From: Candidatus Dojkabacteria bacterium
GTDB lineage: Bacteria > Patescibacteriota > Dojkabacteria > SC72 > WJKH01
NCBI GenBank assembly: GCA_014729235.1
Contig: WJKH01000051.1
Location: 1-41,253, forward strand
DNA length: 41,253 nt
Direction: 5' to 3'
In this document: piece by piece, positions 1-41,253 of the stretch
Numbering within the stretch: position 1 is the first letter of the stretch
How the letters are laid out: every line of letters starts with the position of its first letter
Translations under genes and position numbers: made by a program
Notes under the pieces: model-generated
What the model was told of the DNA's origin: nothing
The model's input: the letters and a program-made list of their open reading frames with translations, nothing else
Databases searched by the model: none

Positions 1-721
1 GCCCATCAATTGATACCCGACTCGCTTTCTTTCGATTGATTAATGGTTCTACACGCGATTTCATCCATTTCGCTAGAAAACCATTCAAGGGGCCACCCTC
101 TCTAAGTCTATATAAAACACGCTTACAACGAAGGTAATCTTCTTTTGTTCTGATATCAGGAATCAACGCATCTACTATTTGATCGGCATTAATTCTAAAT
201 TGCTCCAACATAACTCCAATTTGTCGCCTCAGCTCATCAACAGAGCCACAGGGAGGATTTTCGTCAGTAATGTCAATCTCGTCTAATGGGTAAGAACACC
301 TATCTACAGCCTCTAGAAGTCCAGCAGAGAATCCCATCCGCACAGCCAATCTTATCAAGTCTTCTTTATTAAATCGTGATTGTATTTCGGACATCACATC
401 TTTAGGCAGATACAATTTTCCCTCCGGAGTCATTTCATATAAATCATTCGGGAAAAACATTAGTGCCTCACTTACAAGAAGCCCGACTAAGCAAGGATCT
501 ATCGAGATCTTATTAACGCCAAACCCGATTCCATATGAGGCCTCAAAAAGCCCTTGTAAATCAGCCTGCGGGCTACTATAGGACGCAACAATATTTCTCC
601 TTAATTTTGTAACTTCCGGAGATTCATCATTTACCAGAAGACTCCACAAAAGGGGATCGTCTCCTATGAACGCCTTATCAATTAATGTATCTTCTACTTG
701 TGCCAATCTATTTTCAAACAT
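1..721 (-). CDS. Hypothetical protein, 3' end cut by window edge
   Basis: This is an open frame of 240 codons running off the left edge, so its C-terminus is not in the window. Reading from the ATG at 719-721, the protein starts MFENRLAQVEDTLIDKAFIG and continues as a soluble, acidic, helix-rich sequence with no membrane segment, signal peptide or recognisable motif. The frame stays open across the whole visible length with normal codon use, which supports a real gene. It lies on the same strand as the TrpR-like gene upstream, but a strong terminator sits between them, so it needs its own promoter or readthrough. I do not recognise the family and assign no function. Confidence 0.7.
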   Translation of the reverse strand, partial: MFENRLAQVEDTLIDKAFIGDDPLLWSLLVNDESPEVTKLRRNIVASYSSPQADLQGLFEASYGIGFGVNKISIDPCLVGLLVSEALMFFPNDLYEMTPEGKLYLPKDVMSEIQSRFNKEDLIRLAVRMGFSAGLLEAVDRCSYPLDEIDITDENPPCGSVDELRRQIGVMLEQFRINADQIVDALIPDIRTKEDYLRCKRVLYRLREGGPLNGFLAKWMKSRVEPLINRKKASRVSIDG

Positions 722-739
722 TTCATTAACTTATAAATT

Positions 740-766
740 AAAAAAAAGACGGCATTTCTGCCGTCT
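740..766 (-). terminator. Rho-independent terminator after the TrpR-like gene
   Basis: On the minus strand an 8-bp perfect stem (AGACGGCA / TGCCGTCT, 747-754 with 759-766) with a 4-base loop is followed by eight T residues (740-747). It lies about 35 bases past the stop of the TrpR-like gene and only about 20 bases before the ATG of the next gene on the same strand. Confidence 0.88.
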
Positions 767-800
767 CTGACTTGTACCTTGAAATCAAAAGGCAACGAAA

Positions 801-1133
801 TCACGTAACGGCTAAATCCGTCTTGTGGTGAGAATTATTTTGATTGTCGTTCAATAAGTCCAAAACTTTTTTATACCCTCCCATACCTCTTTCAAGCCAC
901 TGATTAACACGAGTTACAGTCGCAATACTTACTTTTGTTTTTTGGGACACTTCTCTCTGAGGAAAACCCTTTGACAATAATTGAGCCACCTGCCATCTTC
1001 CCGACAGTGCTTCAAGCTCCGGCTCAGTCATCAGATCACGGCAAAATTTGGCCATGACTTCTGGATTTTCTATCAAAGCTAACGCACGAAACAGATCTTT
1101 TGAATTTTTATTTAACCATTTTTGCTGCCTCAT
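801..1133 (-). CDS. TrpR-like DNA-binding protein, YerC/YecD family
   Basis: The 110-residue length and sequence match the YerC/YecD family, relatives of the Trp repressor. The middle carries the family pattern of a helix rich in E and R (LMTEPELEALSGRWQVAQLL, about residues 35-54) followed by a helix-turn-helix (GFPQREVSQKTKVSIATVTR, about 56-75). Members bind DNA as dimers; their ligands and targets are mostly unknown. No tryptophan biosynthesis gene is nearby, so a role in Trp control is not supported here. It is probably monocistronic, with a clear terminator at 740-766. Confident on family, not on regulated genes. Confidence 0.88.
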   Translation of the reverse strand: MRQQKWLNKNSKDLFRALALIENPEVMAKFCRDLMTEPELEALSGRWQVAQLLSKGFPQREVSQKTKVSIATVTRVNQWLERGMGGYKKVLDLLNDNQNNSHHKTDLAVT

Positions 1134-1235
1134 GAAGCGTAATAATACACTAATACGCCCGTTGTGTCAATATGTTGGATGAAGTTCTCTACTTGGTCGC
1201 ATGCGCTCAAGAAATTAAGCAATAAAGCTACCATT

Positions 1236-2495
1236 TCATTCAGATTCTCCATCATTTTGCTCTATATTGGGTCCCTGTTTTAGAATAACAACCAATCTTT
1301 GTACTTCGTCAATTACATCCTCATGAAATTTTGTAACCTCAGTATCAGTCGACTGTCCAAGCCACAACTTAGCAGCCTCCGGCAAAACCTCAAAATAATC
1401 ACGCCCTTCGAGTAGATGCCCCTGGATTACTCTAGCTATCTCCGAGCGATTTCCAAAACTAAGAAAGTTATCTTGATCTGAATGAGAAGGATTAATATAA
1501 GCAAACTTACTATAGAACCTCAGAAGATCTTTCACTAGATTCAATGCTTCAACTTGAGCTTGCTGCTCTTCGTAAGGCATTACTTCCTTTAGAGCCTCGA
1601 TTCTACTTTGTGCCTTAACATAACGATCTCGAAGGAGAAACTTGTCATGGTCAGGTGAACCTCTTCTACGAGCATTTACCCTTCCTCTAATGTCTAATTT
1701 ATCCCACCATTCAATTAGATCCTCAATTGAGGTATGATACTCGAACTTTTCCTGTAGTTCTGATTCTATTTCCCTTAAGATGGTTCGGTCATTTTCAAGC
1801 ATAATCCTCCAAGGACTGTGATTGGTACTACCGACTATATCAATATCGTCTGAAAGTCGTCTTGAAATAGTTTTTTTTAGAGTTTCAAGCCCCTGATCAA
1901 TAGCTTCCGGCTTTGATCTGTCCAAGAAAGAGCTCATTCTCTCAACTACTAAAACTGGCTCATCGCCATGAATATGATAACTTATCCCAGTGAGTGGCAG
2001 TTGATTAGTCTCTTTTGCAACCGAACTATAAAGATCTAGATGCTTTCCAATCACTTCTCTAGTTCTTGCTATATAGTCACCTTCAGCATCAGATATCCTG
2101 TGTATTTCAAGTTTGATGCCGCTTATTTCTTTTTCAGGATCTGAGTCTGAAAAGAAGGTCAATCCTGCATCTGTTACATGCCAGTATTTCTCCCAGTCCG
2201 AGCCAAAAGTTTCCTCAATCATAAATTTATGATTTTGGTCGAGAATTCCTTGCCTACTCCTTTTTAGCCTAAATCTAGCCCTCAACCTATTTAGTTGTAT
2301 ATCAACGCCATCAACTGTCAAAAATTCAGGAAAGTCAAATAAAGGGTTAAAGGGAGCCGTTTCAATTATACCTTGATACCCCCCATCTTCACTAGTTCTA
2401 AAGCATGGAACAGATGCGTATAATGTAATATCATTTTCCAAGGAAAAAATATGATACTCGTCTTGGAGAGGTTCTCCGCTCTCATTTTGAAACAT
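1236..2495 (-). CDS. Hypothetical protein, 419 aa
   Basis: A long single frame starting at an ATG (2493-2495). The product is charged and soluble, with no signal peptide or hydrophobic segment. The middle and C-terminal parts look helical (for example a glutamate- and arginine-rich stretch around residues 225-320). I see no catalytic motif I can name. The spacing of about 100 bases to the TrpR-like gene on the same strand allows co-transcription but does not prove it. Function unknown. Confidence 0.7.
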   Translation of the reverse strand: MFQNESGEPLQDEYHIFSLENDITLYASVPCFRTSEDGGYQGIIETAPFNPLFDFPEFLTVDGVDIQLNRLRARFRLKRSRQGILDQNHKFMIEETFGSDWEKYWHVTDAGLTFFSDSDPEKEISGIKLEIHRISDAEGDYIARTREVIGKHLDLYSSVAKETNQLPLTGISYHIHGDEPVLVVERMSSFLDRSKPEAIDQGLETLKKTISRRLSDDIDIVGSTNHSPWRIMLENDRTILREIESELQEKFEYHTSIEDLIEWWDKLDIRGRVNARRRGSPDHDKFLLRDRYVKAQSRIEALKEVMPYEEQQAQVEALNLVKDLLRFYSKFAYINPSHSDQDNFLSFGNRSEIARVIQGHLLEGRDYFEVLPEAAKLWLGQSTDTEVTKFHEDVIDEVQRLVVILKQGPNIEQNDGESE

Positions 2496-2705
2496 TCTTA
2501 AAGCCTCAACAAATTAAACAACTACCTAAAAATTATACTACATGTTTTTTTTTAATTAAAGTTCCTGATTTCAAAATGCAACTGCACAGTTAAAAAATCA
2601 TCTTGAGAGACAAACAGTTAATTACCTCAAGTCAGGAAGGAATAGAAATATTCGTTAAGTGTAATTTGAGTTGCAAGAAAATCAAACACCATTTAAAATA
2701 TCAAC

Positions 2706-3203
2706 ATGAAACCAGTCTTTGCTGAAAAAACTACATACAAAGGAAAAGATTACAAAAGCGAGTTATACATAAAAAACGACTACAGCGAAATCTCCCCCAT
2801 CACCCAAGCCCACGCAGTATGCTTCATAGATAAAAATACCCTATTATTCCAACAATTCCGAGATGGCACACTTGGGAACCTGGGAGGAGGCATTAGGCCG
2901 AGTGAAAATATCGAACAAGCTCTTAGGAGAGAATTGATAGAAGAAGGCCAATGCGAACTTTTATCCTGGAAGACGTTTGGATATGAGAGAATCTCAAAGT
3001 TAAGCCAACCCGGTCTATACGAGTATTTTCTGCGCACAGCAGCTCACGTCAAACTGCTTGATAAATCAGTCAAGGACCCGTGCGGAAAAAGCATTGGAAG
3101 AGCCATTGTTCCGTATTGCATTGCTGCCCATAAATTGGGCTGGGGCAAAAAAGGGAGATTGCTGCTAAAATATGCTAGGAAAAAGTATCTGGAGTATATT
3201 TAA
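2706..3203 (+). CDS. NUDIX hydrolase
   Basis: The protein contains a NUDIX box around residues 60-82: GGGIRPSENIEQ followed by ALRRELIEEG, matching G-x5-E-x7-R-E-U-x-E-E. The final glycine of the classic box is displaced by one position (EEGQ rather than EExG). NUDIX enzymes hydrolyse nucleoside diphosphates linked to another moiety; the substrate cannot be read from sequence. The 165-aa length is normal. No Shine-Dalgarno box precedes the ATG. The next gene, a Ham1-type pyrophosphatase, starts 22 bases downstream, so the pair reads as a nucleotide-pool housecleaning unit. Confidence 0.85.
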   Translation: MKPVFAEKTTYKGKDYKSELYIKNDYSEISPITQAHAVCFIDKNTLLFQQFRDGTLGNLGGGIRPSENIEQALRRELIEEGQCELLSWKTFGYERISKLSQPGLYEYFLRTAAHVKLLDKSVKDPCGKSIGRAIVPYCIAAHKLGWGKKGRLLLKYARKKYLEYI

Positions 3204-3225
3204 TTCGATAAAGCATAATCCGCAT

Positions 3226-3795
3226 ATGATCTATCATATAACTGGAAACAAACACAAAGCAGAAAGCGCAAATAAACGCCTCAAGCCCTTTAACATACAA
3301 CTCAAACAAAAGACTCTCCACCTCATCGAACCCCAGGAAGAAGATATCACAACAGTGGCTGAATCAAAAGCGCAGCAAGCCAACAGGCAAATCAAAAGAC
3401 CTGTACTTGTGTCAGATTCCGGAATCTCAATTCCTGCGCTAAACGGATTTCCAGGACCATTCATGCACTACATTACTAAATGGCTTACGGCAAGCGATCT
3501 ACTGAATCTCATGCAAAATAAAACCGACAGGACAATTTATTTTCAAAATGTGGCCGTTTACCAAGATTCTCAACAGCAAAGAGCTTTTAAATCAGAAAGG
3601 AAAGGATTAATTTTATCGAAAGCAGAAGGAAAAGGCATCCCACTTGATCAGATTGTCACCTTCAGGAAAGATTACAAAACCATCGCCGAATGCGAAAACT
3701 TTGGTCTGAGTCGGTTTGACTCAGAGCTTAAAGATTCGATCTGGTTTCAATTCGGGGAGTGGTATAATAAATTCAATAAACTTATCAAAAATTAA
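3226..3795 (+). CDS. Ham1/RdgB-like non-canonical purine NTP pyrophosphatase
   Basis: The N-terminus after the chosen start, MIYHITGNKHKAESAN, carries the Ham1 TGNxxK signature, and residues about 62-77 (VSDSGISIPALNGFPG) match the DSGL-x-ALNG-x-PG active-site motif. Family members hydrolyse dITP and XTP to monophosphates, keeping inosine and xanthine out of DNA. The frame is open upstream to 3172, which would overlap the NUDIX gene, but the family normally starts just before the TGN motif, so I place the start at 3226. The sequence after the PG motif is more divergent than usual. The start of the next gene lies 2 bases after the stop. Confidence 0.85.
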   Translation: MIYHITGNKHKAESANKRLKPFNIQLKQKTLHLIEPQEEDITTVAESKAQQANRQIKRPVLVSDSGISIPALNGFPGPFMHYITKWLTASDLLNLMQNKTDRTIYFQNVAVYQDSQQQRAFKSERKGLILSKAEGKGIPLDQIVTFRKDYKTIAECENFGLSRFDSELKDSIWFQFGEWYNKFNKLIKN

Positions 3796-3797
3796 AA

Positions 3798-4538
3798 ATG
3801 CCCCAAAAAGAACAAATTCCAAAAGCTCAACTACATGATCATAATAAAAGAAATCAGCCCCCAGCAACAAACTCCCCCTCCCCAAAGAGAAAACAGATTG
3901 TCCTAATTATAGTACTCATATTGGCGATATTATTCATGTGCGGCGCAATTACACTGACATTGACAATTTGGCTAAAAATCTCCGAAGACCAAACTTCAAG
4001 CCAGGAAAACTCTCGTCCAGAGGCAACAGACCCTGCGTCAGAAAACAAGCACCATACTTTTAGCGTTGAAAGCAACGTGGATTACTCAAATGAACTGATA
4101 GCCTACTATGAAGATATTGAAATACTTGCAGAAATTGAAAAAGAGCTTGAGACATCAGCTCAAAATCAAGACCCTGATGCCTTTTTTGACTCATACAATC
4201 TGTATACTGAAACCGTAGAGAAGCAGATTTTACGCATAGAGGCCATATCCGATTACATTCAAAGTACGCCTAATCAAAACACTGAGTCAGTTGGCCGGAA
4301 GTCCTCTTCAAAAATGGTATTTAAAACTAGATCCAAAGACCGTGAAACGTTTTGGTACAACATACCGATTTTCGGATCACTTTTAAGAGCAAAACACAAC
4401 TCCATAGAGAAATCACGAAATGGGGTTTATACATTTATGAAAAATGAGCTTACGGAATCCGAAAGAAATGAATACCTAGTGGAATATAAACTATCAAACG
4501 TAGATGAAATCAAGAATGCTTCTGATTCCAAGGTTTAG
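3798..4538 (+). CDS. Membrane-anchored protein, N-terminal part of a TAG-split gene
   Basis: The first 35 residues are hydrophilic and rich in P, Q and K, followed by one hydrophobic segment (about residues 36-60, IVLIIVLILAILFMCGAITL), then a charged domain presumably outside the membrane. The frame ends at a TAG (4536-4538) but the same frame continues at once, open to 5411, without any later ATG. I therefore read 3798-5411 as one gene interrupted by an amber codon. It sits 2 bases after the Ham1 gene and may be co-transcribed. Function unknown; the layout (short cytoplasmic tail, one membrane helix, large outer domain) suggests a cell-surface protein. Confidence 0.75.
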   Translation: MPQKEQIPKAQLHDHNKRNQPPATNSPSPKRKQIVLIIVLILAILFMCGAITLTLTIWLKISEDQTSSQENSRPEATDPASENKHHTFSVESNVDYSNELIAYYEDIEILAEIEKELETSAQNQDPDAFFDSYNLYTETVEKQILRIEAISDYIQSTPNQNTESVGRKSSSKMVFKTRSKDRETFWYNIPIFGSLLRAKHNSIEKSRNGVYTFMKNELTESERNEYLVEYKLSNVDEIKNASDSKV

Positions 4539-4541
4539 GAA

Positions 4542-5411
4542 TTGGCTAGAGATCCAGTATTACGTGCCGGCATAGATTGGACTGACATTGCGACCAGCCT
4601 CGGAAAGGAAGCAGTTCAAGCAACAACAGAAGGTTACAAAATCGGAACAAGCAAATCTCCCGGAAACACAGCTTTGACAAATGGAGCGGTACGCTTAGTA
4701 ACTGATTCTGATAACGCACAGCAGAGCACAAATGACTCAGCAGCTTCAGATACAGTTAAATTTGTTGACACATCTGGAAAATCTCGGTATGCCATATTAA
4801 GTTCAGGATCTATTGCTGGATTAGTTGACGCACAACTCGGAGATCAAGTTGTATCAAAATGGCAGGATATTGATCATAAAGTAAAAGATAAACTGACAGC
4901 AGAGATTATTCAAGCCTCCGAAAAGTCGGATTTGGCCATAATTGCTAAAATCGGCCATGAAAATCAGACTGAATTGCAAGTCCCTGAAGGTAACTGGAAT
5001 GTTATATCAACGGTAGAGGGGGGAGTTCCTCTAAATGTTGACATTAACATTGCAGCAGGGGAAACAACTCAGATAAAGACAAAGTATCTTGGTGCAGACC
5101 AATACAAGTTAAACCCTGATATCGCAGATCACTTGGGCTACAACCCGGAAATAATCAAGCTAGATAGGGACGCAAAAAATTCTGATCAGGAAGAAGATGA
5201 GGAGGTCTCCAAATCAAATTCCAGTAACAAATCAGACAAGGAAAAGTTATTTGAAAAGGAATCATGTTCTAATCCCGGAACGATTCTTATTGAAAATTTC
5301 CCAAAAGTCAGCAACTGCGAAGATCTGTATCAAAACTGTCGCCGCAATGGAGGTGGTATTGATGAGTGCGTAATAAAGATAAATGAATGTTGTGACAGAT
5401 TAAGGGGCTAG
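4542..5411 (+). CDS. C-terminal part of the TAG-split surface protein
   Basis: This is in frame with the gene at 3798-4538, beginning just after its TAG. The only start near the beginning is a TTG at 4542, and the whole 289-residue stretch has no internal methionine, so independent translation is unlikely. It contains a helical start (DWTDIATSLGKEAVQAT), a beta-rich domain (about residues 125-190, with PEGNWNV and NIAAGETTQI) resembling small Ig- or carboxypeptidase-regulatory-type folds, an acidic low-complexity linker, and a tail with six cysteines that could form disulfides outside the cell. Best described as the outer part of one interrupted membrane-anchored protein. Confidence 0.6.
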   Translation: MARDPVLRAGIDWTDIATSLGKEAVQATTEGYKIGTSKSPGNTALTNGAVRLVTDSDNAQQSTNDSAASDTVKFVDTSGKSRYAILSSGSIAGLVDAQLGDQVVSKWQDIDHKVKDKLTAEIIQASEKSDLAIIAKIGHENQTELQVPEGNWNVISTVEGGVPLNVDINIAAGETTQIKTKYLGADQYKLNPDIADHLGYNPEIIKLDRDAKNSDQEEDEEVSKSNSSNKSDKEKLFEKESCSNPGTILIENFPKVSNCEDLYQNCRRNGGGIDECVIKINECCDRLRG

Positions 5412-5504
5412 AAAGCACAGATCCGATTCATCGTTGAAGAATAAGAAACTGTATCCGCTTAGATAACAAAGGGCGATTTACTAGTGATTAGTTTTTAATC
5501 CAAT

Positions 5505-6065
5505 CTAAAACATTGGGATAAAAAACCGTAAAAGATACAAGACAAGACCGAGCACCACGGAGAAAATAAACAGCCCCATTCCCAGATTAAACAAAAATCT
5601 GCCACGTTTTTTATACTGCCACAACAGCCAGCCAACAATAATTAACAACACCCCAACCAACCCGGAAATCAAAAATATAAGACCAGCAATCATAAAAACC
5701 GAACCCCAGAAAAACATCTCCTCTAAGACAAAGTCAGTCCCCAGAATTTCATAATTGCTTGAAATATAATCATAATCAAAAACAATTGACTTACCGGAAT
5801 CCAAAGACAGCCTCTCTTTTAGCTCAAAAAAATTACTGCACTCAACCTCTTCGAGAGTAAACGAATACGAATGATCATAAGATTCTGATTCTGCCGGATC
5901 GTAGCATTCGTAATATTCGTGATACAAAATCTCACCTTCGTACACATCTATAACCACCTGCGAGTTCCAAATATAGTTATCCTGAAAATACGGCGGCTGC
6001 GCAAAGGAATACAATATCCCATCCTCTACAGCCTTATAGTATCGATCGTCTTGGCTCTTTATCAA
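5505..6065 (-). CDS. Membrane protein, C-terminal part of a frameshifted gene
   Basis: The frame encodes an outer domain rich in aromatic and acidic residues (to about residue 110), then three hydrophobic segments (about 116-133, 135-150 and 157-182). The layout resembles DUF3592-like membrane proteins, but I do not claim that family. The only start is a TTG (6063-6065) overlapping the TGA of the upstream frame. In this same frame the sequence stays open upstream of the TTG to 6150 and reads plausibly (GYDSLSLYEFTETDSKQEAL), while the upstream frame supplies a signal peptide. I read 5505-6298 as one gene with a single-base frameshift. Confidence 0.6.
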   Translation of the reverse strand: MIKSQDDRYYKAVEDGILYSFAQPPYFQDNYIWNSQVVIDVYEGEILYHEYYECYDPAESESYDHSYSFTLEEVECSNFFELKERLSLDSGKSIVFDYDYISSNYEILGTDFVLEEMFFWGSVFMIAGLIFLISGLVGVLLIIVGWLLWQYKKRGRFLFNLGMGLFIFSVVLGLVLYLLRFFIPMF

Positions 6066-6298
6066 TGCTTCCTGCTTGCTATCGGTCTCAGTGAATTCAT
6101 AAAGTGATAAGCTATCATAACCACTTCCCCCTTCTCCGTCGGGTAGGCATTAATGGCGACTTTTTCGTTAATTTTATAGGTCTCGGTTCTAATTGCTTCA
6201 CTCAGCCCAGCTTCGGCATAAACATCTCCTGTGCATATTAGCTGAAGTGTTATTGCAACTGCCGCAAACCAAATGATTTTTGACTTATGACTTTTCAT
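6062..6298 (-). CDS. Signal peptide and N-terminus of the frameshifted membrane protein
   Basis: I place the start at the ATG 6296-6298, giving MKSHKSKIIWFAAVAITLQL followed by ICTGDVYAEAG: a basic N-terminus, a hydrophobic core and an A-x-A-like cleavage site (VYA). An upstream ATG at 6370 would put 24 extra residues before this signal and is less likely. After about 25 mature residues the frame ends at TGA (6062-6064). The last part of this frame (MIAYHFMNSLRPIASRKH) looks like out-of-frame sequence, because the other frame over the same bases gives better protein and joins the downstream membrane domain. Confidence 0.5.
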   Translation of the reverse strand: MKSHKSKIIWFAAVAITLQLICTGDVYAEAGLSEAIRTETYKINEKVAINAYPTEKGEVVMIAYHFMNSLRPIASRKH

Positions 6299-6354
6299 AA
6301 TTTTATTGTAACACCTGAGAATGCTGTCTGACAATTGTTGAAATTCCATAAACA

Positions 6355-6407
6355 GTAGCTTTGTTACCATTTGAACTTGCCTGCGCTTACTGTAAAGTTC
6401 AAGCTAC
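6355..6407. other. Nested inverted repeat between two minus-strand genes
   Basis: TTGAACTT (6371-6378) pairs perfectly with AAGTTCAA (6395-6402), and directly outside it GTAGC (6355-6359) pairs with GCTAC (6403-6407) across an 11-base internal bulge. It lies between the stop of the acetyltransferase gene (6422) and the start of the signal-peptide gene (6298), about 60-110 bases before that start. No T tract follows on either strand, so a simple terminator is not indicated. It could be a leader structure. Confidence 0.4.
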
Positions 6408-6421
6408 AAGAGATATTTAAC

Positions 6422-7186
6422 CTAATTATCTTCCATTTCCTTAATCAGCTTCGAAAAATCTTTCGGCAAAACATAATAATAGCTAAGCAATTTTCCCTTG
6501 TATACAATTCCGAAAGTTCCATATGCAGAAGGAGACTTATCGCGAATATCCTTTGCACTCTCCAATTCCACCACTTTAAACAACAGACCTAATTTCTCAG
6601 CACTTTCACGAACATGAATAACCGCATCATCAATATAAGGGCACTGTGAAGATCGGAAAACTGTTATCCCATCCGGATGTTTTCGCTGTTTCGTCTCCCA
6701 ATCTCCCGAAAATTTCGGCTCAGCAGCCGATTTGTCAAACTTCTTTACCATCAAGCTGAAAGATGGCGGAGCTTTATCTACTACTTCGTATCCATGCTTC
6801 TCAAAAAATGCCTTTTCCGCAAGCCACGGTTTTTCGCTCGTAACAGCGACCACACCTGCCAATCCCTGCTTTTGGGCGTCTTTCTCACACTCTCGCAGCA
6901 ACTGTCTTGCATAGCCATTGCCTTTACTTTTACCAACCACCCATAAGCAGTGAATTGCCATATATTCTTTTGCTTTTATTGGACGCCAGGCATATTTTCC
7001 GGGTATGTATTCAATATATCCCCTTCCTCCTTCTTCAAGATCCAGCATTTTGATGCACATGCCTTCTTTAAATCTTTCTTGAAGCCATTTTAGTTTTTGC
7101 TGATAACCTGGGCATTTTCTGTCGCTCATTTTGCAGAAGAATCCTTTTTTGTCGACATTTTCCGATGTGACTTCAATTATTTTCAT
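6422..7186 (-). CDS. GNAT acetyltransferase with YoaP-type C-terminal domain
   Basis: The N-terminal part (about residues 1-150) is a GNAT fold: the acetyl-CoA loop region reads VVGKSKGNGYARQLLRECEK (Q/R-x-x-G-x-A variant), followed by the last strands with AFFEKHGYEVV. The C-terminal part (about 170-254) matches the thioredoxin-like YoaP domain, with SSQCPYI near its start and the GTFGIVYKGKLLSYYYV strand near the end. GNAT enzymes transfer acetyl from acetyl-CoA to an amine; the substrate of YoaP-type proteins is not known to me. Length 254 aa is normal. It lies 18 bases after the next minus-strand gene (7205-7978), so the two may share a transcript. Confidence 0.85.
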   Translation of the reverse strand: MKIIEVTSENVDKKGFFCKMSDRKCPGYQQKLKWLQERFKEGMCIKMLDLEEGGRGYIEYIPGKYAWRPIKAKEYMAIHCLWVVGKSKGNGYARQLLRECEKDAQKQGLAGVVAVTSEKPWLAEKAFFEKHGYEVVDKAPPSFSLMVKKFDKSAAEPKFSGDWETKQRKHPDGITVFRSSQCPYIDDAVIHVRESAEKLGLLFKVVELESAKDIRDKSPSAYGTFGIVYKGKLLSYYYVLPKDFSKLIKEMEDN

Positions 7187-7204
7187 TTTTCTAATTGTAA
7201 AAAG

Positions 7205-7978
7205 TTAAGGAAACAAACTCTTTTGTTTATTCGCTTCAAGCAAAACAAGATCATCATTTGCAAATCTCAGCACCTGAATTACATCGCCCCAAGTATTCTG
7301 AAAGCGCGGTGCAAAATCTCCAATCTTACTCGAAGAATCAGGCTGCATAACAAGAAACATCATAAACCTGCTCGTTTTAATAATGTAAACTTCATCAATG
7401 TTTAATTGGTTACAGACATCCTTACTGAGCCGCTTCATGAAACTATCCCTATTTTCTCGAGTAAAATGCTGATATATCAGTAACGATAAACCAGTGTCAT
7501 AAAATTCAACTATCTCACCCCAATATAGATATTTCGAAGAGTTTTTATTCCCTTTTTTCACGGACTTGACTTCAATTCCATTATCCACTTCGAAAAAAAG
7601 TAGATCCGGCTTCTGAGCTTCGATAATTTTTAATAAATTTCGAAAGTATGTAGCCCTGCCATCGAGATCATCTGGGATCATTTCGGAATGATATGAAGTA
7701 TTTTGCAAAAGTCCAGAATTTTCCAACTCTGCCAGTTCTTTCTTCCCATCAATCAATACTTTCTCAGCCAAAAAGTCAAATAGCTGCGGATCATATTTTC
7801 TCCAGATATCAGGGTCATGCAAATAGTTGTTATTTCCACCATCATTGCTCCCATCATTCTCCGTCATCATCCAGCTTACTAGTGTTTTAACTTTCCCTTC
7901 ATTTGACAAAATACGGATTATACCGGTTTCTTTATAATGGCTTATATCTCCAAAATATTGATCTTTCATAAATCTCAT
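7205..7978 (-). CDS. Conserved protein with KDQYFGD N-terminal signature
   Basis: The N-terminus reads MRFMKDQYFGDISHYKETGI, then RILSNEGKVKTLVSWMMTEN, then DGSNDGGNN, and DPDIWRKYDPQLFD follows near residue 55. This resembles a widespread conserved bacterial family beginning KDQYFGDxNDYxKYGLLR with a WMLTPDDGxxDG segment; I recall the family but not an experimentally known function. The later part (residues 110-250) is specific to this protein. Two starts are possible (M1 and M4); no ribosome binding site decides between them. It is followed after 18 bases by the YoaP-type acetyltransferase gene on the same strand. Confidence 0.7.
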   Translation of the reverse strand: MRFMKDQYFGDISHYKETGIIRILSNEGKVKTLVSWMMTENDGSNDGGNNNYLHDPDIWRKYDPQLFDFLAEKVLIDGKKELAELENSGLLQNTSYHSEMIPDDLDGRATYFRNLLKIIEAQKPDLLFFEVDNGIEVKSVKKGNKNSSKYLYWGEIVEFYDTGLSLLIYQHFTRENRDSFMKRLSKDVCNQLNIDEVYIIKTSRFMMFLVMQPDSSSKIGDFAPRFQNTWGDVIQVLRFANDDLVLLEANKQKSLFP

Positions 7979-8241
7979 AATATCATAAGCTCTGAGAGTT
8001 CGTAACCTGATGATGGGTTTGTAGGTTTAGGACAGGATTAAATTGTACTCACTGATGAGTTACACTATCGACATAAGAGAAAAGTCTATAGCTATTATTT
8101 CAACTTAATACTGACCAGAAAAGCACTGACCTAGCAGAATCTGGATATTCGAAGCTGAGCTCAGCGACTTGATGCCAGGAATCGATTCGGACATCAACCA
8201 ATTCAATTTGAAGAAATAAATCAATGCTGTAGAATAATAGT

Positions 8242-8991
8242 ATGAGAAGAAAATATCTGGAAATTCAAGTTTTATTTGCTTTAAAAGTTGCTGAAGTTAA
8301 ACAAATCCCCCGAAATGAAGCATTGCTTTGCTACACATCCATACGGAGACACATTGGCATAAAGAATTGGGAGGGAATACGAAGCAATTCATTATGGAAG
8401 AAATACATACAAACGATCCAGAATCTTAACGATCCGAGGGAAATAGTTGATAAAACATATGATTTCCCTTGTGAATTTAACCCCGGAACTGATTCAGAAA
8501 CTGATGAATACTTCGGATGTTTTAAGTACACGATTGAAGACGAACACACAATCGAAGTGCACTTCAGAAACAACGAAAAAGAGGGAATAAGCCCCTTGAG
8601 TAAGGAACGCAAACATATACGACTAAAGGAGTTGAAAAGATTATTTGCACATGTAAAGAGTAAACACCCTGAAATCAAATACGTCTGGGCTGACACATGG
8701 CTATGCAACCTGGATGCATGGAATAGATTATTTCCGGAGGAATTTAGCCATACTTTAAATGAAAGCGATGAAGACTGGTATTATGGCGGAGCTTCATTAT
8801 GGGGGCAATTTAGGAGATATGACGGAACGCTAAAAGAAGACTTGGTACAGAATTTTGTCGAAAGTATTGGAAAAGCCGAAACCATGGATGAACTAAATAA
8901 CTCATTCCCATTTAAAACGCTTTCAGGCAAAGGAAGTATTGATTGGTTTTATGACTTTTACGACAAAATTTTGAACCACTGCACTATCTGA
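8242..8991 (+). CDS. Hypothetical protein, 249 aa
   Basis: A single clean frame from an ATG at 8242. The protein is soluble, rich in aromatic and acidic residues, and has no signal peptide. Recognisable landmarks are a helical N-terminus (residues 1-60), a beta-rich centre around YFGCFKYTIEDEHTIEVHF, and a W-rich segment (KYVWADTWLCNLDAWNRLFP, about 148-167, then GGASLWGQFRRYDG). I cannot place the family. The gene stands alone, about 260 bases from the divergent gene at 7978 and 90 bases before the surface-protein gene downstream. Confidence 0.7.
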   Translation: MRRKYLEIQVLFALKVAEVKQIPRNEALLCYTSIRRHIGIKNWEGIRSNSLWKKYIQTIQNLNDPREIVDKTYDFPCEFNPGTDSETDEYFGCFKYTIEDEHTIEVHFRNNEKEGISPLSKERKHIRLKELKRLFAHVKSKHPEIKYVWADTWLCNLDAWNRLFPEEFSHTLNESDEDWYYGGASLWGQFRRYDGTLKEDLVQNFVESIGKAETMDELNNSFPFKTLSGKGSIDWFYDFYDKILNHCTI

Positions 8992-9082
8992 CTAAAAATC
9001 TTTTATACCTCTTCAACTATATCGTTACACATTGCATCACATAACCGTATAAGATATAGTAAAACAGACATAAACTAAAAAA

Positions 9083-11161
9083 ATGAACAACAAAATGAAA
9101 AATCCACAACAACCCCAAATAAACAAACCCATTAAGACAACCACAGAGCCATCCACACCGCCTGTAACAAACGAAACCAGTCAAACTCCTAACCAGCCCA
9201 AACCTCCAGGCGAACTAAAGCAAAAAATCGAACTGCTAATTAAGAAAATCCGAAAATATCTGGAAGTACCGAAAAACAGATACCTCGCGATGGGAATTAC
9301 TGTAATCATTTTTGCAAGCATAGCTGCAATTATCGCACTCACACCACCACGAACAGAAAAAGAACGCCTCTACCCCGAACCCCAGACCGAAATATCTCAG
9401 AAAAACCCACCGATAAAAATTGATTTTGCTGGAGAGCAATTCTACAAAATTGGAGATTGGGACCAGGATTCAGAATTACCCGCAAATAATATTTATCTAC
9501 TGGGGTACAAAATTCTAAGCTCAAATGATAAAACCGAGATCGGCGCCAATAACCTTTTGCAAAAAGATAAGTTCTATGTAACTCCAGTTATTTACAGTAC
9601 ATTTGACAACACTCCAAGCATTGAAATTACCATGAGTTACTCCCCTGAAAATCTTGCTAAGCAAACAATTGCTTACACAATAGAAGAGATTCCGACAAAG
9701 ACACCCTTTAGCACAGAAATGCTGGCGATAGGAGAACTTGAAAATCAATATAATCAATTTCTTTTTGACTTAATGATCGATCCAAATGATAATCTCGCGG
9801 AAGCAGACGAAACAGATAATACGTATGAATTTACTGTTAATTTGGACTTTGACAGACCTGATTTAGCTGTAAGAAAATTCAGCCTAATTGATGAAGATGG
9901 CGAAACTCTTGATTTATCAAAATTGGATGGAGATCAGAGTGAAGTTGGATACAAACTTGAACTGGAAAATTTAGGAACAGGAGATTACGAGGGCAGATTA
10001 GCCTACTGCCTAGGCGTCTTGGAAGATATTGAGAAAGAATCCGAAACAACTGACTCTCACATAACTACGAGCTCGATGTCTGATCGATTATTAACAGACA
10101 CCGGAAAAATAAAATTGCCCGAAGAAGCTCAAGGTATCGAAATCACACTCAATTGCGGCCAGGAATCTCCAAGCAAATACTACGCTGCTGAAGAAATTAC
10201 CCTTGAGTCGACAGACAACAATGATTTTACCTACATTTTAAACCGCAATTCATCGGATGATTATGGAATTTACGTCGGCAAATTAAACCAGGATACTGGC
10301 TATTACGGCAGCTTAGGATTTTCAACAGAGTACGATGGGACAGTAAGAATAGGCGAGACTTATCAACTTCTTGACAATGATGGTATAAAAAATATCGGGA
10401 ATAAGAAGCTTGAAAATATTGGGATTAAGTGGCTTGCAAAATCAGGCGATACAAGCGAAAAACAGACTATAAAATCAGCCACTATTGCTCAGATAGATCC
10501 TGATGAAAATTATCGCGGACCTGAGCTTCAAATTCAGATTGAGATTCAAAACACCTTTCAGGAATACTTTCTTGAGATTACAGTTCCTGAGGAATATGAT
10601 ATTGAACCAAATAGCTACTCCAAAAAAATAAGCATTTCAGCCTCCCCTGTCGGAACAGTAGACCTGGCAGTGTCTTCGTTAAGCCATGCCTACACTTTCT
10701 TGAGCACTGATTCTACTAATGCTTGTCCCGAAGGCTATAAATCATATAATTTCGAAAAAGCAATTGAGGCCTGTCTTGGCGAAAACTTTTTAGATGACAA
10801 TCCCGATGTCATAACTAATTATCAAAATGGAAATGGTACTTATCCGGTTTACAAGCAGTATTTTACGCTGGAAATTGTGAATTCCAATGCAAAAGTTTAT
10901 TCCGGAGATTTTACAATTAAGTACACAGTTGAGGAGCCTTCCGGAAATATCAAAGACCTAAGCTCAAGCGTTGTAAGTGAGGTCCCAACTGATGGCTATC
11001 TTAATTCAAATGACTCCTATTCTGTCAATGTAGGTTTTCCTGTAACTGACCTCGGCCCGCATATTTTATCGGTTGAGATTGTCTGGAAAGATGGTATACC
11101 TAAAGGGTGGGAAGATTCCAATCGGGCGAATGATAAAAAAACCCTCCCCGCTAACCTATAG
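9083..11161 (+). CDS. Membrane-anchored protein with CARDB-like extracellular repeats
   Basis: Residues 1-70 are a hydrophilic P, Q, T and K-rich cytoplasmic tail, followed by one membrane helix (about 70-88, AMGITVIIFASIAAIIAL) and a long outer region of beta-rich repeats. Several repeats show the CARDB-type pattern of a strand start PDLAV (about residue 258) or VDLAVSS (about 529) and a repeat end like DPNDNLAEADETDNTYEFTV. CARDB domains are adhesion modules of surface proteins. There are a few cysteines late in the protein (NACPEGY, EACLGEN) that could form a disulfide. The last codons lie in a 16-base direct repeat shared with the end of the next gene. Role in surface attachment is inferred. 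Confidence 0.75.
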   Translation: MNNKMKNPQQPQINKPIKTTTEPSTPPVTNETSQTPNQPKPPGELKQKIELLIKKIRKYLEVPKNRYLAMGITVIIFASIAAIIALTPPRTEKERLYPEPQTEISQKNPPIKIDFAGEQFYKIGDWDQDSELPANNIYLLGYKILSSNDKTEIGANNLLQKDKFYVTPVIYSTFDNTPSIEITMSYSPENLAKQTIAYTIEEIPTKTPFSTEMLAIGELENQYNQFLFDLMIDPNDNLAEADETDNTYEFTVNLDFDRPDLAVRKFSLIDEDGETLDLSKLDGDQSEVGYKLELENLGTGDYEGRLAYCLGVLEDIEKESETTDSHITTSSMSDRLLTDTGKIKLPEEAQGIEITLNCGQESPSKYYAAEEITLESTDNNDFTYILNRNSSDDYGIYVGKLNQDTGYYGSLGFSTEYDGTVRIGETYQLLDNDGIKNIGNKKLENIGIKWLAKSGDTSEKQTIKSATIAQIDPDENYRGPELQIQIEIQNTFQEYFLEITVPEEYDIEPNSYSKKISISASPVGTVDLAVSSLSHAYTFLSTDSTNACPEGYKSYNFEKAIEACLGENFLDDNPDVITNYQNGNGTYPVYKQYFTLEIVNSNAKVYSGDFTIKYTVEEPSGNIKDLSSSVVSEVPTDGYLNSNDSYSVNVGFPVTDLGPHILSVEIVWKDGIPKGWEDSNRANDKKTLPANL

Positions 11162-11162
11162 T
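11147..11162 (+). repeat. 16-bp direct repeat, left copy
   Basis: CCCGCTAACCTATAGT occurs here, spanning the TAG stop of the CARDB-like gene, and identically at 11498-11513 spanning the TAA stop of the ferritin-like gene. The two copies are 351 bases apart and read in different coding frames, so shared protein sequence is not the cause. Confidence 0.8.
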
Positions 11163-11211
11163 TCTTGGCCGTTATTATGAGATTTAATTAAATTTTAATG
11201 AAATTATTTAA

Positions 11212-11505
11212 ATGGCACATTTTGGAGATGCTTTTTCAGGCAAAAAATCGGACCGAAAACTCACAAAAGAGGAGCTGGTTCGTGCAATTCGGCAAATGAT
11301 AGCTGCTGAGTATGAAGCAGTACAACTCTATACTCAACTAGCAGAATCCATTGATGATGAACTTTCTAAAAAAGTCTTAATCGATATTGCAGAGGAAGAA
11401 GTTGTTCATGCAGGTGAGTTTTTGCGGGTTCTAAAAGAGTTAAAGCCTGACGAATTTGATAAATACGAGGAAGGCTACAAGGAGGTAGAAGAACTCTCCC
11501 GCTAA
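11212..11505 (+). CDS. Small ferritin-like di-iron protein
   Basis: A 97-residue two-helix protein with the half-ferritin pattern: E33 in AAEYEAVQLY and E63-x2-H66 in EEEVVHAGEF. Spacing and numbering are close to the encapsulated ferritin family (known ligands E32, E62, H65), whose members dimerise to build one ferroxidase centre. No typical encapsulin cargo peptide is seen at the C-terminus (KEVEELSR) and no shell gene is in the window, so it may act as a free rubrerythrin- or half-ferritin-like iron oxidase. An AT-rich leader motif (11182-11200) precedes the ATG. The gene is bounded by 16-bp direct repeats. Confidence 0.88.
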   Translation: MAHFGDAFSGKKSDRKLTKEELVRAIRQMIAAEYEAVQLYTQLAESIDDELSKKVLIDIAEEEVVHAGEFLRVLKELKPDEFDKYEEGYKEVEELSR

Positions 11506-11513
11506 CCTATAGT
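11498..11513 (+). repeat. 16-bp direct repeat, right copy
   Basis: Exact second copy of CCCGCTAACCTATAGT (see 11147-11162), here overlapping the stop of the ferritin-like gene. Together the copies bracket that gene and its leader. CTCCC just before and GGGAG just after (11516-11520) could also pair as a weak hairpin. Confidence 0.8.
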
Positions 11514-11643
11514 GTTGGGAGGCAAAAACAGGCTTAAAGTCCAAAAACACCAGACAGATCTACAATCCTAATTAAATACGCCACAACAAATCTGATTCGC
11601 TCGCCGCTATTTGACGAGACAAGAAATAAGGACTCAACAAAAG

Positions 11644-13086
11644 TCATTCGCCACCCATGAACTCAACAAGTAGAATAGACTTGAGCCTTTCCCTGAAATC
11701 TCGAGCTAGACCGTATTTGATCGGCAAAATGTAATCCTTATCCTCCTTATCTGACCACTCGTATGAATAAGTCTGGCCATCCCAAAAGTTTGGATGAACT
11801 TTTTCATCGGGATGGGCTACCTCTACAACTTCATAATATGCAAAAGTTATAGGATTGTGATTGATTTGAACATCAGAATTCGCCATCGACTCATTGCCGT
11901 TATAGATTTCTGCACTAGGCATGTCCTCAAAAAATACTGTAAAAACTGAGCCCATAAACATAAAGGGCGGAAACACTTCTCCCTGATTCTCAATCCAGTA
12001 TATGCTTGGATAATATCCCGTTTTTTCAATAAAATGCAGATTCAAGCCAGTTTCCTCTTTGTATTCTTTCACAAAATCTTCCAGCCAATCAGAAGCCCCT
12101 AGATTAAATGTGAAATCATGGTCATTATCGATACGCAGTTCAAAGATTTCGTTCTCAACTTCTGATAGTTCACCCTGCTGCCAGTCTTGAACAAGTTGAT
12201 TTTGATGTTTCATTAAGTTTATTAAATCACCAGTATTAGCATCATATTGCACAAAATGCAAACCATCTTCCAAACTCTTTTTGACATGGAATCCCGGATA
12301 CTGCGAAATCATATAATCATAATACTCATCGGGCCCTCCCTTCAGATCCTTAAGCACCTGATCCAAGTGACCCGTAGCATAATTACACGAGTACTTCAGT
12401 GTTACTTTTACCAGTTCCAGCGAACTGAGTTTAAAACTCCTCTCATCTGAATTCTGTATCCTGGATACTATTCTATCTGCACCAGCATCAGATCCGACAT
12501 TTCTTTCGATAAACGACCTTGTAATACCGGCCTGTTCCAAAATCTCCTTGTACTCTTGATAACCATCAATCAACCGCTGGCCTTTACTTCGGCGGATAAT
12601 TTCAGACAGGACATAAATTGAAACTTCCTGAGCGTCAGATAGGTTTCCGGCTGATAATTCATTTAGAAAAGCATCTGTAATATATTCTTTGGAAATACTT
12701 GCCAGATATATATCGCGATAGTGAAAATCTCCATTTAGCGTGTTAACTCCTTCAAGAACTTCAATATTACCGTCTTCAAGCCGCAAAATTACCTTTTCAA
12801 TACGGACAGGAGAGGCATCAGTATTGCCCGGCTCAATTGAAGCATTTTTTAGGTAAAGCGTCCGCAGCTCCTCAACTCTCTCATTTGTGACCATTTCACC
12901 TTCATCTTGGCGTATTACAGGCTCGGGCAGTGGCAGAATTTCCGATTCCGCAGCAACGATATCGCTTTCTTCAATTCTTTTTATTTCTCTGGGTTCAGGA
13001 TTATTATCAAATTCCACTAAAAGCAGCAGAATTATCAATATGCAGACTAACAGAAAGATTATTATGATCAGCTGATTTCTATTCAT
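11644..13086 (-). CDS. Membrane-anchored hypothetical protein, 480 aa
   Basis: The N-terminus MNRNQLIIIIFLLVCILIIL is an uncleaved signal anchor (about residues 5-24), leaving a long, acidic domain outside the membrane. The outer part is helical to about residue 250 and then contains W-, Y- and F-rich segments (for example YPSIYWIENQGEVFPPFMFM). No enzyme motif is recognisable. It stands alone between convergent or distant neighbours. I do not recognise the family; location at the cell surface is inferred from the anchor. Confidence 0.72.
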   Translation of the reverse strand: MNRNQLIIIIFLLVCILIILLLLVEFDNNPEPREIKRIEESDIVAAESEILPLPEPVIRQDEGEMVTNERVEELRTLYLKNASIEPGNTDASPVRIEKVILRLEDGNIEVLEGVNTLNGDFHYRDIYLASISKEYITDAFLNELSAGNLSDAQEVSIYVLSEIIRRSKGQRLIDGYQEYKEILEQAGITRSFIERNVGSDAGADRIVSRIQNSDERSFKLSSLELVKVTLKYSCNYATGHLDQVLKDLKGGPDEYYDYMISQYPGFHVKKSLEDGLHFVQYDANTGDLINLMKHQNQLVQDWQQGELSEVENEIFELRIDNDHDFTFNLGASDWLEDFVKEYKEETGLNLHFIEKTGYYPSIYWIENQGEVFPPFMFMGSVFTVFFEDMPSAEIYNGNESMANSDVQINHNPITFAYYEVVEVAHPDEKVHPNFWDGQTYSYEWSDKEDKDYILPIKYGLARDFRERLKSILLVEFMGGE

Positions 13087-13229
13087 ATATTAATTTTACA
13101 CCCTCAGGCAACTTGAGACCAGGCTCACCTGTTTCAGTATCATTTTCTAATTGGACAAGACTGGCTATGCAAAAATAGCTGAATTAAAAGAGTTCGACTG
13201 ATACGGAAAAGCTCAAGACCTATGATCGA

Positions 13230-13703
13230 TTATAGTCGCACTTTCACAACACAGACCCGAACCTCTTCACAATCCCCTAACCTACACAAGCATTTATGAG
13301 CGTCCTCAGGATAAAAAACCGCAAAGTTACCTCCTCCTAATACAATCTCAGCTTCATACTCATTCACTCCGTTAAAACGATAAAGTTCATTCTCAGGCTC
13401 ATAAGCATCTTCACTAAAGCGATCGCCAAGACTTCCGAGCGGCAGCCAGTACACTTTTTGCTTGCCTCTGAACACATACTGAATATCGATGTACTCTTTG
13501 TGAGTTTCATAGAATCTAGCTTTCGGCGGGTGTGTTTTTGCCGTTGCGACATTTGCAAATATATCATCACCATCAATCTCCACTCTGCCATCCGGGGTTT
13601 TTACATCAAAGCTTTCAATGAATCTTAATCCACGAATTAACCTATCGTTACTCACCAACCTTTCACAAATATTGTTCAGGTTTTGAATATTATCTAATAT
13701 CAT
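13230..13703 (-). CDS. YhcH/YjgK/YiaL family protein
   Basis: The protein has the length (157 aa) and pattern of this cupin-like family: MILDNIQNLN at the start, a middle segment with ARFYETHKEYIDIQYVFRGK (about 80-99) and the C-terminal FAVFYPEDAHKCLC strand that supplies a metal-site histidine. Some members act as anomerases or lyases on sialic acids and other acidic sugars; the exact substrate here is unknown. It is the last gene of a minus-strand operon with KDPG aldolase and KDG kinase, which supports sugar-acid metabolism. An AT-rich leader motif at 13710-13727 precedes the start. Confidence 0.88.
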   Translation of the reverse strand: MILDNIQNLNNICERLVSNDRLIRGLRFIESFDVKTPDGRVEIDGDDIFANVATAKTHPPKARFYETHKEYIDIQYVFRGKQKVYWLPLGSLGDRFSEDAYEPENELYRFNGVNEYEAEIVLGGGNFAVFYPEDAHKCLCRLGDCEEVRVCVVKVRL

Positions 13704-13729
13704 TTTTCGATTTAATTAAAATTTAATCC

Positions 13730-14359
13730 CTAGTTAATCCGACTGACATAATCAGCAGCCAGTTTTGTTAAAGCATCCCAATTACCTGTAGCAACTAAAT
13801 CTTTTTTTATGAGTGAGCTGCCGATTCCAAAAGCTGCACAGCCAACATTTAAAAACTCCTCAATATTGTCAAGGTTGATGCCTCCTGTAGCCATGATGTC
13901 AAAATCATTGATCGGGCCGCGAACACTCTTGATATATTTTGGCCCCAAAACACCAGCCGGAAAAACCTTGACCATCTTAGCCCCAAGTCGCTTAACATTC
14001 AATATTTCTGTTGGCGTCATAGCACCTGGTGCAACGGCGATATTATTCTCAAGGGCAAACTTAACGACATCAGGATTAGTATCAGGAGCTACAACAAATC
14101 TCGCTCCGGCTTTTATAACATTTGAAGCAAGCTCTACACTAGTGACAGTTCCGGCACCAATAAGCATTTCACTTCCCATTTCTGAACTGAGCATTTCAAT
14201 CATCTGCATTACCCCCGGCGAATTGCACGTAACTTCGATCACATCTACACCACCTTTCAACACAGCCTTTGCCAGAGGGATAATCTTTTCAACCTCCATA
14301 TTGCCCCTGACAATTGCTACGATTCTTGACTTTAGAATTTTCTGATATATCTCATCCAT
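13730..14359 (-). CDS. eda: 2-keto-3-deoxy-6-phosphogluconate (KDPG/KHG) aldolase
   Basis: Class I aldolase that cleaves KDPG to pyruvate and glyceraldehyde 3-phosphate. At 209 aa it is the normal length. Visible family motifs are IVAIVRGN near the start, GGVDVIEVTCNSPG (E-x-T motif, about 33-46), IGAGTVTS (about 72-79), ARFVVAPDTNPDV (about 91-103), the Schiff-base lysine region MVKVFPAGVLGPKYIKSVRG (about 133-152) and MATGGIN. The gene follows the KDG kinase by 28 bases and precedes the YhcH-family gene by 26 bases, so the kinase makes its substrate. A conserved AT-rich leader lies at 14371-14390. Confidence 0.93.
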   Translation of the reverse strand: MDEIYQKILKSRIVAIVRGNMEVEKIIPLAKAVLKGGVDVIEVTCNSPGVMQMIEMLSSEMGSEMLIGAGTVTSVELASNVIKAGARFVVAPDTNPDVVKFALENNIAVAPGAMTPTEILNVKRLGAKMVKVFPAGVLGPKYIKSVRGPINDFDIMATGGINLDNIEEFLNVGCAAFGIGSSLIKKDLVATGNWDALTKLAADYVSRIN

Positions 14360-14387
14360 ATGATTATGAAATTTAATTAAAATTTAA

Positions 14388-15356
14388 TTATCGGCCTACT
14401 TCTCTTCCATCTCTATCGGTCATAATTGCCTCAACCTCTTTTCGTGAAGACAAAAACAGATCACCGGCAATAGTCATCTTGATTGCAGCCATCGCAGATC
14501 CTAACTCCAAGCCTTTTTGAATTGAGCCCTCAAGATACCCAATCATAAATCCTGCATTAGAGCAGTCCCCAGCGCCAACCCGATCAACACACTCAACTTC
14601 ATATCCTTGACTGCGGTATTCTTTCTTGCCATCGTAGGCTATACCGCCATCCCCACCTAGAGACATAACTATTACCTCAGGTTGAAATTTTTTATAAGCT
14701 TCTCTTACAACTTCGGAAGGATCGCCTTCGAGATCGAAGATATTGTCAGCATCTTCTCTCGTCATAAAAAGCAAGTCAGCTTGCTCCATAATTGGAGTTA
14801 ATCCTTTACATGCTTCTTCAAATGACCAAAGTTTAGACCGATAATTTACATCAAATGACGTCTTTACGCCTGCCTTTTTAGCTGCTTTCATAAGCTTCTG
14901 GCTCACTTCCAGATTGTTATCAGATAATGCTGAAAAAATTCCTGTAAAGTGAAAGATTCTTGTATCAAAAAGAGCATCAAGATTCAGCTCTTCGAGAGAA
15001 ATTTTTGCAAAGGCTGAAGCATTCCTATCGTAGGTTGCTTCAATTCTTCTCGGCAGCCCTCCAAACTCCAAAAAATATAGCTCATTTCTCTCACTATCGG
15101 TCCAAATTATATGAGAAGTATCAACCCTGTAACTTACGATTTCATTCTCTATCCGTCTACCGACAGGATTGTCTCGTAGCCTTGAAGCCCAAGCCGTTTT
15201 AAATCCCATATTCGCGAGAGCTATCATTGAATTTGATTCAGTCCCGCCGATGCTTACATCGAAATGCCTTGTGTACTCGACCCTTTTACCATAAGGCACC
15301 GATAACCGGAGCATCGTTGACCCAACAGAAGTAACATCATACCTCTTCCCCATCAT
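14388..15356 (-). CDS. kdgK: PfkB-family sugar kinase, probable 2-keto-3-deoxygluconate kinase
   Basis: A ribokinase-like (PfkB) kinase of 322 aa. The N-terminal substrate motif is GGTESNSMIALANMG (about 37-51) and the C-terminal ATP and catalytic motif is DRVGAGDCSNAGFMIGYL (about 258-275), with the aspartate of GAGD as catalytic base. It is directly followed by KDPG aldolase, which points to KDG as substrate; sequence alone does not exclude another ketose acid. Two ATG codons lie in tandem at the start. An AT-rich leader (15357-15379) touches the start codon and no Shine-Dalgarno box is present. Confidence 0.88.
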   Translation of the reverse strand: MMGKRYDVTSVGSTMLRLSVPYGKRVEYTRHFDVSIGGTESNSMIALANMGFKTAWASRLRDNPVGRRIENEIVSYRVDTSHIIWTDSERNELYFLEFGGLPRRIEATYDRNASAFAKISLEELNLDALFDTRIFHFTGIFSALSDNNLEVSQKLMKAAKKAGVKTSFDVNYRSKLWSFEEACKGLTPIMEQADLLFMTREDADNIFDLEGDPSEVVREAYKKFQPEVIVMSLGGDGGIAYDGKKEYRSQGYEVECVDRVGAGDCSNAGFMIGYLEGSIQKGLELGSAMAAIKMTIAGDLFLSSRKEVEAIMTDRDGREVGR

Positions 15357-15394
15357 TTAATTTTAATTAATTTAATTTGAATATTTGCCCAAAC

Positions 15395-16318
15395 TCATTT
15401 ATTTTTAATCCAGTTTATAACTGAATTGCTTAACTCTTCCTCCATACCGGTAAAGCAGTGATCCGCTCCGTCGACAATTTTAAAATTATAAAGATCTTTT
15501 TTCCTGGTCTCAGAAACAGCTTTTCTCAATAGATCAACTCTCGATTTAACATCTCCCTGACAGTACTCATCCTCAGACCCATATATTACCAATGTTGGCT
15601 TTCGCATCGATTTAAACTCACGCAAAAGCTCTTTAGTGCCTAATTGCTGCCCAGTCAAAAGTTCAAAAAAAGGGAAAATATTGTAGTCGCCATCTGGATT
15701 AATTAAATCGTAAAAAGATTGATACGAAATAATAAAGTTAGTCAGATATTTTGGAGCCAACTTTCTGCCCCACCCTTTTTTGATCATTTTTTCACACTTT
15801 TGAAGCGCACGTTTAAACTTCTTTGCTCCCATCATTTCATATGTAATTCCGGTGTCATCACCTCCATTCAACAACACAAATCTATCAAAAACGACTCGTT
15901 CATTGTAAAAGTTATATGCACAAATCTTATTGGCCCCAGTAGAATGACCCAGTAGAGTAAGCTTCTGAAAGCCTTTCTTCCGCAAGAAGTTTGATACCCC
16001 TATAAAATCCAACTCTGCCTCACGGATAGTCTCATAAGAAGCCCCCAGATGAACACTTTCCTCTTCTCCATTCTCATCAACACGATTCATACGGCTGATA
16101 TACCCACTTCCTCTATTGTTGAAAGCAAAAAAAGATATATTAGCTTTGTTAAAAAGTTCTCCAAGAGCATTTAATCTTTCAGGATTCTTATATATATTGC
16201 TGCTGCCACCGTGCACATAAATTACTACATCTTCAGTGACTTTCTCAATTCCTGGGGTGTAAAGCAGCCCGCTTAACTTAATATTGTCTTGAGTAAGAAA
16301 ACTTTCTAAAGTTAACAT
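15395..16318 (-). CDS. Alpha/beta hydrolase, DUF1749-like
   Basis: The catalytic elements of a serine hydrolase are visible: oxyanion region VIYVHGGSSN (about 32-41), nucleophile elbow GHSTGANK (about 126-133, Ser128), acid region VIYGSEDEYC (about 255-264) and histidine in DGADHCFTGM (about 288-297). The overall pattern resembles DUF1749-type hydrolases. The substrate is unknown; its position between a sugar nucleotidyltransferase and a KDG kinase suggests a sugar ester or lactone, but this is inference. No signal peptide, so cytoplasmic. Confidence 0.85.
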   Translation of the reverse strand: MLTLESFLTQDNIKLSGLLYTPGIEKVTEDVVIYVHGGSSNIYKNPERLNALGELFNKANISFFAFNNRGSGYISRMNRVDENGEEESVHLGASYETIREAELDFIGVSNFLRKKGFQKLTLLGHSTGANKICAYNFYNERVVFDRFVLLNGGDDTGITYEMMGAKKFKRALQKCEKMIKKGWGRKLAPKYLTNFIISYQSFYDLINPDGDYNIFPFFELLTGQQLGTKELLREFKSMRKPTLVIYGSEDEYCQGDVKSRVDLLRKAVSETRKKDLYNFKIVDGADHCFTGMEEELSNSVINWIKNK

Positions 16319-16338
16319 TGCTCTAATTCATGAACAAA

Positions 16339-17589
16339 TTATTTTGAATCTATATCGCTTGTCAAAATCTGGCCTGAACTAACGGTAACTTCAGGCCAGA
16401 TCTTCACCCCCGGCCCAATAACACACTCTGCTTCAATAACTGATGAACAACCGACAACACAACCAAACTCTACTCTGCCCGTGTCTTTTTCATCTCCTTT
16501 TACATAAGTTTTAACATTCCCCATTTTACTAAAATTTGGATCGTATTTTTTCATCTTAGGATAGTTATCCACAACTACTGACTTATTAAATCTGACGTCA
16601 TCATCAATAACACTACTGCTTATCTCACTCTCAATTATCTGGCAACTGTTTCCCACAGTAACATCCCTGAGTATTGAATTAAAAGCGATAGTGCAATTAT
16701 CACCGATCACCACATTTCCTTCAATTGTAACTCCGGAATCTATATTGGAGTTTCTCCCTACAACCAAATTTCCGTTAATTTGAACCTGATCATGTATCCG
16801 GCTATTTTCGAGTATAATCAACTTGCTATTATTTTTTGTTACTGATTCGGGAATTGAGCCCTTAACCTTAGTTTCAACAGTTCTCATTAAAACTTCATTA
16901 GCTTTTAAAATATCCCAGGGATATCCTACTGGCAACCAATATTCTGATTCCCCCTGGCAAATAACTTTAATCGGATTTTCCTTTGAAAGCAGCTCCAGAG
17001 TGTCCGTAATTTCGTATTCTCCCCGAGGAGACTTCTTAATTTGCTGAAATAACTCAAAAGCTCTGGCATTAAGCCTGTAACCGCCAATATTTAAGAGATT
17101 ACCATAATCTTTTTTTGCTTTTTCAACAATTCTTATCAAATTGCCGGTTTTATCGGTCAAAATCGGATTGTAGACAGCAGAATTTTCTTCTCTTTTCGCC
17201 AACAGAGCCAGTCTCTCGGAATCTACAAGTTTTTTAATACTCTCTGGGCTATAAAGATCGTCACCATTGAGAAAAATAAATTCCTCATCCCTGTCAAAAT
17301 AATCGTTAGTCATCTGCAAAACGTGTGCAGTTCCTAATGGTTGTTTCTGTACTGCAAAGTGAAAATCTATCCCCGGATAATCAATCTCTGAAACATATCG
17401 TCGAATTTGCTCTCCAAATTCATCAGGCCTGATTACTAATATTATTTCAGTAACTTGATTTTGCCACAGTCCCTCGATAGTCCACTCAAGGATGGGCTTA
17501 TTCAAAACACGCAGCATGCATTTAGGGGTAGTGATTCCGAGTGGATAAATTCTTGTGCCACGTCCGGCAACTGGTATTATTGCTTTCAT
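16339..17589 (-). CDS. GlmU-like sugar nucleotidyltransferase with left-handed beta-helix
   Basis: Residues 1-235 are a nucleotidyltransferase domain: MKAIIPVAGRGTRIYPLGIT is the nucleotide-binding start (GxGTR), with PKCMLRVLNKPILEW and FLNGDDLY (metal-binding aspartates) following. Residues 250-416 are hexapeptide repeats of a left-handed beta-helix, as in GlmU and archaeal bifunctional sugar-1-phosphate enzymes. It would activate a sugar 1-phosphate with an NTP; the exact sugar is unclear, and the helix lacks clear proof of acetyltransferase activity. It is the first gene of the apparent minus-strand operon down to 13230, with gaps of 20-40 bases. Confidence 0.85.
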   Translation of the reverse strand: MKAIIPVAGRGTRIYPLGITTPKCMLRVLNKPILEWTIEGLWQNQVTEIILVIRPDEFGEQIRRYVSEIDYPGIDFHFAVQKQPLGTAHVLQMTNDYFDRDEEFIFLNGDDLYSPESIKKLVDSERLALLAKREENSAVYNPILTDKTGNLIRIVEKAKKDYGNLLNIGGYRLNARAFELFQQIKKSPRGEYEITDTLELLSKENPIKVICQGESEYWLPVGYPWDILKANEVLMRTVETKVKGSIPESVTKNNSKLIILENSRIHDQVQINGNLVVGRNSNIDSGVTIEGNVVIGDNCTIAFNSILRDVTVGNSCQIIESEISSSVIDDDVRFNKSVVVDNYPKMKKYDPNFSKMGNVKTYVKGDEKDTGRVEFGCVVGCSSVIEAECVIGPGVKIWPEVTVSSGQILTSDIDSK

Positions 17590-17730
17590 TTATACTGTTT
17601 TTAGTTCGCTTTATTGAATTAGCTTCATTTCCAGGCTGAGCAAGTATAATCGATTTTATTCTCTGTGTCTACCCTATAACTTTGTAGAACTGTTGCATTG
17701 ATAAACCTGATTCTTCCAGAGGCAAAGTTT

Positions 17731-17739
17731 TGCTATAAT
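17731..17739 (+). promoter_or_regulatory. Extended -10 promoter of the isomerase/ABC operon
   Basis: TGCTATAAT is an extended -10 box with perfect TATAAT (17734-17739). The -35 region 17 bases upstream (TTCTTC at 17711) is poor, as usual for extended -10 promoters. Transcription would start near 17746, about 27 bases before the ATG at 17773. Confidence 0.65.
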
Positions 17740-17772
17740 GTGTTACGATAAGTTGACAACACAGCTCGGACT

Positions 17773-18303
17773 ATGGATCTAGGAATTAACGATGGAGTAT
17801 TATTTCGAATTTTAGAAGATCGTCATTCAGCTTCCTATCTAAATTATCTTTCTCATAAAGATATCAGAGGAATTGAGCTAGCTTGCCTGAACGAAGACTA
17901 TCTTTGCACTCTAGAGAAGATCCATATCGAGCTTTACAGTGAGTTTGAGTGGTTTTCACTACACATGCCATGTTTTTTTAATTATGACACCGATCGTCAG
18001 TCGAGAGACATTTTGCGGCGGATAACAAATCTGCAAAATAAGTTCAATTTTATTGACGCGACAGTCCATTTTGACAAAGTAAGTAATTGGGATGTATTTA
18101 TGGAATTCCCGTCTATTCCAATTTCTATTGAGAACATGGATAAAAGAGCTGCGTCTGGTCACTCGGTTGAAGAAATTACCTCTGTGCTCAATAATTATCC
18201 ATTTGGCCTGACTCTTGATCTCCAGCATTGCTATGAGCTCGATCATACAATGCAGCTGGCATATACTTTAATTGGGATTGATGTTTCGCTTGTAGCTATT
18301 TGA
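17773..18303 (+). CDS. Sugar phosphate isomerase/epimerase-like protein, frameshifted 3' end
   Basis: The 176 residues resemble a xylose isomerase-like TIM barrel: FSLHMPCFFNY (strand with H), VHFD, ISIENMDKR and LTLDLQHCYELD correspond to the usual metal-binding strands. Family members are about 250-280 aa, so this is short. After TGA 18301-18303 another frame over the same bases reads YLNEFHACILSVAVALADEN and ends at a TGA (18369-18371) that overlaps the ATG of the next gene as ATGA, the classic coupled arrangement. The last residues in the present frame (IGIDVSLVAI) are therefore probably out of frame, and the gene likely ran to 18371. Confidence 0.65.
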   Translation: MDLGINDGVLFRILEDRHSASYLNYLSHKDIRGIELACLNEDYLCTLEKIHIELYSEFEWFSLHMPCFFNYDTDRQSRDILRRITNLQNKFNFIDATVHFDKVSNWDVFMEFPSIPISIENMDKRAASGHSVEEITSVLNNYPFGLTLDLQHCYELDHTMQLAYTLIGIDVSLVAI

Positions 18304-18367
18304 ATGAATTTCATGCTTGCATTCTATCAGTTGCAGTTGCACTTGCAGATGAAAATCTCAATTCACA

Positions 18368-19222
18368 ATGAGAAAATATCGGTGTGATATAATAACGATT
18401 CATAAATCTTTTCGGACAATAGGAGTGAAAATAATATTCTCAATTATTAGGCAAAAGCTGATAATCTATATCAATTATCCTCTCAAGTTCATAAATACAT
18501 CATTGAATGAAATCGTCCGAATAGTTTTCTTCATAGTATTTTGGAAACTTGTTCTTAGTTCGGCCAGAGCCGATTCAAACTTTGTACAAATTGGGATTTC
18601 GCAAATAGTATCCTATTATCTTATCACTGGTGGAATTGCAACACTAACGCAAATTTTTAAACAGAAGTTGGGAGCAACACTAAGAAAAACCATCAAGTCT
18701 GGACAAATTTCAGATTTTTTAATCAAACCTGTTCCGCTTCAACCATCAATTTACGCGTCAGTATTTGGAGAGCGAATTATTAATAATATCGTGGCATTAA
18801 CAGGCATAATAGCCGGGTTTCTAATTTCCCCTCCACTATCAATATATTCGATTCTGCTTTTTTTCATCTACTTTGCATTTTCCTTAGTAATTTCGTACTC
18901 AATAAATTTGTTTGAAGGAATTCTAACTTTTCATTTTGGGAACCCTGGTGGAATTATGAATGGCATTGCCCATGCAGGACGCATATTATCAGGGCTTATG
19001 ATCCCTATAACATTCTTCCCGGAAAAAATTCGTTCAATTGTGGAAATTACACCATTTGCGATTGCAATCTTTCACCCATCGACTGCTCTTACTATAGAGT
19101 CAGTCGGACCAACCCAAATACGAATAATTTTGTGGGGAATATTCTGGTGCGCACTACTTACTCTAACTACCCAGATTCTCTGGAAAAAAGGATTAAGAAA
19201 ATATGAAGCCGCTGGGCTGTAA
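18368..19222 (+). CDS. ABC-2 type exporter permease (DUF990-like), first subunit
   Basis: A 284-residue polytopic protein with about six hydrophobic segments (for example VRIVFFIVFWKLVL, VSYYLITGGIATL, IVALTGIIAGFLI, ILLFFIYFAFSLVI). The segment LRKTIKSGQISDFLIKPVPL, with the SGxIxxxLxKP pattern, is typical of DUF990/ABC-2 permeases that pair with a second, similar subunit. Its ATG overlaps the apparent ancestral stop of the isomerase gene (ATGA), implying translational coupling. The complex (two permeases plus ATPase at 20099) would export an unknown substrate; relatives are annotated as multidrug or daunorubicin-type exporters. Confidence 0.85.
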   Translation: MRKYRCDIITIHKSFRTIGVKIIFSIIRQKLIIYINYPLKFINTSLNEIVRIVFFIVFWKLVLSSARADSNFVQIGISQIVSYYLITGGIATLTQIFKQKLGATLRKTIKSGQISDFLIKPVPLQPSIYASVFGERIINNIVALTGIIAGFLISPPLSIYSILLFFIYFAFSLVISYSINLFEGILTFHFGNPGGIMNGIAHAGRILSGLMIPITFFPEKIRSIVEITPFAIAIFHPSTALTIESVGPTQIRIILWGIFWCALLTLTTQILWKKGLRKYEAAGL

Positions 19223-19238
19223 TTTTATTAATGAATAG

Positions 19239-20072
19239 ATGAAGAAAACGATCGATAAAATAGCAGAAGAAATAAGAATACGTTGGATCCTTTTTACAAG
19301 TTCGGTTAAATACACACTGCAACTCGACACGGCTTACCTTGTGGATGGATGGAGTAATCTGATTTCTACTACTTTTTATACAATAACTTTTATACTCTTT
19401 ATAAAAATCCTATACACCAACATTAACACCTTTGCCGGCTATTCAGAATCCCAAACTTTATTCCTCACTTTAATTGGGCAAATAAACTTTTATTTCTACT
19501 GGGTCTTTATTTATGGCAATCTTGGTCAAATCGGGGATCTCGTAACAAGTGGGGAACTTGACCTAATACTTACAAAGCCTGTCCCGGCAGATTTTTATAT
19601 ATCGGTAAGACATATGAAATTAATAATGTTAATCCGAGACTCAATAGCTCCAACTGTAAGCCTTAGTTTGATAATAAATTGGAGTGCACTTGAATTTGAG
19701 TTTTTCGGTTTTTTTGTCGGAGCTACAGTTTTAGTACTAGGGATGCTAACTATTCAATCCCTGTACTTTATAGCTTACTTACCAGTTTTCTGGCTAGGAA
19801 GAGGAAGTTCTCCAGCAGAGAGCCTCGAGAATATTCGACATTATACTCATGACATAATTCCATTTGAAGGATTTTCAAAACCCATTCAAATTATTTTCAC
19901 TTTATTTATACCGATGCTTATAGACACGGCACTGGCTACCTCCATCATACTAGGAAAGATCCGACCAATACCAAGCCTTCTATTATCATTAATTGCTTTT
20001 ATAACGTTCACAATAATAAAAAAGCTCCTGTGGAGAGAAGCGTTGAAAGCTTATAGCTCAGCCTCTTCTTAA
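19239..20072 (+). CDS. ABC-2 type exporter permease (DUF990-like), second subunit
   Basis: A 277-residue membrane protein with the same architecture as its upstream neighbour: about six hydrophobic segments and the equivalent loop GDLVTSGELDLILTKPVPAD (about residues 97-116), which mirrors the SGxxxxxLxKPVP motif of the first permease. The two presumably form the heterodimeric channel of one exporter. It starts 16 bases after the first permease stops, and the ATPase gene follows after 26 bases. Confidence 0.87.
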   Translation: MKKTIDKIAEEIRIRWILFTSSVKYTLQLDTAYLVDGWSNLISTTFYTITFILFIKILYTNINTFAGYSESQTLFLTLIGQINFYFYWVFIYGNLGQIGDLVTSGELDLILTKPVPADFYISVRHMKLIMLIRDSIAPTVSLSLIINWSALEFEFFGFFVGATVLVLGMLTIQSLYFIAYLPVFWLGRGSSPAESLENIRHYTHDIIPFEGFSKPIQIIFTLFIPMLIDTALATSIILGKIRPIPSLLLSLIAFITFTIIKKLLWREALKAYSSASS

Positions 20073-20098
20073 TTTACTTATTAAAAAACTGAATCGAG

Positions 20099-21079
20099 AT
20101 GAAAAAAATAATTAGAGTTCGCAACTTAGAAAAAAAGTTTACAACAAAAGTAAATACAGGAAAGCTGCTAAGAGACATCTTCAGCCCAAAGGTAAAATCC
20201 ATTACTGCGGTAAACTCAATCAACTTCGAAATTAAAGCTGGTGAATCCGTAGCTTTTCTAGGTCCAAACGGTGCCGGCAAAACAACAACAATTAAAATGC
20301 TCACAGGATTGATGTATCCAACTTCGGGAAGCATCGAAATACTGGGTTTTACTCCATTTGATAGAGAAAGAGAATTTCTGATGCAAATAGGTTTAGTAAT
20401 GGGGGGCAAAGCAGGAATGAATTTTGACCTAACCCCAAGACAGAGTCTCGATCTTCTAAAACAAATCTACAACATTTCTGACAAAGATTTTCAAGAAAGA
20501 GTTTATGCACTTACTAACATGTTGGATACAAAGAAAATCTTAGATATTCAAGTGAGGCGCTTGTCATTGGGAGAACGTATGAAAATGGAATTAATAAGCT
20601 CAATTCTTCACAATCCAAAAATTCTATTCCTAGATGAACCAACTATCGGGCTCGATATTGTATCTAAAAACAAAATTCGGAATTTTCTTCGATCTATTCA
20701 AAAAGCATTTGGCACAACCATGTTGCTTACTAGTCACGACATGGATGACATTCGAAAAATATGCGATCGCGTAATCATCATTACAGAAGGAAAACTAGTA
20801 TACGATAATTATCTTTCGCTACTTACCAATAAATATAAGTCAACTCGATACCTTAAATTTATCTTTAATAAGATGCCTGATCCGGAAAAGGTTGAAAAAA
20901 TAGATTATGCAACAATTACGGGGATTGGGAAAAGTAACATTTATTTCAAGGTTAAGCACTCACTTTTATCTCGCCTAATCACGGAAATTAGTAACGACTA
21001 CGATATTGCAGATATTGATATTACTCCTATTCCACTCGATGAGATCATTGAGAATGTGTTTCAGAAGAATCAACATTAA
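20099..21079 (+). CDS. ABC transporter ATP-binding protein
   Basis: A 326-residue ATPase with Walker A GPNGAGKTT (residues 55-63), signature RLSLGERMKMEL (about 157-168, an LSLGE variant), Walker B ILFLDEPTIGLD and H-loop LLTSHDMDD. The C-terminal 100 residues form the extra domain common in exporters of the ABC-2/DUF990 group. It powers the exporter encoded by the two upstream permease genes on the same transcript. After the stop, GCAACT (21090-21095) and AGTTGC (21103-21108) form a short hairpin followed by TTTA, a weak terminator. Confidence 0.93.
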   Translation: MKKIIRVRNLEKKFTTKVNTGKLLRDIFSPKVKSITAVNSINFEIKAGESVAFLGPNGAGKTTTIKMLTGLMYPTSGSIEILGFTPFDREREFLMQIGLVMGGKAGMNFDLTPRQSLDLLKQIYNISDKDFQERVYALTNMLDTKKILDIQVRRLSLGERMKMELISSILHNPKILFLDEPTIGLDIVSKNKIRNFLRSIQKAFGTTMLLTSHDMDDIRKICDRVIIITEGKLVYDNYLSLLTNKYKSTRYLKFIFNKMPDPEKVEKIDYATITGIGKSNIYFKVKHSLLSRLITEISNDYDIADIDITPIPLDEIIENVFQKNQH

Positions 21080-21173
21080 AAAAGATGTCGCAACTAGCCA
21101 GAAGTTGCTTTAGTGCTGGGAGATAATAAACTCCAAAAGCAATTGGTGAAAGTTATAAAAGTCTTCCTAAAGG

Positions 21174-21207
21174 GACCCTGCAGAAAATAATGTCATGCTT
21201 TCATGAT
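21174..21207 (+). repeat. Degenerate copy (R0) of the boundary repeat
   Basis: GACCCTGCAG is identical to the repeats at 29-32 kb, followed by AAAATAATGTCATGCTTTCA, which resembles the rest of the unit (AACAATGTCG then AACTTTTTT) with a small deletion and several changes. Same orientation as the four better copies. The match could be partly chance outside the first 10 bases. Confidence 0.4.
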
Positions 21208-21292
21208 AAAATGTAGATGAATCCACATCAACTACAGTCTAGAAAGTTCTAGTTGCAATCTATATCAAACAACCTCTCAATCCGAGAATCAA

Positions 21293-21445
21293 GCCGGTGG
21301 CACCCCAGAGCAAACCAAGGCCCCTTTTTTCGCAATAAACGGCAGTAAATTTATCCGTTCGTTATCTGATCTCGATCGATATCACAAATCCTATAGGGTT
21401 CCGCGCCCTGACGAACGGGGAACTCCCGCCTGATTAGACACCGGC
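21293..21445. ncRNA. Candidate structured RNA with pseudoknot potential
   Basis: An outer stem GCCGGTG (21293-21299) / CACCGGC (21439-21445) encloses two further pairings: CCGTTCGT (21355-21362) with ACGAACGG (21411-21418), and GGGTTCC (21396-21402) with GGAACtCCC (21419-21427, one bulge). The order of the two inner helices is interleaved, so both together would be a pseudoknot. The stretch is more GC-rich than its surroundings and has no gene. I looked for tmRNA, RNase P, SRP and cobalamin riboswitch landmarks and did not find them. The transcribed strand is unknown. Confidence 0.4.
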
Positions 21446-21475
21446 ACCCTCACACCCCGGATAACAACATCACAA

Positions 21476-23884
21476 TTATTTATTGCGCAGCGTTAAGCTA
21501 TTAGCCACAACCGAAACAGAACTCATAGCCATTGCCATACTCCCAATGATAGGAGAGAGAAGAATCCCCAAAAAAGGGTACAGCAGACCTGCCGCAATAG
21601 GAATCCCAACAACATTATATATAAAAGCCCAACCTAAATTCTGCTTAATAATTCTCATAACTTGCTTTGAGAGATCTATTGTTTCCACGACTTTTTCAAG
21701 GGAACCCTCAACCAACACTATGTCACCTGAATCAATCGCAATATCACTTCCGGAACCCATTACTATACCGATATCAGCCTGAGCTAATGATGGAGCATCG
21801 TTTACACCATCGCCCACCATACACACAGCCTTATATCCAAGATCACTTTGCAAATCTTTAATACGCTCGACTTTATCACCGGGCAGCAAGGAAGCATAGT
21901 AATTGTCAATTCCGACTTCATCTGCAATCTTTCGAGCAACTTTCTCATTGTCACCGGTAAGCATAACTGTGTCTATACCAACTTTTTTAAGGTTCTTGAT
22001 AGCATCTTTACTGGAAGATTTAATTTTGTCGGCAACGGCGATTATCCCTATGGCTTTACCATCAAGAGCAACAATTACTGTACTACTTCCCTCAGAAGCA
22101 AATTTGTCAATAGCATCCCGATACTTAATTAATTCCACGCTATTCAATTCCATCAATGATTCATTTCCTACAAGAATTCTTTTCTCATCAATTACAGCTT
22201 GCACCCCTTTACCTGTAATTGAATTAAATTTTGTAACTTCATCAAAAACAACGTTTTTGCTTTTCGCCTCGTCAACAACTGCTTTCGCTAATGGATGTTC
22301 TGATGCACTTTCAACACTCGCAGCAACTTTTAGCAGCTCCTTCTCATCCTTTCTATCTGTGCGGATATCGATAACCTGTGGTTTCCCTTCGGTAATTGTG
22401 CCAGTTTTATCAAAAACAACTACATCAATATCGTTAGCTCGTTCTAATGCTGAGCCATCTCGAATAAGAATCCCTTTTGATGCAGCTCTTCCGACGCCAA
22501 CTACGATTGCTGTTGGCGTAGCAAGCCCCAAAGCGCATGGGCACGCGATAATTAGCACAGTACTGGCCACATATGTAGCCAATTGAACATTATTTGCAAT
22601 ATTTCCGACAAATCCAAGTTGAGGAGCAACAACAAGCCAGAATAAAAACGCTGCCAAGGCGATCAGTATTACAACAGGGACAAAAATTGCTGAAATCTCA
22701 TCGGCCAACCGCTGTATTGGGGCCTGAGAGCCTTGAGCATCCTCAACCATGCGAATAATTTGGGATAACAAAGATTCCGAACCCACACCAGTGGCTTTAA
22801 ACCTGAAACTTCCAGTGCGATTTATAGTCCCACCGATCACTTCATCACCAACACCTTTTTCGACAGGCATAGATTCCCCGGTAACCATAGATTCGTCAAG
22901 TGTAGAAGATCCCTTGATAATTTCTCCGTCTACCGGGATCTTTTCACCGGGCTTTACAATTACAATATCCCCAACTGATACCTGGTCAATAGCGACAGTA
23001 ACTTGCTCTCCACCTTTTAATACTGTGGCCTCAGAAGGTCTTAATTTTAAAAGCTTTTTAATTGCAGAATTCGCTTTGGATTTGGCCCTTTTCTCTAGAA
23101 TTCTACCAATTAATATGAATAGCACTATAAAAATAGAGGCTTCAAAAAATACTTCAACTTCACCATCTAGACCTCCAAAAGAATTAGGGAAAAATGTAAC
23201 AACAGTGGAAAAAAGCCAGGCAGTACATGTACCAATTGCAATAAGCGTATCCATATTAGCCTTGAAAATTTTAAGTGCGCTAAAAGCACTTTTAAAGAAA
23301 TCTCTACCTCCAATAAAGAGAACAGGAGTAGCAATTCCAAACTGAATTATGTTCCACAAAGACCAAACCACATCATTATCTTTTATTGAGAATTTGATGT
23401 CACCAAAAAACTCCAACGGAGAGATAAGAAAGCCTGCTCTAGACAGAAGCATCCATACCATACTTAAAACCATTATTCCTCCAGCAACACCTGATAGGAA
23501 AACTTTCTTTTTAAGATCTTGCAGCTCTTCCTGCCTCAGCGCCTCTGCTTCATCAATATTCTCCTCCTCTGAATCTTGCTTGATCTCTCCAGGAGAAGCA
23601 AGAACTAGATCATTATTTTTAACAATAAGTTTGTACGTTCCTGACTTCTCAACAGCCTGTTGGATATCCCGGATTGTCACTTTCTCTCGATCAAAAGCAA
23701 CCTTCATCTTCTCAGTTCCGAAATTAACATAAACTTCTTTTACTCCTTCAATTTCACCAACAACATCTTCTATAAGTGCCTTACAGCTGGCACAGTGCAT
23801 GCCAACAATAGGAAAAGTCTTTGTTGTTATATCAGTACTGCCTAAACTACTAGGATCTTGACCGGTTTTTTGTTTTTTCGTCAT
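21476..23884 (-). CDS. copA: Copper-translocating P-type ATPase
   Basis: An 802-residue P1B-type ATPase. Residues 28-34 GMHCASC give one N-terminal heavy-metal domain. The transmembrane CPC motif ([18 protein letters not shown]), phosphorylation site [20 protein letters not shown] (HP motif), GDN and hinge [20 protein letters not shown] are all present, and the last helix pair carries YN and [11 protein letters not shown], typical of Cu(I) pumps. It exports Cu(I) across the cytoplasmic membrane using ATP. It is the last gene of the operon csoR - HMA/TauE-SafE-like/cupredoxin - VKOR-like - copA, six bases after the VKOR-like gene. Confidence 0.95.
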
Positions 23885-23889
23885 AGTAA

Positions 23890-24132
23890 TTATTTATCTG
23901 CCTTGTTTTTAATTAAAGTAACTGAAGTAATTATAAGAATTAGACAATACATAAAAAGGCCATAAACACAGGCAGGAAGTGTCGCTATTGTAAATCCGCT
24001 CTCACCACAGGAAACGGGAGAAACTGCACAACCTGTTGAAGTAAACAATTCAAGATAAGAAAGATAGCCGGAAAACAGCACCCCGGCAATCGAAACAAAG
24101 AAAACTATTTTCACTGCATTTTTGTAGGACAT
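23890..24132 (-). CDS. Small VKOR-like membrane protein
   Basis: An 80-residue protein with two hydrophobic segments. [26 protein letters not shown] and the later segment [17 protein letters not shown] follow the pattern of the first half of vitamin K epoxide reductase family proteins, including cysteines on the loop and a glycine-tyrosine helix. The usual C-x-x-C active site is missing and the protein is much shorter than a full VKOR, so redox activity is uncertain. Its place between two copper-handling genes suggests a role linked to copper or thiol state of the partner proteins. Confidence 0.6.
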
Positions 24133-24177
24133 CGACCTGAAATTAAACTAAATTATCCGACAGTTAATTTTGCCAAA

Positions 24178-25836
24178 CTAGTCAGAAAAAGGACAATCTG
24201 AATTCCCACAGCCTCCCCCACATTCTCCAGCACAACCGCATCCCCCAACCGTATTTTCATCAACGACAGATCCACTGTCAATTTGTTCTTTGGACAACTC
24301 ACCTGTGCCATCTACAACATCAATAATTCCCGTAACCATGCCCATCCAACAACTAAACTTATATCTGCCAGTTGAACCTGGCGTAAAGATCTTAATAACT
24401 TCAGATTTATCAATCTGCACCTCACCCTCAAATAGATCAGGACTTATCACTGCATCAGTACAACCACTAACTCCATCATTCCTGATTATCCACTTAACGG
24501 GTATCCCCGCTCGAAGTTTAAAGTAATTCGGAGAGTAGCCGGAAGCAGAAGCAGACATCTCAATTACTTGATTCCCTTCATCGTCAATTGGTGGAAGATC
24601 ATCAGTCACGCTTTCCTCATCAGCAAATACCGAAATATTTTTTATATCTGATAAACTAGGAACCCCAAGTAGATTTAGCTGTGAATTAAAAGTATACAGA
24701 GCAAAAAATACAACCAGAATGCCCACAGTTTTTAGAAAGACCCCCGAAATGTGTTTATTGGCTGCTAACTTGCTACTTGTGACACCAATAAACATGAGCA
24801 TCGGCAAAGTACCCAGAGCAAAAGCAAGCGTAATCAGGCTCCCTCGGACAGCACTTCCTGAGATCAAGGCTGCACTTTGAGCAGTTACTGTAAATCCGCA
24901 TGGGAGAAAAAATGTAACAAAACCCAGAACAAATGGCCCCCAGGGACTTTTAATATCGTCCTTTTTCATTGCCCAACGTGATAGAAACTTTGGCAATCCA
25001 AATCTAATATTTTTAAAGTATGGAATGTTCAACATCTGCAAACCAAGAGCTATCATTAAAATTGAGACTAATATCGCCAGAAACGCTGACGCACGAAAAG
25101 ATACCCCTATAACAGAGCCTAAACCACCTAACATAAAACCGAAAACCCCAAAAGAGAGAAGCCTCCCAAAATTGAATAGAATATGCGGAGTATACTTTCC
25201 TCCAAAACCAGCATCATCTTTATACATCTCAGACCATTGCTTAGACATAGAGAGTACTAAACCGCCCACAAGCGCAGCACAACTGGAAAGACCTGCTACA
25301 ATGCCGAAAAGAACAAACATACTTAATGCCGAATTCTCACTTACTGTAAATCCCGAAGTTACACCAGTCTTCTGAAGAATGTAGTAAATAAGTATTAATA
25401 CTCCCGCAGCCCCAAAGGAGTACAAGTACTGCCTGAGATTCTCCCTGTCGATCAGCAACTTACCACCTTGCATCTTAAATAAAGGCGATGAATTACGATA
25501 AGCACCACAAGCGTTTGAACTCTGTCTCTTTGAATTGCCGCACTTGCAGCTTTTATGTGCATAAAACTTGTAATCCTTGTTCTTGAAAAGATCCCTCAGA
25601 TGACCCAATGATGGTTTCGACTTCGAATACTGAATATAAACCTCCCCTTTACTTACAGAGGCATCTACCAATTCAACACCATCTTCTTGTAATAACTTTT
25701 TCTCTATCGCTAACTCACAGCTTGGACAGTGCATTCCATCTACTTTGTATTTTGCTTCTTTCAAGTTTTTAGTTTTTTTCGCCGAAGCCCCTTTCGTATT
25801 GTTAGATCTATTATTTTTTCTTTTGTCATCAGACAT
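24178..25836 (-). CDS. HMA, TauE/SafE-like and cupredoxin fusion protein
   Basis: Three modules are visible. Residues about 28-100 form a heavy-metal domain with VDGMHCPSC (Cys37, Cys40) and extra cysteines (KSCKCGN). Residues about 130-395 carry about six membrane helices of the TauE/SafE or UreH-like type. Residues about 425-515 form a cupredoxin-like outer domain with YSPNYFKLRAGIPVKWIIRN and the ligand-rich FSCWMGM. The tail GGCGCAGECGGGCGNSDC is cysteine-rich. The combination suggests copper handed from a cytosolic site through or beside the membrane part to an outer cupredoxin. Stop of the upstream csoR gene lies 6 bases away, so it is co-transcribed with copper resistance genes. Confidence 0.85.
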   Translation of the reverse strand: MSDDKRKNNRSNNTKGASAKKTKNLKEAKYKVDGMHCPSCELAIEKKLLQEDGVELVDASVSKGEVYIQYSKSKPSLGHLRDLFKNKDYKFYAHKSCKCGNSKRQSSNACGAYRNSSPLFKMQGGKLLIDRENLRQYLYSFGAAGVLILIYYILQKTGVTSGFTVSENSALSMFVLFGIVAGLSSCAALVGGLVLSMSKQWSEMYKDDAGFGGKYTPHILFNFGRLLSFGVFGFMLGGLGSVIGVSFRASAFLAILVSILMIALGLQMLNIPYFKNIRFGLPKFLSRWAMKKDDIKSPWGPFVLGFVTFFLPCGFTVTAQSAALISGSAVRGSLITLAFALGTLPMLMFIGVTSSKLAANKHISGVFLKTVGILVVFFALYTFNSQLNLLGVPSLSDIKNISVFADEESVTDDLPPIDDEGNQVIEMSASASGYSPNYFKLRAGIPVKWIIRNDGVSGCTDAVISPDLFEGEVQIDKSEVIKIFTPGSTGRYKFSCWMGMVTGIIDVVDGTGELSKEQIDSGSVVDENTVGGCGCAGECGGGCGNSDCPFSD

Positions 25837-25842
25837 CGGCAG

Positions 25843-26121
25843 TTATTTAGTAATTTTAAGTACTCGAATGAGCTCATCTATTAGTTCCTGTTTCTTTGCA
25901 GGACTTTTAGTTGTCATCCCATCCGCAAAACAGGTCTCCAAATGTGAGATAAGTTTACTTTTTCGTGCTGAATCAATGTATCCGTCGATCGCGTTTAATT
26001 GCTGAATAATCTCGATGCAGTACTTATCTTCTTCAACCATCTCAATAATCTTGTCTATGTGCGACCTAGCTTTCTTCAAAGTTGTCAGAACGGTTTTATT
26101 TGAGTCACAGCTATCTTTCAT
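25843..26121 (-). CDS. csoR: CsoR-type copper-sensing repressor
   Basis: A 92-residue all-helical repressor of the CsoR/RcnR (DUF156) family. The Cu(I) ligand triad C-H-C is present: C35 in DKYCIEIIQQLNA, and H60 and C64 in SHLETCF. In this family Cu(I) binding releases the protein from its operator and induces export genes. It is the first gene of the copper operon. The C-terminal tail (about residues 68-92) is lysine-rich. A candidate promoter and operator lie about 200 bases upstream. Confidence 0.92.
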   Translation of the reverse strand: MKDSCDSNKTVLTTLKKARSHIDKIIEMVEEDKYCIEIIQQLNAIDGYIDSARKSKLISHLETCFADGMTTKSPAKKQELIDELIRVLKITK

Positions 26122-26318
26122 CTAAGTGCTATTAAAAAATTACTTATCTTTCGAATTAAATGTGAGTTGTGAAATTCGTAATTCAACAATCAATAGAGCA
26201 ATAACGTTTGAATTTTGAATTTCGAATACTTTGTGTTCATAATATTATTTTGAAGTAAGAAAGAAGGCTCCAGTTATTTAAAGTTGTTTAAAATAGTTAA
26301 ATTTCTCACGGAGCACCA

Positions 26319-26364
26319 ACCATGACCTATGGTAGAGGTTATATGATGGATTGTAGTTTGTCAA
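26319..26364 (-). promoter_or_regulatory. Candidate promoter and CsoR operator
   Basis: On the minus strand TTGACA (26359-26364) is followed after 15 bases by TATAAC (26338-26343). Overlapping and just downstream of the -10 are two interlocked dyads: ACCT-N7-AGGT (26325-26339) and ACCAT-N5-ATGGT (26319-26333). CsoR operators are dyads of this kind (TACCC...GGGTA type) overlapping promoters, so placement and shape fit, although the sequence is less GC-rich than known ones. The spacer of 15 bases is shorter than the ideal 17. Confidence 0.5.
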
Positions 26365-26494
26365 GTATTTGAGATTTATTATTTACATTAACGATTTGAT
26401 TAATGGGAGTTACGAAATTAAAGACATATTATAAGTTTAAAGAAAACAACACGTAATTGGAACTTTGGCCCAAAAGGGTGTCAGAAAATGAGTG

Positions 26495-26525
26495 TGCAGG
26501 GAGCAATATCGAACTTTCTTGATGG
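26495..26525 (+). repeat. Boundary repeat copy R1
   Basis: TGCAGGGAGCAATATCGAAC then TTTCTTGATGG matches the consensus TGCAGGGAACAATGTCGAAC then TTTTTTGATGG with three differences. The similarity extends upstream: GTGTCAGAAAATGAGTG here against GTGTCCAAAAATTACCC at R2. The ATG of other copies is ATA here. It lies just outside the stop of the AAA/DUF4143 gene. Confidence 0.75.
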
Positions 26526-26584
26526 ATTTGGCTATGAAGATAGGAAATATTAAGATCTATAAATTTTCAATATCAGAAACAACA

Positions 26585-27742
26585 CTAATCCAAGAAATTC
26601 TCCCAATTTACAATCTCATGATCTCCAATCTTTTGCTCCTGATTACCTGCGTAAACCACTTTAGTCTCGAGGTTATATTTCTGTGCAAAAAATGTATGAA
26701 GATAATTAAGACCTTTAATCATACTCTTGCTAAATGTACGCCCCGATTTTATCTCAAGAGCAACTTTGTCTAATCCCTTATCAATAATCAAATCGACTTC
26801 ATTTCCATTACTATCTCTCCAGAAATATAGCTTTTCATTTAATCTTTTATTAAATATCTGTTTTGTGATCTCAGAGATAATTAAATTCTCAAAGATTTGA
26901 CCATATGCATAGTGCAGCTTCAACTCTTTAGAACTATTAATACCTAAAAGAAAGCTTAGCAACCCAGTATCATAAAAATAAACCTTGGGGCTTTTAATCA
27001 CTCGCTTGCCAAAATTTTCATAATACGGTTGAAGTCTATAAACAATATAGCTTGCCTCAAGAACTGTTATCCACGAATCAATCGTTTTTACAGAAACCCC
27101 GACATCATTTGCTAACGAGGTCATGTTAACTATTTGGCCAACTCTACCTGCTAACAGATTCATAAACCTTTGAAAGTTAGTCAAATCTCCAATATTTTTC
27201 AACGATCTCACATCACGTGATACATAGGTACTTATATAATCCCTATAGAAATCCACTGAATCAATATTTTTTGTATATTTTCCAGGATAACCTCCCCCTA
27301 AAATAAATTTGTTTAGATCTTTTATTTCAAACTCACCAACAAGCTCATTATAGGATAGAGGCAAAAGTTCAAAATTGGCAACCCTTCCAGCAAATGATTG
27401 AGTAACAGTTTGAGATATTTGAAAGTTTTGATAACCAGTTAATACAAACTGGGACATCTGTTTTTGTTCATCAACTTCATTTTGTATATAGGAAGCAATT
27501 TCTGGTACTTCCTGTATCTCATCAATAATAATTTTCTTGCCGCTACCTATTTCAAGAAAACTTCTAGGGTCTTCTTTAGCTAATAATTTTTCATCAGGAT
27601 TTTCTAAATTTCTGTAAATATGTTTTTTAAAAGTCGATTTCACCAGTGTAGTCTTCCCGGATTGGCGAGGTCCTACTAACAGAATTACTGGGTATTTATG
27701 CGAAAGTTCTTTAATTTTGGGTGTAATATTTCTTTTAATCAT
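26585..27742 (-). CDS. AAA ATPase with DUF4143 C-terminal domain
   Basis: A 385-residue protein of the family with an N-terminal AAA_14 ATPase and C-terminal DUF4143 domain. Walker A is GPRQSGKTT (residues 24-32), Walker B is KKIIIDEIQEVP (about 69-80) and sensor region QFVLTGYQNF (about 97-106; relatives have LTGSQNF). The C-terminal half ends in a nuclease-like segment EVDLIIDKGLDKVALEIKSG (D-x(n)-E-x-K), reminiscent of a PD-(D/E)XK fold. Such proteins are common in accessory regions; function is not firmly known. It is the only gene in the module between repeats R1 and R2. Confidence 0.9.
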   Translation of the reverse strand: MIKRNITPKIKELSHKYPVILLVGPRQSGKTTLVKSTFKKHIYRNLENPDEKLLAKEDPRSFLEIGSGKKIIIDEIQEVPEIASYIQNEVDEQKQMSQFVLTGYQNFQISQTVTQSFAGRVANFELLPLSYNELVGEFEIKDLNKFILGGGYPGKYTKNIDSVDFYRDYISTYVSRDVRSLKNIGDLTNFQRFMNLLAGRVGQIVNMTSLANDVGVSVKTIDSWITVLEASYIVYRLQPYYENFGKRVIKSPKVYFYDTGLLSFLLGINSSKELKLHYAYGQIFENLIISEITKQIFNKRLNEKLYFWRDSNGNEVDLIIDKGLDKVALEIKSGRTFSKSMIKGLNYLHTFFAQKYNLETKVVYAGNQEQKIGDHEIVNWENFLD

Positions 27743-27769
27743 ATGAATAGTATACCATATCTTATGTAG

Positions 27770-27790
27770 TTATGGAATAGCGTTCCATAA
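27770..27790. promoter_or_regulatory. Palindrome upstream of the AAA/DUF4143 gene
   Basis: TTATGGAA (27770-27777), a 5-base centre and TTCCATAA (27783-27790) form a perfect 8-bp dyad about 28 bases upstream of the minus-strand ATG. Position fits an operator; the regulator is unknown. Confidence 0.5.
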
Positions 27791-27924
27791 TTGCATTGTG
27801 GGGTTGGGTTCGTAAATTGCTAAGAATACGCCATAAATGACAACCAACAGAATAAATATCAAATTAAAGAGATATTATGAGTATAAACAAAACAATTCTT
27901 AATGTAGAAGAGTGTCCAAAAATT

Positions 27925-27954
27925 ACCCTGCAGGGAACAATGTCGAACTTTTTT
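27925..27954 (+). repeat. Boundary repeat copy R2
   Basis: ACCCTGCAGGGAACAATGTC then GAACTTTTTT; these 30 bases are identical to R4. The core contains the palindrome CCCTGCAGGG. If the ATG at 27940 were translated the peptide would be MSNFFMQLCTS before a stop. It separates the AAA/DUF4143 module from the AbiE module. Confidence 0.85.
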
Positions 27955-28070
27955 ATGCAATTGTGTACGAGCTGAAACTCTTATCAAAAAGGATAAATCT
28001 AAAACTTTACATAAATCAAACAAAATGATAATATATTTCCATAATATACGTTATTCCGTAGATAATAGAA

Positions 28071-28691
28071 ATGAAAATTTTAAAAGTAAAAGAAAAACTA
28101 CAATCACAAAAAATATTTACTTTACAGGATATTTATACCTTATTTCCAGACTTTAGACGAGAAACATTGTACGATTGGGAAAGTCAAGGGTATGTAAAAA
28201 AAATCCGAAATAAACATTACACTTTTTCAGATCAGGAATTTCGAAACTCAGATTTATACATCGTATCAAACAAAATTTATGATCCTTCCTACGTATCTCT
28301 GGAATCTGCACTCAATCATTATGGAGTAATACCAGAGGCTGTTTTGAAGGTTACCGCAATAACGACAAGAAAAACAAACAGCTTTGAGACTGTCCTTGGT
28401 ACTTTTACTTACAAATCGATAAAAAATTCCCTTTTTTGGGGGTACAAAATTATTGAAAATGAAAATATCGGAATCAAAATTGCTGAACTAGAAAAAGCAA
28501 TACTTGATTATCTTTACCTTAATTCAAATATATCTTCAGAGGAAGATCTTATATCATTAAGGTTTAATACAGATATTCTTAATAATATTCTCAACTATGA
28601 TAAATTACAGAAATACCTCAAGATTTTCTCAAATGACAAATTGAAGGAAAGAGCAACCCAATTAATTCGTTATGTGAATGAAAATGCTTAG
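28071..28691 (+). CDS. abiEi: AbiEi-type antitoxin / transcriptional regulator
   Basis: A 206-residue protein with an N-terminal winged-helix region (FTLQDIYTLFPDFRRETLYD, about residues 17-36, then WESQGYVKKIRNKHY) and the AbiEi hallmark YVSLESALNHYGVIPE (about 83-98) followed by VTAITTRKT. AbiEi proteins repress their operon and counter the AbiEii toxin in a type IV toxin-antitoxin system that can abort phage infection. Its 3' end overlaps the toxin gene by 14 bases, as is usual. The start lacks a Shine-Dalgarno box. Confidence 0.88.
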   Translation: MKILKVKEKLQSQKIFTLQDIYTLFPDFRRETLYDWESQGYVKKIRNKHYTFSDQEFRNSDLYIVSNKIYDPSYVSLESALNHYGVIPEAVLKVTAITTRKTNSFETVLGTFTYKSIKNSLFWGYKIIENENIGIKIAELEKAILDYLYLNSNISSEEDLISLRFNTDILNNILNYDKLQKYLKIFSNDKLKERATQLIRYVNENA

Positions 28692-29460
28692 TATACAAGA
28701 AATCAAGAATCAATATCCAACAGATCTTCACAAGTTTGATCGGGGACTTTTACGAGAATACCTACAGTACCAGATCTTAGGAATAATCTTTAGTCATAAA
28801 ATCGGCTTAAAGCTTTCATTTCTTGGAGGAACATGTCTTAGAATTGTTCACAAATCTAAAAGATTTTCAGAAGATCTTGATTTTGATAATAAGAATCTTA
28901 CACTTCATGAATTCAAAGAATTGTCTAATTACATAAAACGAAAGCTCGAACTTCTTGGTTATACAGTCGAACTTAAGGAGTTTAGAAAGTTAGCTTTTCA
29001 TTGCTATATAAAGTTCCCCAAATTATTATTCAAAGAGGGCTTATCGCCTCTAGAAAAGGAGAAAGTTCTAATCCACCTTGATACATTTGATCAAGGTGTT
29101 AATTACAAATCAGGTAGATTTATTCTTAATAAGTTTGATATTTTCGACCAGATTCTTACAACACCTAAAGAAATAATACTCTCACAAAAGCTATGGACGA
29201 TTACTCAACGGAAAAGAGCTAAAGGAAGAGACTTTTATGACATTATGTTTCTATTTCAAAATACAAAACCTGATATATCTTTTCTCAAAGTAAAATTTGG
29301 AACAGATGATCGGGATTTAATAAAAGAAGAGATAATAAATCATTGTAATGGCTTCAATTGGGATTATCTTGTAAATGATGTAAGTCCATTTTTGCAAACG
29401 AATGAGGATGCCGAAAAAATAAGGTTGTTTCCTAAATTTCTGGAGCAGATCACTTTTTAG
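28678..29460 (+). CDS. abiEii: AbiEii-type nucleotidyltransferase toxin
   Basis: A 260-residue nucleotidyltransferase-like toxin. The family signature is LSFLGGTCLRIVHKSKRFSE then DLDFDN (about residues 46-71): the GGT..LR motif and the DLDFD aspartates of the polymerase-beta fold. A later segment KLWTITQRKRAKGRDFYDIM (about 171-190) carries the conserved K and RDxYD. Relatives transfer nucleotides, for example onto tRNA, and stop growth. It overlaps the antitoxin gene. With it, it fills the module between repeats R2 and R3; its stop lies only 22 bases before R3. Confidence 0.9.
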   Translation: MKMLSIQEIKNQYPTDLHKFDRGLLREYLQYQILGIIFSHKIGLKLSFLGGTCLRIVHKSKRFSEDLDFDNKNLTLHEFKELSNYIKRKLELLGYTVELKEFRKLAFHCYIKFPKLLFKEGLSPLEKEKVLIHLDTFDQGVNYKSGRFILNKFDIFDQILTTPKEIILSQKLWTITQRKRAKGRDFYDIMFLFQNTKPDISFLKVKFGTDDRDLIKEEIINHCNGFNWDYLVNDVSPFLQTNEDAEKIRLFPKFLEQITF

Positions 29461-29482
29461 TGATTTATTACTGTCCATAAAG

Positions 29483-29514
29483 TGACCCTACAGGGAACAA
29501 TGTCGAACTTTTTT
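29483..29514 (+). repeat. Boundary repeat copy R3
   Basis: TGACCCTACAGGGAACAATG then TCGAACTTTTTT; one base differs from R4 over 32 bases (A for G in the palindrome). Upstream CTGTCCATAAAG matches GTGTCCAAAAA of R2. Translation from the ATG would give MSNFFKELQRELNITTDFYY and stop soon after, resembling the R4 peptide. Confidence 0.85.
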
Positions 29515-29567
29515 AAGGAGTTGCAGAGAGAGTTAAATATAACAACGGATTTTTATTATCTGCTAGA

Positions 29568-30434
29568 TTAAAATGTAGTATCATCTCGAAACCATTTTAA
29601 TTTTACTTCTTCACTTGCAATATTTTTTGTATACATTTTGCAAAGTCGTCTCATAGACCTATAAACAAGGAAATACAAAGAATCTGGAAAGTATTTGATC
29701 TTAAGTAATCTCGAAAACACAACCTTAGGTTTTAAAGCATGTTTAATATTCTTAGAAGGAAATTCCTCCTTCATTTGCTCTAATGACTCTATATTCCTTA
29801 TATATCTTTTAAACCATTTCAAAGGATTTGAAGAGGGAATATAATACACATATGAATCATTAATAACTAAAACTTTAGGCCAGTGTATTCTTGTAAGCCA
29901 TGCATCATCATGAATCATATTTTCAGGAATATCTACCCAATTACCCAATCGAAACCCCATAAATCTTCCAACCATATATTTCTTGGGTTCATTAAGAAAC
30001 ATATATTCAGAAGACATTTTAAAAACATTCTGCCAGAATCTTTTAATCAATCCACTCTCTGTTAATTGTCCCTTAGGAGTTAGAGAAACAGCATAGTAGC
30101 CGCTATTTAATTCTTCGATAACTCTTATAATACCCTTCGAGAATATTTTCACATCATCATCCATAAAAGCAATAAATTCATAGTCATTTTGAAACTTATC
30201 AGCCGCAAAATTCATTGCCTTAATCTTTGAGCCTTCAACTAAGTCCAAATGAATAAAATCGTAGTTTGAGCAATTCTTCTCAAGCAGACTGACTGTAGAA
30301 TCAGTACAACCATTAGAAAGAACACAAACATCTACATCATAATCTAAGTTTTGTATCTCATTATATAAATGATACAATGTATTTAGTATATAATCTTGGC
30401 TATTAATTGTTGGTATACAAATGAGTAACTTCAT
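29568..30434 (-). CDS. Family 2 glycosyltransferase
   Basis: A 288-residue GT-A protein. The start MKLLICIPTINSQDYILNTL is the typical first strand, VDVCVLSNGCTDSTVSLLEK the nucleotide-binding loop, and FIAFMDDDVKIF (about 89-100) the D-x-D metal motif. The C-terminal half has DDAWLTRIHWP, a likely catalytic-base region, and no clear membrane helix. It would add a sugar from an activated donor to an unknown acceptor. Its start region overlaps that of the divergent deaminase-like gene by 14 bases if the longest frame of the latter is used. Confidence 0.88.
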   Translation of the reverse strand: MKLLICIPTINSQDYILNTLYHLYNEIQNLDYDVDVCVLSNGCTDSTVSLLEKNCSNYDFIHLDLVEGSKIKAMNFAADKFQNDYEFIAFMDDDVKIFSKGIIRVIEELNSGYYAVSLTPKGQLTESGLIKRFWQNVFKMSSEYMFLNEPKKYMVGRFMGFRLGNWVDIPENMIHDDAWLTRIHWPKVLVINDSYVYYIPSSNPLKWFKRYIRNIESLEQMKEEFPSKNIKHALKPKVVFSRLLKIKYFPDSLYFLVYRSMRRLCKMYTKNIASEEVKLKWFRDDTTF

Positions 30435-30903
30435 ATCTTATATGTTGTCTTATATTAACAACACTTATTATATCACAATAACTTGCTTGCATGCAATTAC
30501 TAGACTAAATTGCCTGAAAAGCTACTCTATAAGCTGTTGCTTAAAAAGAAGAAAGTCGATAATCATTGCCTCCAACCAGAATTCAAAAAAACTCCATGCT
30601 GAGGAACAAGCAATCCTTTCCTGTGACAATCTAAGTCAATCGACTCTATTTGTTACAGTACCCCCATGCCTAAATCGACATAACTCATTAAGTTGCACAG
30701 ATCTAATAATTAACAACAACATCAAAAAACTTGTTCTCTTATTTAAAGAAGATTTTAATCCTCGAGTTGGAGATAAAAGCGTAAAACTCCTTAAAAAAAA
30801 TGGTGTTGAGGTAATAATATTATTTGCTCCGTTATTGAAACTTCTTTATATAACAAGAAACTTATATCAAATAATTCAATTCAAAAAAAAATATGGGAAA
30901 TAA
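30421..30903 (+). CDS. RibD-like cytidine/pyrimidine deaminase domain protein
   Basis: The zinc-binding motifs of the deaminase superfamily are visible: HAEEQAIL (H59-A-E61) and PPCLNRHNSLSC (C83-x8-C92). The eight-residue spacing between cysteines and the later NPRVGDKSVKLLKKNGVEVI match the deaminase half of RibD rather than free cytidine deaminases (C-x2-C). No reductase half follows. The N-terminal start is uncertain: ATG 30421 overlaps the divergent glycosyltransferase, and ATG 30442 or a later start is equally possible. It overlaps the next gene by 11 bases, implying coupling. Substrate unknown. Confidence 0.7.
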   Translation: MSNFISYMLSYINNTYYITITCLHAITRLNCLKSYSISCCLKRRKSIIIASNQNSKKLHAEEQAILSCDNLSQSTLFVTVPPCLNRHNSLSCTDLIINNNIKKLVLLFKEDFNPRVGDKSVKLLKKNGVEVIILFAPLLKLLYITRNLYQIIQFKKKYGK

Positions 30904-31675
30904 ATGGTTAAAAGTTATTCAAAGAAAAGAAAATATCATTAAATCCTATGAATGTGAAACATCCTACAAAAACACTCTCTACTTATTAACTTCGGAGTAC
31001 TTAAAGTGTCTGAACAATAATAATTTCCCAATACCCAAAACAGCTATTACAATAAAAAACAACACTTTGATTATTAAACAAGCTAAAATACGTGGATACC
31101 AATTAAACAGTTACCTCAAAGAGAATTATTCGGATAGTATAATTCTTAGGAAACTTGTATTAATTATTCTTAATACTTTTTTAAAAAGTAATTCAGATCA
31201 CAAAATGAATAGTGAAAGCTCAGTTAACCGCTTTGGAATTGATCCTTCTTTCTCAAACTTTATTGTATATAAAAAAGACATTTATTATGTAGATATCTTT
31301 CCCCCAGTACTTAGAAAATGTACTACTGGCTACACGATGTCAGATATGGAATTTAAAGATGAATACTCTTTCCTTACAAAGTTTATTCCAAATAAAAAAT
31401 ACCTTTTCCTATTCCACACAGCCGTAGGAATTTTCATCGATGTAATCAATCACGTTCTTTATTACACAAGAGATAATACTAATTTCAATGAAATATCAAA
31501 AACATTTTTTGATAACCAATATTACTCTCAATTTCATAAAAAAATAATGTGCGATTATTTTGAGTTGCACAAATCACTCTTGAAAGATTATTTAACAAAT
31601 AAATCACTAGATAAAGTTTCGATTGATAATTTGATTGATAGTCTTGAGAACTTTTACTCATTTTTTCGTAAATAG
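30893..31675 (+). CDS. Kinase-like (aminoglycoside phosphotransferase fold) protein
   Basis: A 260-residue protein with a lobed kinase look. VNRFGIDPSFSNFIVYKKDI then YYVDIFPPVLRK (about residues 111-142) resembles the catalytic loop and D-F-P metal motif of aminoglycoside phosphotransferase-like kinases, here with D-x3-N replaced by DPSFSN. The N-terminal part contains a beta-hairpin region typical of such folds. No further assignment is safe. It overlaps the deaminase-like gene by 11 bases and ends at a terminator whose stem includes its stop codon. Confidence 0.55.
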   Translation: MGNKWLKVIQRKENIIKSYECETSYKNTLYLLTSEYLKCLNNNNFPIPKTAITIKNNTLIIKQAKIRGYQLNSYLKENYSDSIILRKLVLIILNTFLKSNSDHKMNSESSVNRFGIDPSFSNFIVYKKDIYYVDIFPPVLRKCTTGYTMSDMEFKDEYSFLTKFIPNKKYLFLFHTAVGIFIDVINHVLYYTRDNTNFNEISKTFFDNQYYSQFHKKIMCDYFELHKSLLKDYLTNKSLDKVSIDNLIDSLENFYSFFRK

Positions 31676-31690
31676 AGCAAATTGCTCTAT
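31672..31690 (+). terminator. Terminator of the deaminase/kinase-like operon
   Basis: ATAGAGCAA (31672-31680), one base, then TTGCTCTAT (31682-31690) form a perfect 9-bp dyad followed by TTT. The stem includes the TAG stop. The boundary repeat R4 starts directly after it. The one-base centre means the real RNA loop must open several pairs. Confidence 0.6.
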
Positions 31691-31692
31691 TT

Positions 31693-31724
31693 TGACCCTG
31701 CAGGGAACAATGTCGAACTTTTTT
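31693..31724 (+). repeat. Boundary repeat copy R4
   Basis: TGACCCTGCAGGGAACAATG then TCGAACTTTTTT, with GATGGGCTTACG following. The ATG would start MSNFFDGLTKELEVVSALLS, ending after about 30 codons. The 30 bases from 31695 are identical to R2, 3.8 kb away. It closes the third module; the next gene starts about 105 bases downstream. Confidence 0.87.
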
Positions 31725-31830
31725 GATGGGCTTACGAAAGAGCTTGAAGTCGTTTCAGCACTATTAAGTAAATACAAAACCCTATATAATAATGCTAATT
31801 AATTTGTTGAATTTAATAGTTATCTAGAAT

Positions 31831-32337
31831 ATGAAAACAATATTCTTCATTGGTCGAAGTGGTTCTGGAAAATCTACTGCATGTAAATACATCTATAAGC
31901 AATACGATATATCTTTCTTTTCGCTTGATAAGTATCTTCCAAGAGAATCTATTAACCCAGGACTCACAGCAGAAGTTTCCCTAGAAAAGGTACAAAAGGA
32001 AATAAAAGCTTTAGAGTCTAATGAGTTAAGGAACACCGTTGATGTTGGCGCATGGTTTCAAAAGGAAATGCCAATTGAGTTCTGGCAAAAAAGAAAAGAT
32101 CATCTTGTTCTCGTTAAAAGAGACAAAGAACAATGTTTCCAATCATTTTGCAATAGACAGGAAGACAGACAGCCCAGCAACGAAGAACTGAAAACACGCT
32201 TTGAAGATAATGAATTCAAGTCGAGCAAGAGAATCGCCCTCTATGAACTAGCTTCTTGGATAATAGAGAATGATGATTCAGAAGAGAGCTTCATCCAAAA
32301 GGTTGAAAATCTTGTAATGAAGAGACTATTTACCTGA
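31831..32337 (+). CDS. P-loop kinase-like protein
   Basis: A 168-residue P-loop protein. MKTIFFIGRSGSGKSTACKY gives Walker A GRSGSGKST (residues 8-16). A second region DVGAWFQKEMPIEFW then VLVKRDKEQCFQSFCNRQED resembles the lid and base-binding elements of small nucleoside or shikimate kinases, but no substrate can be assigned. A -10 box TATAAT lies at 31785-31790 with a weak -35. It is followed by a strong bidirectional hairpin. Confidence 0.7.
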   Translation: MKTIFFIGRSGSGKSTACKYIYKQYDISFFSLDKYLPRESINPGLTAEVSLEKVQKEIKALESNELRNTVDVGAWFQKEMPIEFWQKRKDHLVLVKRDKEQCFQSFCNRQEDRQPSNEELKTRFEDNEFKSSKRIALYELASWIIENDDSEESFIQKVENLVMKRLFT

Positions 32338-32368
32338 AATCTTCATATTTAAACCCTATTGATATTAA

Positions 32369-32400
32369 AAGTACCCTCCATAATATAATAGAGGGTACTT
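32369..32400. terminator. Bidirectional terminator
   Basis: AAGTACCCTC (32369-32378) and GAGGGTACTT (32391-32400) make a perfect 10-bp stem with a 12-base loop, placed between convergent genes ending at 32337 (+) and 32416 (-). It probably ends both transcripts. Confidence 0.8.
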
Positions 32401-32415
32401 CATTCAAGTCCCAAA

Positions 32416-32655
32416 TTACCATTTAGACTCGTAATCTGGCTTCTCTGTAGAGATATAAGAGTTCAATCCTTGCCCAGAAGTTGCTAACTGTTGCATATGT
32501 GATACAACACCAGCTCCTGCACTTGAATGGGTATACTTATAAAAAGTACTTTTCCCACTAGCAAATTGTACTGTAATATAATCAGCTCCGTTTTCGTAAG
32601 CGACTACATTAGAATCTCCACCTAAATTCGCGTATTGCTGCATAAGGTAAAGCAT
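32416..32655 (-). CDS. Small conserved protein, KTSC-like
   Basis: Using the ATG at 32653-32655 (or the second at 32643), the protein is about 75-79 residues with the pattern DSNVVAYENGADYITVQFAS, G-x3-F-Y-K-Y, LATSGQGLNSYIST and YESKW. This matches a common conserved bacterial family (SNVVAYE..., AGQGLNSFI...) of unknown function and is distantly similar to KTSC domains, such as the protein at 36327-36539. Upstream codons to 32691 add a hydrophobic stretch not seen in relatives. It is divergent from the LexA-like gene at 32769. Confidence 0.65.
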   Translation of the reverse strand: MLYLMQQYANLGGDSNVVAYENGADYITVQFASGKSTFYKYTHSSAGAGVVSHMQQLATSGQGLNSYISTEKPDYESKW

Positions 32656-32703
32656 AAAAAAATTAAATAATAAGGATTTACATATCCTCAAATGTAGGCA
32701 GTT

Positions 32704-32732
32704 TTTGCAATCCGTAAGAATTGTGATATAAT
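32704..32732 (+). promoter_or_regulatory. Promoter of the first LexA-like gene
   Basis: TTTGCA (32704-32709), a 17-base spacer and a perfect TATAAT (32727-32732) lie upstream of the ATG at 32769. Transcription would begin near 32739, leaving a 30-base leader. No obvious operator dyad was seen here. Confidence 0.65.
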
Positions 32733-32768
32733 TATTCTAACATATTAATCTAACGCTGACAAACTATC

Positions 32769-33410
32769 ATGGCACTTACGACCAAACAAAACGAGGTATT
32801 AAATGCAATTAGAAGACATTTTTCTTGTCATACGGGAAGTCCTAGCTTAAGCCAAATCGGTGCTATGGTGAATATTGAATCACGCTCTGGAGTACATTAT
32901 CACATACAAGAGCTTGAAAAATTGGGCATATTATACAAGACTTCAGATGGTATAAAGCTTAAAGACGAAATTCACTTCACTACAATACCAGTATTAGGAA
33001 AAGCTAATGCAGGACAACCTTTGATTCTTGCAGAGGAAGAAGAAATTGGAGAGATTCAACTAGATTCTAGAGTTATACATAACAAAGGAAATCTTTTTGC
33101 TTTAGAGATATCCGGCGATTCCATGAATAGACACTCAATTACAAACCAATATACCAAAAAAGAAATATCTCTTTGTGATGGGAATTACGTAATTATTGAA
33201 AAAAACAGTGATTACAAAGATGGCGATGTAGTACTTGCTATAATTAATGAGTGTGCAACAATAAAGATATTCCTAACAACTGAGGATTCGGTTGTTCTAA
33301 TGCCTAATTCAACCAATTCAATTCATAAACCTATCTTTATTCACGAAGGTGAAGATCTTTTTATTAATGGTAAGTGTGTACTTGCCCTCAACACACCAGA
33401 TATTAGGTAG
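32769..33410 (+). CDS. LexA-like S24-family repressor (first copy)
   Basis: An N-terminal winged helix (residues 1-65; SPSLSQIGAMVNIESRSGVH is the recognition region) is joined to an S24 peptidase domain with cleavage site A81-G82 (KANAGQP), nucleophile S118 (GDSMN) and lysine K166 (ATIKIF). Compared with LexA the S-K segment carries about 11 extra residues (around 120-137). It could be a self-cleaving repressor responding to RecA filaments. Its last 8 bases overlap the end of the convergent nuclease gene (33403-34434). Gene identity is clear; whether it is the SOS LexA or an element-specific repressor is not. Confidence 0.88.
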   Translation: MALTTKQNEVLNAIRRHFSCHTGSPSLSQIGAMVNIESRSGVHYHIQELEKLGILYKTSDGIKLKDEIHFTTIPVLGKANAGQPLILAEEEEIGEIQLDSRVIHNKGNLFALEISGDSMNRHSITNQYTKKEISLCDGNYVIIEKNSDYKDGDVVLAIINECATIKIFLTTEDSVVLMPNSTNSIHKPIFIHEGEDLFINGKCVLALNTPDIR

Positions 33411-34434
33411 CTATCTCTTCTTCAATCTTTTTATACTTATCCTTAACTTCTTCACCACTATAAAACTCGAGCATATCTTCATTAGATAATTTACCATCAG
33501 CAAGAAACTTTTCGAGATAGCTTTGATTAAATTCCATGAGAAGAAGTGCTTTCTCAAGCTCTTTTAAGATCTCTTTATTATTATCAATATTTGATTCCAC
33601 AATCTTTTTTATTGAGAAGAATGTATCAATATCTTTAATAATTCTTTTGATAATCATTGTTAAAGTTTTATCATCAAATTCAATTTCTTTTGCATTTTTA
33701 ACGATATCACGTGCTAAATTGTATGCTATTACCAAATTTGAATAATCACCCTTCCTCGAATCTACAATTACTATAAAACCCACACCATGAATATATGCAA
33801 CAGAATCAGTCAATTTAAGGATACTATTGTCTACCAAAGAAAGGTCGAAGACTATCATTCCGACAGTTCCTTCTCTATTAGCTTTTGCCTCAATTATCTG
33901 ACTCCATGCAGTATCAAACTTCTTTGTGAAAATGTCTTTATCAGAAATATCCCCAAGCTTCATACTTTTATCAAATTTCGCTTCTATAATTATCCTTTTC
34001 TCTTCGTCCCCATCTACAAAGCAAACAATATCACCAGTCTTATTCTTAGGAAGTTTCCCTTCCATAGTTCCTGTTGTTTTGGCTTCATCACGCCATTTCT
34101 TTTCTTTAAAGTATTCATTTAAGAAATCTGTTAAGTCATCTTCAGCAATCATTCCTTTAACTGCAGTCTTGTAGAAAATTTCTTTTTTAAGATCAAACAG
34201 CATTTTCAGGCTTTCAAGTTCTGTTCCCAGCTCGTTCTGAGTTTTTGCGAGAAAGGCAGATATTCTATCTTCCATAAGAGCTAATACTCCGATATATAAA
34301 GCCTGAAAGAATTTATCTTCTCTTTCACTTGCAGGTAATTTGTCAAAGTATTCAAATACAACTTCATTTTCGATTTCAGCCTTATTGATTTTTATTCTTT
34401 TTAGTTTTTGATCTAGCGATATTAGGTTTGCCAT
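33403..34434 (-). CDS. PD-(D/E)XK nuclease-like protein, partner of OLD ATPase
   Basis: A 343-residue protein with a candidate nuclease core: TGDIVCFVDGDEEKRIIIEA then KFDKS gives D135, E151 and K153 in the order D-x15-E-x-K of the PD-(D/E)XK fold, with a following IIEAKANREGTVGMIVFD strand. The N- and C-terminal parts are helical and charged. I do not recognise a named family. It follows the OLD-type gene after 13 bases on the same strand, so the two probably act together, with the nuclease gene last in the LexA-linked operon. Nuclease activity is predicted, not proven. Confidence 0.6.
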   Translation of the reverse strand: MANLISLDQKLKRIKINKAEIENEVVFEYFDKLPASEREDKFFQALYIGVLALMEDRISAFLAKTQNELGTELESLKMLFDLKKEIFYKTAVKGMIAEDDLTDFLNEYFKEKKWRDEAKTTGTMEGKLPKNKTGDIVCFVDGDEEKRIIIEAKFDKSMKLGDISDKDIFTKKFDTAWSQIIEAKANREGTVGMIVFDLSLVDNSILKLTDSVAYIHGVGFIVIVDSRKGDYSNLVIAYNLARDIVKNAKEIEFDDKTLTMIIKRIIKDIDTFFSIKKIVESNIDNNKEILKELEKALLLMEFNQSYLEKFLADGKLSNEDMLEFYSGEEVKDKYKKIEEEIAT

Positions 34435-34447
34435 AATAACTTACCTA

Positions 34448-36325
34448 TTAAAAATTAAATTTCTTAAATGCCTTTACAACATCTCCTGGAATATCTTTTT
34501 TATTCTCAATATATTTCTTTAAGGCTTCTGCCAATTCACTACCTTTACTTGGTATCCTTAACCCTTCTTCCTTGTTCTCTTGTTTACTATAGACAAGATC
34601 TGACAGCATTTTATGAAACTTCTTATCATGTACATCTTGATCGAGTTCGTTACGAAGACTGTCTAAATCATCCTTATTTACATTAATTTCACAAAAATCA
34701 TTTACCAAATTGATCCACACTTCATTGCTAATGGAGTCTTCTATATCACAAATTCCAAGTTTAGAAACATTATCTTCATCAAATCCCTTTGTATCGCCAT
34801 CAAGGATATAAAAAACACAATCTTCAGTTTTTTTGAAATCTTTAAGAACCTGGCGAAAAAATTTTACACTTTTTTTTCGATTCGATTCCCCTTTTAAATT
34901 TACAATCTGAATACTATCTTCTTCTAAGGTTCTTCCAAAAAAGATTTGATATAAATGAGGAATAAGGGAGTAATCTGTATCACCTTCAACAGCAAGAAAT
35001 TTATCAAAGAAAAGAATATCGCTATTTCTAACTTGCAAAACGTTATGAATATCGTCAACAGAGTCACATGTTGATATTGCGGTATATCCATCTACTAGAT
35101 CGACCTTATTCACTAACTTTATGCTTAACCTATCAATAAATAAGGTAGAATGAGTACTCATAATAATCTGAAAGTTTTCTTCCGCCAAATCTTTTATAAT
35201 ATCGAATAGTTCTCGCTTTGCTGAAGGGAACAAATGTACCTCAGGCTCATCAAAACACCATATGAAGTTTATTCTACTATCGTTTTCTGAAGCTTCCTGC
35301 ATACTTCTCCATTTTAGGAAAGCAAAAAGAATTTGCTTCTTTAAACCTTCACCTTGAGAATCTACATTTATTTCACCATCAGCATTTTCTTTCTCAACAA
35401 CAATGTCAGAAATAGATTCCTTAATATCAAAAGAAATTCCAGCTTTAAGAGTTTTAATTTGAGGAATCATTCTCAAAAGATCCTTCGTTTTTGCCGAGAG
35501 ATCTTCATTTACTTTGTCATTAGCCTCTTGACTTATCTCCAAAGCCTTTTCTTGCAACTTATCTTTTGATTCTTCAATGCTCAACGACATTGCATCTCCC
35601 GCAAGATTCTTAATATCATCCATAGAAGCGTTCCAATCAATGTATCGATATGTAGGAAAGAAAGTTTTATCTTTCTTAACAAAATCAGAATACTGAGTCC
35701 ATTGTGGAGAAGTTTTTACTTTTTTATAAATTGACCTAAACAATTCTAATTTTCTAAAAGGTCCAGATTTATTATCATTATCAATCTGATCATCAGTTAT
35801 AGATAGCTCTTTTATTCTACTTTTTAATTCAGTCTTACCTTTACTCCAGAGAGAAGACGGAGTAGATTCTTCTTCCGCACATAAGTAATAGATTCCTTGA
35901 GGATTTTCTGAACTATAACGTTTCAACAATACAATTTCCTCATTAGATATACTTTCTATGCTCCATTGTAAATGTTCTGATGCCTTTTCGATAAAATCGT
36001 CTGATATATCACCGTCTTCTGTTTCAAAAATCCCAATAAAAATGATTGAATGTGAATCATATTCCATTTCCGGAAGGCTCAAATCTTCTAGTAGAGATTT
36101 AAATTCTTTCTCAGAGAGTTGAGTGTTGGATAAATCTGAGCTTAACTGATAGTCATGTGAAAGGTTAAGCGTTTCACTCTCCAATAAATTCTGAATTGAT
36201 TTTAAGATTACTGTCTTTCCTGCATCATTTATACCTATATAAGTATTCGGTACGTCTTTCTTGAAGTCTAATACCAAATTCCTACAACTTCGGTAATTAA
36301 TTATCGCTAATTTACTTAAATGCAT
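34448..36325 (-). CDS. OLD-family ATPase with TOPRIM domain
   Basis: A 625-residue OLD-type protein. The ATPase half has Walker A GINDAGKT (31-38), a signature-like SQGEGLKKQI (323-332), Walker B FIWCFDEPEVH (354-364) and H-loop histidine in MSTHST (H392). The C-terminal TOPRIM part shows FLAVEGDTDY (E447) and ILDGDTKG (D509, D511). OLD proteins are nucleases or effectors in phage defence (OLD, Gabija GajA and relatives). No UvrD-like GajB is nearby; the partner here is a PD-(D/E)XK-like protein. It follows a KTSC gene after 1 base, suggesting a LexA - KTSC - OLD - nuclease operon. Confidence 0.92.
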   Translation of the reverse strand: MHLSKLAIINYRSCRNLVLDFKKDVPNTYIGINDAGKTVILKSIQNLLESETLNLSHDYQLSSDLSNTQLSEKEFKSLLEDLSLPEMEYDSHSIIFIGIFETEDGDISDDFIEKASEHLQWSIESISNEEIVLLKRYSSENPQGIYYLCAEEESTPSSLWSKGKTELKSRIKELSITDDQIDNDNKSGPFRKLELFRSIYKKVKTSPQWTQYSDFVKKDKTFFPTYRYIDWNASMDDIKNLAGDAMSLSIEESKDKLQEKALEISQEANDKVNEDLSAKTKDLLRMIPQIKTLKAGISFDIKESISDIVVEKENADGEINVDSQGEGLKKQILFAFLKWRSMQEASENDSRINFIWCFDEPEVHLFPSAKRELFDIIKDLAEENFQIIMSTHSTLFIDRLSIKLVNKVDLVDGYTAISTCDSVDDIHNVLQVRNSDILFFDKFLAVEGDTDYSLIPHLYQIFFGRTLEEDSIQIVNLKGESNRKKSVKFFRQVLKDFKKTEDCVFYILDGDTKGFDEDNVSKLGICDIEDSISNEVWINLVNDFCEINVNKDDLDSLRNELDQDVHDKKFHKMLSDLVYSKQENKEEGLRIPSKGSELAEALKKYIENKKDIPGDVVKAFKKFNF

Positions 36326-36326
36326 C

Positions 36327-36539
36327 TTATGAAACCTTTTTATACTGGTATACTCCCTTTATATTCTGATCAAAATATTGCCCATGTGAAGACGCAGACA
36401 TCAGTCCATCATAGACATTCTTAGGAACATTAAAGTATTGATATATCCCACTACTATGAAATTCAATCTCTAAAGTGTTTGAATTCTCATCGTAACCGAC
36501 AGATGCCAAATTTGATGACTGTACTTTTACTCTTTGCAT
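36327..36539 (-). CDS. KTSC-domain protein
   Basis: A 70-residue protein that is essentially one KTSC domain: VKVQSSNLASVGYDENSNTL then EIEFHSSGIYQYFNVPKNVY and ASSHGQYFDQNIKGVYQY. KTSC domains occur alone and fused to the C-terminus of some lysyl-tRNA synthetases; their role is not known. The gene lies 21 bases after the LexA-type gene and ends 1 base before the OLD-type gene. AT-rich leader TTAATTAATTTTAATAAAAT touches its start and there is no ribosome binding site. Confidence 0.85.
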   Translation of the reverse strand: MQRVKVQSSNLASVGYDENSNTLEIEFHSSGIYQYFNVPKNVYDGLMSASSHGQYFDQNIKGVYQYKKVS

Positions 36540-36560
36540 TTTAATTAATTTTAATAAAAT

Positions 36561-37169
36561 TTATATAGTTGTAACAACAACACCCTGAACTCTAAAATCT
36601 TCATGTAAAATTATCGGGACATGTTTATTATTCGAAGATTTGGGCTCAAGAATTATTGAATTATTACCTCGTGAATATTTTTTAATCGTAGCCTCGTTAT
36701 CTATCAGGGCGACAATATTCTCACCTTCCTCTGCAAAATCAGTCTGTCTAATCAAAACCAAATCCCCATCCTTAATCCCAGCCTGATCCATAGAATCACC
36801 TTGAGCTTTCAGTAAAAAGTATTTGTGCGGAGGTTTTGCAATCGAAGTAGAAACTTTAAAATATCCTTGAATATTTTCTTCCGCAAATATTGGGGCACCA
36901 CAAGCAACTGCACCAACTAGAGGAACGTCAATTGTTGAAGCTTGCTCCGCAGAATCATCTAAAGGATAATCCAGAAGCACTAAATCGCCATCATTATTTC
37001 TTTCTATGACTTCTAGTTCAATTAACTCGTCAACTACAAGTGCCGCTGATCTAGGAGATTTATAATTTAGTTCTTTCATAATATCCCTTATTGAAGGTGA
37101 AGAACCGGTGTGAACAAGAATATTTCTTATGAATCTTAATGCTTTGCTTTGTTTTTCATTTAATGTCAT
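36561..37169 (-). CDS. lexA: LexA repressor (second copy)
   Basis: A 202-residue protein with the standard LexA layout: winged helix (residues 1-65; SPSIRDIMKELNYKSPRSAA recognition region), cleavage site C90-G91 (VACGAP; many LexA have A-G), catalytic S126 (GDSMDQAGI) and K163 (ATIKKY), separated by 37 residues as in LexA. RecA filaments would trigger self-cleavage. It begins a minus-strand operon with KTSC, OLD and nuclease genes. Its promoter -10 box is inside a dyad (37174-37188), fitting autorepression, and the transcript appears leaderless. Confidence 0.9.
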   Translation of the reverse strand: MTLNEKQSKALRFIRNILVHTGSSPSIRDIMKELNYKSPRSAALVVDELIELEVIERNNDGDLVLLDYPLDDSAEQASTIDVPLVGAVACGAPIFAEENIQGYFKVSTSIAKPPHKYFLLKAQGDSMDQAGIKDGDLVLIRQTDFAEEGENIVALIDNEATIKKYSRGNNSIILEPKSSNNKHVPIILHEDFRVQGVVVTTI

Positions 37170-37173
37170 AATA

Positions 37174-37206
37174 CAGTATTATACACTGCGTATTCTTTCT
37201 TCGCAA
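37174..37206 (-). promoter_or_regulatory. LexA gene promoter with overlapping operator dyad
   Basis: On the minus strand TTGCGA (37201-37206), 17 bases, then perfect TATAAT (37178-37183). The -10 lies within CAGT-N7-ACTG (37174-37188), a dyad like an SOS box. The predicted start point is at or next to the ATG (37169), so the mRNA would be leaderless. ATTATACACTGC (37178-37189) recurs upstream of the Vsr gene at 37705-37716. Confidence 0.65.
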
Positions 37207-37266
37207 GTCCGTATACTTCTGAAAAGATTATGTCTTAATTATAAGGCTTAGAGTACTCGAAAAGTA

Positions 37267-37674
37267 TTATTTCTGTAGAAAATTGTACAAGTCACTTTTT
37301 ACCCTTTCAAAATCATTATTAATCTCACATTCCCATACCACAAGAACCTTCCAGCCGAGACGGTTCAATTCTGCAATATTCTCTTTGTCCCTTTTCTTAT
37401 TGCCCTTAAGTTTATCCTCCCAATATTCACGATTAGTTTTAGGGATATTTGATCTGTCACATCCATGTAAATGCCAGAAACAGCCGTGTATAAAAATTAG
37501 CTTCTTTTTTCCATAAAAAACAATATCTGGTTTTCCTGGAAGCTTTCCATAAAGTCTATACCGCAACCCTTCTGCGTAAAGAAACCTCCTGACTTTCATC
37601 TCAGGAGAAGTGTCTTTCGCTTTTATTTTGGACATATTATCACTCCTAGCATCTTTACTGAGATGATCAGACAT
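37267..37674 (-). CDS. vsr: Vsr-type very short patch repair endonuclease
   Basis: A Vsr endonuclease of 135 aa from the chosen ATG (37672-37674). It shows SDNMSKIKAKDTSPEMKVRR at the start, KPDIVFYGKKKLIFIHGCFW with the catalytic aspartate and HLHGC, and a late LGWKVLVVWECEI. Vsr cuts next to T:G mismatches made by deamination of 5-methylcytosine. The frame is open to an ATG at 37713, but that extension contains promoter-like boxes and is not in relatives. It is divergent from the C5 methyltransferase gene, the usual partner. Confidence 0.9.
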   Translation of the reverse strand: MSDHLSKDARSDNMSKIKAKDTSPEMKVRRFLYAEGLRYRLYGKLPGKPDIVFYGKKKLIFIHGCFWHLHGCDRSNIPKTNREYWEDKLKGNKKRDKENIAELNRLGWKVLVVWECEINNDFERVKSDLYNFLQK

Positions 37675-37780
37675 TTGTTTTTCAAATTTAAAGATTATAT
37701 TCCAATTATACACTGCAGATATAAGCTACTTCCCGTTTGATATAATTTACTTTACATGCAGCTGCAAAATATTTAATAAC

Positions 37781-37809
37781 TTGTTAATATATATACTGTA
37801 GAATATATA
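37781..37809 (+). promoter_or_regulatory. Promoter of the C5 methyltransferase gene
   Basis: TTGTTA (37781-37786), 17 bases, then TATATA (37804-37809) in front of the ATG at 37843. TACTGTA lies within the spacer and recalls the half-site near the LexA gene. Confidence 0.6.
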
Positions 37810-37842
37810 TAAATAATTTGATAAAACACATGGAATAACTAG

Positions 37843-38919
37843 ATGATAAAAGAAATCTACAAGTATGGAGAATTATTCTCAGGACCTGGAGGACTTGCCT
37901 TGGGAGCTGTAAAAACAAAAATCAAAAAAGGCAACAAAACAGTATCAATCGAGCATAAGTGGGCAAACGATTACGATGAGGATTCTTGCTCCACCTATAG
38001 AAGAAATATTGCACAGGATCACCCAGAAAGTGTTATAGCTGCTGATATACGAAAATTAAATATTGAAGAGAACACTTCTCCCATAGACATATTTGCTTAT
38101 GGGTTTCCCTGTAATGATTTCAGTATTGTAGGGAAACAAAAAGGCTTTCACGGAGAGTTTGGACCGCTATATTCGTATGGAGTAAAGGTACTAGATTTAT
38201 ACAAACCAATAGCCTTTGTAGCAGAAAATGTTTCTGGAATAAGATCTGCAAACAATGGAAATGCCTTTACGAAGATCCTTCAAGATCTGCAGGACGCAGA
38301 AAACGGTTATGAGATCACTGTAAATCTATATAAAGCAGAAGAATATGGAGTTCCTCAAACTCGACATAGAATGATAATTGTCGGTATAGATAAAGAAACT
38401 GGAAAAAAGTTTAAAGTACCAAAGCCAACTACAATAAATAACCCAGTTACGGCGAAACAAGCATTAGAGAATCCTCCCATAAATAAAAACGCTCCCAACC
38501 ACACATTTACGCGGCAGACAAAAAAAGTAACAAGAAGACTGGAAAACATAAAACCCGGACAAAATGCATGGAATGCTGATTTACCGGATGAGCTGAAATT
38601 AAACGTAAAAGGTGCCAAAATGAGTCAAATATACAGAAGACTTCATCCTGATAAGCCTTCATACACAATAACAGGCAGCGGAGGAGGCGGAACTCATGGC
38701 TACCACTATTCAGAGCCAAGAGCTTTAACAAATAGAGAAAGAGCAAGGATACAGACTTTCCCTGATAACTTTATATTTGAAGGCTCCAAAGAAAGTGTAA
38801 GAAAACAAATAGGCATGGCTGTACCAGTGAAACTCTCTGAAGTAATATTTGAAGCTCTCTTGAAAACACTGTCAGATATTGATTATGAAAGTATAGAACC
38901 CAACTACACTTTCGAATAA
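37843..38919 (+). CDS. DNA (cytosine-5) methyltransferase
   Basis: A 358-residue C5-MTase. Motif I is LFSGPGGLALG (about 12-22), motif IV GFPCNDFS with nucleophile C90 (PCN instead of the more usual PCQ), motif VI AENV (127-130) and motif VIII QTRHR (172-176). The variable target-recognition region lies about residues 190-280. It protects host DNA from the nearby restriction enzyme and also creates the 5-methylcytosine that Vsr serves. The restriction gene follows after 58 bases on the same strand. Recognition sequence cannot be read from the protein. Confidence 0.92.
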   Translation: MIKEIYKYGELFSGPGGLALGAVKTKIKKGNKTVSIEHKWANDYDEDSCSTYRRNIAQDHPESVIAADIRKLNIEENTSPIDIFAYGFPCNDFSIVGKQKGFHGEFGPLYSYGVKVLDLYKPIAFVAENVSGIRSANNGNAFTKILQDLQDAENGYEITVNLYKAEEYGVPQTRHRMIIVGIDKETGKKFKVPKPTTINNPVTAKQALENPPINKNAPNHTFTRQTKKVTRRLENIKPGQNAWNADLPDELKLNVKGAKMSQIYRRLHPDKPSYTITGSGGGGTHGYHYSEPRALTNRERARIQTFPDNFIFEGSKESVRKQIGMAVPVKLSEVIFEALLKTLSDIDYESIEPNYTFE

Positions 38920-38938
38920 GCCATAAACTATGTATAAT
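38910..38938 (+). promoter_or_regulatory. Promoter of the restriction endonuclease gene
   Basis: TTTCGA (38910-38915), 17 bases, then TATAAT (38933-38938). The -35 overlaps the end of the methyltransferase gene, and the ATG is at 38978. This would let the nuclease be expressed separately from the methyltransferase. Confidence 0.5.
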
Positions 38939-38977
38939 TATTAACAGCACTATTTGCAGTTGTAATATATACAGTTT

Positions 38978-40525
38978 ATGTCATCAAAAAAATATTGGGT
39001 ACTGACTAGACCCAAAAGAAAACTTATACTTGTACCTGATATATTAAAAGTCTTTCAATCTGTTGCCTTAGGTCAAGAGTGGGAGGGAAACCGTCCTCTT
39101 CAAATTGAGTTCGAAACAGCATTAACCGAAGCAAAATGGAAAGCACAGAATATCAGCAAATCAGGAAGCGGAGGGAGAACATATGCTGCGCTGCTATTCA
39201 TGCTAGGTTTATGGTACGAAGACGATGATGGAGTTAAACTAACCATTGCAGGAGAAGAAATCGTAGAAGGAAATCCTCCTGTTCCAATATTGACGAAACA
39301 GCTCATCAATTACCAATACCCCTCCCCTTATTCATTAAAAACAAGTGTCAATCTGTCTTCTGATATAAAAATTCGACCTCATCGCTTTATTTTAAGACTT
39401 TTCCAAGAAAACAGATTTAAAGAGCTTACTCAAAACGAAGTAGCATTCTGTATTGTCCCATTTGCCAAAAAAGACACTGATCTAAAAAAGATTACTAAAA
39501 TAATTGCTGAATATAGAGAGAATCCTGAAGAAATTGAAAGGAAAGCTGAAATTTCATCAGAAACCAGCAAAGACAATCTTAAAAACATCGGCAATACTTA
39601 TGTAAACCAGCTGGAATATACGGGTTTTTTCGAAGAGATATCTAATAAAAGCATATTAACACTCAAGAATGCAAAGGAAAAACAGCTTACAGAAAGTCTC
39701 AAAAACGCACGGGATTCATTTATACCTAACCCAGTAGACTCAGTCACTTTTCAGAAACGATACGGACTAGGACTTAAAACTCAGAAAGATTACAGAGAAG
39801 TTTCCCGAGAACCAATGGATATTAAGCCTAACGATAGAAAGATTCTGACAACATATTATACAATCGCCGCAAACAGCCCTATCAATGCGATCGACCAGAA
39901 ACTAATCAATGAGATATCAGCTCATACAGGAGTAGGAACAAATAAGATACAGGATGTCCTTGAAAAGTTTGCCAGAAAACCTAGACTCGACAGATTTGAG
40001 GAAAAGTATATACAGCTTTCAAAAGGAGGGACTGAAACAGCTAAAGATTTTGAAGTTGTTACAGCAAATGTTTTCTCTGATCAAGGCTTTGGGCTAAAGT
40101 CTGAGTGGATTGGATCTAAAGGCAATGTTCCTGATGTGATAGTTTATCTGGATCATAATACACGTACCCATGGAATAATTGATAATAAGGCTTACAAGCA
40201 ATACTCTGCTTCTAATGATCACAGAAACAGAATGATTAAAAACTATATCCCAGATTTTCAAGAGATTGAACTACAAGGAAAAATCTACAAGTTAGTTTTC
40301 TTCAGTTATATTGCAGGCGGCTTTAAGTCTACAATGCTTAAGTCGTTAGAGAAAATTCTTCAAGAAGTTAATGTTAACGGCTCTTACATAACTGCACTAA
40401 ATTTCATGAAACTGCTTAGGCTTCATAAACAAAAATCTTTGGAGACTCAGCAAATAACTGGTTTATTCAGCTCAAACAGAGAGATAACAGAAGATTTAAT
40501 TTTCGAACAACTAGATAGAAGTTAA
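38978..40525 (+). CDS. Type II restriction endonuclease, AlwI-like
   Basis: A 515-residue protein. The start SSKKYWVLTRPKRKLILVPD and the general layout resemble the AlwI family of type IIS enzymes, which have an N-terminal recognition part and a C-terminal nuclease. The C-terminal core VPDVIVYLDHNTRTHGIIDN then KAYKQYS gives D386, D402 and K404 of a PD-(D/E)XK site (D-N-K in place of E-x-K). It follows the C5-MTase gene on the same strand. AlwI itself is paired with adenine methylation, so the C5 partner is a mismatch with the family name; the family call is moderate, restriction enzyme is firm. Confidence 0.8.
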   Translation: MSSKKYWVLTRPKRKLILVPDILKVFQSVALGQEWEGNRPLQIEFETALTEAKWKAQNISKSGSGGRTYAALLFMLGLWYEDDDGVKLTIAGEEIVEGNPPVPILTKQLINYQYPSPYSLKTSVNLSSDIKIRPHRFILRLFQENRFKELTQNEVAFCIVPFAKKDTDLKKITKIIAEYRENPEEIERKAEISSETSKDNLKNIGNTYVNQLEYTGFFEEISNKSILTLKNAKEKQLTESLKNARDSFIPNPVDSVTFQKRYGLGLKTQKDYREVSREPMDIKPNDRKILTTYYTIAANSPINAIDQKLINEISAHTGVGTNKIQDVLEKFARKPRLDRFEEKYIQLSKGGTETAKDFEVVTANVFSDQGFGLKSEWIGSKGNVPDVIVYLDHNTRTHGIIDNKAYKQYSASNDHRNRMIKNYIPDFQEIELQGKIYKLVFFSYIAGGFKSTMLKSLEKILQEVNVNGSYITALNFMKLLRLHKQKSLETQQITGLFSSNREITEDLIFEQLDRS

Positions 40526-40549
40526 ATTATCAAAAGCCAATTTCTTTAT

Positions 40550-40602
40550 CAAACTTTCTCAATGGCGAATGAATAAAGAAAGTTTGCATTGAGGCGAAAG
40601 CC
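40550..40602. other. Permuted inverted repeats between convergent genes
   Basis: CAAACTTTCT (40550-40559) pairs with AGAAAGTTTG (40577-40586), and CTCAATG (40558-40564) pairs with CATTGAG (40587-40593); the second pair is offset, so the helices interleave and only partly coexist. A GGC-GAAA-GCC hairpin (40593-40602) follows directly. The position between the convergent restriction and ArdC-like genes fits a terminator. Confidence 0.5.
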
Positions 40603-40626
40603 TTACTCTCCTCCTCGAGCCTTATC

Positions 40627-41253
40627 TTACTCATACTTTTCAATCATCCCTGAAATTGAATCAACTGCCTTATTTATCAATGAAAATGAATTGTTAATAT
40701 TCTCATCTAATCTCCACCCCTTCAAATAGAATTCTGACTTTCTATCAACTCCGAACATCTGACAAACAATATATGTAACCGTTTCCGCTTGCTGTTCTTT
40801 CAGGCTTCTGCTTGTAAAATCACTTGACTTAGTGTGACCAAGCTCGCCATGTGCTAATTCATGTATTAATGTGCCAATATTTTCAGATTCTGAAAGGTTT
40901 GAATTTAATACAATTGATTTTTCTGCAATATATCCACCTATTGCAATCTCTAGAGCTTCATAGCTTACGGAATAACCAAGAGTATCGGCGACTTTTTTGA
41001 TTGTCTCAAGTTCAATATCTGATTCAGTAGTCATATTTTTGACTATCTCGTCTCCTTCAGTATCTGAAATATCAAATACAGGGACGCTTTTAAATGAAAT
41101 CAATTTTGCATACTCTTTACCGTCTTTTTTTACAACATCAACCATTTGAGCATTTCCCTTATATTCTTTCATTGGTATTAAAAAGGTTCTAGGTGCTAAT
41201 ATCCAGATCGCTTTTGCACCCTTTTTAACAGTTCGTTTATATTCTTTCTGCCA
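40627..41253 (-). CDS. ArdC-like antirestriction / ImmA-IrrE zinc peptidase, 5' end cut by window edge
   Basis: The open frame continues off the right edge. The first visible residues (WQKEYKRTVKKGAKAIWILA) match the end of the ssDNA-binding N-terminal domain of ArdC-type proteins, and the C-terminal part has the zinc peptidase motif LIHELAHGELGH (HExxH plus later H), with EQQAETVTY as the third ligand region. An ATG at 41172 is internal, not the real start. ArdC proteins protect incoming DNA from restriction; some relatives are ImmA/IrrE-like regulators. Its place beside a restriction-modification system fits the former, but this is inferred. Confidence 0.75.
   Translation of the reverse strand, partial: WQKEYKRTVKKGAKAIWILAPRTFLIPMKEYKGNAQMVDVVKKDGKEYAKLISFKSVPVFDISDTEGDEIVKNMTTESDIELETIKKVADTLGYSVSYEALEIAIGGYIAEKSIVLNSNLSESENIGTLIHELAHGELGHTKSSDFTSRSLKEQQAETVTYIVCQMFGVDRKSEFYLKGWRLDENINNSFSLINKAVDSISGMIEKYE

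Follow-up and report, generated by a model that had tools for sequence, protein, structure and literature searches.

The window, that is, the whole stretch of 41,253 nucleotides analysed here, is one contig (C39) of a genome of 1.16 Mb in 88 contigs (G000), and a short repeat in a single orientation separates the gene modules listed in Table 1. The initial annotation had reported four same-strand copies (R1 to R4) dividing unrelated modules, and the copies and their common strand are borne out. Its module contents hold for DUF4143, AbiEi/AbiEii, the glycosyltransferase and the deaminase-like gene, whereas the gene that it called kinase-like is a weak DUF6206 match; to the right of R4 there is a P-loop kinase-like gene. 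This latter gene belongs to the last module, together with two LexA-type regulators, an OLD/GajA-like nuclease (34448-36325), a restriction-modification block (37267-40525) of Vsr, C5-methyltransferase and FokI-type endonuclease, and an ArdC-like gene truncated by the contig end. The cargo of the stack is mostly of the defence type. The GC content is 39% (host-like) in the copper module, which lies between R0 and R1, and from R1 to the end of the contig it is lower, at 29-35%. It is uncertain whether the copper module belongs to the island, and R0 and this module may be older or native.

Table 1. Repeat units, gene modules and contig overlap in the window
Feature	Position	Strand	Basis
R0 (probable decayed unit)	21158..21213	+	profile of six good copies
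Copper module: P-type ATPase, DsbD/cupredoxin fusion, metal-sensing repressor	21476..26121	-	Pfam
R1 unit	26473..26544	+	profile, tRNA 15-mer search
Module 1: AAA_14/DUF4143 ATPase	26585..27742	-	Pfam; PADLOC PDC-S01
R2 unit	27907..27978	+	20-mer, profile
Module 2: AbiEi	28071-28691	+	Pfam, PADLOC
Module 2: AbiEii	28678-29460	+	Pfam, PADLOC
R3 unit	29471..29540	+	20-mer, profile
Module 3: glycosyltransferase 2 (-), cytidine-deaminase-like (+), DUF6206-like (+; weak match)	29568..31675		Pfam
R4 unit	31678..31750	+	20-mer, profile
Last module (runs on into C44)	31831..41253		Pfam, PADLOC
15-base overlap with the start of C44	41239..41253	+	exact overlap, in-frame ArdC over the join

A 20-mer of the repeat is present exactly in R2 and R4 and with one mismatch in R3, while 0.00 copies are expected from shuffles; R1 deviates at 3 of 25 positions. 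As had been noticed at the outset, R2 and R4 agree in every base of a 30-base stretch. In the whole genome there are six good copies, namely R1 to R4 and two on the 4.3-kb contig C29 (C29a and C29b), which are on the same strand as each other, are nearly identical to R2 and R4, and enclose SWIM, ATPase/DUF234 and other genes. A profile built from the six copies revealed a seventh, R0, whose score (E value of 0.0008 within the window and 0.0025 genome-wide) exceeds the best of 20 shuffled sets; it is a probable decayed unit, of lower certainty than R1 to R4. The genome-wide search, which the initial annotation had proposed and in which an even spread would have told against boundary sites, thus added R0 and the two copies on C29, and the units are unevenly distributed over the contigs of this genome. 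The weak similarity described upstream of the copies is found between R1 and R2 (43 nt at 84%, extending about 80 nt upstream) and partly in C29a, and is absent from R4. No inverted partner of the unit was found, only direct repeats. Outside this genome, an exact 19-mer scan of other genome contigs gave two matches in unrelated bacteria, near the chance rate, the same scan of viral contigs gave none, and the phage and plasmid searches returned only noise. A match in G274 was rejected as a copy, as it sits within an HD-domain gene, and weak profile matches in other genomes of the class were rejected as being at chance level.

The 3' end of tRNA-Lys(CTT), reverse-complemented, makes up the left half of the unit (TGAnCnnGCAGGGA); this nature of the repeat, like the target just past the window, had escaped the initial annotation. 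The right half (ACAATGTCGAACTTTTTTGAnGG..., from ACAATGTCGAAC onward) is conserved and common to the incoming segments, whose left end it forms. The six-copy profile also matches contig C44 at its tRNA-Lys gene, which ARAGORN reports as tRNA-Lys(ctt) at 1926-2000 on the minus strand, and whose plus-strand start, ATGAGCGTGCAGGGAATCGAACCC, has the counterparts ATGAGTGTGCAGGGAGCAATATCGAAC in R1 and ATGAGCACGCAGGGAACAATGTCGAAC in C29b. With at most three mismatches allowed, the 3' 15-mer of this tRNA matches R1, R2, R4, C29a, C29b and the tRNA itself, in each case on the same strand, with no further match among the contigs of this genome that were searched. Since the units and the tRNA are matched on one strand by the same 15-mer, the left half is the tRNA-Lys 3' tail, comprising the acceptor and T-stem strand. 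Among all copies, the left half of R1 (26488-26502, ATGAGTGTGCAGGGA) is nearest to the 3' end of the host tRNA-Lys, and R1 is likely the outermost displaced tail. Between the inner units and the host tRNA-Lys, 2-4 of 15 positions are different, a point against insertion at this tRNA. Directly before the second full unit of C29 (L007 3280-3490, G000:C29), after a half unit (GGCCCGCAGGGAATCAATTCTGG) there are about 160 bases of dissimilar sequence with a higher GC content, which is perhaps another tRNA-derived piece.

The array can be followed past the window. The final 15 bases of the window are exactly those with which C44 begins; an open frame truncated by both contig ends runs in frame over the join, and the joined protein acquires an N-terminal ArdC domain extending across it. 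On the basis of this short overlap and the ArdC reading frame, the intact tRNA-Lys lies about 1.9 kb past the window end with its 3' end toward the array, and beyond it are an Ig-like protein and then RecO. Such a layout, with displaced tails outside and a restored gene inside, is the geometry expected of insertions at a tRNA 3' end.

The same locus in relatives agrees with this. In G018, which belongs to another family of the same order, the locus of RecO, Ig-protein and tRNA-Lys(ctt) contains two unit-like sites in the order unit, Nudix, unit, DUF2726 and tRNA-Lys, that is, on the 3' side of the syntenic tRNA and in the predicted orientation. The right side of tRNA-Lys(ctt) is syntenic among the genomes compared there, and the left native neighbour of the tRNA in 12 compared genomes is an ELP3-like gene (a name given from sequence to the gene cluster c4). 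Its distance to tRNA-Lys is 47 bp in G010, 80 bp in G017 and 14 bp in G027, which are empty sites, and 0.95-6.3 kb in the nine other genomes, which are filled sites; G026 and G028, which are filled, belong to the same genus as the empty G027, but no gain or loss of a single module was seen between close strains. As the ELP3-like gene ends only 14-80 bp away in the empty genomes, the insertion junction is at the tRNA 3' end, where insertion into this tRNA would place it. A recognisable Lys-type unit is absent from most of the filled sites of the relatives. The left boundary of the island in the window is not fixed, R0 being weak and no ELP3-like gene being present within the window.

It had been stated that no recombinase is visible, and indeed no match to the tyrosine recombinase family (PF00589) was obtained on C39 or C44. 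In the whole order, no integrase adjoining a tRNA-Lys unit was found either; the integrase that was to be looked for beside a copy elsewhere is instead present at sister units, which are related to tRNA-Pro, in the same genome. Here, XerA-like tyrosine integrases are encoded on C71 and C67, and a Pro-type unit (TACTGGACGCGTTACGAAC) lies about 160-230 bp past the stop of each of them; further copies follow a CYTH gene on C71 and occupy a second position on C67. The peptide downstream of the Pro-type unit finds equivalent sites in G001, G002, G003, G015 and G023. The unit start in G023 (TGGTCGGGGTGA) is identical to the tRNA-Pro(ggg) of that genome and the one in G001 (CGGGGAGACAGGAC) to tRNA-Pro(tgg), by which the left halves of the Pro-type units are identified as tRNA-Pro 3' tails. 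In G015, G023, G003, G001 (C22) and G000 (C67) the units are situated 1.3-5 kb away on the 3' side of tRNA-Pro, on C82 the tRNA-Pro is on the opposite side of the unit, and the other contigs with Pro-type units have no tRNA-Pro nearby. The arrangement is most compact in G003, where 5 bp separate the end of the integrase from the tRNA, and unit, cargo, integrase and tRNA are inside 2.5 kb. Moreover, G015 and G023 have a toxin-antitoxin cassette in common, and an extra 3.5 kb before the tRNA is found only in G023. Pro-type units occur in six genomes including this one, four of which have the integrase, and all genomes with a XerA-like integrase (4/4) carry the units (hypergeometric 1.3e-4, relatedness being ignored). 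In viral contigs, the search for the integrase gave one distant relative only. The second site on C67 is made up of two unit types with TACGAAC as the junction; such a hybrid points to recombination within the core. A homology of Lys-type and Pro-type units, hinted at by eye (CGAAC with a short ORF after it), was dropped, as neither profile detects the other; the two have only the architecture in common. After the Pro-type core there is a conserved peptide of 34-41 aa (YERILPYIDTIISYFKEFEYKWKFL type) with synonymous-type changes (L039 475-720, G000:C67; L056, G001:C30; L057, G002:C15), often followed by a second tiny gene for a membrane peptide of 39-50 aa (MIYKRGKGxKIYRxSGF...).

Taking these data together, the repeats are very probably attachment sites left by site-specific insertion into the 3' end of tRNA-Lys(CTT), and the modules a tandem accretion without integrase. 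An incoming circular segment would bring its own tRNA 3' tail, and recombination would rebuild the tRNA on the right and shift the older tail outward, with the result that a tail plus the conserved left end of the next element would come to lie between modules. Repeated insertion would then give the head-to-tail stack of R1, DUF4143, R2, AbiE, R3, glycosyltransferase/deaminase, R4, the restriction/nuclease module and tRNA-Lys. The enzyme might be a tyrosine integrase akin to the XerA-like ones in the tRNA-Pro arrays, with crossover in the T-arm of the tRNA, and the modules may be mobile at present. Because no Lys-type module has a recombinase, the modules would be either CIME-like, with an integrase in trans moving them, or remnants of elements whose own integrase was lost. 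We assume, with some reserve, that a helper acted in trans at some recent time. The initial annotation had suggested an attachment or boundary site of mobile cassettes moved in trans; the tRNA tail, the tRNA-Lys end, the G018 locus, the empty sites and the integrase linked to sister units in this genome speak for the attachment part, while the trans part is consistent with the missing recombinases. A wider and rather unlikely scheme is that integrase-less cassettes of 1-3 kb, with tRNA-Lys or tRNA-Pro 3' tails and a common left end, form a pool in this lineage that depends in trans on a small XerA-like integrase; this would amount to integron-like capture anchored at tRNA genes instead of attI.

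The relic alternative could also be taken further, as a variant that overlaps with the accretion explanation: the modules arrived together long ago in a composite island, which has decayed and is now immobile, and the repeats are scars. The lack of a recombinase in all Lys-type modules, the decay of R0, the divergence of R1 and the retention of the upstream ends in only some copies would fit such a history, yet the identity of R2 and R4 over 30 bases and the near-identical copies on C29, set beside unrelated modules, indicate recent or repeated use, and we regard complete immobility as possible, if somewhat doubtful. An integron-like cassette array resembling a CALIN, in which the units are attC-like sites and a dedicated integrase shuffles single cassettes, would likewise account for head-to-tail units around varied cargo, including toxin-antitoxin type genes, without a local integrase, and a XerA-like integrase does lie inside an array of sister units in this genome. 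However, a tRNA 3' tail makes up the left half of the unit, the array terminates at that very tRNA, the units fold no better than shuffles (z-scores of -1.75 to 1.87), and the candidate integrase scores 208-209 bits, which is at the XerA cut-off and below the integron-integrase cut-off of 265, making this array type quite improbable.

Transposon ends (solo IS ends) or a duplicated short coding start are highly improbable as the origin of the repeats. The TGTCC motifs upstream resemble IS ends and an open frame, KxTLQGTMSNFF, is common to the units, but the left half is tRNA sequence, and the repeats are direct only, without terminal inverted repeats; past the core, the bias by codon position is weak, with 18 synonymous against 53 non-synonymous codon differences. 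The IS-end interpretation of the TGTCC motifs was accordingly dropped once the left half had been identified as tRNA, and that of the MSNFF frame as a duplicated gene for the weak codon bias in the Lys-type units. The solo ends of a mobile element, which the initial annotation had offered as its other possibility, are thus the weaker half of its proposal, transposon-type inverted ends not having been found.

Among the known systems, the tRNA islands catalogued by Islander are similar in having an intact tRNA at one end, same-orientation displaced 3' fragments downstream, a site in the T-stem region and tandem stacking, and an empty target is present in relatives here. For Islander, each island must contain an integrase and be longer than 2 kb, and only 4 tandems of three or more were recorded in 2168 genomes (PMC4383910), whereas four modules are stacked here without integrase and two of them are only 1.4-1.6 kb. 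Because there is no integrase inside (C39, C44), the array is not a strict Islander-type island. In CIME accretion, att-flanked segments without integration genes are stacked at one target (PMC5704250), and the present array is like CIMEs and ICE-IME accretion in that att sites are on both sides of modules 1-3 and a tyrosine recombinase is missing. Unlike in known CIMEs, no related ICE/IME or conjugation genes were identified beside the stack, going by the Pfam matches among the genes scanned, and the lineage is one of small genomes and not Streptococcus. The host is probably a patescibacterium, judging by its genome size and by the small genomes found throughout the sample of its phylum. The XerA-like tRNA-Pro elements of this genome and its relatives have the same succession of tRNA 3' tail plus conserved left end, cargo and tRNA, and differ in the target, which is tRNA-Lys here, and in sometimes having an integrase. 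There is a partial likeness to integrons and CALINs (defined in PMC11389934), with direct-repeat sites around varied cassettes and an integrase in trans, from which the array differs by the lack of attC-type folding and IntI and by the tRNA target. In searches of the open-access literature, no account of stacks of this kind in the lineage was found.

An unexplained repeat has thereby been traced to an integration hotspot, now mapped, whose attachment site can be tested, and this offers a way to find small stacked cassettes overlooked by standard island finders, as these require an integrase per island. The tRNA-Pro family with an integrase in the array means that the architecture is found more than once in this order, whose genomes are very small, and insertion at tRNA ends seems to let toxin-antitoxin, restriction, nuclease and stress genes accumulate in stacks.

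Some further features were observed around the tRNA-Pro units and the tyrosine recombinases. In G001:C44 (L054 ~2300-3710), one Pro-type unit overlaps the 3' end of an apparent large serine recombinase gene and not of a tyrosine integrase; tRNA genes are not known as targets of serine integrases (PMC4383910). On G000:C67, a unit is fused in frame to a 5' fragment of a Nudix-like gene (L039 2648-2869), and a cysteinyl-tRNA-synthetase-like gene is in two frames (L039 2859-4285), which is a pseudogene or an assembly error. On G000:C65 (L036 1453-3192), a tyrosine recombinase bears about 250 residues of Ser/Gly-rich insertions. In addition, upstream of the XerA-like integrase gene on G000:C71 (L033 2340-2540) there are two strong inverted repeats, GTTAGCCAAC...GTTGGCTAA and CTGTTAGAC...GTCTAACAG.
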